IMG/VR virus record: IMGVR_UViG_3300049181_000071
Coordinates: 1-42,297 of that record
Strand: one strand, 5' to 3'
Source of the DNA: a virus
DNA: 42,297 bases
Both the position numbers and the translations under genes were made by a program. How positions within the stretch are numbered: the stretch's first letter is position 1; each line of letters begins with the position of its first letter. The notes below the pieces were generated by a model. That model saw only the letters and a program-made list of their open reading frames with translations, ran no database searches and was not told the origin of the DNA. Of the stretch, positions 1 to 42,297 are shown in pieces.

Positions 1-1947
1 GCGACGGAGGGCGCCATCTACGGCGGGGCAGCGGCTGCAAACGACGCGGTGCTGCGCGGCGACGAAATCACCGCCGAGAAGATTGTCTCCGGCATGGGGC
101 ACGGCGCGCTGTTCGGTGGCGCCGTCGGAGGGGCACTCGGGGCAGCGGGGCCGCTCGCCTCTGCTGGCCTTTCGAAGCTGGTTCCGAAAAAGGAAGCGCT
201 GACGAAGCTGGCCCAGGAACAGGCCCTCAAAAGCGTTGCACGTGGAACCGACATTCGGCGTCTCGCGGGGCGCGCGACGGGCGAAGCGGCGGAGCAACGG
301 CTAGCGGCGACTGCAGACGACCTGCTGAACTACAAGTTCCAGTCGGGGCCGCAAAAGGGTGAGCGGGTGTTCGTGCCCGGGCGCAACGTGGACGAGCTGC
401 TCGGGCGCATCTCGACCGCGAAAGAAGAAATCGGCGCAGCGCTTGGCGGCGTCAAAAAAGAGCTCTCCGAGCAGATGGCGGCGGCCGGCAAAAACCCCGA
501 CGTGGGAGAGTTCCTGCGCCGCGTCAAAGAGCAAGTCACCGACCCGCTCATGAGCAGCAAGAGTCCGGGCGCCATGAGCAAGGCGCGGGCGGTAGAGCGG
601 GAGCTGGCCATCATCCGCCAGGAGCACGAGGCGCAGCTAGCAGCACGAGCGGCGGCCGAAGCTGGCGAGGTGGTGCCGGTGCGGCTCCCGGACGGTTCCA
701 CCCAGATGCGTCCGCGCACAGCTCCACCGTCGATGACGTTCGAAGAGCTCGATGCGGTCCGGGGGCGCCTGCGCGAGCTGTTCCAGCCGCAAGAGGCCGC
801 TGCCGGCGGCCTGACTCCGCCCCCTCCAAAGTCGGCCAAGTACCTCCAAAAGACGGAGCGAATCCTTGCTGACTACCTCAAGGAAAACGCCGCCGATGCC
901 CTCGTGCGCATGGGCGAGAACCCGAACGCCTTCAACGAGCTGAATCGCCAATTCCACAGCTTCCGGCAGCTTGAGCAGATTGCGGGCAAGAACGCGAACC
1001 AGGCGCTCGGCAACCGGATGATTTCGCCGTCCGACCATGCGCTCGGCATGGCGTCGTTCCTTGGCTCGATGGCTTCGGGCGGCGTCGGGGCGCTCGGCTC
1101 GATGGCTACCGGGGCGGCGGCAACGGTAGCGAACAAGCTCCTGCGCGAGCGCGGCAACTCCGTCGTCGCCGACATGGCGCGCCGGGCGGCCGAGATGGAC
1201 AGCTCCATCGACCGCGTCGCCCAGGTGCTGGCGGGGCGCGCCGAGAAAGGGAAAGCGCCTGCACTGGCGGCGGCGTTCCAGGGGGAGAACCTGCGCGAGA
1301 CCTACGACAAGACGGCAAATCGGGTGCGTGAGCTCGCCGTGCCGCAAGCCGCCATGACCCACGTCAGTAGCCTCATGCCCGAGGTGGCTGCGCAGTACCC
1401 GAACGTAGGCGCGGCGGTGTCCACGAAGCTGCTGGCCATTTATCAGCAGCTCGCCGCGAAGATTCCTCAGTCACGCAACGACGTGGGCGCCACGCTGACG
1501 CCGCTCGCCATCAAGGAACGGGTCACGCCTGCCGCTATGCGGTCGTTCCTGGCTAACGTCCGGGGCGCGCTCGAGCCGGAGAGGGTTATCGCCGACCTGG
1601 AGCATGGCGTCATCGACCGCGAGGCCGTCGAGGCGCTCAAGGCGGCTCACCCTCGGACGTTCCAGCAGCTCCGCGAAAAGGTCGCCGACTACGTCCAGCA
1701 CAACGAGACCGAGCTTCCCTACAAGCGCCGCGTGATGCTGAGCATGACGTTCGACTTCGTGGGGGACTCGTCGCTGCAACCGCAGCGGATGGCCGCTTCG
1801 CAACAGGTTGCACGGTCGCTCTCGATACAAGAGGCCGCGCAGGACGCTGCGATGGTGAAGCCGAAAACCGGCAATCCGGGCGTGGACAAGCTCGGCAAAT
1901 CGATGACTACGCCGATGGACTCGGCGCTTTCTGGAGGCACGACATGA
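1..1947 (+). CDS. C-terminal part of a large glycine/alanine-rich virion (ejection-type) protein; 5' end off the window
   Basis: The frame is open from base 1, giving 648 residues with no start needed inside the window. The first ~60 residues are Gly/Ala-rich and hydrophobic (GGAVGGALG, residues 36-44), like a membrane-inserting glycine zipper. The rest is charged and helical, with long Ala/Glu/Lys/Arg coiled-coil stretches. The same frame is open at the right end of the window (41905-42297), so both pieces probably belong to one gene of at least 779 residues. Its position after the tail and internal-protein genes suggests a DNA-ejection (internal core) protein. Similar proteins also occur as cellular or prophage proteins of unknown role, so the function is inferred from context only. 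No catalytic motif seen. Overlaps the next gene by 4 nt (ATGA). Confidence 0.7.
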   Translation, partial: ATEGAIYGGAAAANDAVLRGDEITAEKIVSGMGHGALFGGAVGGALGAAGPLASAGLSKLVPKKEALTKLAQEQALKSVARGTDIRRLAGRATGEAAEQRLAATADDLLNYKFQSGPQKGERVFVPGRNVDELLGRISTAKEEIGAALGGVKKELSEQMAAAGKNPDVGEFLRRVKEQVTDPLMSSKSPGAMSKARAVERELAIIRQEHEAQLAARAAAEAGEVVPVRLPDGSTQMRPRTAPPSMTFEELDAVRGRLRELFQPQEAAAGGLTPPPPKSAKYLQKTERILADYLKENAADALVRMGENPNAFNELNRQFHSFRQLEQIAGKNANQALGNRMISPSDHALGMASFLGSMASGGVGALGSMATGAAATVANKLLRERGNSVVADMARRAAEMDSSIDRVAQVLAGRAEKGKAPALAAAFQGENLRETYDKTANRVRELAVPQAAMTHVSSLMPEVAAQYPNVGAAVSTKLLAIYQQLAAKIPQSRNDVGATLTPLAIKERVTPAAMRSFLANVRGALEPERVIADLEHGVIDREAVEALKAAHPRTFQQLREKVADYVQHNETELPYKRRVMLSMTFDFVGDSSLQPQRMAASQQVARSLSIQEAAQDAAMVKPKTGNPGVDKLGKSMTTPMDSALSGGTT

Positions 1948-2315
1948 GCAGAGTAGAGGACCTGAAGGCACCATTCGGGGACGGCGTCACCGCGACGAAC
2001 GTCCTCTATTTCGACTGCGGCTCGGCCAGTCAAGCGAACGCTGTCCCGTCGAGCTGGGCCGGCAAGTACATCAAGATCAAGAACGACTCGGCGAACCTGG
2101 CGTGCTTCTTCTTCTCGAAGAACGCGAGCGCCACCTGCGAAGAGACGATCGCAGCGGCGGCGGCCGGCGCGGCAAGCGCGAGCCTCGGTGACAGCATCGC
2201 GGGGGGCGCAGTCGAGACCGTGTTGCTCCCGTACATCGCGGCCGGCGAGACCCTTTATTTCGTCCGCGCCTCGGCGTCTGCAGCCACGTTGCGGCTCTCG
2301 GAGAGCAGCAACTAG
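1944..2315 (+). CDS. Small virion-associated protein, unknown function (123 aa)
   Basis: ATG overlaps the preceding stop (ATGA), so it is translationally coupled to the large virion protein. Predicted to be mostly beta-strand with short alternating hydrophobic segments, an alanine-rich middle (residues ~70-82) and no charged tail. It resembles small head or tail accessory proteins that often end with a strand such as YFVRASASAATLRL. I do not recognise a family. Position between an ejection-type protein and a lectin-like protein suggests a virion component. Confidence 0.6.
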   Translation: MSRVEDLKAPFGDGVTATNVLYFDCGSASQANAVPSSWAGKYIKIKNDSANLACFFFSKNASATCEETIAAAAAGAASASLGDSIAGGAVETVLLPYIAAGETLYFVRASASAATLRLSESSN

Positions 2316-2317
2316 CC

Positions 2318-3073
2318 GTGGTCTTCACCCGCCGCCCCGGAGCCAGGTTCAACCGCGGTCGCATCGCCGTTGCGAGCGGCGGTGGCGCCGCCCCCGTCAC
2401 GCCGCTGACCATTCTGGGCTCGCTCGCCTGGTGGGTACGCGCGGACCTCGGTGTGACCATCGGGACGGGCGTTTCAGCGTGGGCCGACCAGAGCGGCAAC
2501 GGCGTGAACTTCATCCAGGGCACAGGCTCGGCACAGCCGGCGCTGTTGGCGGCGGACATCAACGGACAGCCGGCGATCGCGGGCGACGGCATCAACGATG
2601 TGCTCTCTGCGCCGTGGGCTCGCGTCGCGCCCGGGACTCAGCCGTTCTTCATCTGGCTCATCTGCAAGCAGATAACTTGGACAAGTTTGGATACCACCAT
2701 CGGTGACTACACGGTCACTGGTTTCGTAGAGTTACAACGCATAGCCAGCCCCGGCGTCGAAGCTTACAACTCTGCGACCACTAGCGGCAACAACACCGGA
2801 GGCGTGATCGGTTCGTACTTTCGTCACGAAATGCAGTTTGGCGCCACCGCTGCCGACTACCTGAAGATAGGCAGCGTTACCGTGACCGGAGCGATGTCAA
2901 ACGACGCTGGCGGTGGCACCATCCAACTTTTCAACCGCGGCGACTCGTTCGCCGGTCGCTACTCGAATGCGGCGATAGCTGAGGCCTTCGCGTACCTGGG
3001 GACCCCAACCGCGCCGCAGCGCGCCGCACTCGATGCTTACGTGGTCTCCCGTTACCCCTCGGCAGGTGTCTGA
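2318..3073 (+). CDS. LamG/concanavalin-A-like lectin-fold phage protein (251 aa)
   Basis: GTG start 2 nt after the previous stop. Residues ~30-100 show the pattern of LamG-like phage adhesins: LAWWVRADLGV, then WADQSGNGVNF, then a Gln-Pro-Ala-Leu / Gly-Gln-Pro-Ala-Ile pair. The C-terminus has ALDAYVVSRYP, where such proteins typically close with a helix and Tyr. Family knowledge: these beta-sandwich domains bind glycans and occur in tail fibres or as secreted lectins. Inference: a tail-associated receptor-binding or decoration protein. The gene is richer in A/T at third positions around 2650-2880 than its neighbours, which fits a separately acquired adhesin domain. Confidence 0.65.
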   Translation: MVFTRRPGARFNRGRIAVASGGGAAPVTPLTILGSLAWWVRADLGVTIGTGVSAWADQSGNGVNFIQGTGSAQPALLAADINGQPAIAGDGINDVLSAPWARVAPGTQPFFIWLICKQITWTSLDTTIGDYTVTGFVELQRIASPGVEAYNSATTSGNNTGGVIGSYFRHEMQFGATAADYLKIGSVTVTGAMSNDAGGGTIQLFNRGDSFAGRYSNAAIAEAFAYLGTPTAPQRAALDAYVVSRYPSAGV

Positions 3074-3074
3074 A

Positions 3075-3476
3075 ATGGCGCGAGATAAATCCGCAACCGG
3101 CACTGAGGCCAGCATGGACGCGCTCTGCGTCATTATCGACAAGGCTCTGGGTTTCCCGCGAGCGGGGACACCCGTCGGCGGTGGAATCCATGTCCCAATG
3201 CCGCAGACCTGGGACGGGCAAGGGGCGACACCGCTGGGGTGGACCAAGAGAGCGACAGCTGTCTGGGTAGCGAGCGCTTCGGACGCGGCCGTGCCGCTCT
3301 CCGACCAGATGGCGGCAGAGCTGCAAGGTGCCACCGCGCAGGCTCGCTTGACTGCGCAAGAGAGGACGACTCTCGCGGCCGCGATCGCTGGCCGCACACA
3401 GGTGGAGTTGGAAAACCGCTCCCCAAAAGCTAACGCCGCCCAAGGGGCGACAGAAGAGACAAGGAAAGATGGCTGA
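3075..3476 (+). CDS. Hypothetical phage protein (133 aa)
   Basis: Start taken at the ATG 1 nt after the previous stop. A longer reading from 3033 would run back into the lectin gene. N-terminal half carries a Gly/Pro segment (GGGIHVPMPQTWDGQG) followed by a tryptophan; the C-terminal half is helical and Ala/Gln-rich (residues ~78-120). No family recognised. It overlaps the next ORF by 8 nt. Context suggests an accessory virion or pre-lysis gene. Confidence 0.55.
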   Translation: MARDKSATGTEASMDALCVIIDKALGFPRAGTPVGGGIHVPMPQTWDGQGATPLGWTKRATAVWVASASDAAVPLSDQMAAELQGATAQARLTAQERTTLAAAIAGRTQVELENRSPKANAAQGATEETRKDG

Positions 3477-3891
3477 GAAACTCTACATAGGTACGCCACT
3501 CGACTGCAACGCAGTGAGAAGCGCGCTCGACTTTGCGATGGACATGCCGGTTCCGGGAACCGTGAACGGTGTCCCGATCGTGGACGAGCAGACGCGGCAA
3601 GCGATGTTCGCTTCGTGGTGGGCGATGCCCCAAGCGTCGCGAGACGCCATCATTGCAAACCCGGTCGCGCCGTGGATCGGCTGGACGCTGCAATGGAGCA
3701 GCCTGGAGACGGAGCCGGCTCCTGGCACCCGCCACGCCTGCTGGATTCCAGACAACATGTCGGCCGTGATGCAAGCCAGCAATGCTGCCGGCCGGACGCT
3801 TTCGATCGCCCAGGTTACGGCGCTCAACGCAGCCGCCCTGTCCGGGCTCGTGGCCTACCCCGCAAATTGGACCGTCGTTCCGTTCCCCTGA
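3469..3891 (+). CDS. Hypothetical phage protein (140 aa)
   Basis: ATG inside the end of the preceding gene, preceded by GGAAAG as a possible ribosome site. Soluble, no signal peptide or membrane segment. Several tryptophans in the middle (WWAMP, PWIGWTLQW). The C-terminus ends WTVVPFP. Position just upstream of the holin-like gene suggests a late gene at the boundary of the virion and lysis blocks. Not recognised. Confidence 0.55.
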   Translation: MAEKLYIGTPLDCNAVRSALDFAMDMPVPGTVNGVPIVDEQTRQAMFASWWAMPQASRDAIIANPVAPWIGWTLQWSSLETEPAPGTRHACWIPDNMSAVMQASNAAGRTLSIAQVTALNAAALSGLVAYPANWTVVPFP

Positions 3892-3901
3892 AAGTCACCC
3901 C

Positions 3902-4072
3902 ATGAAGCCCATCGTCACCCGAATCCTAATGGTCCTGGCCGGCATCATCACCGCCGCTGCCAACGTCGAAACCTGGAATCTCAAGAGCGGGCTGGTGCTC
4001 CTCGGCATGTTCGTCGCGGGCATCGCGGCACTCGACTCGCCCGGCACCGCGGCGAAGCTGGCGGCAAAGTGA
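3902..4072 (+). CDS. Holin-like small membrane protein (56 aa, two TM segments)
   Basis: Short ORF starting at the ATG at 3902; the longer reading from 3782 runs back through the upstream gene. Two hydrophobic segments, residues ~8-20 (ILMVLAGIITAAA) and ~30-44 (GLVLLGMFVAGIAAL), joined by a short polar loop, with a basic N-terminus (MKPIVTR) and a lysine-ended tail. This is class II holin topology. It sits three genes upstream of the endolysin, which supports a holin role. Holins are not identifiable by sequence alone, so this is inference from topology and position. Confidence 0.65.
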   Translation: MKPIVTRILMVLAGIITAAANVETWNLKSGLVLLGMFVAGIAALDSPGTAAKLAAK

Positions 4073-4290
4073 CCCGTGCGGCGCTTACTCTGGCTCTTGG
4101 CGGCTTACTCGGCTGTGCCTGTTCGGCTGCGCCCGCTTCTAAAGCGTGTAGTGATGAAGCATACCTAGCGCTCTCAGCGGAGTGCGGCGCTTCGGTCGGC
4201 AAGTGCCGGCTGTCAGGCGGGACGCCGGAGGAATGCGGCACGGTCTGCGACGAGCGAGCGGACGACTGGGTCCGGCGGTGCGGACAATGA
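4069..4290 (+). CDS. Small Cys-rich lipoprotein in the lysis cassette (73 aa; spanin-like candidate)
   Basis: GTG start overlaps the holin stop (GTGA). The N-terminus is a lipoprotein signal: hydrophobic ALTLALGGLLG followed by Cys16 (lipobox LLGC), then a second Cys at 18. The mature part is about 57 residues with further Cys residues at roughly 27, 39, 46, 57, 61 and 71, probably forming disulfides. A short outer-membrane lipoprotein between holin and endolysin suggests an Rz1-type outer spanin. However, Rz1 proteins are usually proline-rich and nested in an inner-spanin gene, which is not seen here. It could instead be a lysogeny or exclusion lipoprotein. Confidence 0.6.
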   Translation: MTRAALTLALGGLLGCACSAAPASKACSDEAYLALSAECGASVGKCRLSGGTPEECGTVCDERADDWVRRCGQ

Positions 4291-4436
4291 ATGATCTGCT
4301 CAAACTCGTCCCGTTGGCCCTGGAGCTCGTTCAGCTTCTGACTAGCGGCGACGCTGACAAGGCAGAACGCAAGGCGAAGGCACTGGCTCAAGCGATCGCA
4401 CTGAAGAAGCTGGCGAGGGCGGCGGCGAAGCGATGA
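4287..4436 (+). CDS. Small helical protein in lysis cassette (49 aa)
   Basis: ATG overlaps the previous stop (ATGA) and its TGA overlaps the endolysin ATG (ATGA). N-terminal 16 residues are hydrophobic and amphipathic (LLKLVPLALELVQLL), followed by a strongly basic Lys/Ala helix ending KKLARAAAKR. No full transmembrane span. It could be a holin modulator or small membrane-associated lysis protein. No family recognised; the coupling on both sides is the main evidence that it is a gene. Confidence 0.55.
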   Translation: MNDLLKLVPLALELVQLLTSGDADKAERKAKALAQAIALKKLARAAAKR

Positions 4437-5089
4437 AAGCCACCCTCGTCCCCGACAAGCTCACCCCGCTCGACGCCAAGACGGTCGCGCTCGCCTTCCG
4501 CTCCGCGTTCGAAACGGTCTGCGGGAGCACGCCCTCAAATGCCTGCCTCGCTCTGCTCGTCGCGCAGTCGGCGCTCGAGACAGGCCGGTGGAAGTCGATC
4601 CACTGCTTCAACTTTGGCAACGTGAAGGCCTCGCCGGACTACTACGGCTTCTATTGCCAGTTCCGCTGCAACGAGGTCATCAAAGGCAAGGTCGAGTGGT
4701 TCGACCCGCCGCACCCGCAGTGCAACTTTCGCGCGTTCCCTAACGTCGAGGTCGGTGCGCTGGACCACATCCGCTTCCTTGCCACCCGGCCGCGCTACGC
4801 CAAGGCGTGGCAGGTCGCGCTCACCGGGATGCCGCTCGCGTTCGTCGAGGCGCTCAAGGCGGCCGGCTACTTCACCGCCGACGCCGGGCCGTACGCGCGC
4901 GCCGTCGTGTCGCTCTGGAAAGAGTACCTCGGCATGGTCGAGCGACTGAAGGAGACCGACACGGAACCGTCCGGTCCACCCGACGATGACCCTTTGCACG
5001 CTGAGGCCCTGGCGGCCGTGGCCAAGTTCGATCCCCCCGAAGCTGCTCGGTTGGAGCGGATCGAGCAGCTGAAGGAACCCGATGTCTGA
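4433..5089 (+). CDS. Endolysin, GH73 / FlgJ-like glucosaminidase fold (218 aa)
   Basis: Peptidoglycan hydrolase of the lysozyme superfamily. Residues ~40-60 contain the family motif AQSALETGRW with predicted catalytic Glu49, followed by the CFNFGN turn (residues ~57-62) typical of glucosaminidase/FlgJ domains. A second conserved block AFPNVEVGALDHIRFLA and a C-terminal GPYARAVVSLW helix complete the fold. The last ~45 residues are an acidic, probably flexible tail. No signal peptide, so export would depend on the holin-like protein upstream. Lies in the middle of an overlapping lysis operon. Confidence 0.85.
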   Translation: MKATLVPDKLTPLDAKTVALAFRSAFETVCGSTPSNACLALLVAQSALETGRWKSIHCFNFGNVKASPDYYGFYCQFRCNEVIKGKVEWFDPPHPQCNFRAFPNVEVGALDHIRFLATRPRYAKAWQVALTGMPLAFVEALKAAGYFTADAGPYARAVVSLWKEYLGMVERLKETDTEPSGPPDDDPLHAEALAAVAKFDPPEAARLERIEQLKEPDV

Positions 5090-5426
5090 ACTACGCGACC
5101 TCACCGCCGCCATGCGCGCCCTGGCGAACAGCCAAACGCTGACCCAGGAGTGCCTGCTGGTGCTGCTTCGCAATAGCGAGCAGCAGTCAGACTGGCGCCA
5201 CGAGCACCGCGGCATCGAGCAGCGGAAGCAACTCGAGCAGGAGGAGCAGCAAAGGGCGCTGAAACAGGTCCAGGAGGCGTGCGGCTCCATCAGCCACAAG
5301 CTGGCCGAGGTGGTCGAGCGACTGGATAACCAGTCCGCGACGAGGCTGAGCGACGTGCGCGGACTGAGCTCGCGTGTGGCGGAACTGGAGCGCAAGGCTG
5401 GAGCCGACGAGGTTACCCAGTCATGA
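5082..5426 (+). CDS. Coiled-coil protein downstream of endolysin (114 aa)
   Basis: Overlaps the endolysin end by 8 nt and the next gene by 4 nt (ATGA). Residues ~35-65 are Gln/Glu-rich (EQRKQLEQEEQQRALKQV) and residues ~75-105 form a second heptad-like segment, so an elongated coiled coil is expected. No signal peptide or membrane segment. Could be a periplasmic or cytoplasmic partner of the tail-anchored protein that follows. Function unknown. Confidence 0.55.
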   Translation: MSELRDLTAAMRALANSQTLTQECLLVLLRNSEQQSDWRHEHRGIEQRKQLEQEEQQRALKQVQEACGSISHKLAEVVERLDNQSATRLSDVRGLSSRVAELERKAGADEVTQS

Positions 5427-5740
5427 CCGGGGACTCGAATCGAGGCGACGCGGCCGCCGACAAGTGGCGCGAGCGCTTCGAGAAGGCCCAGCGCGAGACG
5501 GACAACGCCCTGACGCGGCTCGACGTGCGCGCCGACATGAAGAGCATGGGCGAGGACGAAATCTCCGAGGTCATCGACCAGCGGACCCTGGAGGCGCGGA
5601 AGAAGAGCGACCCGCCTGGCGGCGTGGTGAAGCACGCCTTTTCCCTGGCTCGCAGCATGAAGAGCGATTGGGCAAAGGTCGCGCTCATCGTATCGCTCGC
5701 GGCTATCGGGGCGATCGTTTACGTGATGACCCGGCCGTGA
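5423..5740 (+). CDS. Tail-anchored membrane protein, late lysis region (105 aa)
   Basis: ATG overlaps the previous stop. The first ~80 residues are soluble, charged and helical; residues ~85-102 form a single C-terminal transmembrane segment (VALIVSLAAIGAIVYVM) ending in TRP. This topology fits a tail-anchored membrane protein. Inner spanins normally have an N-terminal span, so a spanin role is less likely. Possible roles are antiholin or lysis accessory. Its 3' end overlaps the next small Cys-rich gene by 4 nt (GTGA). Confidence 0.55.
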   Translation: MTGDSNRGDAAADKWRERFEKAQRETDNALTRLDVRADMKSMGEDEISEVIDQRTLEARKKSDPPGGVVKHAFSLARSMKSDWAKVALIVSLAAIGAIVYVMTRP

Positions 5741-5952
5741 GCTACCGCCGCCGCGTCCACATCGAGCACCCGGGCCCGCACTGCTCGACCCTGACGCTCT
5801 GCGGCCAACCGCGCGCAAAGACCCGGTGCGGGGAGCCGCGCAGCGATACCCATCCGCCGGCCGTCTTCAACGCGGAGACCAGCTCGGTTTCAGCTGCCTC
5901 GTGTGCCACTTGCTTGCTGCTCTGGAGGCAGCGGCGGGCCCGGCGGCGGTGA
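5737..5952 (+). CDS. Small Cys-rich zinc-ribbon-like protein (71 aa)
   Basis: GTG start overlaps the preceding stop (GTGA), the standard coupling in this genome. Cysteines occur in the order HC, TLC, TRC and CATC, the spacing of small phage zinc-ribbon proteins that read like HIEH...LCG...C..C. Basic C-terminus (RQRRARRR). Function unknown; probably zinc-binding. Confidence 0.5.
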   Translation: MSYRRRVHIEHPGPHCSTLTLCGQPRAKTRCGEPRSDTHPPAVFNAETSSVSAASCATCLLLWRQRRARRR

Positions 5953-6126
5953 TTCCTCCCGAGCTGGTCTACCGTGGTTATTGGCGCGACGCAGCGGGCC
6001 ATGGCGCGCCTGGCCCATTAGGGCACACTGACTACCCACAGGACCTCGGCCCCGACTACCCAAGGCACGGGCCCAAGCAGCCTGCTGCTGCGATGCTGTC
6101 ATCGAGGCCCATTCGATGGCGTGCAT
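5890..6126 (-). CDS. Uncertain last ORF of the leftward operon (78 aa)
   Basis: Minus-strand ATG at 6126 is preceded by AAGGAGG, one of the best ribosome-site matches in this region, but only 3 nt from the ATG. The N-terminal ~24 residues (MHAIEWASMTASQQQAAWAR) look like a real protein; the C-terminal part is Pro/Arg-rich. It lies ~50 bp downstream of gene 6175-6363 in the leftward direction. It competes with the plus-strand ORF 5949-6221, and at most one is likely to be real. Confidence 0.3.
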   Translation of the reverse strand: MHAIEWASMTASQQQAAWARALGSRGRGPVGSQCALMGQARHGPLRRANNHGRPAREESPPPGPPLPPEQQASGTRGS

Positions 6127-6221
6127 ATCCCTCCTTATCACTTCCGCAGGAATGGCTCAACCCTGACGACCGCCTCACCCGAGCCTCTCTTCTGCCGGCC
6201 AGACGCACGTGCGCAACGTGA
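5949..6221 (+). CDS. Uncertain ORF at the convergent operon junction (90 aa)
   Basis: GTG overlaps the previous stop (GTGA) and the first residues (IPPELVYRGYW) look protein-like, but the remainder is Pro/Arg-rich and low in complexity. Its 3' end overlaps the leftward gene 6175-6363 on the other strand. A competing ORF runs antisense (next entry). I see no T-tract terminator here. One hairpin (GGGCCA 5996-6001 with TGGCCC 6011-6016) has no U-run. Confidence 0.3.
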   Translation: MIPPELVYRGYWRDAAGHGAPGPLGHTDYPQDLGPDYPRHGPKQPAAAMLSSRPIRWRAYPSLSLPQEWLNPDDRLTRASLLPARRTCAT

Positions 6222-6363
6222 CAGGTTCGATACTCTGTCGCGGCAGACAACGGGCCGCGAATACGCAGGCGTAGCAGTCGGGGTCGGGCTCGTCCGGTCC
6301 GCTCAGGCAAACCTTGCAAAAACCGAAGGCGTCCACGAACTCACTCAGGGGTGCCGTTCTCAT
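6175..6363 (-). CDS. Small zinc-binding protein (62 aa)
   Basis: Residues ~15-40 contain CKVCLSGPDEPDPDCYACVF and then AARC: two CxxC knuckles and a further Cys, a compact zinc-ribbon. The start is ambiguous: ATG at 6363, or GTG at 6462 in the same frame, which would add 33 basic residues and nearly close the gap to the upstream gene. Bases 6364-6504 hold no other convincing gene. Part of the leftward early operon; function unknown. Confidence 0.5.
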   Translation of the reverse strand: MRTAPLSEFVDAFGFCKVCLSGPDEPDPDCYACVFAARCLPRQSIEPVTLRTCVWPAEERLG

Positions 6364-6504
6364 GGGTGGGCCCGTCTGCAATGGTGGTGCCAATCGCTGG
6401 CAAATGGCTGACAGCGCATTGCGGCGGCTAGAGCACTCGCCGCGACGCCCGTACCGCGACACGGGGCGGGACCCGGCGGCGGGGTGACTGCTTGGCGCTC
6501 GTGT

Positions 6505-6723
6505 CTAGTGCGCGTGACAGCCACACTCGGCGCATGCCCGGCCAAACCCGCAACCGCAGGTCGGGCACGGCGCACCCCGGGGCGCTTGCTCGGGGCGGTC
6601 GGCGAGCTTGCCCAATCGCTCGGCTATCTCACGCCACCCGTCGCGCTGGATCCGCGTTTCCACCAAGTCCCGCTCGAGTCGCTCGATACGTTGCCGTAGC
6701 GCCCGCTCCTCGGTTCTGTTCAT
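6505..6723 (-). CDS. Coiled-coil plus C-terminal zinc-ribbon protein (72 aa)
   Basis: Residues ~1-48 are a charged coiled coil (RQRIERLERDLVETRIQRD); residues ~53-70 are Cys-rich (CPTCGCGFGRACAECGC) with CxxC-x7-CxxC spacing, a classic zinc ribbon. Starts 3 nt after the stop of the upstream gene. Probably a small nucleic-acid- or protein-binding regulator; not recognised further. Confidence 0.6.
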   Translation of the reverse strand: MNRTEERALRQRIERLERDLVETRIQRDGWREIAERLGKLADRPEQAPRGAPCPTCGCGFGRACAECGCHAH

Positions 6724-6726
6724 CGC

Positions 6727-7134
6727 CTACTTGCTCCGTTCGCCTGCTCTGCCGCTAAGGGTCTGGCAACTCGCGCACCCGCACGGGAAGACGTAACCGG
6801 TGACGCGGCAGTAGCTGGGGTAGACGCGCGCCGGCTCGGATTCCGCCGCTTCCTCCCGGGGTTTCCCGGAGCGGAGGGCGTCGAGGGCGTCGTTGAGAGC
6901 CGTGGAGCGCGCGTGCGGGTACATGGCTTCCGCCGCCGCCACGACCCGCCGCAGAGCCTCGTTTTCGAGCTGGGCTGCGGCAAGGTCGGACTCGAGGGAG
7001 GCGACCTGGGTACGGAGCCGCTCAACGCGAGGCTCAACAAGATCAGAGAGCTTATCGAGCGCCATGCCGGTCATCCAATCGGCGCCGCACTGGGCGCACC
7101 GTTGCCAGTCCGGGCACCTCTCACCCTCGGTCAT
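6727..7134 (-). CDS. Zinc-finger / coiled-coil early protein (135 aa)
   Basis: N-terminal CPDWQRCAQCGADW provides Cys7, Cys13 and Cys16; a leucine-rich coiled coil covers residues ~28-75; the C-terminus has FPCGCASCQT. Its ATG overlaps the upstream stop by 4 nt. Architecture (Cys cluster, coil, Cys cluster) matches the next two genes of the operon, suggesting a related set of small metal-binding early proteins. Function unknown. Confidence 0.6.
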   Translation of the reverse strand: MTEGERCPDWQRCAQCGADWMTGMALDKLSDLVEPRVERLRTQVASLESDLAAAQLENEALRRVVAAAEAMYPHARSTALNDALDALRSGKPREEAAESEPARVYPSYCRVTGYVFPCGCASCQTLSGRAGERSK

Positions 7135-7997
7135 TGCCGCCTCTCCTGCACCGCTGCGGCCAGTTCCAGCACGGCATCAATCACGTAGTCCAGCGCCGGC
7201 TCGTGCGGCTCCAAGGCTGCGCGCTTTAGGTAACCGTTGACGGTGTCGACGATGTTGGGGCTGGCGTGCTGCTCCTGAGCTGGGGCTTCGGCGCGCTCTG
7301 CCGCTGTCAAGCAACCGAGCGAGCCACACTGGCCGTCGGTCGCTGAGCACTCGCCGCACGTCGCCCGGGGACGCTCCACCTCCGACCCCTCCGCTGGCTT
7401 CTTCCAATGCGAGCATGCGCAGATCTCGCAGGGCCCATTCACGCCACGTGTGTGCGTCCCGTACCGGTGACCGCAAGCGCACAGAGCATCGACAGCCGGC
7501 TGCGCGATCAGCACGCGGCCACAGTCTTCGCAGCGAGCCCCGCCGGAGCTGGACCTCGTGTCGCACGAGGCGCAATAGTCCCTCGTCGGTGACTTCTGGT
7601 TGTTCGGCTCCGCTGGCTTTGCCTCGACGGCTGCGGGTGGCGAGGGTGGGGTTGCTAGAACCGCTCGCAGCGTGTTCACGACGCGGGCATAGGACTCGCC
7701 CTTGGCCATGACGTGCAGCTCCGGCGAGGTGCTCATGTCGCCAGAGAGGCGGTCCCAGGCGTGAATTAGGTTGCCCAGTTCCGCCCGTAGCCGTTCGAGT
7801 TCGGCACGCGCTTCGGTGAGCTGGGACAGCGGGACGAAGCCGGCGGCTAGGAGGTCGGCGGGCGTGGCACGGCGCGCCTCCTGACAGACGTCATCCTCCC
7901 ACAGCGCTACGTCCACGTCCCACGAGTTGCCGCGCTCGTCCGTGAAGCCGATAGCCTTCCCCTCGTCGGAGGGCTCGCTTGGTTTGGTTGAGGTCAT
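7131..7997 (-). CDS. Multi-zinc-knuckle early protein (288 aa)
   Basis: Residues ~1-60 are acidic and globular; ~60-80 form a coil; the middle holds a run of Cys pairs: YCASC, RCEDC, CACGHRYGTH, CEICACSH, CGEC and CGSLGC. This gives at least three potential zinc sites. The C-terminal ~40 residues form an amphipathic helix (DYVIDAVLELAAAV). Overlaps its neighbours by 4 nt on both sides. Could be a transcription or host-takeover factor by analogy with Zn-rich early phage proteins, but no family is recognised. Confidence 0.6.
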   Translation of the reverse strand: MTSTKPSEPSDEGKAIGFTDERGNSWDVDVALWEDDVCQEARRATPADLLAAGFVPLSQLTEARAELERLRAELGNLIHAWDRLSGDMSTSPELHVMAKGESYARVVNTLRAVLATPPSPPAAVEAKPAEPNNQKSPTRDYCASCDTRSSSGGARCEDCGRVLIAQPAVDALCACGHRYGTHTRGVNGPCEICACSHWKKPAEGSEVERPRATCGECSATDGQCGSLGCLTAAERAEAPAQEQHASPNIVDTVNGYLKRAALEPHEPALDYVIDAVLELAAAVQERRQ

Positions 7998-8263
7998 GAC
8001 TCCACGACCCCCAGTGCCTTCAGCAGCCCACGGAGTTTCTTGTCGGCCCAGCGCGCGCCTTCCTCAACCGAGGCAACGTCGCGCTCGATTAGGCACACCG
8101 GTTCGCCCAGCATCCAGATCCGCAGCTTGAGCTGGCCAAGCATCGGGAAGATGTTGACGCTCAGGTGTCTGGAGCAGCGCGGCCGAGGCGCCCAAGTCCA
8201 GGTGTTGAAGCGCAGCGGGCGGACTCGTCGCATTGGCACACCTAGGATGTAAGGAGTTTTCAT
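7994..8263 (-). CDS. Hypothetical early protein (89 aa)
   Basis: ATG at 8263 follows AAGGAG-poor sequence but overlaps the upstream stop (ATGA) and ends overlapping the next start. Strongly basic, tryptophan- and arginine-rich N-terminal half (LRFNTWTWAPRPR), a hydrophobic middle and a Lys-rich C-terminal helix. Could bind nucleic acid. Not recognised. Confidence 0.5.
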   Translation of the reverse strand: MKTPYILGVPMRRVRPLRFNTWTWAPRPRCSRHLSVNIFPMLGQLKLRIWMLGEPVCLIERDVASVEEGARWADKKLRGLLKALGVVES

Positions 8264-8451
8264 CGCTTCCTCGTCTTGGTGGGCTTTCGGGGCTGCTTGG
8301 TGAGGCGCGGTGCCCGGTCGAGCAACTGATCCGCGGCGCGCTGGAGCGCGAAGAAGTGCATACCGTCCTCATCGCGAGCATGCTGGCGCACCTGCCGAAC
8401 GCACCACTTCAGCGTTCGTTCATCGGCAATGAATGGCGTCCGTGTCGGCAT
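8260..8451 (-). CDS. Small basic early protein (63 aa)
   Basis: ATG overlaps the stop of the upstream gene (ATGA). All-helical, very basic C-terminus (KQPRKPTKTRKR), with VRQVRQHARDEDG in the middle. The composition fits a small DNA- or RNA-binding protein. Unknown function; retained because of overlap at both ends. Confidence 0.5.
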   Translation of the reverse strand: MPTRTPFIADERTLKWCVRQVRQHARDEDGMHFFALQRAADQLLDRAPRLTKQPRKPTKTRKR

Positions 8452-8774
8452 CAGAGCGCGCTCCAGTCGCGTCGCCCGGACTCGATACCGTCCGCCTGAC
8501 GGCGCAGCTGCTGCACCTTTTGCAGAGCCTTCGCTAGCTCCGTCTCCTGCCTCGTGGCGCTCTCTCGCATCAGCTTCACCGCGGCGACCTTGACTGCCGC
8601 CTCCAGCTTCTTGCCGACCCGGTAATCAGATTGCAGGCGCTCCCAGTCCCAGCGCTTCAACTGCGGGCAATAGAAGCCGACTGACCAGCCGTTGACGCCA
8701 TCAAGCCGAAGCTCGTGGTAGTCGCCGAAGTAGTTCGGAATCTTGCGTCGCGTTCCGGGCCGACGTGTCGGCAT
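8451..8774 (-). CDS. Hypothetical early protein (107 aa)
   Basis: Start taken at the ATG at 8774, which overlaps the upstream stop (ATGA); the longer reading from 8840 would run into that gene. N-terminal half is globular with aromatic residues (VNGWSVGFYCPQLKRWDW); the C-terminal ~60 residues are a long Lys/Glu/Gln helix. No recognised family. Confidence 0.55.
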   Translation of the reverse strand: MPTRRPGTRRKIPNYFGDYHELRLDGVNGWSVGFYCPQLKRWDWERLQSDYRVGKKLEAAVKVAAVKLMRESATRQETELAKALQKVQQLRRQADGIESGRRDWSAL

Positions 8775-9394
8775 CAGCGGGGGTCCTTTGCGGGCTCGGC
8801 GTCGGATGGGGCGGGAGGGAGCGGCGCGGTCGCTCGACACCAGGCCACCACCTTCGCGTGTTGCACATGGTCGCTTGTCACGACGCGCCAGGCTCCGTTA
8901 CCGGTGTGGTAGTGGGGCCGCTTTTCATCCACAGAACCGTCGTCGAATTGAACCCAGCAGAGCCCGTACCAGCCGGCTTTGTCTGGGTCGGAGCTGGCCA
9001 TCTGGACCCACCCCTCAGCCTTCGCCGTCACCGATGCGCGGCCAGCTGCGAAACCGCGGGATTCGCCATCGCAGATAGCTTGAGCGATTCGCGCAGTCGG
9101 GAACTTATCTCCGGGCTCGTCATCATCGCCACTCTCGACCCACTTCCACAGCCATGACTCCGGGCCGGCTTGCGGAAACATCACCCGCACAGCCAGCTCC
9201 CGATGTGCCCTTGTCACCTCCCCGTCGACCACCTCGGGCTTGGTGGGTGAAGCTGGGATGTAGCGGACCGGCTCCTCGTCGGGGTAAGCGCACTCTTCGG
9301 CTGCGCGCTTGGTGGCGTGTATCGACCGCGGCAGTTGCATCGATGGGCGCGATTCAAGAACCCACAGCTCTCGTGGTTTCGCTTCGTTCGCCAT
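8774..9394 (-). CDS. Hypothetical early protein with weak DUF551-like C-terminus (206 aa)
   Basis: ATG at 9394 chosen because it overlaps the upstream stop; the ORF can be read upstream to 9637 but that would cover two real genes in other frames. The C-terminal ~90 residues contain WVQF..GS followed by WRVV and AWCRATAPLPPAP, which weakly recalls the closing WMPLPEPP of DUF551-type phage proteins. N-terminal half: charged, with ESWLWKWVES. Function unknown. Confidence 0.5.
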   Translation of the reverse strand: MANEAKPRELWVLESRPSMQLPRSIHATKRAAEECAYPDEEPVRYIPASPTKPEVVDGEVTRAHRELAVRVMFPQAGPESWLWKWVESGDDDEPGDKFPTARIAQAICDGESRGFAAGRASVTAKAEGWVQMASSDPDKAGWYGLCWVQFDDGSVDEKRPHYHTGNGAWRVVTSDHVQHAKVVAWCRATAPLPPAPSDAEPAKDPR

Positions 9395-9555
9395 CACTTT
9401 GCTCCTGGGGTCGCTCGCCAGCTCAGCCAGCCACGGGCCGCGGCGCACATCGCGCGAAACTCGTCGCGACCTACCTTTACGTAGTCCCAAGTTCCGTCCG
9501 TTACAGCGCCAAGTACTTGCTTCTCGAGTGCCTCGAGGTCGAGAGGGGCGGTCAC
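9394..9555 (-). CDS. Small early protein (53 aa)
   Basis: GTG start at 9555 overlaps the upstream stop (GTGA) and its stop overlaps the next ATG. Contains LEALEKQVLGAVTDGTWDYV and then RDEFRAMCAAARGWLSW, two amphipathic helices joined by a polar loop. Not recognised. An upstream ATG at 9627 was rejected because it lies within the upstream gene. Confidence 0.5.
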   Translation of the reverse strand: MTAPLDLEALEKQVLGAVTDGTWDYVKVGRDEFRAMCAAARGWLSWRATPGAK

Positions 9556-10034
9556 GGCTGCACCTGCTCCAACTCGTCCTCGGTCGGGATGATTTGCCGG
9601 GCTGCCCAGCGCCGAACGTGTTCCCAACGAAGCTCACCGGAGCGACCGAACTCGTCGTTGTTGTACATGACCTCGCGGGCTAGCTGAGGGGCGATGTCGA
9701 AGGTCGTCGACAGCTTGTCCCAGTCCGAGTCCTCCCACTCCCCGCCCTCGTCAGGGTCCTCGGTGTAGGGGTCGCCAAGTTCCAACGACTTAACGTCGAT
9801 GCCACGGTGTCGCGCCAGGCAGCCGAGCGCGCAGACAGCGCCCTCTTTCGTCTCCAGGCTGTTCGGCGCGAGCGACTTCACCGGCATCGCGTCGAGCGCC
9901 TCGACAAGGGCCCGAAAGAACGCCTGTCCGCGCTTGCCACGGGTCGCGCTGCGGACCTGTGCATTCCAGCGACCGGCCGCCAACATCGAATAATCGTCGT
10001 CGCAGTCACCTTCGCTAAATCCGTGCCTACTCAT
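9552..10034 (-). CDS. Acidic early protein (160 aa)
   Basis: ATG at 10034 is preceded by AGGAGG about 12 nt upstream, a good ribosome site. The N-terminal ~15 residues are acidic (EGDCDDDYS). A helical block covers residues ~25-60, and CALGCLARHRGIDVKSLEL is followed by a very acidic loop (DPDEGGEWEDSD). The block APQLAREVMYNNDE followed by RWEHVRRWAARQI recalls a widespread small phage protein family of unknown function found near regulatory genes. Confidence 0.55.
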   Translation of the reverse strand: MSRHGFSEGDCDDDYSMLAAGRWNAQVRSATRGKRGQAFFRALVEALDAMPVKSLAPNSLETKEGAVCALGCLARHRGIDVKSLELGDPYTEDPDEGGEWEDSDWDKLSTTFDIAPQLAREVMYNNDEFGRSGELRWEHVRRWAARQIIPTEDELEQVQP

Positions 10035-10149
10035 CTTCGCTCTCCTCCTGTTCCGCCTCACAAGCCCTGCAAAACCACTCCAGCCCGCCAACGTGGACCC
10101 CGCACTTGCGGCATCGGGGGATGCGCCAGGGGGTGGGGCTACTCGTCAT
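10027..10149 (-). CDS. Hidden 40-aa zinc-ribbon protein
   Basis: Short ORF between the annealing-protein gene and gene 9552-10034, overlapping both. ATG lies in the last codons of the upstream gene and the TAG lies 8 nt inside the next gene. The product reads CRKCGVHVGGLEWFCRAC, a textbook CxxC-x11-CxxC zinc ribbon, followed by an acidic Glu/Asp/Ser tail. The overlap at both ends and the intact metal site make a chance ORF unlikely. Confidence 0.6.
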   Translation of the reverse strand: MTSSPTPWRIPRCRKCGVHVGGLEWFCRACEAEQEESEDE

Positions 10150-11104
10150 CGGAGCCCGGTTCCCGCTCGGGCGCGCCGAGAGCTTCGGTGCCGTCTGGCT
10201 CGTCGGTGAACGTAGCCTCCACGCTGGGTTTCAACCGCTCCTCCAGTTTCTCCAGCTTTCGATTGCAACGCATCCAGGTCTTGCCAAGCTCCTGGCGTTG
10301 ACTCGGGCTGATGTCCCCGCTTTCGGCCTTCTGCTGCATGGTGCGAGTTAGCTCAGACTGGACGGAGCGCGTGCCGAGTAGAGCGCGCAGTGCGTTTGCC
10401 TTCTCCCAGCTGTCGCAGGCGTCCAGTTCGGATTCGATGGTGCTGAATCGGCCACAGAGGGAACGAAACAGGTCCTCATCACCGGCGTCGTCGCCATCAC
10501 CGGGGCCGCGGTGCGGACTGAGCTGCATCGGACGCTCGTTCTCCGTCTGCTGCATCTCCTCGTCGGTGTAGAGCCCGCCCATGTCCTCAGGGAACGCCTT
10601 GCGCATGGCAATCGCTTCGGCGCACTTTGCCAACATCACGCGCGGCATCTCCTTCCAGAACCGCGTAGGGCCGCCTTCCTTCGAGCGCTGCACGTACTCT
10701 GACCAATACGCCGTGCCCACCGCGGGGCGCCGCCAGTCCTTCCTGTAGACCTTCACCCTGGCCCATTCCGGGAAACCGTCAACCATCGGCCCAAACTCGG
10801 CCTCGTCCTGACCGTCGTACTTGCCCGTGCGCTCAGCGATAGCGCGGAGCCCATCGACGCTAACCTGCGCGGACCAGACGTCGCGTTTCAGTTGACCGTT
10901 CCAGCGCTTTACGAAGTGGATCTGGCGAAGAAGCGGGTTAAGTCGCCGTAGCTTGGCAACCTCTAAGAGGACCTGGAACTCCTTCTCGCTTGCGCCGTTC
11001 GCGTAGGTATCGCGAATCATGGCGCGCTGCGCGGACGTGAACTCTAGCTGCTCTTGGTGGACGGCTATGGCGCGGTGCTCCGCTAGCTCAATTGCGTTCG
11101 TCAT
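10139..11104 (-). CDS. bet: RecT/Bet-family single-strand annealing protein (321 aa)
   Basis: Phage recombinase that coats single-stranded DNA and anneals complementary strands. The core, residues ~25-175, shows the Bet/RecT pattern: EFQVLLEVAKLRRLNPLLRQ, then IHFVKRW, then QVSVDGLRAIAERTGKYDGQ, then KVYRKDW, then a KCAEAIAMRKAFP block and MGGLYTDEEM. The C-terminal ~100 residues are acidic and helical. Start taken at the ATG at 11104 because AAGGAAGAGG lies directly upstream and family members begin here; the frame stays open to 11236 or 11284. No exonuclease partner lies beside it. Confidence 0.88.
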   Translation of the reverse strand: MTNAIELAEHRAIAVHQEQLEFTSAQRAMIRDTYANGASEKEFQVLLEVAKLRRLNPLLRQIHFVKRWNGQLKRDVWSAQVSVDGLRAIAERTGKYDGQDEAEFGPMVDGFPEWARVKVYRKDWRRPAVGTAYWSEYVQRSKEGGPTRFWKEMPRVMLAKCAEAIAMRKAFPEDMGGLYTDEEMQQTENERPMQLSPHRGPGDGDDAGDEDLFRSLCGRFSTIESELDACDSWEKANALRALLGTRSVQSELTRTMQQKAESGDISPSQRQELGKTWMRCNRKLEKLEERLKPSVEATFTDEPDGTEALGAPEREPGSDDE

Positions 11105-11219
11105 CCTCTTCCTTTTCAGTCGCTTCGGCGGCACCGGGGCCGCGCCAATGTTCTTCTGCTGCTGCTGCCGTTTCGCCTCTCGCACATAGGCGACCGACGC
11201 CGCGAGTGCCGGCGCCAGG

Positions 11220-11381
11220 TCACGCCCTGTCGTCATCGCCCGCCTCGAACAGACCCAGCAGTCGCTCATCGTCCAAGCAGTCATCGCAGTACGCCGTCCC
11301 GTGCTCGGCCATGTTGCGGCGGCAAGTGACGCACGGCAGCTCGATGGCTTCAGCGTCGACGTCGGCGGCGACAGCGTCCAT
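11220..11381 (-). CDS. Small zinc-finger protein (53 aa)
   Basis: ATG at 11381 overlaps the upstream TAA (TAATG). The middle reads CVTCRRNMAEHGTAYCDDC, a CxxC-x11-CxxC zinc ribbon, flanked by an acidic N-terminus and an acidic C-terminus (LFEAGDDDRA). The ~115 bp between its stop and the annealing-protein start are open in the bet frame and could be an N-terminal extension of Bet from ATG 11236. Function unknown. Confidence 0.6.
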   Translation of the reverse strand: MDAVAADVDAEAIELPCVTCRRNMAEHGTAYCDDCLDDERLLGLFEAGDDDRA

Positions 11382-11542
11382 TACTCCGCGCCTCGCTCAT
11401 CCCGAATCTCCTCCGGGTTGTCGCGGAACCAAGCGCCGTGCTGCTCCTCGTGGATGAACCCGGCCAGGTCGGCGTCGGAGTCCGTCTCGAAGATGAGGAG
11501 CTTCAGCTCACGGCAGCGGGCTTCGAGCTCGGGGCGGGTCAC
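11381..11542 (-). CDS. Small early protein (53 aa)
   Basis: GTG start at 11542 overlaps the upstream stop (GTGA); stop overlaps the next ATG. Product is acidic and helical (RCRELKLLIFETDSDADL and FRDNPEEIRDERG). An ORF start further upstream was rejected because it is inside the preceding gene. Not recognised. Confidence 0.5.
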   Translation of the reverse strand: MTRPELEARCRELKLLIFETDSDADLAGFIHEEQHGAWFRDNPEEIRDERGAE

Positions 11543-11627
11543 GGCCGCTCCCCCAGCGTCGCGCGCACGTCCGCGGCCAGGGTCGGGAACACGGCCTCGG
11601 CTGCGGCGAGGCGGGCGGCGTCGGGCG
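11538..11627 (+). repeat. Copy A of a ~90-bp direct repeat (30 bp identical core)
   Basis: Aligns without gaps to 12542-12631 at about 84% identity by eye, with 30 identical bases at 11594-11623. It covers the 3' end of the gene ending at 11539 and the start of its downstream neighbour, and it is the DNA trace of a gene duplication. Confidence 0.8.
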
Positions 11628-11838
11628 TGTCGCCTTGGCATTCGCTGTAGCTATGAACAAACACGGACCATCCGCCGTCAGCGGGGTTGGGTATCGCGCA
11701 AGGCGGCTTGGCATATATCGGGCTTACCGCCACCCATGCATCCAACACCCGCACGGCCCAGTCGCGGCGCTCGAGCTCCCGAAGCTGGGACCAGGCTTCC
11801 GGCTTGTCGCGCCCAAGGGCACTGGAGAGCTGGCTCAC
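11539..11838 (-). CDS. Duplicated early protein, copy A (99 aa)
   Basis: Paralogue of gene 12543-12875. Both share W-VRVLDAW in the first half and end in a DAARLAAAEAVF segment followed by TLGERP. The DNA is also alike over the last ~90 bp. The pattern (aromatic strand, then PDAARLAAAEA) occurs in small phage proteins of unknown function, often several per genome. Overlaps its neighbours by 4 nt on both sides. This copy lacks the Cys cluster found at the N-terminus of copy B. Confidence 0.6.
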   Translation of the reverse strand: MSQLSSALGRDKPEAWSQLRELERRDWAVRVLDAWVAVSPIYAKPPCAIPNPADGGWSVFVHSYSECQGDTPDAARLAAAEAVFPTLAADVRATLGERP

Positions 11839-12092
11839 GCCGCCCTCCCGCCCGCCGCAATCGCCGTTTGCAGCGCCTGTGCAACCGCGTCAGCCAGACT
11901 CAACCGCGACGAGCCATCCCAGCTCGCCGTGATGACGGGCCCGCGCGACTCCTCCAGCACCGCGGACCAGACGCCCTGGAACGACGCCATCCGCACGCGC
12001 CTGTCGCCGCCGGACGTCCACCTTGATAGCTCTGCCCACACGTGGCCTTCGTCGATGCGGACGATTCCAGCGGGGAACATCAGTTCGGTCAT
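11835..12092 (-). CDS. Hypothetical early protein (85 aa)
   Basis: ATG at 12092 overlaps the upstream stop. Predicted mixed beta/alpha: N-terminal strands (ELMFPAGIVRI, then HVWAELSRW) and a C-terminal amphipathic helix ADAVAQALQTAIAAGG. No Cys cluster. Unknown function; member of the overlapping leftward operon. Confidence 0.5.
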   Translation of the reverse strand: MTELMFPAGIVRIDEGHVWAELSRWTSGGDRRVRMASFQGVWSAVLEESRGPVITASWDGSSRLSLADAVAQALQTAIAAGGRAA

Positions 12093-12319
12093 GACTCGTC
12101 CTCCTCCTCGTCATCGAACCAGCCGGGGTTGGCCTTCTTTAGCGCCTTGTCGAACGCCGGGTCCGCGCCCATGCACTCGCCCAACGTGTCGCAGTCGTTG
12201 CTTTCCAGCTCATGAATGAGCGCTTTGTAGAAAGCCGGTTTGCTTGCCTCGGATACGTGCTTCTTTGCGACGCGAATCAACGCCATCGCGATACTGCTGC
12301 CGCCTGACCATCCCATCAC
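12089..12319 (-). CDS. Hypothetical early protein (76 aa)
   Basis: ATG at 12319 overlaps the upstream stop (ATGA). Helical N-terminal half (MALIRVAKKHVSEASKPAFY) and a very acidic C-terminus (FDDEEEDES). Such acidic small proteins are often inhibitors or DNA mimics in phages, but no specific family is visible here. Confidence 0.5.
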   Translation of the reverse strand: MMGWSGGSSIAMALIRVAKKHVSEASKPAFYKALIHELESNDCDTLGECMGADPAFDKALKKANPGWFDDEEEDES

Positions 12320-12546
12320 GCCGCCCCTTTCAGCCCAGTCCGGGCCAGTTGCGCCAAGTCTTCCTCGAACATGTCGATCGCCGCGGACTCGACGTCGTCC
12401 AGGTCATCCGCGTTGCAGTCGCCGCTGATGAGCTCGCACCGGTACTCCGGCGGCAGGTCTGTCGCGGGCAGGCGCGTTACCTCGTAGGTGAACGAGCAGA
12501 GGCGACCGGAGAGGAGCATGTCGAACATGACGCGGCGGGTGGTCAC
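12316..12546 (-). CDS. Acidic hypothetical early protein (76 aa)
   Basis: GTG start at 12546 overlaps the upstream stop (GTGA). N-terminal beta-rich part (MFDMLLSGRLCSFTYEV) and an acidic middle (SGDCNADDLDDVESAAIDMF). Not recognised. Confidence 0.5.
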   Translation of the reverse strand: MTTRRVMFDMLLSGRLCSFTYEVTRLPATDLPPEYRCELISGDCNADDLDDVESAAIDMFEEDLAQLARTGLKGAA

Positions 12547-12631
12547 GGCCGTTCTCCCAGCGTCGTGCGCGCGTTCGCGGGTAGGGCATCAAACACCGCC
12601 TCGGCTGCGGCGAGGCGGGCGGCGTCGCGCG
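12542..12631 (+). repeat. Copy B of a ~90-bp direct repeat (30 bp identical core)
   Basis: Partner of 11538-11627, 1004 bp away in the same orientation. The identical core is 12598-12627. Substitutions are scattered and gap-free, so coding frame is kept, as expected for two functional copies after duplication. Confidence 0.8.
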
Positions 12632-12875
12632 TCGGCCCTCGCACACCCGGAACGCCGTGAACCGCGAAAAGCGCGGAGTCTTGCATTGGTCGAAACGGGT
12701 GCGGGGTAACAAGCTTGCCCTGAGCGTCTGCCCAAGCATCCAGCACCCTCACAGACCACCGTGCGCGCGACTCATCGTCGAGCTTGCTGAACACGGCCCT
12801 CACATCTGAGCCGTCGTGTCCTCGTGCGTCGTGCTCTTCGCTCCCGCATGTTGAACAAAGTAGCCCGGCCATCAC
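12543..12875 (-). CDS. Duplicated early protein, copy B, with N-terminal Cys motif (110 aa)
   Basis: Paralogue of 11539-11838 (shared WSVRVLDAW and RDAARLAAAEAVF and TLGERP). The first ~15 residues add a CSTCGSEEH motif not present in copy A, a possible half zinc site. The ATG at 12875 overlaps the upstream stop. Three genes lie between the copies, so the duplication is not strictly tandem or was followed by insertion. Confidence 0.6.
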   Translation of the reverse strand: MMAGLLCSTCGSEEHDARGHDGSDVRAVFSKLDDESRARWSVRVLDAWADAQGKLVTPHPFRPMQDSALFAVHGVPGVRGPTRDAARLAAAEAVFDALPANARTTLGERP

Positions 12876-13039
12876 GCCGCCCTCTCGCTGCGCGCCTTCA
12901 GCATCGCGTCGGCCTGCTCGTAAGCGAGGTCAGCGATGTCTTCCGGTTCGGCGCCCTCGGTGCTCCGCTTGTCGAGCAGCAGCGCCTGCATCGCGTGGGC
13001 AGCGAACATGTCGCGGAGTTCGTTGCGGCTCTGGCTCAC
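12872..13039 (-). CDS. Conserved small phage early protein (55 aa)
   Basis: GTG start at 13039 overlaps the stop of the first gene of the operon (GTGA). Reads LRDMFAAHAMQALLL, then ADLAYEQADAMLKAR. This is the pattern of a very widespread small phage protein (a Leu-Arg-Asp-Tyr/Phe-Phe-Ala-Ala start and Tyr-x-x-Ala-Asp-Ala-Met-Leu end) found in early regions of many temperate phages. Its function is not known. Confidence 0.65.
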   Translation of the reverse strand: MSQSRNELRDMFAAHAMQALLLDKRSTEGAEPEDIADLAYEQADAMLKARSERAA

Positions 13040-13242
13040 CGCCCACCCGCCTTCCTGCGCGCTGCAGCGACGGGGCCGCACTTGGCGAGGGGCTTCGGGG
13101 TTACGGATTCGCCGGTCGTGTCAATCGCGGCACGCATGCCGGAGAGCGTCGGGGGGTCGAAGTCGTCGGCTCCGATGGTGTCGTCGCTCTCGCGGACGAC
13201 CCGGAGCCGGAGGGTCAGGTCGATGGTTTCGCGGTGTCGCAT
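13036..13242 (-). CDS. First gene of leftward early operon, hypothetical (68 aa)
   Basis: ATG at 13242 lies only 11 nt downstream of the -10 box of PL, so its mRNA leader would be about 5 nt or less and no Shine-Dalgarno fits. N-terminus RHRETIDLTLRLRVVRE suggests beta strands; C-terminus is basic. Being the first product after PL, it might act as an early regulator, but no motif supports a specific role. Confidence 0.55.
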   Translation of the reverse strand: MRHRETIDLTLRLRVVRESDDTIGADDFDPPTLSGMRAAIDTTGESVTPKPLAKCGPVAAARRKAGGR

Positions 13243-13253
13243 GGTCGAACCTG

Positions 13254-13281
13254 ATTATGGTCACCCGACACTAAGTGTCAA
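13254..13281 (-). promoter_or_regulatory. PL: leftward early promoter
   Basis: On the minus strand TTGACA (13281-13276) is followed by a 16-bp spacer and CATAAT (13259-13254), matching sigma70 consensus at 11 of 12 positions. The expected start is about 13247, 5 nt before the first codon. The -35 lies in operator OL1 and the spacer holds OL2, so repressor binding would block RNA polymerase. Confidence 0.85.
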
Positions 13282-13287
13282 TCGACA
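13259..13287 (-). promoter_or_regulatory. OL: pair of 12-bp operators in PL
   Basis: On the minus strand the sites read TGTCGATTGACA (13287-13276) and TGTCGGGTGACC (13270-13259), 17 bp apart. They share the TGTCGNNTGACA form with the sites at PR and at the repressor start. Probable binding sites of the XRE repressor and/or the Cro-like protein. Confidence 0.75.
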
Positions 13288-13358
13288 TTAGCGCGGCAAA
13301 CAATAATAGGCCCGCTGGCCTGGTTAATAAGTCAGCCCGTGGGGCGTACCGTCACGCC

Positions 13359-13586
13359 ATGGGTGCTCTTGTCGTGGTCTCCCGGACGGGAGATCGATGG
13401 CGAGCAGACGTCTACTCTCGGGGCGCCGGGACTAGGGGGCGGCTGGTCGCTGAGGTTGTTGGCTCGGAAAGCTGTGTGCTGCGCGTCGCGCGCGAGGCGC
13501 CTGCGTTGCTGCAGCAGCCGGACGGCGAGGAACTACTCGTCGAGTTCCTCAGCGCGAATCGATGCCGGGTGACGAGAGGGGCGTGA
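13359..13586 (+). CDS. Possible small protein convergent with the repressor (75 aa)
   Basis: ATG at 13359; the frame is also open from a GTG at 13275 that lies inside an operator and is unlikely to be used. Product is a plausible small beta/alpha protein (ALVVVSRTGDRWRADVY, ending CRVTRGA). Its 3' end overlaps the 3' end of the repressor by 54 bp on opposite strands. AT-rich words at 13300-13332 could hold a promoter but I find no good -35/-10 pair. It could be a lysogenic or regulatory gene, or non-coding. Confidence 0.4.
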   Translation: MGALVVVSRTGDRWRADVYSRGAGTRGRLVAEVVGSESCVLRVAREAPALLQQPDGEELLVEFLSANRCRVTRGA

Positions 13587-13856
13587 GCCGGCGCCGCGCA
13601 TCGGGCCCTCGCCCGTAAGTAGCCAGCCAACGTTCACTTTCAGCTTCTCGGCGATTCGCACGGCGACGACGGCGCTCAAGTTCTTGAGCCGGTACCCGCG
13701 TTCCATGCGGCTCGTGCCGACCGTGGATACGTCCAGCCCAGCCTGCTCCCGGGCCTCGACCAGCCGGCGCGTGATGCCTTCGAGCTCGGGTGGGACGTAA
13801 GGGACCTCGGCTGATGCGCCGCGTCGTCGGAGAGCCGCACGTGTCACGGGGCTCAT
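13533..13856 (-). CDS. cI-like XRE-family repressor (107 aa)
   Basis: Probable lysogeny repressor. Helix-turn-helix region at residues ~30-80: RRLVEAREQAGL, then SRMERGY, then AVRIAEKLKVNVGWLLTGEGP, the usual closing phrase of phage XRE repressors. The segment between AGL and RMERG is shorter than usual (8 residues instead of about 16-17), so the recognition helix is compressed. No S24 (LexA-type) self-cleavage domain, so SOS-driven self-cleavage is not expected. ATG at 13856 preferred over GTG at 13871, which overlaps operator OM. Transcribed leftward, divergent from the Cro-like gene. Confidence 0.75.
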   Translation of the reverse strand: MSPVTRAALRRRGASAEVPYVPPELEGITRRLVEAREQAGLDVSTVGTSRMERGYRLKNLSAVVAVRIAEKLKVNVGWLLTGEGPMRGAGSRPSRHPASIRAEELDE

Positions 13857-13858
13857 GC

Positions 13859-13870
13859 TGTCACCGGACA
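13859..13870 (-). promoter_or_regulatory. OM: operator at the repressor gene start
   Basis: TGTCCGGTGACA on the minus strand, one change from TGTCGNNTGACA. It covers the predicted transcription start of the repressor gene, so binding would give negative autoregulation. A half-site TGTC at 13842 lies exactly 17 bp further, matching the spacing of the OL and OR pairs. Confidence 0.6.
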
Positions 13871-13872
13871 CG

Positions 13873-13902
13873 AATAAAGTGGAGGTGGGTGTTTACTGTC
13901 GC
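13873..13902 (-). promoter_or_regulatory. PRM-like weak promoter for the repressor
   Basis: Minus strand: GCGACA (13902-13897) as -35, 18-bp spacer, TTTATT (13878-13873) as -10; each matches 4 of 6 consensus bases. The -35 overlaps operator OR1, as in classic divergent repressor promoters. Weak match, so assignment is tentative. Confidence 0.4.
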
Positions 13903-13925
13903 TTGACATTACGTGTCGTCTGACA
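13897..13925 (+). promoter_or_regulatory. OR: pair of 12-bp operators in PR
   Basis: TGTCGCTTGACA (13897-13908) and TGTCGTCTGACA (13914-13925), 17 bp apart. The first ends with the last base of the PR -35 and the second ends at the first base of the -10, exactly the geometry of the OL pair in PL. Confidence 0.8.
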
Positions 13926-13930
13926 ATACT
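13903..13930 (+). promoter_or_regulatory. PR: rightward early promoter
   Basis: TTGACA at 13903-13908, 16-bp spacer, AATACT at 13925-13930 (4 of 6). The expected transcription start is at about 13937, which is the GTG start codon of the Cro-like gene, so the mRNA is probably leaderless. Fully overlapped by the OR operators. Confidence 0.8.
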
Positions 13931-13936
13931 GACGCT

Positions 13937-14218
13937 GTGCACACGGACGAAACCAAGAGGCCGAAAAAGGACAATGAGGGCGCGCGGGAGCTCCGGCGTC
14001 GCTACCCAGCTCGGGGCGGCTCGGCCGAGGTCGCTCGCCTTATCGACGCGGACCCGTCAGCGGTGAGCCGCTGGTTCTCCGGCGACCGCACTCCGGACAC
14101 GAAGATGCGAGCGGCGCTGGAGGAGGCGACGGGCATCGATTGGCGGCTGTTCGATCAGGAGTGCGAGCACGAGGTCACTCCGCAAACTGGCCACGGGGCA
14201 ACGGCGCGCAAGAGCTGA
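13937..14218 (+). CDS. Cro-like / YdaS-type helix-turn-helix regulator (93 aa)
   Basis: First gene of the rightward early operon. A helix-turn-helix lies at residues ~27-50 (GGSAEVARLIDADPSAVSRW, then FSGDRTPD), as in YdaS/Cro-type phage regulators, followed by a conserved helix and GIDWRLFDQ. Start taken at GTG 13937 because upstream in-frame codons (from 13913) lie inside the PR promoter. Likely binds the same operators as the repressor and commits to lytic growth. No ribosome site, consistent with a leaderless message. Confidence 0.75.
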   Translation: MHTDETKRPKKDNEGARELRRRYPARGGSAEVARLIDADPSAVSRWFSGDRTPDTKMRAALEEATGIDWRLFDQECEHEVTPQTGHGATARKS

Positions 14219-14228
14219 ACGGGCGACC

Positions 14229-14399
14229 ATGAACCCCAAACGCATTGCCGCCCTCCTGCGCGAGCTCGCCGACGCCTTCGAGGCTGAGGAGCCGAAGCGC
14301 AAACGCGCGAAGCGTGTCGCGGCGCCCGAGGTGGAGCCGACTCAGGAAGCCAAGGATGCGGCGCGGCGTGCGCTGCGGAAAGCAGGGTTCGCGGCGTGA
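14229..14399 (+). CDS. Small conserved phage regulator-like protein (56 aa)
   Basis: ATG 10 nt after the Cro-like stop; its TGA overlaps the next GTG (GTGA). N-terminus reads NPKRIAALLRELADAFE, a short helix seen at the start of many phage proteins just downstream of regulators. The middle is basic (KRKRAKRVAAPEVEP) and a C-terminal helix DAARRALRKAG follows. This bipartite pattern suggests a small DNA-binding or recombination-directionality protein next to integrase, but that is inference. Confidence 0.6.
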   Translation: MNPKRIAALLRELADAFEAEEPKRKRAKRVAAPEVEPTQEAKDAARRALRKAGFAA

Positions 14400-14602
14400 G
14401 TGCACTTCGAGGAGCCGCGGTTAAGCAGGTGATGGTCCTCGAGATCTGCGAGGGCGAAGGCACTCAGGGTGACCCGTGCCGAATCGTGACCTACGTCCTG
14501 GAGCTGGACGGCACAGCGATCGCCAGCTCCGATCCAATCATGGAGTCGCGCCACGCAGCGACTCGTGAGAGAGCGGCCCGAGAGGCGATGGCGGACGAAT
14601 GA
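14396..14602 (+). CDS. Small early protein preceding integrase (68 aa)
   Basis: GTG overlaps the previous stop and its TGA overlaps the integrase ATG (ATGA). Beta-rich N-terminal half (VMVLEICEGEG, CRIVTYVLELDG) and an Arg/Ala helix at the end. Too short for a typical Xis HTH. Possibly an integrase-associated factor by position only. Confidence 0.5.
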   Translation: MSALRGAAVKQVMVLEICEGEGTQGDPCRIVTYVLELDGTAIASSDPIMESRHAATRERAAREAMADE

Positions 14603-15909
14603 AGCGCCGCCCCGGCCATGCCAGCGTCGAGGAGCACCCGAAAGGCTCCGGGCTCTACCGCGTCCGCATCAGGGCAGGGAAGAGCTTCAAGACGCTCGGC
14701 TCCAAGCTGACTAAAGGCGCCGCGCTCGAGCTGGCCAACGCTCAGGCTGCGCTTCGCCATGACGTCGACATGCGGCAGGGGATGACGCTCGGCCAGTTCG
14801 GCGTCGCGTACATGGACCGGCGCGAGCTGCTTGGGGTCCGAGCCATCCGCACGGACCGCGCCTCCTGGAACAAGCACATGGCGCGCGACCCGATCGCCGG
14901 TCTGCCGGTGTCAACCATCTCTCGGTTGGACATCGTCGATTGGCTCGACCGGCGCCGGGCCTCGGCCTACCGCACGCGCATTCGGCTGCTCAACCTGTTC
15001 CGCGCCGCCCTTCAGGATGCGATGGAGCGGGGTCTAATCGGCATGAACCCAGCCCGCGAGGTACGCGTTCACCGAGCGGGCGGAGCGAGCGGCAGGGACG
15101 ACCTGGAGGGCATCCTGACTCCGGACGAGCAGAAGCGCCTGATTGCTGCCATCCCGCTCGAGCGCGACAAGGCCATGGTCGTTTTCGCCATGTGCACCGG
15201 GCTCCGGCTTTCGGAGCAGTGGCGCCTGGAATGGTCGGACGTGCGCGTCGACCGGATCGTTGTCCGTCGCTCAGCTGGGGGCCTGGCCCCGAAGTCTGGC
15301 AAGCCGCGCGAAGTCTTCCTGCTCCCCGCCGCCAAAGCCGCCCTGGAGGCGCTCTGGCGCCGCCCTGGGCTCGTCTTCCCGGGGGCCCGCGGGGCACGGC
15401 GCGAGGACGGAAAGCAGCCCCGGCAATGGAAGGGCTGGCTGCTCGCCGCCGGCATCAAGCGCCGGGTGCGCTGGCACGACCTGCGCCACACGTGCGCCAC
15501 CTCTCTGCTGGCTGGCTGGTGGGGCAGCAAATGGAGCCTCGACGAGGTCGCCAAGATGCTGGGCCACAGCTCGATCGCGGTGACCGAGCGGTACGCCAGG
15601 AAGCTGAACGAAACGCTCGAACAGGCGGTGCTGCGCACGCCGATGTTGCTGTTCCCCTATGGGAACACGGAGGGTCCTATGGTGCCGAAACTACAGGCCA
15701 AGACAGGCAAATTCGTAAAGCACAGGTCGTCGGTTCAAATCCGACAGTCGGCTCCAGCACTTCCGGAGCGCGTTCGGGAACACTCGGGGAACAGCGGCGC
15801 TGAGCCCGCCCTCGGCCACAAGCTCGGCTGGTTCGGACCCAACGACCCGCCCGGCACCGAGTCGGACTTCAGCTTTCTGCAGGCTGACCTGGGCGGGGTG
15901 GCCCCGTGA
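14599..15909 (+). CDS. int: Tyrosine-recombinase phage integrase, with attP inside its 3' end (436 aa)
   Basis: Catalyses site-specific integration and, with a directionality factor, excision. The N-terminal arm-binding part and SAM-like core-binding domain cover residues ~1-165. The catalytic domain follows with Arg203 (TGLRLSEQW), His293 and Arg296 (HDLRH), His323 (LGHSS) and nucleophile Tyr332 (VTERYA), all in order. About 40 residues after the tyrosine, residues 372-386 are encoded by the tRNA-like attP core, and the last 50 residues lie beyond it. Integration would replace those 50 residues with host-encoded sequence, as reported for Mx8 IntP. Transcribed from PR with the early genes. 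Confidence 0.93.
   Translation: MKRRPGHASVEEHPKGSGLYRVRIRAGKSFKTLGSKLTKGAALELANAQAALRHDVDMRQGMTLGQFGVAYMDRRELLGVRAIRTDRASWNKHMARDPIAGLPVSTISRLDIVDWLDRRRASAYRTRIRLLNLFRAALQDAMERGLIGMNPAREVRVHRAGGASGRDDLEGILTPDEQKRLIAAIPLERDKAMVVFAMCTGLRLSEQWRLEWSDVRVDRIVVRRSAGGLAPKSGKPREVFLLPAAKAALEALWRRPGLVFPGARGARREDGKQPRQWKGWLLAAGIKRRVRWHDLRHTCATSLLAGWWGSKWSLDEVAKMLGHSSIAVTERYARKLNETLEQAVLRTPMLLFPYGNTEGPMVPKLQAKTGKFVKHRSSVQIRQSAPALPERVREHSGNSGAEPALGHKLGWFGPNDPPGTESDFSFLQADLGGVAP
15712..15756 (+). other. attP: attP core: 3' half of a tRNA-Thr(CGU) gene
   Basis: Parses exactly as a tRNA from anticodon loop to CCA: loop TTCGTAA (15712-15718), stem AGCAC, variable AGGTC, T-stem GTCGG (15729-15733), T-loop TTCAAAT, T-stem CCGAC (15741-15745), acceptor AGTCGGC, discriminator T, CCA at 15754-15756. 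The loop gives anticodon CGU and the acceptor implies a GCCGACT start, as in tRNA-Thr. No 5' half is present here, so this is not a gene. Integration would restore the host tRNA. Confidence 0.85.
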
Positions 15910-16085
15910 GCCGGGTCTGGATGTTCTGCCGGCTCGTGTTCTTCGGTGCCCTGCGTGAGGAACGCGGTCACTCACTGGCGATCTTGTGGGCCGCCGCCGG
16001 CGTGGGCGTGAAAGTGCCCGGCTCGAGCGCCCGGACGGTCCTGCGGCTGCTCGACGTGGGGCGACTGCTCGGGGAGGCGCCATGA
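15906..16085 (+). CDS. Small protein downstream of integrase (59 aa)
   Basis: GTG overlaps the integrase stop (GTGA) and the TGA overlaps the next ATG (ATGA). Hydrophobic stretches CRLVFFGAL and SLAILWAAAGVGV, with a helical C-terminus RTVLRLLDVGRLLG. Could be membrane-associated or a small HTH-like protein. It lies on the far side of attP from most of the early operon, so in a prophage it sits at the opposite end from the int 5' part. Confidence 0.45.
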   Translation: MSRVWMFCRLVFFGALREERGHSLAILWAAAGVGVKVPGSSARTVLRLLDVGRLLGEAP

Positions 16086-16366
16086 CCTCCACCCTCAGTG
16101 TCGAAAAAAAAGCTGAACATCCGTCCGTCGCATGTGCTCCCCGTACCCACATCGTCGCATGTGACACCGCGGCGCACCATCACCACTGCGACTGCGACGA
16201 CTGCCTGAACGGGCCTGGCGGGCTGGTCCTGCCGGGCTGCGGCCGGACGGTTCCAACTGAGCTAGCCGGCGTCGGTGAGATGGCTCGAGAGCTGGAAGAG
16301 GCACGGAAGCGCGTCCAGGCCGACCGGCAGCGAGCGCGGCGGGCGGCGGCAAAGGGGGCGCCGTGA
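16082..16366 (+). CDS. His/Cys-rich putative metal-binding protein (94 aa)
   Basis: ATG overlaps the previous stop. The segment HHHHCDCDDCLNGPGG with an earlier Cys pair (VACAPRTHIVAC) and a later PGCG makes a dense His/Cys cluster, likely binding zinc. The last ~35 residues are a charged helix (ARELEEARKRVQADRQRAR). An A8 run at 16104-16111 encodes Glu-Lys-Lys. Function unknown. Confidence 0.55.
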   Translation: MTSTLSVEKKAEHPSVACAPRTHIVACDTAAHHHHCDCDDCLNGPGGLVLPGCGRTVPTELAGVGEMARELEEARKRVQADRQRARRAAAKGAP

Positions 16367-16572
16367 GCGACTGCCTCGACTACCTCGACGCACGCCCCCC
16401 GCTGCCCCGCGGCGCCGAGCTCATCCGCATTCGGACCGAGCTTGTCGAGCTCTGCCGGGAGCACTGCGGACCGGAGACGGTGGCGGAGGCTGAGGCGCTG
16501 CTGGCGGCTGCAATGCGCGGGGAGAGCCCGTGGCGAATGCGGCAGCTCGAGCTGTTTGGGGAGGTCGCGTGA
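16363..16572 (+). CDS. Small protein with C-terminal sliding-clamp-binding motif (69 aa)
   Basis: GTG overlaps the preceding stop. Helical throughout, with two Cys near residues 31 and 35. Residues 61-65 read QLELF, close to the bacterial beta-clamp-binding consensus QL(S/D)LF, followed only by GEVA at the C-terminus, where such motifs usually sit. Inference: recruits the host DNA polymerase clamp during phage replication, or blocks it. No catalytic domain. The clamp motif is short, so a chance match is possible. Confidence 0.55.
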   Translation: MSDCLDYLDARPPLPRGAELIRIRTELVELCREHCGPETVAEAEALLAAAMRGESPWRMRQLELFGEVA

Positions 16573-17174
16573 CTCTCCGAGCCGACGTGTCCGCGCTGTA
16601 CGTTGACCCTCGTGGCCCGTACCCGAAGCTGGTCGCGGATTGGTGGGATGAGAAACGGGACGCCCGGCTCTACGCGGGGCCAAACCCGGTGGTGGCGCAT
16701 CCGCCGTGTGGCTGGTGGGGAAAGCTCGCTCCCGTCAACTCCGCCCGCTACGGCAAGCCAATCGGCAGCGACGACGGTTGTTTCGCAGCCGCGCTCGCCT
16801 GTGTTCGCAAATGGGGCGGCGTGCTTGAGCACCCGGCCGGCTCGCTCGCGTGGTCCAAGTTTGACCTGTCACGCCCCGTCGCTGGCGGTTGGATTGCCGA
16901 TCTCTACAACGGCGGATGGGTCTGCGAAATCAGCCAGCGCGCGTACGGTCACCCCGCGCGGAAGCTGACTTGGATCTACTGCCGCGGCGTTGACCCGCGA
17001 CCATTCGACAGGCGTCGCCCGGAACCGGTCGCGCAGTGCTCGAACCTGAACAACCGCGGAGCGTCCGACCTGCCTAGGCTCACGAGCAGGCAGGCGAGCG
17101 CTACGCCGCCAGCGTTCGCTGAGTGGCTCATCAGCTTGGCCGCCCAGGCCAAACGGGTCGCGAGGTCAGCGTGA
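16569..17174 (+). CDS. Methyltransferase-fold-like conserved phage protein (201 aa)
   Basis: GTG start overlaps the previous stop; upstream in-frame codons belong to the other gene. Contains VVAHPPCGWWGKL (His44-Pro-Pro-Cys47), then LEHPAGSLAW, then GGWVCEISQRAYGHPARKLT, and WIY. The PPC motif and layout recall a phage family resembling cytosine-C5 methyltransferase cores but lacking the SAM-binding FxGxG block. Enzyme activity is therefore doubtful. Could modify DNA or bind nucleotides. Part of the early replication operon. Confidence 0.55.
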   Translation: MTLRADVSALYVDPRGPYPKLVADWWDEKRDARLYAGPNPVVAHPPCGWWGKLAPVNSARYGKPIGSDDGCFAAALACVRKWGGVLEHPAGSLAWSKFDLSRPVAGGWIADLYNGGWVCEISQRAYGHPARKLTWIYCRGVDPRPFDRRRPEPVAQCSNLNNRGASDLPRLTSRQASATPPAFAEWLISLAAQAKRVARSA

Positions 17175-17617
17175 CCGCCGCGCTCAAGCTAGTCCCGGCA
17201 GCTCTGCCGGAGTCGGACGTACCGCGCTGGCGATCCCGCCTGGTCGGGCTCTACAGCGACGCCGACGAGCGGGCAGAGCGAGACGTGCTGGGCTGGATGC
17301 TCTGCGGCGGGCAGGTACCGCCGTTCGTCCTGCGCGCCGACCACTTCGCCTCTCGGTTCAACCGCCAGCTGTTCGTCGCCTGTTCGGCAGCGAGAGCTAC
17401 GGATGGAACGGTGCACCCGGTTCGCGTCGCGGCGTGCCTGCGCGCGTACAGGCACACGGGGCCGAGTGTCGCGGCCGAGATGGCGCAGCTGATGCGCGAG
17501 TCGCTGGAGTTCACCGAGCCGCCTTCGTTCCAAAGCTTCTCGGAGCGGGCTGAGCGGAGGCTGCGGGTCGAGAGGCTGGAGCGTGAGGCCGAAGAGCTGA
17601 GGAGGTCATTGCGATGA
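17171..17617 (+). CDS. Stand-alone DnaB-N-like protein (148 aa)
   Basis: GTG overlaps the previous stop. Residues ~34-100 resemble the N-terminal domain of replicative DnaB helicase (AERDVLGWMLCGGQVPPFVL, then the HFASRFNRQLFVACSA helix). No Walker motifs follow; the protein ends in a charged coiled coil (ERRLRVERLEREAEELRRSL). The DnaB N-domain normally mediates hexamer formation and primase contact. Inference: an adaptor that links host primase or helicase to the phage SF3 helicase encoded downstream. Confidence 0.65.
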   Translation: MTAALKLVPAALPESDVPRWRSRLVGLYSDADERAERDVLGWMLCGGQVPPFVLRADHFASRFNRQLFVACSAARATDGTVHPVRVAACLRAYRHTGPSVAAEMAQLMRESLEFTEPPSFQSFSERAERRLRVERLEREAEELRRSLR

Positions 17618-18114
17618 CTCGATGGTTTTACGATACCGAGTTCAACGAGGACGGGACCACTATCGACCTCATCAGTATCGCGCTGGTGAGCGAGTTTGGG
17701 CAGGAGTACTACGCCGTCTCTAGTGAGTTCGATGAGGCCAGGTGCAACGATTGGGTCAAGGCCAACGTTCTCCCGCACCTTCCCCCAGATGAGAGCCACC
17801 TGTGGAAGACAAGGCCGGAGATAGCTGAAGACGTTCGAGCTCTGCTTCTGCGCGATGGTGATGAGCCCGAGCTATGGGCCTATTTCGGCGACTACGACCA
17901 CGTGGCGCTCTGTCAGCTCTATGGGCGCATGGTCGACTTGCCCAAGGGTTTCCCGTTTCTGACACTCGACCTGAAGCAGGAGATGAAGCGTCTCGGGGTT
18001 CCGAAGGAGCGTTTGCCGAAACAGGTTGGGGCTGAGCACGACGCCCTGGCTGACGCCCGATGGAACCGTGAGGCATGGCGCGCGCTGACCGCGCCGACCG
18101 TGAAGGAGCCGTGA
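17614..18114 (+). CDS. DEDDh 3'-5' exonuclease, Rv2179c-like family (166 aa)
   Basis: Starts at an ATG overlapping the previous stop. The N-terminal FYDTEFNEDGTTIDLISIAL gives acidic residues Asp7 and Glu9; the middle WAYFGDYDHVAL supplies the second Asp; the C-terminal GAEHDALADARWN supplies His and Asp. These are the DEDDh metal-ion residues. The family (named after mycobacterial Rv2179c) degrades 3' ends, mostly of RNA. Full length for the family. In a phage it could process mRNA or DNA ends. Lies in the replication operon. Confidence 0.88.
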   Translation: MTRWFYDTEFNEDGTTIDLISIALVSEFGQEYYAVSSEFDEARCNDWVKANVLPHLPPDESHLWKTRPEIAEDVRALLLRDGDEPELWAYFGDYDHVALCQLYGRMVDLPKGFPFLTLDLKQEMKRLGVPKERLPKQVGAEHDALADARWNREAWRALTAPTVKEP

Positions 18115-18389
18115 TGCTCTCAACCCACGAAGCTAAGGCGCACCTCGCGATTGTCGAGGCGCTAGAGACCGCAAAGGCAAAGAAGTGGCACTGGACGTAC
18201 ACGCATAGCGTCGTCGAGCAGCCGCTGAAGGCCATCACGCCGCGGTGCCAGCAGTGCCGGCATGCGCTGGCGTTCTCGCCTTGGGTCGATGGGCTCAGGG
18301 CGGTCAGGTGCAACTGGTGTGGCGCGGGATGGAAGGAGGCGCCGCTCAACGACGCGCCGGAAGGGAACAAATCCAATGGCAAAAGGTAG
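18114..18389 (+). CDS. Zinc-ribbon early protein (91 aa)
   Basis: ATG at 18114 overlaps the previous stop by 1 nt; a GTG at 18111 is an alternative. Residues ~45-72 have CQQCRHALAFSPW, then CNWCGAGW, a CxxC-x18-CxxC ribbon. N-terminal helix (AHLAIVEALETAKAKKW). Unknown function; one of many small metal-binding proteins in this genome. Confidence 0.55.
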   Translation: MLSTHEAKAHLAIVEALETAKAKKWHWTYTHSVVEQPLKAITPRCQQCRHALAFSPWVDGLRAVRCNWCGAGWKEAPLNDAPEGNKSNGKR

Positions 18390-18777
18390 CGGCGCAGTAG
18401 GCAAAGGCGGCAAATCAGGCTCCGTTTCCGGGGCTATCTCGAAGGGCCTCAGCATGGCTCGCGTGCCTGCCGAGGTGAAGGCGCTCGGCTCGCACGAGGC
18501 GCGCGCGTGGGCTGGCATTCAGGCAGCAATGAAGTCTGGGAAAAGCTCCCTCGTGCTGATGACCGACGCGATCAAGGCGTCCGGGCTATCGAAGGATGCG
18601 TTCCACAAAGCCGCTTCGCGCATGTGGGACAAGGGAACGAAGGGGTTCATCATGCACAACCACGACTACCCGCAGAACATGACGAACCACGCGAAGTCGG
18701 GCGCCATGACGCGCACGATGACGAGTCAGTTCGGGTCTTCCACCAACACCTTCCACGCCGTCAGCGTTCCGGAGTGA
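18376..18777 (+). CDS. Hypothetical early protein (133 aa)
   Basis: ATG at 18376 follows GGAAGGGAAC and overlaps the previous gene by 14 nt. First ~30 residues Gly/Ser/Lys-rich and probably disordered (KGSGAVGKGGKSGSVSG); the rest is compact, with MHNHDYPQNM and many Ser/Thr/Met. The charged, non-acidic composition is odd for this operon. No family recognised. Confidence 0.55.
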   Translation: MAKGSGAVGKGGKSGSVSGAISKGLSMARVPAEVKALGSHEARAWAGIQAAMKSGKSSLVLMTDAIKASGLSKDAFHKAASRMWDKGTKGFIMHNHDYPQNMTNHAKSGAMTRTMTSQFGSSTNTFHAVSVPE

Positions 18778-18780
18778 CGG

Positions 18781-19428
18781 ATGCCTGACCTCCTGTTCCC
18801 GAGCAGCAATGAGTGGGGCGTGCCCGACCTCCAGCTGATGCCAGAGCCGCATGCTCCCGCGATGCAGGCGCCGCTTGTGGCCTGGGGTTCGGTCAGCCGC
18901 CGCTCGCGCGCCGGCACCTGGGCCTTCTACGTCGACGACTACCGCTTCGCTGCGCTCTGGAACGACCCCGAGGCACCGCTGCGGACAGGAGCGAGTGCGT
19001 TAGTGGAGGTGAACTACAGCGTTTATGACGACTCACCGCTCGCTGTTGCGCTCTGGGCCGTCTACCGGAAGCGGTGGCTGGCAGCGTTATGGCAGCGTGC
19101 AGGCGCCTCGGTCTGGGTCGACCTGTGCGTCTCTCGCCATCACTCGTCGCTCGCGCTGCTGGGAGTCCCGCGTGGCTGGCAGCGGTTCGCCACGGCCGGC
19201 TTTGACCTGCGCGAGGGCGACTTGGACCACGAGCTCGAGATGGCTGTTAGGCACAGCGCCGGCGCTCCGTTCACCCTGCTGGTCTACGGCGGCGGCGCCG
19301 CTACCCGCGCGTGGTGCGCAGGGCGAGCGAACGTGCTCCACGCCCCGAGGGCGAGCGACCAGCGAAAGCGGCATGGCGAGGGGACACGAAGGCGGCTGCA
19401 GCGGGAGGCGCACAATGCCGGTCACTGA
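18781..19428 (+). CDS. DUF4417-like phage protein (215 aa)
   Basis: ATG 3 nt after the previous stop. Residues ~35-60 read WGSVSRRSRAG then FYVDDYRFAALWNDP; residues ~85-150 read ALWAVYRKRWLAALWQ, then SVWVDLCVS, then LLGVPRGWQRFATAGF. This matches the layout of the DUF4417 family of phage/plasmid proteins as I remember it. Biochemical role unknown; its members usually lie with replication genes, as here. C-terminal ~40 residues are basic and Arg-rich. Confidence 0.6.
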   Translation: MPDLLFPSSNEWGVPDLQLMPEPHAPAMQAPLVAWGSVSRRSRAGTWAFYVDDYRFAALWNDPEAPLRTGASALVEVNYSVYDDSPLAVALWAVYRKRWLAALWQRAGASVWVDLCVSRHHSSLALLGVPRGWQRFATAGFDLREGDLDHELEMAVRHSAGAPFTLLVYGGGAATRAWCAGRANVLHAPRASDQRKRHGEGTRRRLQREAHNAGH

Positions 19429-19957
19429 AGACGACGCGGTCGAGGTGCTGGGCGCGAAGGTGAAGGAGCGCCGGGCCAAGCCGAAGCCGCGCCCCTACGT
19501 GCTCATCGACACGCGCGAGCAGCGACCGCTCAGGTTCGCTCCTGACCTGGGCGTCGACTGCGGAGTCGCGTCGCTCCCGACCGGGGACTACTCCGTCCGC
19601 GGCTTCACGCACTTGATAGCTCTCGAGCGCAAGTCGATTGGCGACCTGGTTTCGACGCTGAGCCACGGGCGCGAGCGCTTCGAGGCAGAGCTTGACCGGC
19701 TCGCTGAGTACAAGTGGAAGGCGATCTTGATTGAGGCCGACCAGGCCGACGTTGAGGGACACGCCTACCGCTCGAACATGCTGCCCAAGAGCGTGCTTGG
19801 CTCGCTGCGCGCGTTTCAGTGGCGCTGGGGCGTGCCTCACTTTTGGTGCACGTCGCCGGCCGGAGCGGCGGAGCACGTGGCTTGGTGCGCGAGGCGGCTG
19901 CACGAGAAGCACGCTGAGCTGAGAGCAACGGAGGAGGAACTACGCGATGCCGTTTGA
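19415..19957 (+). CDS. ERCC4-domain (XPF/Mus81-type) nuclease (180 aa)
   Basis: ATG at 19415 overlaps the previous gene by 14 nt; the frame is open far upstream but that covers the DUF4417-like gene. Shows the ERCC4 nuclease core: LIDTREQRPL (Asp32, Glu35), GDYSVRG (Asp58), and ERKSIGD (Glu71, Lys73, Asp77), i.e. the GDxnERKx3D motif. Such enzymes cut branched or flap DNA near junctions. No helix-hairpin-helix domain follows, so the protein is a minimal version. Probably resolves recombination or replication intermediates with the annealing protein. Confidence 0.9.
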   Translation: MPVTEDDAVEVLGAKVKERRAKPKPRPYVLIDTREQRPLRFAPDLGVDCGVASLPTGDYSVRGFTHLIALERKSIGDLVSTLSHGRERFEAELDRLAEYKWKAILIEADQADVEGHAYRSNMLPKSVLGSLRAFQWRWGVPHFWCTSPAGAAEHVAWCARRLHEKHAELRATEEELRDAV

Positions 19958-20255
19958 TGACCTGTCGTCCGAAGTGGCTAGCCTGTTCGCCGACTGCGGG
20001 AGCTACGCGGCCGACCGAGCGCCGCTGGCGTTTGCGGCCCGCCTCTCGTCGCACCGAAGCAAGCGGCTGGCTTACAGGTACGACTACAACGCTCGCGTAA
20101 CCCTCGAGCTCAAGGTCGCGCGCCGCAAACGTGAGCTGGCCCGGCAGCTGTCGAGCGTCAGCCCCTACATGCTCTCGTGCGTGCGCTGCCGTCACGAGTT
20201 TTCGTCCGTCGCAAACCTCAACAGGCACGACTGGTGCTGCAAAGGGAAGCCGTGA
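19947..20255 (+). CDS. C2HC zinc-finger protein (102 aa)
   Basis: ATG lies 11 nt inside the end of the nuclease gene. The C-terminus carries a single finger: Cys78-x2-Cys81-x12-His94-x2/3-Cys97/98 (CVRCRHEFSSVANLNRHDWC), strikingly like a eukaryotic C2H2 finger with conserved Phe and Leu. The rest is a basic Arg/Lys helix. Suggests a small DNA-binding accessory to the nuclease just upstream, with which it is translationally coupled. Confidence 0.65.
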   Translation: MPFDDLSSEVASLFADCGSYAADRAPLAFAARLSSHRSKRLAYRYDYNARVTLELKVARRKRELARQLSSVSPYMLSCVRCRHEFSSVANLNRHDWCCKGKP

Positions 20256-20485
20256 ACTACCGCTACCACTCAACCCGATGTCGCCATGGCTTCGATCGCA
20301 GCGTCGTCCCCTGCCCGGGCTGCGGCGACAAGTGCCCGCTGGACAAGGTCGAGGCGCGACGATTCGAGCGAGCCGCGCTGGGCAAGCGGCAGCGGGAGAG
20401 CCGAGCTACGCCGCGACACGCCGCGGGCTACTCCGACTCTGAGACGCGCGGGCGGGGCAATCGCAATGCGGCGAGGGGCGGGTGA
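20252..20485 (+). CDS. Zinc-knuckle basic protein (77 aa)
   Basis: GTG overlaps the previous stop (GTGA). Contains STRCRHGFDRSVVPCPGCG then KC, a Cys cluster near the N-terminus, and an Arg/Gly-rich low-complexity tail (SDSETRGRGNRNAARGG). Probably a nucleic-acid-binding protein. Not recognised further. Confidence 0.55.
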   Translation: MNYRYHSTRCRHGFDRSVVPCPGCGDKCPLDKVEARRFERAALGKRQRESRATPRHAAGYSDSETRGRGNRNAARGG

Positions 20486-20733
20486 TGGAGCGCCACGACA
20501 AGCCCGTTGCGGAGCTAACCCACATCGAGCTGCTCAGGGAATGCGCCGACTGGATGAGCGACATCAACAGCGCTTATTGGGAGGCTCAAGAGGGAATGGC
20601 GCCGAGTGAGAACCGTGGCAAGGCGCTGCTGTCTCGGCTGTACGAGCTGGCCGACAAGCTCGACTCGGCCGAATGGGCACTGTGCCGCGTCGTTCATGAG
20701 CACACGCCTCAGGCCTTCAAGGTGAAGCTGTGA
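20485..20733 (+). CDS. Small helical early protein (82 aa)
   Basis: ATG at 20485 overlaps the previous stop (TGATG); GTG at 20482 is an alternative. All-helical with ELTHIELLRECADWM and ALLSRLYELADKLDSAEW, spaced like a helical bundle. No cysteine cluster or catalytic motif. Unknown function. Confidence 0.5.
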   Translation: MERHDKPVAELTHIELLRECADWMSDINSAYWEAQEGMAPSENRGKALLSRLYELADKLDSAEWALCRVVHEHTPQAFKVKL

Positions 20734-20954
20734 CCCGCCTGCTAGGCAAGGGCGAGGGCCATACCGTGGTCATTCTGACGGGTGAGGAATCGGCGCTGAT
20801 TCGCCGCGTGCTGGAGGAGGGACCGGTGGTTCCGGACGACCAGCTCCAGGAGGCCGAGCGCGCCTTCAATCGCGGCGTCGCGCGCGGCACCGAACGCATC
20901 AAGGGCGAGTTTGCTGAGCTGCAGGCGGAGCAGAAGGCGCGGAAGAAGACATGA
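20730..20954 (+). CDS. Small early protein (74 aa)
   Basis: GTG overlaps the previous stop (GTGA). N-terminal TVVILTGEESALIRRVLEEG is followed by a charged helical C-terminus (FAELQAEQKARKKT). Possibly a small regulatory or structural factor of replication. Not recognised. Confidence 0.5.
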   Translation: MTRLLGKGEGHTVVILTGEESALIRRVLEEGPVVPDDQLQEAERAFNRGVARGTERIKGEFAELQAEQKARKKT

Positions 20955-21256
20955 GCGAAAAAGAATACCTCGTGACCACCTACGAGCCGCTGCAGGTCTC
21001 GCTGTGCCTTGGCTCAGGGCTGCGTGCCATTTTCCGAAACGACGACGGCAGCAAGCACACGTCGCCGGTCGCTGCCGTGGCAGTCTGTCGGGTGCGCCGC
21101 GATTGGTACCGAAACGGTCGCCGCGTCTCCAGTGACGGCGTCGAGCGTCAGATATGCGGTGTGCTCTCCTATCCGGATGAAGGGTTCAGCATCTGTGAAG
21201 ATGTGAGCAATTTCCTTGGGTACCTGCAGCCGGGTGAGGAGCTCGAAGAAAAGTGA
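20951..21256 (+). CDS. Hypothetical early protein (101 aa)
   Basis: ATG overlaps the previous stop (ATGA). Beta-rich (YLVTTYEPLQVSLCLGSGL, then AVAVCRVRRDWYRNGRRV) and ends in an acidic tail (PGEELEEK). Lies directly upstream of the helicase and overlaps it by 1 nt. Not recognised. Confidence 0.5.
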   Translation: MSEKEYLVTTYEPLQVSLCLGSGLRAIFRNDDGSKHTSPVAAVAVCRVRRDWYRNGRRVSSDGVERQICGVLSYPDEGFSICEDVSNFLGYLQPGEELEEK

Positions 21257-22707
21257 TGGCGGCAGAAGACGAAGGTGGCTGGCTGCCGGAAGATGACGAA
21301 GCGTCCAACGTCCGCTCGCTTCCGGCCGCGTTCAACCACACCGACTTAGGCAACGCGGAGCGTCTGATTGCGCACTACCGTGACCGCGTGCACTACAGCG
21401 GGCAGCGTAAAAAGTGGCTCCTTTGGGACGGCACACGCTGGCGATGGGACGAGACTTTCGCCATCGAACGCATGGCCAAGCGAGCTGTTCGCAAGATTCG
21501 CCAAGAGGCCGCGTCGCTCGACGGGAAAGAGGCCACGCGCGTCTTCCAGTTTGCCCTGCAGTCCGAGTCCGCAAAGGCCATCAAAGCCATGGTTGGACTC
21601 GCTCAGTCCGAGGAAGGCGTTCCTATTCTGGTGTCCGACCTGGACGCGGACCCGTACTTGCTGAATGCCCCCAACGGCACCATCGATCTTCGCACCGGGG
21701 AGATTCGGGACCATCGCCGCACTGACTTGATCACTCGAACCACTGGGGTCAAGTACGATGCAGATGCGCAGTCCGAGCTATGGGACCGCGTGTTACTCGA
21801 AGCGTGCGGCAGCGACTCTGAGCTCGCGTTGTACCTCCAGTACGTCATCGGTTACTCGCTGATCGGTCTCCCGCTCGAGCGCGCGCTGTTCTTCCTTTAT
21901 GGCCCACCTGGGACCGCCAAGAGCACGCTCATCGACGCCTTCCACGCTGCGCTAGGCGACTACGCGCAAGCTGCTGACTTCGACACGTGGCTACTCAAGC
22001 CCCAAGTCGGCGGCAACCGCGGCGACCTCGTGCGACTCGCCGGAGCCCGCCTGGTGACGTCTAGCGAGACGAAGCCCGGGGTGAAGTGGGACGAGAAGCT
22101 ACTCAAGGGCATCACCGGCGGTGACATCCTCACTGCCTGTGCAAAGTACGAGAATGAGGTGTCCTTTAAACCAGCTTGCACCTTGCTTTTCGCCGCAAAC
22201 GACGCGCCTGCGGCACGCGAAGACGATGACGGTTTCTGGGCCAGAATGCGCAGAATTCCGCTAACCCACCAAATACCCATCGAGCGTCAAGACAAAGGTC
22301 TAAAGCGTCAGCTTGCCGAGCCTGAGCATCAGCAGGCAGTTTTAGCTTGGGCTGTCAAGGGCTGTGCGATGTACAGCGCCGCAAAGGGGTTCCCCAAATG
22401 CGCCGCCGTCGAGGAGTCGACGACCGAGTACCGCGCGGAGCTGGACCACTTTTCGACGTTCCTTTCCGACAGGACTGAAATGGGCGAGGGGTACTTCGTG
22501 TCTCGCCGTGACCTCCGCAGGGCCTACGTGGCATGGGCGGAGGAGGTCGGCCGGAAAGTGCTGCTGGACGATAAGGCAATCGTCAAAAAGCTCAGGTCGA
22601 AGCGTTTTGAGGAGCTACCACCGCGACATGGTTACGCAATGTGGGGCGGACTCCAGCTGAAGGCTCTTGGCCAATCGTCCATGCCAGACGACTCAAGGTG
22701 GAGCTAG
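21256..22707 (+). CDS. SF3 / P4-type DNA helicase lacking a primase domain (483 aa)
   Basis: Phage replication helicase of the P4/D5 family. N-terminal D5-N-like part (LLWDGTRWRWDETFAIERM, then YLLNAPNGTIDLRTGEI) leads into the ATPase: Walker A GPPGTAKST at residues 216-224, the B' region with TSSETKPGVKWDEKLLKGI, and sensor FAANDAPAA. C-terminal winged part after residue ~370. Typical P4-family proteins carry an N-terminal primase/polymerase domain; here the first 30 residues are an unstructured acidic stretch and no primase is seen. Third codon positions are A/T-richer than in neighbours. ATG at 21256; GTG 21253 is possible. Confidence 0.88.
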   Translation: MAAEDEGGWLPEDDEASNVRSLPAAFNHTDLGNAERLIAHYRDRVHYSGQRKKWLLWDGTRWRWDETFAIERMAKRAVRKIRQEAASLDGKEATRVFQFALQSESAKAIKAMVGLAQSEEGVPILVSDLDADPYLLNAPNGTIDLRTGEIRDHRRTDLITRTTGVKYDADAQSELWDRVLLEACGSDSELALYLQYVIGYSLIGLPLERALFFLYGPPGTAKSTLIDAFHAALGDYAQAADFDTWLLKPQVGGNRGDLVRLAGARLVTSSETKPGVKWDEKLLKGITGGDILTACAKYENEVSFKPACTLLFAANDAPAAREDDDGFWARMRRIPLTHQIPIERQDKGLKRQLAEPEHQQAVLAWAVKGCAMYSAAKGFPKCAAVEESTTEYRAELDHFSTFLSDRTEMGEGYFVSRRDLRRAYVAWAEEVGRKVLLDDKAIVKKLRSKRFEELPPRHGYAMWGGLQLKALGQSSMPDDSRWS

Positions 22708-22794
22708 GTGAGGGTGAAGACCAAATCTCGAGAAGTCCTCTTAGAACCCTCTCATGAGGAAAGTTCTGGGGAATGGGTCACCTACCCTCACCTG

Positions 22795-22814
22795 CCTCAC
22801 CTGGTGGGGTTTTT
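22795..22814 (+). terminator. Intrinsic terminator after the helicase
   Basis: CCTCAC (22795-22800), loop CTG, GTGGGG (22804-22809) form a 6-bp stem with one G-U, followed by TTTTT (22810-22814). It would end the rightward early operon. Bases 22708-22794 hold no convincing gene; an ORF reading across this region is antisense to the lipoprotein gene. Confidence 0.6.
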
Positions 22815-22851
22815 GCCGCGCAGCGGGACTCGTACGCGCGCGCGAGCCGCG

Positions 22852-23154
22852 TCACTGCTCCTCGGGCTGACTACATCGCACTACCAGCAGGTTCGCTGGC
22901 CTGTCGTACACCTGGACGTTGGTCGTCTGCGCCTCAGGCGGCCCGTAGGTCTGACTCTGAACGGTCGTGCCGGTCGACCACTGCTGGCGGTCGAGCTCGG
23001 TGTACCCGTCCGGGCATTCGTCGCTGGCGGCCGCGTAGCAGACCGATGCAGCCCCGCAGCGGATCTCGTAGGTGTCGGGCGCAATCAGCGTTCTGGAGGC
23101 CGCCCAGCCGCAGCCAGAGGCCAGCAACAGGGCGAGCGAGAGCCATTCCCTCAT
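22852..23154 (-). CDS. Lone minus-strand lipoprotein, moron / lysogenic-conversion candidate (100 aa)
   Basis: Short hydrophobic signal LSLALLLASGC with lipobox Cys15, so predicted to be lipidated and anchored in a membrane. The mature part has Cys in IRCGAASVCYAAASDECPDG and a last Cys in LLVVRC, a layout shared with small cellular lipoproteins that pair Cys residues, often in Myxococcota by my memory. It is the only gene on its strand in a block of otherwise rightward genes. Such isolated cell-envelope genes often alter the lysogen surface or block superinfection. Start lies in one arm of an inverted repeat. No clear promoter found. Confidence 0.7.
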   Translation of the reverse strand: MREWLSLALLLASGCGWAASRTLIAPDTYEIRCGAASVCYAAASDECPDGYTELDRQQWSTGTTVQSQTYGPPEAQTTNVQVYDRPANLLVVRCSQPEEQ

Positions 23155-23218
23155 TTGCCCAAGGCGACACCAGAGCGCCCCACGGCGTCAAGCCCGGTGC
23201 ATCGCCGCCTCGGGCAAA
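23154..23218. repeat. 13-bp inverted repeat between lipoprotein and packaging genes
   Basis: Arms TTTGCCCAAGGCG (23154-23166) and CGCCTCGGGCAAA (23206-23218) match at 12 of 13 positions, separated by 39 bp. The left arm includes the first base of the lipoprotein start codon. Could be an operator pair or a long hairpin. Bases 23155-23264 otherwise hold only the divergent leaders of the two flanking genes; a small hairpin ATCCT-GAA-AGGAT is at 23241-23253. Confidence 0.55.
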
Positions 23219-23264
23219 ATGGTCCAGGCCGCTTGACCAAATCCTGAAAGGATGTCACTGACAA

Positions 23265-23606
23265 ATGACTGACATGGGCGAATCAGACGACTCCGAGCAT
23301 GCCCCGCTGGCTCCGCGTGGCCGGCTCGTGATTCTGTCGCTACGGGATATCGACGCCATCGAGGACCCGACCGCCAAGCGCCGGGCGATGCTGGACAGGC
23401 TCCAGCGCATCTCCGACCTGGCCGAGGCGCGTTGCTACACGAACAAGCGCGGCGAGCCGGTGCCCACGCCCGACACGGCGACGATGATTCGCGTCGAAGA
23501 GGTCGCGCTCGAGAAGCTCGGTGTTGGACCGGCCAAGGCGGCGACGAAGGGGGCTGACCTGAGCGTGTTCAGCGGCGGCAAGTCCGCGGATCGGAAGACA
23601 GCGTGA
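23265..23606 (+). CDS. First gene of the packaging block, hypothetical (113 aa)
   Basis: ATG at 23265 preceded by AAAGGA about 12 nt upstream. Helical, with DPTAKRRAMLDRLQRISDLA and a Ser/Lys-rich tail. Its position at the start of the packaging block, followed by two tiny genes and one larger gene before TerL, makes it one of two candidates for a small terminase subunit. Sequence gives no helix-turn-helix support, so this stays unassigned. Confidence 0.55.
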   Translation: MTDMGESDDSEHAPLAPRGRLVILSLRDIDAIEDPTAKRRAMLDRLQRISDLAEARCYTNKRGEPVPTPDTATMIRVEEVALEKLGVGPAKAATKGADLSVFSGGKSADRKTA

Positions 23607-23833
23607 AGTGCTCTAAGCTCATCTTCAAGGGCTCGCGTGCCTACATCAACGGCAACGAGACCAGCGTCATCGAGACGGTCGACAACCAGATCAGCGCCAA
23701 GGCGGACAGCATCGAAGCGGTCGGCAACTGGGTGGTCGTCACGTGCGGCGAGTTCGTTCGCGCGTGGCCGTTCACTGACATCCTGGCGCTCGTGCCCATC
23801 GTCGAGGGCAAGGCGAAGGGCAAGGCGGCGTGA
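23603..23833 (+). CDS. Small hypothetical protein (76 aa)
   Basis: GTG overlaps the previous stop (GTGA). Beta-rich: SKLIFKGSRAYINGNETSVI, then NWVVVTCGEFVRAW, then a Lys/Gly/Ala tail. The compact alternation of strands suggests a small OB- or SH3-like fold. Not recognised. Confidence 0.5.
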   Translation: MKCSKLIFKGSRAYINGNETSVIETVDNQISAKADSIEAVGNWVVVTCGEFVRAWPFTDILALVPIVEGKAKGKAA

Positions 23834-23973
23834 AGCACCCGTGGTTCAAGCCCAGTCCGTGGCTTAGCGCCGAAGAAGCGGCGCTCGTCGCGGTGCAATC
23901 GCTACTAGCGGTCAACATCTCCAACGACCGCCACGTCGTAAAGCGCGGCGATTGGTACGGAGTGGAGCTGTGA
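23830..23973 (+). CDS. Very small hypothetical protein (47 aa)
   Basis: GTG at 23830 overlaps the previous stop and its TGA overlaps the next GTG (GTGA). Reads HPWFKPSPWLSAEEAALVAV and ends RGDWYGVEL. Aromatic-rich and compact. Coupled at both ends, which is the main support for a real gene. Confidence 0.5.
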   Translation: MKHPWFKPSPWLSAEEAALVAVQSLLAVNISNDRHVVKRGDWYGVEL

Positions 23974-24512
23974 GCGATGCGCCCGAGCCCGTGGCTGATG
24001 CTGGCGCTTCGGATGGCAGCGGACCGGTTTTTTCGCGCCCGCAAAACGCTGACAAACTCCTGACAGCGACAATCGGCGAGCGCATCGCCGGCATCGTCAA
24101 GACGCCCGGCATCGACGATGTGCTGGACGCCATCGAGTCCGAAGCCGACGTGGTCAAAGAGAACGTCAATCTGCTCGAAGGTACAACGCAAACCCGTGCC
24201 GAGCTCGAGCGGTGGACGGCGCTGTACCAAGAGACGCTCGAGCAGTGCAACCAGCGGCTGATACCGCGCGGCGTCGTGCTGGGCGCGTGCTGCCCGAACC
24301 CGAACGGCCTGGGCGCGGTGTTTGCTGGCATCGACCACGACCAGCGCGACTACCTCGTGACCCTTTCCTTGCCTGCTCGGGAGCGCGTCGACTTCGAGGC
24401 CGCGAGCAAAGAGACGTTCGTCCGCTGGGCCATCAACGTCATCTGCGACGAGGTCATCAGCCAGCGCGAAACGTACATGCGGCGCGGCGGCGGTCTGCTG
24501 GAGCGTCGCTGA
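23970..24512 (+). CDS. Candidate small terminase subunit (180 aa)
   Basis: GTG at 23970 overlaps the previous stop. Immediately upstream of the terminase large subunit, the usual position of TerS. N-terminal ~30 residues disordered (SDAPEPVADAGASDGSG); the middle is a charged coiled coil (TRAELERWTALYQETLEQ); the C-terminal part holds CDEVISQRETYMRRGGG. No clear HTH. The assignment rests on position and a central oligomerising helix; an alternative is a head-assembly accessory. Confidence 0.45.
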   Translation: MSDAPEPVADAGASDGSGPVFSRPQNADKLLTATIGERIAGIVKTPGIDDVLDAIESEADVVKENVNLLEGTTQTRAELERWTALYQETLEQCNQRLIPRGVVLGACCPNPNGLGAVFAGIDHDQRDYLVTLSLPARERVDFEAASKETFVRWAINVICDEVISQRETYMRRGGGLLERR

Positions 24513-26057
24513 TTGAACCTCGAGTCGCTGTTCACCATGCCGGAAGGCTTCGGCTTGACGACGGCGACGACGCTGCAGCGCGCCATCTGTCGCGCCGAGA
24601 CTGGTGAGCCGCTCGATGAGCTCGCCACCGACCCCGCAACCGTGGAGGCACTGGGCGGGCTACAGGCATGTGAGCTGCTGAGGCAGAACATCGGCAACTC
24701 ACCTGCCCTTGTTTGCCTGCTCGCCGCCATCCGCTCGGCCAAGTCACTCAAGGTCGCGTGCAAGGCCTTTCGCGCCACGCAAACGGTCGACGTAAGCCGA
24801 CTGCGCGAGGGTGAGATAGCCCGCTACAGCATTGTCAGTCTCGACATGGACAAGGCGCGCGCGACGTTCGAGCACTTCATCGGCTCGGTCAAGGCGTCGC
24901 CGCTCTTGTCGCAAACGCTCATCAGCGAACGCGCCGAGTCGGCCTACGTGATGCACCCGAGCGGCAAGGCCGTGGAGGTCAAGGTCGTGGCCGGAAAGAA
25001 AGCGGGCGGCTCGCTCGTGTCGCGCTGGAGCATCGGCGTGGCGTTCGACGAGGCCCCACGCATGCAAGGCCAGGAAGACGGCGTCGTGAACCTGCCCGAC
25101 GCGCTGAGCGCCATCCGCGGCCGCATGCTGCCCGGCGCACAGATAGACCTGCTGGGCTCGCCCTGGGCGCCACGTGGGCCCATCTACGACCTGTACATCG
25201 ACCGGTTCGGGCGGCCTGGAGCAGACGTGCTGTTCATGGTCGCCAAGGGGCCGGACATGAACCCGTTCCACTTCACGCCGGAGCTGTGCGCCAAGCTCGA
25301 GCGCGAGGACCCGCGGGCGCACCGCACCGACGTGCTGGCCCTGTTCGCCGACCCGGAAGATTCGCTGCTCTCCAGCATCGACGTGGAGGCGTGCTGCCGG
25401 AAGGCGCCATTGCACCTCGAGCCGAACGAGCAGGAGCACGTTGCGGCCATCGACCCGGCCAACCGCCGCAACGCCTGGACGCTGACCATCGTCCGCCCTG
25501 ATGCGAACGGCAACCCCGAGGTGGCCTACTCGCGACAATGGATCGGCAGCAAGAGTGCTCCCCTCAAAAGCTCTCGCATCTTCGCAGAGATTCGCCCGGT
25601 GCTCGAGCTCTACAAGATCGAAGGCAACGCGCTCTGGACGGACCAAGCGAGCTTCGACGACAAGTGGGAGCTGGCGAACCAGGCCGGCATTGCGTTGATG
25701 CCCGACCCGTTCACGGACAGCGAGTGGAAGGCCCATGCGGTCGCGCTCGAGAAGGTCGTCAGCGAGCGGAACATCAGCCTGCCGCCGAACGCGGCGATGC
25801 GCGCGGACATCCTGGGCGTCCAGAAGCGGCTCACGGCGCGCAGCTATCACATCATCCTGCCCAACACGGGCGATGGGCGACATGGGGACTACGTGCCGTC
25901 GCTCTGCCTCGCGCTCAAGCACCTGCCCGGCGCGCGCGTCACGGACGTCATGAGCAACATCGACCCGGACGAACGCCGGATTCTCGACTTCATCAACAGC
26001 AGCAAGAGCAACCCGATGAAAAGCGCCGCTGACCGGCTGATGGGAGCGTTTCGATGA
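24513..26057 (+). CDS. terL: Terminase large subunit (514 aa)
   Basis: DNA-packaging motor with ATPase and nuclease domains. Start taken at TTG directly after the previous TGA; an in-frame ATG at 24537 is possible. ATPase: degenerate Walker A LLAAIRSAKSLKVA (Arg74-x2-Lys77-Ser78) and Walker B VAFDEAP (Asp179-Glu180). Coupling region LGSPWAPRGPIYDLY follows. Nuclease domain: HVAAIDPANRRNAWTLTIV, then ALWTDQASFD, then a late Asp (HGDYVPSLCLAL) as the RNase-H-like acidic residues. Full length. Sequential packaging by headful would fit the permuted contig ends. Confidence 0.85.
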   Translation: MNLESLFTMPEGFGLTTATTLQRAICRAETGEPLDELATDPATVEALGGLQACELLRQNIGNSPALVCLLAAIRSAKSLKVACKAFRATQTVDVSRLREGEIARYSIVSLDMDKARATFEHFIGSVKASPLLSQTLISERAESAYVMHPSGKAVEVKVVAGKKAGGSLVSRWSIGVAFDEAPRMQGQEDGVVNLPDALSAIRGRMLPGAQIDLLGSPWAPRGPIYDLYIDRFGRPGADVLFMVAKGPDMNPFHFTPELCAKLEREDPRAHRTDVLALFADPEDSLLSSIDVEACCRKAPLHLEPNEQEHVAAIDPANRRNAWTLTIVRPDANGNPEVAYSRQWIGSKSAPLKSSRIFAEIRPVLELYKIEGNALWTDQASFDDKWELANQAGIALMPDPFTDSEWKAHAVALEKVVSERNISLPPNAAMRADILGVQKRLTARSYHIILPNTGDGRHGDYVPSLCLALKHLPGARVTDVMSNIDPDERRILDFINSSKSNPMKSAADRLMGAFR

Positions 26058-26314
26058 ACCTCGCCTTGCTTGCGTATGAGATGCGCGCCGCCGGCATCAA
26101 GAGCCTGTCGGTCGAGCTGGATGCTGCGACGGTGTCAGCGTCGGCCACGAACGACTTGGCCACCCTTCCACCTGACGCTCCCGAGCCCGAGCAGAAGGAG
26201 CCGAACGCCTGCATCGAGCCCGGTTGCACGAACGAGCGCGGCGGCATCTTCGGCGGCATCGGCAGTGAGCGGTGCCGGATTCACGCATTGCAGCGAGCAG
26301 GGGTCAGAACATGA
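26054..26314 (+). CDS. Small Cys-containing protein between TerL and portal (86 aa)
   Basis: ATG overlaps the TerL stop and its TGA overlaps the portal ATG (ATGA). N-terminal helix (ALLAYEMRAAGIKSLSVEL) and a C-terminal Cys/His set CIEPGCTNERGGIFGGIG then RCRIH, a likely zinc knuckle. Location inside the packaging genes suggests a role in terminase or portal assembly, but nothing more can be said. Confidence 0.55.
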   Translation: MNLALLAYEMRAAGIKSLSVELDAATVSASATNDLATLPPDAPEPEQKEPNACIEPGCTNERGGIFGGIGSERCRIHALQRAGVRT

Positions 26315-28272
26315 GCGCACCCGTCCTTTGGTACCAAGAGAGCGACAAGGAAGCGGCAGCGGCCGCCATGGTCAACGCCGCCCGCGCGCTGCGAAACGAC
26401 CAGGGCGACCAGCGCCGCCGCGATGCCGACGACGCCATGACGCTGTGGTCCGGCACCATCAACCACGGCTTCACCGGCGCGAACGCCATGAGCATGCTCG
26501 GGCTCATCGAGGACACCGCCGGGTACAACCTGGTCCAGTCCGTCACTGACACGAAGGTGAACACGACGCTGCGTAACGAGATTCGCCCCTTGCTCATGTG
26601 CCAAGGCGGAGACTCCGAGCTGCGCGAGAAGGCCGAGGCGATGCAAGATGCCGCGGACGGGCAGAGCTACGAGCTGGGCCTAGACGACGAGCTCGAGGAG
26701 GTCGCCTGCTGGAACGGCTACATCTTCGGCAACGGCGGCGTGGAGTTCTGGGCCGACACGGCCAGCTCGCGCATCATGGCCAGCCCTGTTTTCCACTGGC
26801 AGTACTTCGTGAGCCGCCAGGAGTCGCGCTACACGACGCGCCCGCAACAGATGTTTGCCCGCCACGTGATGCCGCGTGACGTGCTGCTTTCGTTCCTTGC
26901 CGACCAGCCCGCCGAAGTGCGCAAGGCCGTCGAGGAAGCCCCGAGCGCCGGAGCCGACGATACGCGCGACTTTTCGAGCGACGAGCCGGGCAAGATCGTG
27001 GACCTCGTCGTCGTCTGGAAGGCCTGGCACCTTCCCAGCAAACGGGTCGACCTGAGCAGCCCCGAGGCGTTCGGCAGGAACAAGGCCGGCAACACCGTGA
27101 AGCCAAACCACGACGGCTTGCACATGGTGTGCGTCGAGTCCAAGACGCCGTTCGCGCTCATCACGCGCCCATGGCCGCACTCCTATTTCCCGGTGGCCTG
27201 GTTCAAGCCGAATCGCAACCCTGGCAGCTTCTGGGGACGCGGCGAGCCGGAGATTCTGGCGCGGAGCCAGGTCGAGATGAACCAGTGGTCCGAGCGCGAG
27301 TACGTGGTGCTCGACCGGTACGCGCACCCGAGCATCATCCTGCCCAAGGGCGCCAAGCTGAACCCGGCGCAGCTCAACAACGGAAATTTCAACATCTACC
27401 AGATCGAAGGCGGCATGGCGCAGGCCCCGCAGATCTGGAACCCCACGAGCGTCCCTGCCGAGCTCATCGGCCGCCGCGAACGCCTCGCCGCCGAAGCGAA
27501 GGACCAGCGCGGCATGAGCGACATGAGCATGGCCGCTCGCAAGCCGGTGGGCGTCGACCACAAGCCCGGCATGGCCTACCTGGCCAACACCGAAACCATC
27601 CGCCACACCGCCGAGTTCCGCGCGTGGCGCCGCTTCAAGCTCGACTCCTACCGCAATATCATTCGCTGCTTCAAAGAGCTGAGCGAGCACGACCCCAACT
27701 TCGAGGTCGTCTACGAGAAGGATAAGCAGCTCATCACGTCGAAGATGACGACCATCAACATCGACGAGAGCAAGTACCGGCTCAAGGCCAAGCCGACCAA
27801 CCTGTTTTCGCAGGACCCGGCGCAGCAGGCCGACCAGATCGCCGACTTCGTGGATCGCCAGCTGCTCCCGCCGGACGCGCTGTTCGACGCCGTCGAGTCC
27901 CCGGACCTGCAAGCCCTGGCCGACGACCGCAAGGTAATGCGCAAGAACGCCATCAAGCGCGTCAAGCTGGTGGCGAAGGGGCCCTACACCGAGGACCTGA
28001 TGCCGCAGGCCTATCACGATCTCGCGACGATGAAGTCCGAGGCGCTGAAGATGGCCAACAGCATCGAGCTGAACGAGGAAAAGGGCGACAAGCTCGACCG
28101 CGTCACCAAGTTCCTGGCCGATGTGGACGAGCTCTTGGGCATCGCCGAGAAGCCCGCCGCGGACGCCGCCGCCGCAGAACAGGCCGCCATGGCGCAAGCC
28201 GCTGCCGGTGGAGCCGCCGCGCCCGCCGTAACCATGCCACCCCAGGCGATGCCGCCCGACCAGCTCCAATGA
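26311..28272 (+). CDS. Portal protein (653 aa)
   Basis: ATG at 26311 overlaps the previous stop; the frame upstream to 26272 belongs to the preceding gene. Length, position between TerL and scaffold, and pattern fit podovirus portals: an N-terminal helix, a YKKxx-type region RAGHP-like FQYFVSRQESRYTTRP, an ALITRPWPHSYFPVAWFKP block followed by FWGRGEPEILARSQVEMNQW (typical of portal families), and a C-terminal helical barrel rich in Ala/Lys ending in Ala/Gln-rich low complexity. The long antisense ORF is a shadow. Confidence 0.8.
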   Translation: MSAPVLWYQESDKEAAAAAMVNAARALRNDQGDQRRRDADDAMTLWSGTINHGFTGANAMSMLGLIEDTAGYNLVQSVTDTKVNTTLRNEIRPLLMCQGGDSELREKAEAMQDAADGQSYELGLDDELEEVACWNGYIFGNGGVEFWADTASSRIMASPVFHWQYFVSRQESRYTTRPQQMFARHVMPRDVLLSFLADQPAEVRKAVEEAPSAGADDTRDFSSDEPGKIVDLVVVWKAWHLPSKRVDLSSPEAFGRNKAGNTVKPNHDGLHMVCVESKTPFALITRPWPHSYFPVAWFKPNRNPGSFWGRGEPEILARSQVEMNQWSEREYVVLDRYAHPSIILPKGAKLNPAQLNNGNFNIYQIEGGMAQAPQIWNPTSVPAELIGRRERLAAEAKDQRGMSDMSMAARKPVGVDHKPGMAYLANTETIRHTAEFRAWRRFKLDSYRNIIRCFKELSEHDPNFEVVYEKDKQLITSKMTTINIDESKYRLKAKPTNLFSQDPAQQADQIADFVDRQLLPPDALFDAVESPDLQALADDRKVMRKNAIKRVKLVAKGPYTEDLMPQAYHDLATMKSEALKMANSIELNEEKGDKLDRVTKFLADVDELLGIAEKPAADAAAAEQAAMAQAAAGGAAAPAVTMPPQAMPPDQLQ

Positions 28273-28279
28273 GGACCCC

Positions 28280-29374
28280 ATGAGCGAAGCACAAGCCGCC
28301 CCCGCAACGCCTGCCACGCCCCCGGCCGCGCCGGCCATCAACGAAGCTGCCGCCCTGGCCATGATGGGCATGGGGCCCGCTCCGGAGCCGGCAGCGAAGG
28401 CCGCGGAGACCAAGACCAGCCCCTCAAAAGCTGCTCCGTCTGCCGAGGACGACGACGCGACCGACCCGCTCGACGAGTCCCTGTACTCCGACGAGGCTCT
28501 AGCTACCCCCGAGCAGCTCAAGGCGGCCCGTGCGCGGCTGTTCAAGCACCTCGGCAAGGTCAACGAGCTCACTCGCAAGTCCCACCGGGCTCACGGCGCG
28601 GCCGAGGTGCGCGAAAAGAAACTCGAGCGGCGCGAGGAGAGCATCAAGGAACGCGAGACACGCGTCTCGGCCATGGAGCGACTCCAAAATCAGGCCATCG
28701 AGGACTTCGAGTCCGGCGACACGACCCGATTTCTCACCTCCGTTGCCAAGCTGAGCAAAACCGGAGACCCCGTTGGCTTCTGGCGCAACTGCAGCATCGC
28801 TCTAGCCAAGGGCGAAGCGTTCAAGCCGGCTGAAAAGGCCGCCATCGCTGCCGATCCGGAGCTCAAGGCGCGACTGGAGGGCCTCGAGCGCGTCGTTCAG
28901 GAGCGCAACGCGCGCGAGGAGAACGAGCAGATCGAAAGGCTCAAGACGCAGCACTTCGAGACGGCGAAATCGAGCGCCGACAAGTTCCCTCTTGTCGCAG
29001 CGTTCTGCGCAGAGAAGCCCGAGCGAGCACGTGAGGGCATCGCCGCTGTCATGCACGAAGAGTTCTTACGTATTGGCAGAGCTGTTGACATATCAACAGC
29101 GTGTGGCATTATCGAGGCAGCTCTAAGCGAGCGATACGAGTTGTCCCAGCGTGCCGGCGGTAAAACGAACGGCGAAAAAGGGACTACCGGCTCCGAGCCG
29201 GATGCTGGACGGGAAACCAGCAAGGAACCTCCGAAACCCGAGACGGCGATAGCGCCAGCAACAGTCCCTGCGGCTCTTGCGTCTCATCCGGGTTCCGCGA
29301 CACGCGCTGAGTCCGCTGAGGAGCGACGGCAGCGGGAAATTCGCGAGTTCGAAGCGCTGGGTTTCTTCGGATAG
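28280..29374 (+). CDS. Scaffolding protein (364 aa)
   Basis: ATG 7 nt after the portal stop. Low-complexity Ala/Pro-rich N-terminal ~55 residues, an acidic stretch (SAEDDDATDPLDESL), then a very charged Glu/Arg/Lys helical core with EKKLERREESIKERETR. C-terminus again Pro/Ala-rich, ending in FEALGFFG. Acidic, helical, no globular domain, directly upstream of the capsid gene: the standard look of a scaffold. The DNA of its last third contains a likely promoter (29085-29112) and unusual codons there. Confidence 0.7.
   Translation: MSEAQAAPATPATPPAAPAINEAAALAMMGMGPAPEPAAKAAETKTSPSKAAPSAEDDDATDPLDESLYSDEALATPEQLKAARARLFKHLGKVNELTRKSHRAHGAAEVREKKLERREESIKERETRVSAMERLQNQAIEDFESGDTTRFLTSVAKLSKTGDPVGFWRNCSIALAKGEAFKPAEKAAIAADPELKARLEGLERVVQERNAREENEQIERLKTQHFETAKSSADKFPLVAAFCAEKPERAREGIAAVMHEEFLRIGRAVDISTACGIIEAALSERYELSQRAGGKTNGEKGTTGSEPDAGRETSKEPPKPETAIAPATVPAALASHPGSATRAESAEERRQREIREFEALGFFG
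29085..29112 (+). promoter_or_regulatory. Putative promoter inside the scaffold gene, upstream of the capsid gene
   Basis: TTGACA (29085-29090), 16-bp spacer, CATTAT (29107-29112; 4 of 6), the same -35 and spacing as PL and PR. A perfect 8-bp inverted repeat GCTGTTGA-CATA-TCAACAGC (29081-29100) overlaps the -35. Local codons such as ATA, TCA and ACA are rare elsewhere. It would start a transcript ~300 nt before the capsid GTG. Confidence 0.5.
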
Positions 29375-29419
29375 ACCCGAAACGGAAGCCCCGCGGCGGA
29401 CACGCCAGGAGGTTTCCCC

Positions 29420-30739
29420 GTGTTCAAAGCCCAACTCAACGATCTAGGTCAGGCCAGCTGCGCCTACGCCGATCCGTGCGTCGCATTCGCGGCAGAAACG
29501 ATCGCCGGCAGCAACGTATTCAAGGTCCTTTTCCCCGACGACGTCAGTTCGCCCAACTACGAGGCGTCCAAGGCGTTCGGGATGATGAAGAAGGACACGA
29601 AGTTCGCGTCCGACGGCACCAAGTACGTCGTCGTGAGCATCGCTCCGGGCGCTGGCGGCTCCGCCAACATCCAGACGGCGATTGCGAACCAGAGCGCGAC
29701 CCAACAGGTCCGCTTCTCGCTCGGTCGTAAGAAGCTGTACGAGGTCGGCAGCATCGATGGCGAGGCCCTCGCGGTCGCCAAGAACGGCGGCGGCGACAAC
29801 TCCAAGGGAGCTATCGTTGACATCGTCAAGCACGCGATGAGCAAGGCTCGCTACGCCTTCTCGCGCACGCTCTCTCGAGCGGTGTGGGGCAGCGGCGGCG
29901 GCGCTCGCGGTCGCATCAGCGGCGTGACGACCGGCACCAGCATCACGCTCTCGAACCGGGCCGACGTGTCCGGCTTCTTCAAGGGCATGGTTCTGCAGTC
30001 GGCCCCGAACGACGGCCTGACCACCGTCACGAGCCCGAACGCGGGAACAGCGACCATCACCAGCGTCACGCGCAAGACCAGCTCCGGCACGGCGACCCTG
30101 ACCGCTTCGGCGGCCTGGGACACCCTCATCGCGGGCTGCGCGGCGAACGACTACCTGTTCCGCCAGGGCGACTACAACGCCTACCCGAACGGCATCCCCG
30201 GTTGGTCACCCATCGCCGACCCGACCGTCTCGGACTCGTTCTTGAGCGTCAACCGCTTCACCGCGGGCGACCTCAACTACCTGTCCGGCTACCGCGTTGC
30301 CGGCGCGGGACAGCCCAAGAGCCAGACGCTCGTCGACATGGCGACCGAGGCCAAGCAGAACGGCCTCGACGCTCGCTCGGTGCTCATGAACCCGCTCGAC
30401 ATGAAGGACGCCTTCAAAGAGCAGGCGACCTACAAGAGCATCCCGGTCAGCACCGACAATCCCAAGGTCGGTTACAAGGGCATCGAGCTGCTTGGCTCGG
30501 TCGGCGCCATGACCGTGCTCGACGATCTGGACGTGCCGCAAGGCTACGCCTGGCTCATCAACCCCGAGAAGGACTGGACTTGCCGCAGCGCTGGCGAGAC
30601 CCCGATGCTGTTCGATTTCGACGGCATCAAGTCCTTCCTGCGCAACCCCAACGGCGACGACTACCAGTTCCGCATGGGTTGCTACCTCAACTTCGAAAAC
30701 GCCGAACCCAACAACGCCGTCGTCGGCTCGTTCGCGTGA
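29420..30739 (+). CDS. Major capsid protein (439 aa)
   Basis: GTG start with AGGAGG 7 nt upstream (29407-29412), the strongest ribosome site in the late block, as expected for the most abundant virion protein. HK97-fold pattern: extended N-terminal arm, SKARYAFSRTLSRAVWG spine helix, and a closing beta region (MTVLDDLDVPQGYAWLINP). Between residues ~170 and ~245 is a Thr/Ser/Ala-rich inserted segment (RISGVTTGTSITLSNRADVS...) with beta strands, like an Ig-like or I-domain insertion, which is larger than in simple HK97 capsids. Confidence 0.82.
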   Translation: MFKAQLNDLGQASCAYADPCVAFAAETIAGSNVFKVLFPDDVSSPNYEASKAFGMMKKDTKFASDGTKYVVVSIAPGAGGSANIQTAIANQSATQQVRFSLGRKKLYEVGSIDGEALAVAKNGGGDNSKGAIVDIVKHAMSKARYAFSRTLSRAVWGSGGGARGRISGVTTGTSITLSNRADVSGFFKGMVLQSAPNDGLTTVTSPNAGTATITSVTRKTSSGTATLTASAAWDTLIAGCAANDYLFRQGDYNAYPNGIPGWSPIADPTVSDSFLSVNRFTAGDLNYLSGYRVAGAGQPKSQTLVDMATEAKQNGLDARSVLMNPLDMKDAFKEQATYKSIPVSTDNPKVGYKGIELLGSVGAMTVLDDLDVPQGYAWLINPEKDWTCRSAGETPMLFDFDGIKSFLRNPNGDDYQFRMGCYLNFENAEPNNAVVGSFA

Positions 30740-30751
30740 AAGGAGCCTGAA

Positions 30752-31252
30752 ATGCCCGCAGATACCAACCTCGGACTCGCCAAAAAGGGCCTCTCCGGCA
30801 ACGTCACGCAACAGGGTGGCCTCGCGACCATCGACGAGTCGCTCGCCGTCTACGTCATGTACGACAAGACGGCGGCGGACGGTGCGGCCTCGACGGCCAC
30901 GACGGACACCATCGTTTGGGTCAACCCCTTTTCGGTGCCGGTCTACATCGTCAGCGCGTACGGCGTCGCCACGGGCGCCGGCATCACCGCCGACGCCTCG
31001 AACAACGCGACCATCACCTTCCGCTCCATCGACCTGGCTGGTGGCTCAAGCGCCGCAGCGCTGACCATCACCACGGACGTGGCGGGCGGCACCTGGACGC
31101 AAAACCGGGCGAAGGCCATCACCAGTCGCACCGTGGCGAATGCCGCGGTCCCGGTCGGCGGCGGCATCACCTTCAGCATCGCCAAGGGCGGAACGGGCGT
31201 CGTGGTCCCGGTCAGCAAGTTCGTCATCAAGTGCTTCAAGGCGGAGAGCTGA
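30752..31252 (+). CDS. Head-associated beta-rich protein (166 aa)
   Basis: ATG preceded by AAGGAG. Thr/Ala/Gly-rich, mostly beta-strand (VNPFSVPVYIVSAYGVATG, then ITFRSIDLAGGS), no charged coiled coil. Position right after the capsid suggests a capsid decoration or head-stabilising protein. The composition (many Thr, few charges) resembles phage decoration proteins of the jelly-roll type. Not recognised as a named family. Confidence 0.6.
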   Translation: MPADTNLGLAKKGLSGNVTQQGGLATIDESLAVYVMYDKTAADGAASTATTDTIVWVNPFSVPVYIVSAYGVATGAGITADASNNATITFRSIDLAGGSSAAALTITTDVAGGTWTQNRAKAITSRTVANAAVPVGGGITFSIAKGGTGVVVPVSKFVIKCFKAES

Positions 31253-31255
31253 GCC

Positions 31256-31657
31256 GTGGCTGACCACTCGCTCTACGGTGGCAGCACGAACGTCCCGCAT
31301 GAGAAGCGGATCGCGTTCAAGTTCTTCGTGGACGCCGGCAATCAGCCGACCGTCCCGACGAACCCGCTGAACCTGTACATCAGCTCGATCGTGTGGGTCT
31401 CGCAAGGGCTCTACCGCATCACGCTGGCAGGCGCGTACAAGAACCACGTCTCGACAACAGCCCAGCTGAACGTGAACGCCACCGGGCAGCAACGGTGGTG
31501 TCAGCCGGGCCCCGTCGCCAACGTGGGCACCAGCACCGCCGCGACGGTGGACATTTTGGTCGTGGACAACACGGGCGCGGTGCAGAACCCGGCCGCAGCG
31601 AACGCGAACAACTTCATCAGTGGTGAAATCGTGTTCTGCGACGTGGCGGGCGTCTGA
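31256..31657 (+). CDS. Head-associated beta-rich protein, second (133 aa)
   Basis: GTG 3 nt after the previous stop. Again Thr/Ala/Asn-rich beta pattern (ISSIVWVSQGLYRITLAGAY, later AATVDILVVDNTG), with Trp in the middle. Coupled to the next gene by a 1-nt overlap (TGATG). Probably a second decoration or minor head protein; the order capsid-decoration-decoration is common. No domain named. Confidence 0.55.
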   Translation: MADHSLYGGSTNVPHEKRIAFKFFVDAGNQPTVPTNPLNLYISSIVWVSQGLYRITLAGAYKNHVSTTAQLNVNATGQQRWCQPGPVANVGTSTAATVDILVVDNTGAVQNPAAANANNFISGEIVFCDVAGV

Positions 31658-31899
31658 TGGCAGACGGCGCTGCTCCGAACAAGTCGGCGCTGCTCCTGGC
31701 GATCGGCGGGAAACCGAAAGGCCCCGCCGCCGCCATGGGCGAAACCGACGAGCCGATGGAGGATGAAGGGGCCGATATGGCCGGCGCCAAAGCAATGGCT
31801 GCCGGCGACGTCATGGCCGCCTTCAAATCGGGCGACGCGGTGGCGCTGGAGACGGCGCTGACCGATTTCGTCTTGGCGTGCAAGAGCGAGGATTACTGA
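31657..31899 (+). CDS. Small acidic head-region protein (80 aa)
   Basis: ATG overlaps the previous stop by 1 nt. N-terminal helix with NKSALLLAIGGKP, a Met/Glu/Asp-rich low-complexity middle (METDEPMEDEG-type), and a C-terminal helix (ETALTDFVLACKSEDY). Could be a chaperone or head-completion factor. Bases 31900-31919 are the short leader of the next gene. Confidence 0.5.
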   Translation: MADGAAPNKSALLLAIGGKPKGPAAAMGETDEPMEDEGADMAGAKAMAAGDVMAAFKSGDAVALETALTDFVLACKSEDY

Positions 31900-31919
31900 G
31901 CGGAGAACCGTAGAAGCGT

Positions 31920-32672
31920 ATGGGCGCCGTCAATCGAGCACAACTGCGGAATCTGGCGCGCCTGTACGCCGACGGTCGACCCGGCGGCGCGAACGACTTC
32001 GTGCCCGACACGAGCGTTGCGCCCAACGACGCATCGTTCGACACCCTCGTAAACAGCTGTATCGCCGAGTGGTATGACGCGCTCGTAGCGGCTCGCGGCC
32101 ACGAGTACTTCCTCACCGAGACGTCGCTCAGCATCGTCGCCGGTACGGCCACCTACACGCTCCCAGCCGACTTCTATCAGCTGCTCTCGGCTCGGCTCGC
32201 GTGGGGACCGACAGACATCGAGGAGCTCTCACCGGTTGGCGTGCGCGACCGGACGCAGCTCTCGATGGTGACGACCTTCTCGCGCTGGACCCCGAAGGCC
32301 TACCGGCTCCGCGGCACCCAAGCGGCCGGCGTCCGCACGTTCGAGCTCTTCCCGACGCCGCCGACCGGCTCGACCGCCGTCACGTGCACGGTGCGCTACA
32401 TCCCTATTTGCTCGCTGCTCACGGACGACACCACGACGTTCGACGACGCGAACAACTCGAGCGAGCTCATCGCGCTCAAGGCGGCCATCAAGTACCGGAC
32501 CATCGCGGAAAAGCCGCTCGGTAATCTGACCCAGCTCTATGCGGAGTGCGCAGCTCGCATCTCAGCTCTCGCCGACCAACGCAACGCCAACACGGCGGAG
32601 CAGATTGGTCAGGTCTTTCCGGAACGCAGTGCCGGGTTCCAAGCGTATCTCGCTGACCGGCGGTGGATCTGA
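31920..32672 (+). CDS. Head-tail connector / adaptor protein (250 aa)
   Basis: ATG at 31920. First gene of the tail block. N-terminal helix with RAQLRNLARLYADGRPGG, then a mixed core containing YTLPADFYQLLSARLAW and FELFPTPPTG, then a C-terminal helix. The YxLPxDFYxLL phrase and the FP-P strand recall podovirus connector (tail tubular A / gp4-like) proteins that bind the portal. It overlaps the tailspike start by 1 nt (TGATG). Confidence 0.6.
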   Translation: MGAVNRAQLRNLARLYADGRPGGANDFVPDTSVAPNDASFDTLVNSCIAEWYDALVAARGHEYFLTETSLSIVAGTATYTLPADFYQLLSARLAWGPTDIEELSPVGVRDRTQLSMVTTFSRWTPKAYRLRGTQAAGVRTFELFPTPPTGSTAVTCTVRYIPICSLLTDDTTTFDDANNSSELIALKAAIKYRTIAEKPLGNLTQLYAECAARISALADQRNANTAEQIGQVFPERSAGFQAYLADRRWI

Positions 32673-35173
32673 TGGCTGCCCCGGCCATGCGGAGAGTGCG
32701 CGACTACCAGCGCGTCTCCGGTACACCCGAGGCACGAAACCTATCCCGCCAGCTGCAAACGCTGGAGGGGAACGCTGGGGACGCCGTCGACAGGCTCTCG
32801 CAGGACGCCCTGCATCGCTTCCGGGTGCTTACCAAAGAGTCGGCATCGAATGACCTGGTCGTGCTGCCAGGGCAAGCCGTTGGGCTGTCTGGCGCCGGCT
32901 CACGCATCACGCTCGCGAAGCTGTCCGCGAAGGACTCGGGGAAGCTCACGGTGCTCTACGGCTCCGAGTCGGCGCCGACCCATCTCACTCTCGTAGCCGA
33001 GTCGCCAGCCACCATTGCCGGAGAGTCGCGCACCGACGTCGACCTGTTCGGCACGCTGATGTTCTTCAACGACGGCGAGCACTATTGGCCGCTCGACGAG
33101 CGCCGGCCGTTCGATGTTCGTCGCTTTGGCATGTCGCCCCACGCCAACGGCACGGTCAACTCGGCGGCCTTTCAGCGCGTCCTTACCGCCGCCAGCGCCG
33201 CCCGGCGTGGCATCTACATCCCGAGCGGCACCTACAAGATTGATGTTCAGGTCTCCCTGCCTGACGATTACTGGGTCGATATCGAGTTCGAGGACGGGGC
33301 TGTTCTTGACGCGCGGGCTATGACTTTCCCGTCGCGCGAGGCGTGCATCACGTTAGGGACGGATGGCTTCCAGGGCACCGTTCCGCCGTCGCTCGTTGCT
33401 CTGCCGACCATCAGCATCGACGCCGTGAAGGGCGAGGATTACGTAACTCTCGCTTCCGCTCCGACGCTGGCGGCTGGCGACCTGGTCATCATCCACGACA
33501 CGACGGACTCCAGCTTCAATCCGAGCATCATCGACCGCGCCTACTACCGCAACGGGGAATTTAAGCGCGTCCACTCGGTCAGCGGCAGCGTGGTCCGCTT
33601 TGACGCCTCGCTTTACGACTCCTACACCGTCGGAGCCAACATCGTCCTGTTTAGGGTGGTAACCGGGTACGTGCACATCCGCGGCGCAGGGAAACTGATC
33701 TGCCCCGGTCTGAACGTTGGCAGCGGTGGCTCCGGCAGCGACGTCGGCATTCAGGTCAACAACGCTTACCGCAGCGAGATCAGGGACATCCGAATCGAAA
33801 ATGCGCACTTCTCAAACCTGAACGTCTGGCGCAGCTTCGACACGGTAATCCGGGACGTGCACACGCTGACCGAGGACATTGGCGGCAACGGCAGCGCCGG
33901 GATGTTCATCCTTTCGAGTTACAACGTGTGGGTTCGTGGCGGCTCGCACAAAGCCAGCAAGCACGGCATCAGTCTAACCGGGGGCGCCGTCTCCGCCTCA
34001 ATCCCCAACCGCCTTTGCGGCGGCAGCAACGTCATGCTCGCCGGCACGCTGACGGCCGCCGATATGCATGGTCACTGCGATCGGTGCCAGTGGCTCGATT
34101 GCACGATTGACGGCGGGGCGAGCATCGGTGGAAGCAACTGCGCCATCATTGGCGGCAGCGTTCGCACCGCTTCCGACTCCTACAACGTCGGCAACTTGCG
34201 CGGCATGTGCATCCGGATTCGCGAGGCCAAGAGCAGTTGCCACACGGTGAGCGACGTAGACTGCTACGTGGACCACTACGGGTTCCAGGACAGCACCGGG
34301 TACCCTTTCTCTTTCGACATTTACGAAGCCGTCGAAGCCGGAACGTTTCATATCCGCGACCTTCGAATCAGGTCGAGCGTCTACAACCCAAAGATTGTTT
34401 TCTTGCGCGCCGTAGGGCGCGCCGCAACGTTCATCAACCCGAGCTTCGTTTTCGAGAACGTCCATCACTTCGACGCCACGGGCGGCAAAACTCCTATTCT
34501 GGCTATTGAATGCCTAGACGATGGCGGCACGGCTGCATTTGACAAGGTAGTCATCTCGCGAACGTCTGGCCTGTCGCCACAGACAACCGATGTGCGATGC
34601 AGCGAGCTGACGTACGACAACGTCGAGGTGGAAAACTCCGACTCTTTTGGGGTCGTTGCGGCTGTGATAGCGCACAGCGTCACGCAGTTCATCAACGTGC
34701 TGAACTGCCGCACGAGCAACAACGACGAATCTGGCATTTTCGTCGCGGCGGCGGCAGCGGCAGAAGATGTGTACTGCACCATTCGCGGATGCAAGAGCCT
34801 GAACAACGGTCAGGACGGCGCAGTCTCTGCGGCTTCCAAGTCGAGCGTTCGGGCGACTTTGCTCAAGTCGCTTGACCTGAGCGACAACATTTTCGGCGAT
34901 ACGCAGGGCACCCAGACGCAGGGGATGCTGTACTCTGTCACAAACACCACGACGCTGACCGGAAGCGGAAACAAGGCGCTCGGTGCCACGTTACTGCGCT
35001 CGGTTACGCCGACGAACGACTTCGAGGAGCTGGTTTTCGTGGGCACCGGCACGCCGGAGGGGGTGGTAACGGCTCCGGTCGGTAGCCTGTTTATCCGCAA
35101 GGATGGCGGGGCGGGTACGACGCGCTACTTCAAAGAGACCGGCACCGGGAACACCGGCTGGGTGGGCAAGTAA
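32672..35173 (+). CDS. Beta-helix tailspike / appendage protein (833 aa)
   Basis: ATG at 32672 overlaps the previous TGA; GTG at 32663 is an alternative. N-terminal ~170 residues are a head-binding type domain with a short coiled coil; from ~180 a right-handed beta-helix starts with pectate-lyase-3 style RRGIYIPSGTYKID, then repeated short strands with Asn/Gly/Ser turns (HIRGAGKLICPGLNVGSGG, RNPSHKASKHGISLTGGA-type). C-terminus ends in the fibre phrase TRYFKETGTGNTGWVGK. Likely binds and perhaps cleaves host surface glycans. No catalytic residues assigned. Confidence 0.75.
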   Translation: MAAPAMRRVRDYQRVSGTPEARNLSRQLQTLEGNAGDAVDRLSQDALHRFRVLTKESASNDLVVLPGQAVGLSGAGSRITLAKLSAKDSGKLTVLYGSESAPTHLTLVAESPATIAGESRTDVDLFGTLMFFNDGEHYWPLDERRPFDVRRFGMSPHANGTVNSAAFQRVLTAASAARRGIYIPSGTYKIDVQVSLPDDYWVDIEFEDGAVLDARAMTFPSREACITLGTDGFQGTVPPSLVALPTISIDAVKGEDYVTLASAPTLAAGDLVIIHDTTDSSFNPSIIDRAYYRNGEFKRVHSVSGSVVRFDASLYDSYTVGANIVLFRVVTGYVHIRGAGKLICPGLNVGSGGSGSDVGIQVNNAYRSEIRDIRIENAHFSNLNVWRSFDTVIRDVHTLTEDIGGNGSAGMFILSSYNVWVRGGSHKASKHGISLTGGAVSASIPNRLCGGSNVMLAGTLTAADMHGHCDRCQWLDCTIDGGASIGGSNCAIIGGSVRTASDSYNVGNLRGMCIRIREAKSSCHTVSDVDCYVDHYGFQDSTGYPFSFDIYEAVEAGTFHIRDLRIRSSVYNPKIVFLRAVGRAATFINPSFVFENVHHFDATGGKTPILAIECLDDGGTAAFDKVVISRTSGLSPQTTDVRCSELTYDNVEVENSDSFGVVAAVIAHSVTQFINVLNCRTSNNDESGIFVAAAAAAEDVYCTIRGCKSLNNGQDGAVSAASKSSVRATLLKSLDLSDNIFGDTQGTQTQGMLYSVTNTTTLTGSGNKALGATLLRSVTPTNDFEELVFVGTGTPEGVVTAPVGSLFIRKDGGAGTTRYFKETGTGNTGWVGK

Positions 35174-38100
35174 TGGCGCTTGAAACCGCTGTCAGCGAGT
35201 TCCGGCTCACGACGGGTCAGGACGAGGGCACCGAGCGCGCGGTGCTGCCAGCCGGGCAATTCAGCTACCTGCAGAACGTTCGGTTCCGAAAGAACCAGCG
35301 GCTTGGTAAGCGCAACGGTTACACGTCGAAGACGAGCGTGGATGATGACGGGGCTGCGCTCGGCAACGGAAGCGGGCGGCTCTCGTGTCTCGGGCCGCAC
35401 TTCTGCGTTGTCGACGACCGCTTTTACGCTCGCGACACGGTGAACGACACCTGGGCTCTGCCGCCAGAGGGCCAAGACGGCGGACCACTCGGCGGGAAAC
35501 GACTCTACGGGCGCTTTCCGCAGTTCATGCCGGCCGCCGCACGAGAGACCCTGCCAATTCAGTCGGACCTGGACATCGGCGCATACACCGGGACAGCGCT
35601 TCCGAGCTTGAGCGGGATGACCTACGCGCTCGGCTACATCTGGACCGCGTGCTCGTTCTTCGCCGACCCAACGGGCGAGTGGCTTGTGCGCGTCACTGGT
35701 TTCGACCCGGCTACGGGCCGAACCGTCTTCATGAAGGACATCGGCTTCACGTTCACGACGCCCGCGACCGTACGCCAGGACCCGGTGCTCTTGGCGACGG
35801 GCGACAGAAACACCCTGGTGTTGATCACGGACCGCTACACCGCGGGCGTGAAAAGCGCCGTTTGCGTGATGGTGCTCACCTCATTGTCCGCCGGCTTCGG
35901 TGCTGAGGTGTACCTGAGTTGCATCGAGTCGGCCGCGAACTACGACCCGACCGCGGCAAACGGCATCATGTTTATGTACGTGGAGGCGGCGAGCCCGGCG
36001 CAATTCACCATCGCTCGCATGAACCCGGCCACCATGGTGGCGACGGCATCAGCGACGCTCGGGACGTTCGGCAACAAGACACTCCTTAGCTGCTTTTGCA
36101 ACTCTGCCGGGCAGGTATGGGTTGGGTACAACGACGCGACAGACGGCTTGCGCTCGCGCGCTTACAACTCCGCGCTGGTGAACCAGGGCGCCGGGGCCAC
36201 ATGGGGCGCTCGGTTCAGTGATGCCGTGGGACCAATTATGTTCGCGTCGCGGACGGCGTCGACGGTATGCGCCATTGCCGGCTCCACCGATCCGACCGGC
36301 GCGGTTCTGAGCCTCGACGTTGACTCGAGCGGCGGAAACAGCGGGCCGATGAGGCAACAGAACTGCGAGGCGCTGTCTCAGCCCTTCAGCATCGGCGGAC
36401 AGGTGTTCGTCTGGGCGCGTCATCACGCGGACGCGCAGCTTGGCGTCGCGTCGCTACTGCGCGTGCCGCTGTTCAGCGAATACACCAGCGCTGGCGGGTT
36501 CGATCTCCGCACGTGGCCGCTGGAAGCGACTGTAGACGACCTGGACGTTGACGCTCCTCTCGCCGCCGGGAAGTCCGGGCCACCGTTCCCGACGCCGCAG
36601 TCGACGCCGCTCGGCTACGCGGCGCTCATCAACTACACGCGCGAGACCATCGTTACGAGCTCGGGCACGACTGAGCTGCGCGGATTCCTGCTGACACCTG
36701 TGCGTCACCGCTCGGAGGGGATCCGCTACTCCACGTCGTGCGTCGTGCCTTGCGCAGGAAAGCTGTTCGTCGCCGGGGCGCAGCCCATGTGGGTCGATCG
36801 CCTCGGGGAATACGAGAGCGGGTTTGTGCAAGCGCCTGTGGTGACGGTGACGAGCGCTGGCGCCGGGACACTGTCATCGGAGTCCGAGTACCAGTACTGC
36901 GCGGTCTATTTTTCCATCGACAGCAACGGGCTGGTTGAGCGAAGCGCGCCATCGCTCCCGGTTTCATTTACCACCGGAGAGAGCGGGAACGACTGCGAGG
37001 CTCTGGTTACCATCTCTCGCATGGCCGTTGGCCAGCGCGTCATTCGCGCCGAGTTCTATCGGACGCTGGCTAACGGCTCCGTGTTCCATCTCATCAACTC
37101 GGTCGACGCCTCGCCCGGGGGCGACGTCAACTCGGTGGTGACGCTCAATGACGAGTCGCCTGACTCTTACATCGAACAGAACAAGACGCTGTACACCCAG
37201 GTCGGCCAAGAGCTGCCCGCGTCGCAGTCCCCGGCGTGCTCGTTCGCGAACGTCGGCGGCAACCGTCTCTGGTGCGCAGGCGGCTTCCGCGGCAACGTAG
37301 CTCAAGCGTCCAAGCTGTTCGTGCCGCGCATCTGCCCCGAGTTCGCCGACGACGACGCCTTCCGTGTGACCCTGCCTGCCAACATCACCGGCTCTGCCTG
37401 GTGCGACAACCAGGTCTTTTTCACGCAAGAGGGCATCTACGTCATCTACGGCGATGGCCCCGACGGGTCGGGCGTCGGGTTCTTCACGCAGCAGCGCCTG
37501 CCGTTCAACATCGGGTGCATCGACTGGCGCAGCGTGGTCACGACGGACCTTGGCGTCTTCTTCCAGTCGGCGCGCGGGCTGTACCTGCTCCCCCGCGGCT
37601 TCGGCTCGCCCGTAGCGATGGACCAGGTGCTCGACACCTTGACCACCTATCCGATCATCACGTCGGCGCGCGCTGACTACGACTCGCAAGGCGGCGCAGA
37701 CGACTCCGAGCAGATTGTGCAATGGACCGCAGTCGCCGACGAGGCCGCAACCACGGGCGTCGTCATCACCTACGACTGTGCCTACAAAGCTTTCTCGATC
37801 GACACCTTTAGCGCGGACTACCCGGCCACCTTCCAAGCGGGCTGGTCAGGGGACTCCGTTCAAGCGCCGGCAACGATGACGGTGGGCCCTGGCGGCGCTG
37901 GTAGCTGGCACCCCTTCCGCGTTCGCGATTCCGGCTACGACGACAACGGGCTCACTATCGCGATGCGCGCCGTGACCGGTGACATCCGCCCTTGGGGCCT
38001 GTTCAACCACGGCGTCGTCAACCGCGTCGGGCTGCTCGGGCAGCTCCGCTCGGCATGCACGGTCACGGTCAACAAGACCACCGACAAGGGCGCGTCAGCC

Positions 38101-38334
38101 ACGGCTTCGCGCGTCTATACCGCCGCCGGTACCACGGGGCAGCCCGCGGCCGGGACGGACATCTACCTCGAGGTCCCGCTCGGCAACGCGGAACAGCGAG
38201 ACATCACGTCGCTTCGCGTCACCGTCGCCGAAACTAGCGCCGTCGAGGGCGTCGCGCTGTTCGGTATGGTCACGGAAAACGACGCCAAACCACAAGGGTT
38301 CCGCATGCAGGGACCCGCGGATCGGGTGCAATAA
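35173..38334 (+). CDS. Large tail protein, nozzle / tail tubular B-like (1053 aa)
   Basis: ATG overlaps the tailspike TAA by 1 nt. All-beta sequence with an N-terminal LQNVRFRKNQRLGKRNGY motif typical of podovirus tail tubular/nozzle proteins, then many short strands with Trp/Asp turns. Later NRLWCAGGFRGN is followed by SKLFVPRICPEFADDDAF, a beta-propeller-type nozzle phrase (reporting rows of Asn/Trp turns). C-terminal jelly-roll. Would form the tail tip that opens for DNA ejection. Full length for the family. Confidence 0.7.
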   Translation: MALETAVSEFRLTTGQDEGTERAVLPAGQFSYLQNVRFRKNQRLGKRNGYTSKTSVDDDGAALGNGSGRLSCLGPHFCVVDDRFYARDTVNDTWALPPEGQDGGPLGGKRLYGRFPQFMPAAARETLPIQSDLDIGAYTGTALPSLSGMTYALGYIWTACSFFADPTGEWLVRVTGFDPATGRTVFMKDIGFTFTTPATVRQDPVLLATGDRNTLVLITDRYTAGVKSAVCVMVLTSLSAGFGAEVYLSCIESAANYDPTAANGIMFMYVEAASPAQFTIARMNPATMVATASATLGTFGNKTLLSCFCNSAGQVWVGYNDATDGLRSRAYNSALVNQGAGATWGARFSDAVGPIMFASRTASTVCAIAGSTDPTGAVLSLDVDSSGGNSGPMRQQNCEALSQPFSIGGQVFVWARHHADAQLGVASLLRVPLFSEYTSAGGFDLRTWPLEATVDDLDVDAPLAAGKSGPPFPTPQSTPLGYAALINYTRETIVTSSGTTELRGFLLTPVRHRSEGIRYSTSCVVPCAGKLFVAGAQPMWVDRLGEYESGFVQAPVVTVTSAGAGTLSSESEYQYCAVYFSIDSNGLVERSAPSLPVSFTTGESGNDCEALVTISRMAVGQRVIRAEFYRTLANGSVFHLINSVDASPGGDVNSVVTLNDESPDSYIEQNKTLYTQVGQELPASQSPACSFANVGGNRLWCAGGFRGNVAQASKLFVPRICPEFADDDAFRVTLPANITGSAWCDNQVFFTQEGIYVIYGDGPDGSGVGFFTQQRLPFNIGCIDWRSVVTTDLGVFFQSARGLYLLPRGFGSPVAMDQVLDTLTTYPIITSARADYDSQGGADDSEQIVQWTAVADEAATTGVVITYDCAYKAFSIDTFSADYPATFQAGWSGDSVQAPATMTVGPGGAGSWHPFRVRDSGYDDNGLTIAMRAVTGDIRPWGLFNHGVVNRVGLLGQLRSACTVTVNKTTDKGASATASRVYTAAGTTGQPAAGTDIYLEVPLGNAEQRDITSLRVTVAETSAVEGVALFGMVTENDAKPQGFRMQGPADRVQ

Positions 38335-40031
38335 TGGACAAGGGCAAATCGGCACTCACGGGCGCAGCTAGCGGTGCGGCAGCCGGCGCGGCGCTCGGTC
38401 CGTGGGGCGCGGCGGGCGGCGCGGTCATCGGCGGGGCCCTCGGGTACTTCACGGGCGGCGACGACGAGGAGGCCCCCTCCTACACGCCCGACCATGCGAA
38501 CTTCAACTACGGTCTCGGCGGCTCGGGCTCCTACGCTTCGCTGCAGTCCGGCAAGTACGACCAGAAGCAGCAGGGGCTGCAGAACCTCGCTGGAGACGCT
38601 TACAACCGCGACGCGCCGACGATGGCGCTACCGGACCGCGTCGACCATGTCGGCAGCCAGGGGCAGAGCTACCTGCAAGGCGCGGACGCTGACGGCCGGC
38701 GCAGGCAGCTCGAAGCGCTGGGCGGCCTCCAGCAGCAGACCGGTGCGCTCAACAAGTTCGCGGCGGCCCCGATGGGCCCGAGCGCGGCACAGGGGCAGCT
38801 CCGGGCCGGCATGGACTCGGCCGCGCGTCAGCAGTACGGCATGGCGCGCACTCAGCCGGGCGGCGGTGGCGCTGCGTTACGGAATGCCGCCTTCAACGCG
38901 GGCGGGCTTCAGGCAAACGCCGCCAATTCGTCGGCGATGCTGCTGGCGAACGAGACGCAGGCGCACCGCGCGCAGCAACTCCAAGCGCTCGGGGCGGCCC
39001 AGCAGGGCGCGGGCATGTCGGCCGGGATCACCGGGCAGATCCGCGGGGCCGACCAGGGTTTCGCGGCAACGCAGGCCGGGCAGGCCAACTACGACGCCAA
39101 CTCGCTGAACCAATTCAACCAGCAACAGCAACAGCTGCAGTTCGGTGTGGGGCAAGCGAACCTAGGCGCCGCCGGGCAGGCGCGCGGGCAAAACGACGCG
39201 ATGACGCTCGGGGTGCTCGGGCAGTCGCAGGCGTACGAGGGCCTACGCAACAACCTCGCGCAGGGCCAGATGGGCTCCCAGATCGCCTACGAGCAAGCCA
39301 AGGCTCAGGGCGCGGCCATCGGCTCGGCCAACTTCAACGCGGGCCAGCAGCAGAGCAACGTCGAGACCGGGATGATGCTGGGAGCTCTCTCCGGCGCGGC
39401 GGGCGCTTACGGCCAGATGGCGGGCGCGGGCAACGCTGGCAACCCGAATCCGACGAGCGACGTTCGCGCGAAGCGGGACATCAAACCCGTCTCTGTCCTC
39501 GAAGCTCTCGGTGGCGGGCGCTACAGCCCTGGCCAGACGCGGCAAATCTACGACCAGCAGCGCGGGTCCGCGGCGAACGCTCGCGACCAGCTTGCCGACG
39601 TGCGCGACATTCGAGCTCGCGATGGGTTCGACTCGGGAACGCGGGAGTTCAACCCTTCGCACCCGGCCGGCTTCGGCATCAACGCGGACCGCCAGGCACG
39701 GTTGCAATCGCTGCTCGGCACTGGCGGCGAGCGTCCCGACCTGCGCCCCGCTCAGGGCTACGAGTTCCAGTACCGCGACCCGGAGCGCCACGGTGAGGGC
39801 AAGTACGTTGGCCCCATGGCGCAGGACCTGGAGCACCTCCCTGGCGTCGTCGAGCAGAGCCCCGACGGCACCAAGAGCATCAATGCGCCGCGCCTCACGT
39901 TGGCCAACACGGCCGCGCTGAGCGAGCAGCAGCGCCGCGACGAGGAAGACCGCCAGCGCCTCGCGCGGCTCGAGCAGCTCACGGCGCTCGGCAGCATCCC
40001 GACCAATGGGACCTTCTCGGGGTACCGCTGA
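38334..40031 (+). CDS. Gly/Ala/Gln-rich virion protein with C-terminal S74 intramolecular chaperone (565 aa)
   Basis: ATG overlaps the previous TAA. Residues ~8-45 are a glycine zipper (GAASGAAAGAALGPWGAAGG); ~50-370 are Gln/Ala/Gly-rich helical repeats. From Ser375 comes a Peptidase_S74 domain: SDVRAKRDIKPV, then GYEFQYRDPERHGEG, KYVGPMAQDLEHLPGVV and a closing helix. The family cleaves itself in front of that Ser and leaves the shaft trimer. Here the passenger resembles an ejection protein rather than a fibre, an unusual pairing. Cleavage is predicted, not seen. Confidence 0.72.
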   Translation: MDKGKSALTGAASGAAAGAALGPWGAAGGAVIGGALGYFTGGDDEEAPSYTPDHANFNYGLGGSGSYASLQSGKYDQKQQGLQNLAGDAYNRDAPTMALPDRVDHVGSQGQSYLQGADADGRRRQLEALGGLQQQTGALNKFAAAPMGPSAAQGQLRAGMDSAARQQYGMARTQPGGGGAALRNAAFNAGGLQANAANSSAMLLANETQAHRAQQLQALGAAQQGAGMSAGITGQIRGADQGFAATQAGQANYDANSLNQFNQQQQQLQFGVGQANLGAAGQARGQNDAMTLGVLGQSQAYEGLRNNLAQGQMGSQIAYEQAKAQGAAIGSANFNAGQQQSNVETGMMLGALSGAAGAYGQMAGAGNAGNPNPTSDVRAKRDIKPVSVLEALGGGRYSPGQTRQIYDQQRGSAANARDQLADVRDIRARDGFDSGTREFNPSHPAGFGINADRQARLQSLLGTGGERPDLRPAQGYEFQYRDPERHGEGKYVGPMAQDLEHLPGVVEQSPDGTKSINAPRLTLANTAALSEQQRRDEEDRQRLARLEQLTALGSIPTNGTFSGYR

Positions 40032-41905
40032 TGGCCGGCGGCTACATCATCGACCCCGCAACGGGAATGCCGGCAGTGCAGACCGCAGGCGGCGGCTTCA
40101 TGCCCCTGCCGCTCAGTGACGACGAGCTTCGCGCTGCCGGAGCCCAGCTCGGCCCGATGGGCCCGCCCGCTCCCGGCCCGGACCTCCGAGTCGCCGGCCC
40201 CGGTGGCGGCGGTTCGATGGACCTCGGAGACGCCCCGCCAGACCCGGGCGTCTTTGCCGCTCAGGATCAGGCGGCTCAGGTCGCCGCGATGCGCGCCCAG
40301 CTCGCGCCGCAGCAACCGGCCGCGAACGAGCACCCGACCCGAGCACAAGAGCCGGGCTGGATGCCGACTGGGCAAGGCGCGCCATCCGCGCCGGCTCGAA
40401 TGAACCCCGCTGACCTCGCTCAGCATCGCCAAGCGCCCTCCCAGGCAGACCAAAACACTGAGCAAGGCAGCGGGGGTATCAATGACCCGCTCGTTCGCCA
40501 GGCCATGGAGGAGGCCATGCGCGGCGGCGGTGGCGGCGGCGGACCACGTGGGCTCGGAGTGACCGGGCAGACGCTCAAGTACAAGCAAGCCGGGCACGTC
40601 CCTGAAGAGGTTTCCGCGGCCGCCCGTGAGGCGCAGGGGGCGAGCGACGCCTACAACGAGCAGCTCGCCATGTCGCTCAACACGCGGCAGCAGCAGGCCT
40701 ACGAGGCGACGCAGAGCGAGTTCGCAGCACGCGCCGGGCAGCTCCAGGCAGTAGCCGAGCGCCAGGCGGAGCAGCGCCGCATGCTGGGCGACTACGAGGC
40801 CAAGCGCGACGCCGTTGCGGCCGAGGCGGCCCAGCTCAAGGCGCCGCAAATGGAGGAGTACTGGGGAAGCCGCAGCACGACGGCCAAGATGGCCACGGCT
40901 ATCAGCATCGCGCTCGGTGGCGCGCTCCAGGGACTGCGCGGCGGGCAAAACCCCGGGCTCGAGATGAGCAACCAGGAGATCGAGCGCTGGATTGCCGGCA
41001 AGCGCGAGGAGTACTCCCGCGCGCGCGACAAGGTCAGCGACGCCGACAGTCAGTACGGGCGCATGGTCCGCATGTTCGAGTCGGAGAACCTGGCCGAGCA
41101 GCACCTACGCGAGCAGGCCTACACGGTCCGCGATGCGATGCTGAAGGACTACGCGGCGCGCATCGGCACTCCGAGCGCGCTCGAGGCGTACAACCAGGCA
41201 GCGCTGCAGACCGAGGCGCAACGAGCCGCCCTTCGCCAGCAGGCCTACGCGGACGCGGGCGCCGAGGTCGAGGAGAAGCTGTCGATGCAAGGTGGCGGCG
41301 GCGGGCGGCCCAAGGGCGTGCTCGACATGCTTCGGGCTGGCGCCGAGGCCAAGGGTCTGCGCGATAGGATCGAGGGCCAGGACGGGAAGCCTGCCTTTCA
41401 GCGCGAGGTTCAAAACGAGAAGGTCGAGGGCATCACTGGCGCTCTCGAGGCCATCGAGGCCGCCGACGAGGTCGAGTCAGCGCTTGGGCGGCTCGGTGGC
41501 GACTCGGACATCGACGATCCGCTCAGGGGAGCATGGGACTCGACGCTGGGCAACATCCCCGGAACCGAGGCTCGCGCAACGAAGCAACGGCTGCAGCAGC
41601 AGACACGGCTGCTCGCGCGCGGCATCCAGAAGTCGCTCGGCAAGTCCGACAATGACGCCAAGCTCGCCGACGAGATGGCCGAGGGCGGCGGAGCCGTCAG
41701 TCAGCGCCGGATGGCCGCCAAGACGGCTCGGCAAAAAGCCATCGGTAGCCTCCAGACCACGATTTCGTCCCTCACGCCCGACCAGCAGCAATCCCTTTTG
41801 CGCTCTCTCGAGGCCAACTCGCCGACTCGAGCCGCTCAGGTCCGCGCGGCCATTGCGGCAGTCGGGACGCCGCAACGAGCAGCCTCCGAGCAGGTGGTGC
41901 AGTAG
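40031..41905 (+). CDS. Internal virion protein, coiled-coil / Gly-rich (624 aa)
   Basis: ATG overlaps the previous stop by 1 nt. N-terminal ~180 residues are Pro/Gly/Ala/Gln-rich, with a Gly run around 175 (MRGGGGGGGPRGL). Residues ~195-470 are an almost continuous charged coiled coil, with a small hydrophobic patch near 290 (ATAISIALGGALQGL) that could insert in a membrane. C-terminal helix bundle. Size and composition fit a podovirus ejection protein. Overlaps the following gene by 1 nt. Confidence 0.6.
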   Translation: MAGGYIIDPATGMPAVQTAGGGFMPLPLSDDELRAAGAQLGPMGPPAPGPDLRVAGPGGGGSMDLGDAPPDPGVFAAQDQAAQVAAMRAQLAPQQPAANEHPTRAQEPGWMPTGQGAPSAPARMNPADLAQHRQAPSQADQNTEQGSGGINDPLVRQAMEEAMRGGGGGGGPRGLGVTGQTLKYKQAGHVPEEVSAAAREAQGASDAYNEQLAMSLNTRQQQAYEATQSEFAARAGQLQAVAERQAEQRRMLGDYEAKRDAVAAEAAQLKAPQMEEYWGSRSTTAKMATAISIALGGALQGLRGGQNPGLEMSNQEIERWIAGKREEYSRARDKVSDADSQYGRMVRMFESENLAEQHLREQAYTVRDAMLKDYAARIGTPSALEAYNQAALQTEAQRAALRQQAYADAGAEVEEKLSMQGGGGGRPKGVLDMLRAGAEAKGLRDRIEGQDGKPAFQREVQNEKVEGITGALEAIEAADEVESALGRLGGDSDIDDPLRGAWDSTLGNIPGTEARATKQRLQQQTRLLARGIQKSLGKSDNDAKLADEMAEGGGAVSQRRMAAKTARQKAIGSLQTTISSLTPDQQQSLLRSLEANSPTRAAQVRAAIAAVGTPQRAASEQVVQ

Positions 41906-42297
41906 TGGCGGAGACCGCTTTCGTCCAGCCCGAGGCGTACGACGCGGAAGGCAACGCGCTGCCGCCCGAGGCGGTTCCGCAGGCGGCTGCAGCGGGGAAG
42001 GCGTTCTTCAAAAAGGACGCTCGGGTGTACGCGCGCAACCATGCTGGTGAGCTCGTCACCCTCGCGCCCGAGGATGTGAGCCGTCCGGGCTACCAGATCC
42101 TGACGCCGGCCCAGGTGGCAGAGGCGCAGGCGAAGAAGCAGTACGGCGAGGGAGTCGGGGACGTCGTCAAGGCAGGTGCGGCGGGGCTCGCACGCGGCGC
42201 GACGCTCGGTGCCTCCGATGCAGTCCTGACCGCGGTCGGCGGCGACGACACCCGCAAGGCGCTGCAAGGCCTCCGGCAAGCGAACCCCATCACCAGC
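41905..42297 (+). CDS. N-terminal part of the large glycine-rich virion protein; 3' end off the window
   Basis: GTG overlaps the previous TAG by 1 nt. 131 codons remain open to the last base, and the frame matches that of base 1, so 1-1947 is its likely continuation. Residues ~20-90 include FFKKDARVYARNHAGELV and EAQAKKQYGEGVGD; then a helical hydrophobic part (VVKAGAAGLARGATLGASDA). Together with the left end it would give about 779 residues, or more if bases are missing between the ends. Confidence 0.7.
   Translation, partial: MAETAFVQPEAYDAEGNALPPEAVPQAAAAGKAFFKKDARVYARNHAGELVTLAPEDVSRPGYQILTPAQVAEAQAKKQYGEGVGDVVKAGAAGLARGATLGASDAVLTAVGGDDTRKALQGLRQANPITS

Follow-up and report, generated by a model that had tools for sequence, protein, structure and literature searches.

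A probable tRNA-Thr(CGU) attachment site in sense orientation within the integrase gene of a virus likely to infect Polyangia

Attachment sites within an integrase gene are known from very few elements, according to a 2016 paper (PMC4701971). In phage Mx8, attP lies within int, and integration swaps the 112 C-terminal residues of the integrase for 13, yielding a lysogen-form enzyme of lower activity or changed specificity (PMC6070905, PMC4701971). Streptococcal ICEs in rumA also carry att in the integrase gene, and the C-terminus differs between the excised and integrated states (PMC4701971). The archaeal SSV-type suicidal integrases, a class that is exclusively archaeal according to a review, likewise have the recombination site within the integrase gene, which is split and inactivated (PMC8371274). 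In Gordonia phage Obliviate, an example of integration-dependent immunity that uses a tRNA-Thr site, attP lies within a phage gene and integration alters the C-terminus of the encoded protein (PMC4929511).

We analyzed a viral DNA of 42,297 nt, the whole of IMG/VR record IMGVR_UViG_3300049181_000071 (positions 1 to 42,297), referred to below as the window. Our findings suggested, with a probability of roughly 0.87, that it carries attP and belongs to a temperate phage of myxobacteria, that this site targets the 3' half of tRNA-Thr(CGU) and lies in the sense direction within int, and that the integrase (Int) exists with two tails. We classed the locus as a variant of the Mx8-type attP-in-int arrangement, of which the sense orientation is the new element. 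As in Mx8 (AF396866; L099), a tRNA 3' fragment serves as attP inside int, after the catalytic domain, and is followed by what appears to be a coding int tail; the tail of Mx8 is replaced on integration, and the same replacement, demonstrated in five relatives, would apply to the window. A sequence-only reading of this DNA had equated it with Mx8, and the likeness held for position and coding tail but not for orientation: the Mx8 fragment is antisense to int and gives a lysogen tail of 13 residues, whereas the half in the window is sense and its lysogen tail would depend on the host. No tblastn similarity linked the Ints and genomes of the two at E 1e-4, and tblastn of the window Int in the phage collection at 1e-5 gave no match.

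The window differs from the other described systems in further respects. The ICEs in rumA use a serine integrase and a protein-gene target (PMC4701971), unlike the window. Integration-dependent immunity was set aside, as the gene altered in such phages is the repressor, whereas attP of the window lies within the integrase gene. An archaeal suicidal-type integrase did not fit either: the core lies past Tyr332, and the catalytic domain stays whole while only the tail changes. The features of the locus are listed in Table 1.

Table 1. Coordinates of the integrase gene, its attachment site, and neighboring features in the window
Feature	Position	Strand	Remark
RecT	10139-11284		upstream of attP core
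int, tyrosine integrase, 436 aa in virus form	14599-15909	+	Pfam Phage_integrase
Linker, codons 337-371, catalytic domain to attP core	15607-15711	+	AlphaFold2 model
Candidate arm-type site GGGAACA, left arm	15650-15656	-	motif cluster
Candidate arm-type site GGGAACA, left arm	15661-15667	+	11 bp from 15650-15656 site
attP core, 3' half of tRNA-Thr(CGU)	15712-15756	+	sense to int, residues 372-386
Virus-form tail, codons 387-436	15757-15906	+	expected to be severed from int upon integration
Candidate arm-type site GGGAACA, right arm	15776-15782	+	motif cluster
Candidate arm-type site GGGAACA, right arm	15787-15793	+	11 bp from 15776-15782 site
Small ORF, 59 aa, after int	15906-16085	+	GTG start overlaps int stop
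Primase	21253-22707		downstream of attP core
Head-tail connector	26272-28272		downstream of attP core

The 45 bases of the core (TTCGTAAAGCACAGGTCGTCGGTTCAAATCCGACAGTCGGCTCCA) could be read directly as a complete 3' half of tRNA-Thr(CGU), as had been proposed. They comprise, at canonical spacing throughout, the anticodon loop with anticodon CGU (TTCGTAA), the 3' anticodon stem (AGCAC), the variable loop (AGGTC), the T-arm (GTCGG-TTCAAAT-CCGAC), the 3' acceptor strand (AGTCGGC), the discriminator (T), and CCA. They are in frame within the int ORF and encode FVKHRSSVQIRQSAP at the residues predicted by the earlier reading. The resemblance to a tRNA is not due to chance, since genomes contain tRNA-Thr(CGU) genes whose anticodon stem is complementary (GTGCT...AGCAC). 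The best genomic tRNA-Thr(CGU) agreed with the core at 43/45 bases (L023, Planctomycetota), and the Polyangia genes agreed at 39/45. The anticodon arm GTGCT-NTCGTAA-AGCAC occurred mostly in Planctomycetota, with L023 among those loci, and in a few Polyangia and Micromonosporaceae; it was rare outside those groups in a set of 84,980 species.

A search of the window for a complete tRNA found none, in keeping with an attP, and phage genes flank the tRNA half on either side; the DNA thus represents the virus before integration, and the half is attP, not attL or attR. The gene around it was confirmed as an integrase gene by the Pfam Phage_integrase domain (PF00589) on Int residues 173-336 (E 1.4e-23). 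R203, K232, H293, R296, H323, and Y332 were invariant across a 14-integrase alignment, and this full R-K-H-R-H-Y set inside the domain marks the protein as a phage tyrosine integrase.

The host tRNA-Thr search recommended with the sequence-only reading returned the near match given above but no exact copy and no prophage. The exact 45-mer had no match in the viral or the genome collection, and a 34-mer search of 379 Myxococcota genomes gave a best match with 2 mismatches; neither a prophage of the window virus nor an exactly matching host tRNA was found across these collections and genomes. Rfam returned only a chance hit on the attP region. The missing host or prophage match to demonstrate use of the site would fit a relic, with the phage integrating elsewhere. 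We consider this highly improbable, as the 45-nt half is intact, its T-stem pairs, it sits at the usual attP position of the clade with candidate arm sites around it, and the resolved relatives integrate exactly at the corresponding position.

The closest Int relative in a Myxococcota genome reached 46% (G129), and relatives on IMG/VR contigs reached 58% (L135), 57% (L137), 51% (L136), and 42% (L138). These viral-contig relatives were recovered with an alignment as the query and not with the Int sequence alone; protein searches of viral contigs with the single Int sequence and with the large-terminase candidate gave no match, nor did a nucleotide search against phages. The large-terminase candidate had relatives in 22/318 Polyangia genomes, at best 41%. 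Judged from these sequences, the host is likely a member of Polyangia (Myxococcota), and the virus probably infects soil myxobacteria. Planctomycetota were judged unlikely as hosts, with a relative of the terminase candidate in 0/294 of their genomes and of Int in 0/274 at E 1e-20.

Related integrases were drawn from a sample of the phylum Myxococcota, from the class Polyangia, and from IMG/VR, and their C-terminal regions were read; 55 distinct integrases, with the window included and duplicates removed, were scored. A tRNA 3' half lay within the int ORF in 44/55, antisense in 38 and sense in 6; it was antisense and just past or across the int stop in another 5, and none was detected in the remaining 6. 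The targets included tRNA-Thr(CGU), several tRNA-Arg, tRNA-Lys, tRNA-Gly, and others. With so many halves inside the ORF and such varied targets, attP-in-int is therefore normal for the clade, independent of the tRNA. The window is not an isolated second case after Mx8: this is the usual arrangement in a broad Polyangia integrase clade, in both orientations. The T-arm usually starts 34-57 codons past the catalytic Tyr in the related integrases, and the half in the window is at the same position. The closest Int relatives (L135, L136, L137, L138, and L070; 42-58% identity) all carry the half in the C-terminal part and antisense to int, and in L135-L138 it is that of tRNA-Thr(CGU), as in the window.

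The earlier claim that integration rewrites the Int C-terminus was substantiated in five integrated relatives, and it would extend to the window virus by analogy. Three of these are antisense (G370, G026, and G356) and two are sense (G549 and G585); both junctions were on a single contig in 4/5, and G585 was spread over two contigs. In 5/5, the duplicated block began at the anticodon arm, and the virus-form and lysogen-form Ints diverged after the block. Both junctions delimited antisense elements of 15.8 kb (G370), 5.3 kb (G026), and 42.7 kb (G356), with the duplicated block running from the anticodon stem to the tRNA 3' end or beyond. Counted as open frames from the preceding stop, as were all Int lengths in these relatives, the lysogen Int stopped inside the tRNA 5' half at 469, 423, and 432 aa, respectively, and the virus form read over the rejoined flanks was 553, 465, and 524 aa. 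For two further elements, G354 and G080, no far end was detected over a span of 60 kb.

In the two sense elements (G549:C338 and G585:C64), a sense tRNA-Arg half lies inside int, a complete tRNA stands at the far end, and the Int tail is swapped. In G549, the complete tRNA-Arg(CCG) is at about 3937-4011, int at 11294-12442, and the tRNA half at 12517; the G585 element was consistent across its two contigs. They share the sense half with the window but differ in their tRNA-Arg targets and in their longer virus-form tails, which resemble each other. The virus-form Ints were 563 (G549) and 534 aa (G585), with tails of coding-like composition, and the lysogen frames were 669 and 441 aa, with tails of non-coding composition in the Int frame (GC by codon position.66/.86/.57 and.59/.77/.68). 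Such host-encoded tails of variable length could indicate that the lysogen Int is effectively dead and that integration locks the phage in, as with the archaeal suicidal integrases. This appears improbable, as the catalytic domain through Tyr332 precedes the core and is left untouched, and the lysogen Int of Mx8 is active though modified (PMC6070905, PMC4701971).

By the reading preferred here, strand exchange in the anticodon loop would link the 5' half from the host to the 3' half from the phage, thereby restoring the tRNA. At the other junction, int would retain residues 1-371 plus the 15 tRNA-encoded residues, the latter now from the host copy, and residues 387-436 would be replaced by sequence encoded by the host after the tRNA gene. 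Virus and lysogen would thus make two integrases with a common catalytic domain and different tails, and by comparison with the relatives the window virus would integrate in this manner. In the AlphaFold2 model of Int, order extended as far as roughly residue 346, and residues 347-436 had pLDDT below 50, a disorder prediction built on an eight-sequence alignment only. Since the catalytic domain stops at around residue 346 and the remainder is predicted to be disordered, both forms should keep the complete enzyme. By analogy with Mx8 only, the lysogen form may be weaker or altered, which would help to favor integration over excision, and the difference between the tails probably tunes one against the other.

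The orientation of the tRNA half, sense to int in the window, is antisense in Mx8 and in nearly all relatives. A sense half means that host sequence beyond the tRNA supplies the lysogen Int tail, whereas the antisense lysogen Int usually terminates at a stop inside the tRNA. In the Int tree, the window was nested in a well-supported group (supports 97/89, 98/94, and 98/86) in which its nearest neighbors, L135, L137, L136, and L138, all carry antisense tRNA-Thr(CGU) halves. To account for the six sense cases, the tree required six changes, of which four or more were forced by well-supported branches; the flip therefore happened repeatedly, and on this tree the sense orientation arose at least four times. 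No inverted remnant was seen next to the core in the window, where the CCA end of the tRNA and a GCACTT flank moved along with the core.

The two tails may not matter to the enzyme. The attP could be real and its overlap with int a harmless by-product that leaves Int activity unchanged, the core simply following close behind the catalytic domain while GC-rich DNA keeps the frame open. In line with this, the spacing between the catalytic Tyr and the tRNA half is similar across nearly all relatives, whatever their tail, and five int ORFs (L079, L080, L143, L239, and L091) end before or at the tRNA. Tails past the core are mostly dissimilar between subgroups, and a single conserved domain common to all virus-form tails was not supported, as only the L135/L137 and G549/G585 pairs beat shuffled decoys. 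For the window tail, no homologue could be detected and the model from only eight sequences predicts disorder, so this tail may itself have little function.

Several observations argue against a mere by-product. The codon-position GC of the 50-codon window tail (.76/.54/.84) resembled that of the Int core (.70/.51/.87), while the same scheme after the int stop gave.52/.88/.72; by composition, the 50 codons past the core thus look coding, as do 15 pooled virus-form tails (.78/.56/.75). Tails were conserved between L135 and L137 (E 1.4e-12) and between G549 and G585 (E 2.5e-5, against 0.0035 for the best shuffled decoy). For L135/L137, pN/pS was 0.44 in the tails vs 0.30 in the core, in one pair with synonymous sites near saturation. 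The int stop and the next ORF start overlap as GTGA (15906-15909), which couples int to the next gene and suggests that the virus-form terminus is a genuine gene end, and the lysogen form of Mx8 is reported to be less active (PMC4701971). Because the tails are diverse and the window tail lacks detectable relatives, the by-product explanation was kept as a rival, one that we regard as rather doubtful but still serious.

A broader proposal can be put forward tentatively, at somewhat below even odds: a large myxobacterial clade would use integration as a protein switch in which a tail under selection, encoded past attP, is confined to the virus form, the attP cassette flips repeatedly, and the lysogen tail of sense elements is written by the host. 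With so many virus-form and lysogen-form Ints occurring as natural pairs, the idea that tail loss sets the direction of recombination becomes testable beyond Mx8. For genome annotation, int ORFs that end in or cross tRNA genes should be accepted as real, and prophage integrase tails can be host sequence.

Four GGGAACA motifs surround the core, two on each side with 11-bp spacing within each pair, and are candidate arm-type integrase sites; the cluster was only moderately unusual, as an equally good arrangement occurred at 0.66% of other window positions, the twelve listed examples all coming from one repeat. The sequence GCACTT (15757-15762) comes immediately after the tRNA 3' end in the window and also in L135, L137, L254, and L090, a set that includes more than one tRNA; in L135 it belongs to a perfect inverted repeat (GCGTAAGTGC/GCACTTACGC) flanking the core. 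In many antisense relatives (L070, L081, L082, L085, L097, and others), a short GTTTCG-like motif recurs at the attachment site, beside the tRNA 3' end, and may serve that subgroup as an arm-type site.

Two small ORFs (14230-14400 and 14399-14602) lie immediately 5' of int in the window, the second overlapping the int start by ATGA. By position, they are candidate directionality factors, like Uoi, whose gene sits upstream of Mx8 int.

Genome G254 held three copies of the tRNA-Thr(CGU) 3' half and integrases of both orientations (L075 on C11, L133 on C197), with the tRNA of L133 at about 1690-1762 and the half at 14737; these elements look like a tandem array at one tRNA gene. Because the half occurs three times in G254 and the locus has this appearance, L075 (G254:C11) was set aside as a clean sense lysogen. 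One int ORF of this genome, an open frame of 889 aa, continues in frame into a Transposase_31/DUF4351 gene. The int ORF of L088 (G337:C71), which contains a tRNA-Arg(CCU) half in the sense direction, also reads on in frame, here into the gene of a DUF3426 protein, and looks like a fusion of integrase and host frames. In antisense lysogens such as L081, L082, and L097, the int stop often came from the conserved tRNA D-arm, where TCAG read antisense gives TGA, and the end of the lysogen Int is therefore predictable from the tRNA.

Follow-up and report, generated by a model that had tools for sequence, protein, structure and literature searches.

The window analysed here, by which we mean the whole stretch of 42,297 bp, is an IMG/VR record (IMGVR_UViG_3300049181_000071) with a GC content of 65.7%. 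It encodes an integrase and RecT, and the phage is therefore probably temperate. The early block ends with a D5-type primase/helicase gene (21253..22707, plus strand; Pfam D5_N, 5.1e-35; PHROG DNA primase, 4.3e-105). The packaging/virion block opens with a 113-aa gene without a family match (23265..23606, plus strand) and also holds a 666-aa gene with a head-tail adaptor match. A further gene in this part of the window (24513..26057, plus strand) has no database match, and we take it to be a probable large terminase solely from its motifs (Walker-B-like GVAFDEAP, GSPW). Between the two blocks lies ORF 22852..23154 (minus strand, ATG start), which is divergent from the 113-aa gene and is predicted to encode a 100-aa outer-membrane lipoprotein. 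The gene call recovers it as the sole leftward gene from 13871 to 42297, confirming the initial annotation, in which it was the only leftward gene between 13.9 kb and the right end. Isolation on the opposite strand, or as a unit apart from the neighbouring genes, is a criterion for moron genes, and the ORF is isolated on the opposite strand. No near match to positions 20000-32000 was found in INPHARED, and an exact-peptide-word search for close relatives returned none for the ORF, the primase, the probable terminase or the 1053-aa virion protein. Joining the two ends of the record would make the open ORF at 41905..42297 (right end, plus strand, 131 codons) read through, in the same frame, into the open one at 1..1947 (left end, plus strand), as if the record were a circularly permuted complete genome; no end repeat was found.

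The ORF is almost certainly a real gene. Its GC content at the three codon positions (0.60/0.55/0.84) resembles that of the phage's own genes, while the codon-position GC of the overlapping plus-strand ORFs (22708..23247 and 22773..23261) is not gene-like. With 12 phage genes as the training set for a codon model, the ORF scores +19.7, and its per-codon score was reached by none of 82 shadow ORFs. One might suspect a spurious antisense reading frame in a GC-rich intergenic stretch, given that antisense ORFs are common in a window of 65.7% GC and that the ribosome site looks weak by eye, but the codon score, the family profile and the conserved cysteines outside the search pattern (both described below) speak against it. 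The profile match refutes this explanation, to which we attach a negligible probability.

The leader of the gene contains an inverted repeat (23154..23218, minus strand) with 13-nt arms, TTTGCCCAAGGCG at 23154-23166 and CGCCTCGGGCAAA at 23206-23218, that are 92% complementary. None of 400 shuffled versions of the intergenic stretch matched the repeat, the leader RNA fold has a z of -1.86, and the 3' arm in the mRNA extends to the A of the start codon; the repeat could hide the ribosome site or act as an operator. On the other side of the gene, a strong RNA-like stem structure (22704..22798, plus strand) lies between the stop codons of the primase and lipoprotein genes. The plus-strand RNA from 22700 to 22830 folds at -60.4 kcal/mol (z -3.78; 0 of 200 shuffles as low), and in a scan of 1406 windows corrected for GC no other 131-nt segment of the record is as structured. 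Within 22681-22830, a long stem (AGGTGAGGGT/ACCCTCACCT) stands just ahead of a terminator-like stem with TTTTT (22791..22813, plus strand) that closes the rightward early block. No Rfam family was found for the structured RNA at 22700-22830, and a mir-241 match was set down to chance (E 0.14; it scores 20, the cut-off being 63). The early terminator that the gene was first said to follow is present as a stem and T run, but such sites do not exceed chance in a 4-kb scan (2 found vs. 3.1 expected; locally, 1 found vs. 0.3 expected). No sigma-70-like promoter site was found for the ORF, and the terminator-like stem belongs to the opposite strand, where it faces the early block. We infer that the leader repeat and the structured RNA may shield the gene from transcription on both sides, convergent as well as divergent.

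The predicted product has a short basic/hydrophobic signal peptide (residues 1-14) that terminates in LLLASG-C15, with Ala at -3 and Gly at +2, followed by a mature part containing C33, C39-Y-x-x-A43, C47-P-x-G-Y51 and C94. Because of the Ala at -3, the lipobox falls one residue short of the strict motif [LVI][ASTVI][GAS]C, as worded in PMC11893012; the signal and lipid Cys are present, and calling the lipobox clear was a slight overstatement. The lipid Cys is aligned in 59 of 59 family rows, with the start of most rows having been chosen by requiring a lipobox. The paired cysteines noted earlier in the short mature part number four (C33, C39, C47 and C94), all of them conserved across the family. 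In E. coli, lipoproteins without Asp at +2 are sorted to the outer membrane. None of 68 family members has Asp at this position, so an outer-membrane location is predicted by the E. coli rule. An AlphaFold2 model based on the 59-row alignment (mean pLDDT 77.5) has a strand-helix-strand-strand-strand arrangement, for which searches of the PDB and of viral folds gave no match below E 0.001.

Direct searches with the ORF returned no close relative. A weak tblastn match (E 1) led to an unannotated lipoprotein ORF of Variovorax, which in turn led to Burkholderia phage JC1, to 18 records of Salmonella or Enterobacteria phages and to several plasmids; a Gordonia tblastn match (E 0.8) was dropped, as it lies antisense within tail genes. 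Seven aligned relatives have the lipid Cys and four mature cysteines in common, and match two PHROGs of unknown function, phrog_9924 (7/7) and phrog_5685 (6/7). Viral sequences were searched with a DNA pattern for CYxxAxxxCPxGY, and genomes with a longer pattern. A family ORF was present in the locus for 52 of 58 viral pattern stretches, and 31 of 33 GTDB genomic stretches belonged to the family; the six viral loci without a family ORF and the two genomic loci were dropped. The core residues are conserved by construction, since the search pattern was derived from the window ORF and its Variovorax relative. C33 and C94, which are outside the pattern, are both present in 67 of 68 members, the exception being cut by a contig end. 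Alignment A2 omits 11 of the 68 extracted members (redundant, truncated or with long tails) and includes one (L088) with an extra N-terminal residue; for nine further members the script assigned no start. The 59-row alignment has ten invariant columns, all of which are present in the window protein.

Against a profile built without the window, the ORF is the only significant match among 878 frames (E 3.9e-12), and the mature part alone matches at E 1e-10. With the window-free profile the ORF reaches 37.8 bits, compared with 11.4 bits for the best of 5000 shuffles, and a profile from six relatives picked without the window-derived pattern still recovers it at 1.3e-7. By its sequence, the window protein falls within a widespread family of four-cysteine lipoproteins, of which it is a divergent member, and we consider its assignment to phrog_9924/5685 very probable. 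The family is large and apparently uncharacterised, and no published function was found for it in the portions of the literature surveyed. Pfam matches to plant thionin and DUF7402 fell below the cut-off and were dropped; PF24052 (‘Phage_lipoprotein’) matched one of 59 members, at 0.032, and did not match the window.

Among named phage proteins, orf62 of Salmonella phages L, ST64T and ST104 and gp17 of Burkholderia phage JC1 (phrog_9924/phrog_5685) belong to the same family as the window protein, sharing the lipobox, the four mature cysteines, the C..A...C..GY core and the C-terminal Cys. The window protein differs from them in its long branch and a longer loop ahead of C94, and by itself matches phrog_9924 weakly (E 0.035). 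T5 Llp and the Cor proteins of phi80, N15 and HK022 are likewise small outer-membrane lipoproteins with disulfide-capable cysteines, and Cor has a late-region moron position. The Cor PHROG (phrog_1119) matches three of seven members at full length (best 0.0014), a lead that was lost once signal peptides were removed; comparison with two Cor sequences gave no homology of the mature parts beyond the signal peptide (hhalign probability 0.1%). Lambda Bor is also a small outer-membrane lipoprotein encoded on the strand opposite the late genes, but it has two mature cysteines rather than four. A Bor lead noticed by eye was dropped after hhalign of the mature domain gave 0.2%, within the range of 30 column shuffles, and Bor is absent from the Pfam matches of the 59 members. 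Ltp of Streptococcus phage TP-J34, likened here by description, is another lysogeny-type lipoprotein but has a Gram-positive host; a PDB sequence search with family profile A1 returned no match named Llp or Ltp at E values up to 10.

The relatives recur in two kinds of position in phage genomes. Among 11 loci chosen for a suitable same-strand upstream gene, nine have a CI-type repressor directly or one gene upstream: it is directly upstream on the same strand in L013, L031, L032, L040, L048 and L054, directly upstream with a short and weaker match in L067, and separated by one gene in L055 and L066. In lambda, the slot downstream of CI is occupied by rexAB. At 15 of 39 deduplicated family loci both neighbours are antisense, compared with 17 of 199 control genes of similar size at the same loci (Fisher 1e-5). 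Both neighbours are on the same strand for 14 of the 39 viral members, so the antisense slot, though common, is not general. The 39 loci exclude eight near-duplicates and five edge cases, gene calls at family loci came from our own crude script, and 71 of the 81 listed immediate neighbours were scanned, the list comprising genes of up to 1200 aa. Antisense neighbours include tape-measure, P22 gp16-like and terminase genes, and at two loci (L016 and L039) the lipoprotein gene is divergent from a small-terminase gene, matching the arrangement in the window. According to a transcriptome study, genes lying antisense to lytic genes are a hallmark of moron loci (PMC7067206). Salmonella phages L and ST64T carry the family member in the immI region, the site held in P22 by sieA. 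P22 SieA is a different protein from the family lipoprotein, being a membrane protein and not a lipoprotein. In phage L the member is orf62, between genes 16 and 9, and is reported as being of unknown function (PMC8022706). With relatives that adjoin a CI repressor or stand alone antisense to late genes, the moron-type position first proposed for this envelope-lipoprotein gene is supported.

Absence of the ORF from related phages, which the initial annotation named as counting against its proposal, is not a clear-cut finding, as a family member occurs in one distant syntenic relative (G346) and is missing from another record. G346 has distant relatives of four window virion genes (26272, 29420, 35173 and 38334) with their order preserved, and its family member is leftward, opposite to the virion genes and beside a gene that weakly matches the window integrase (E 0.004). 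G345 (= L023) has two virion genes in common with the window, and the family member is absent. In a poorly resolved tree the window row does not group with the G346 copy and is nearest to cellular sequences from Variovorax, Ferriphaselus and Derxia, with weak support and a long branch; this placement was set aside because the resolution is too poor.

Searches of bacterial chromosomes and other phages, as the initial annotation had proposed, found relatives in phages, chromosomes and plasmids. The chromosomal and plasmid members are from Pseudomonadota, Nitrospirota, Bdellovibrionota and Myxococcota, and some chromosomes and small plasmids carry a member with no phage genes in view; matches to viral-locus genes at 1e-10 were obtained for only 6 of 65 genomic loci, in a comparison that had short flanking sequences and an incomplete reference set. 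At least 10 of 299 Pseudomonadota genomes have a family match at 1e-6 (a lower bound, with 18 candidates scored per genome), several of them carrying three copies, and around a Polynucleobacter genome 3 of 41 genomes have a family member. The family gene is accessory, not core, in bacteria. A 2.7-kb Enterobacter plasmid (L007) carries a member at 296-586 among only four annotated genes, which suggests selection for the lipoprotein outside phages. The protein could be a cellular-type envelope fitness factor, host-derived and phage-carried, by which the lysogen gains envelope stability or survives stress better, with no exclusion of phages. The spread over four bacterial phyla, the weakly supported long-branch proximity of the window row to cellular sequences and the tiny plasmid with few other genes all agree with such a factor, while the patchy occurrence among the near relatives of Polynucleobacter is unlike that of a core envelope gene. 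Adjacency to a CI repressor fits lysogen traits of any kind and does not decide between a fitness factor and exclusion. We hold the fitness factor to be a possible, if not the preferred, explanation.

A role in lysis, as an Rz1-like outer spanin that would act when the lytic cycle ends, is very improbable. Outer spanins are small outer-membrane lipoproteins, four cysteines are reported for 35 of 526 (PMC6139136), one family member (L018) adjoins an Rz-like spanin gene, and single members among the seven aligned gave weak spanin matches. The window gene is leftward, though, opposite all late genes and between the primase and packaging genes, and neither neighbour (the primase or the 113-aa gene) matches an inner spanin; a gene adjacent to, nested in or overlapping an inner-spanin gene is a criterion for outer spanins. 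Phage JC1 already has Rz/Rz1 (gp75/76) separate from gp17, and ST64T and ST104 appear in a list of phages having lambda-type spanins (PMC6139136). An early or lytic-phase surface blocker, made during infection rather than from the prophage, would resemble T5 Llp, which is expressed early in T5 infection according to a reference title in PMC9586334, and the leader hairpin could delay translation; the window integrase and the CI-operon placement of relatives favour the lysogen, and we judge expression of this kind unlikely.

We favour, with a probability of about 0.5, the reading that the ORF is a prophage accessory (moron) outer-membrane lipoprotein gene benefiting the lysogen, with exclusion as the likeliest single benefit. 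The coding score, family profiles, CI-adjacent and antisense positions, immI placement and patchy accessory spread all point to a moron. On this sequence evidence the gene is probably expressed from the prophage; phage exclusion specifically, argued by analogy, is a plausible but tentative assignment. In the lysogen, a leftward promoter belonging to the gene itself and located in the 110 bp between the ORF and 23265 would drive transcription, and the product would be exported by Sec, lipidated at Cys15 and, with Gly rather than Asp at +2, sorted to the outer membrane. The mature part would fold as a small alpha/beta domain with two disulfides, whose pairing is putative. The lipoprotein would most likely bind a presumed outer-membrane or periplasmic partner, altering the envelope to the lysogen's benefit, and other phages might then be excluded at adsorption or DNA entry, as T5 Llp jams FhuA from the periplasmic side.

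Precedents are the published accounts of receptor jamming by T5 Llp (PMC9586334), of mEp lipoproteins, for which phage exclusion was shown by expression (PMC11893012), and of Ltp, a prophage-expressed lipoprotein of the lysogeny module that blocks DNA injection (PMC3952083). Against exclusion, P22 mutants are reported to be complemented by an L prophage (PMC8022706), so the orf62-carrying prophage does not strongly block P22 entry in that setting; some members are also chromosomal or plasmid-borne. Of the interpretation in the initial annotation, a real envelope-lipoprotein gene in a moron-type position stands, and the L-prophage result argues against exclusion of P22-like phages.

More speculatively, and in our view rather unlikely, the family may consist of phage-borne exclusion lipoproteins of Gram-negative hosts, a widespread class that has so far escaped recognition, in which a lipid-anchored, two-disulfide periplasmic domain would jam outer-membrane receptors from inside. 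Its genes would be exchanged among CI operons, slots antisense to late genes and small plasmids, and would substitute for the missing sieA in L and ST64T. This lipoprotein family, which has no name, does turn up repeatedly where unrelated phages place prophage-expressed genes, the classic Salmonella phage L among them. If exclusion or host conversion were its role, a PHROG of unknown function would become a phage-exclusion or host-conversion family, and the immI content of P22-like phages without sieA would be accounted for.

Some loci have unusual arrangements. Two tandem family members from different branches adjoin the CI-like gene of L067 (3494-4023, minus strand). The member at L030 (4625-4885, plus strand) ends differently from the conserved C-terminal motif, in the way a frameshift would leave it, and is possibly a decayed copy. 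Two very large phage contigs (L035 and L045; 251 and 257 kb) have the family member beside a 438-aa gene.
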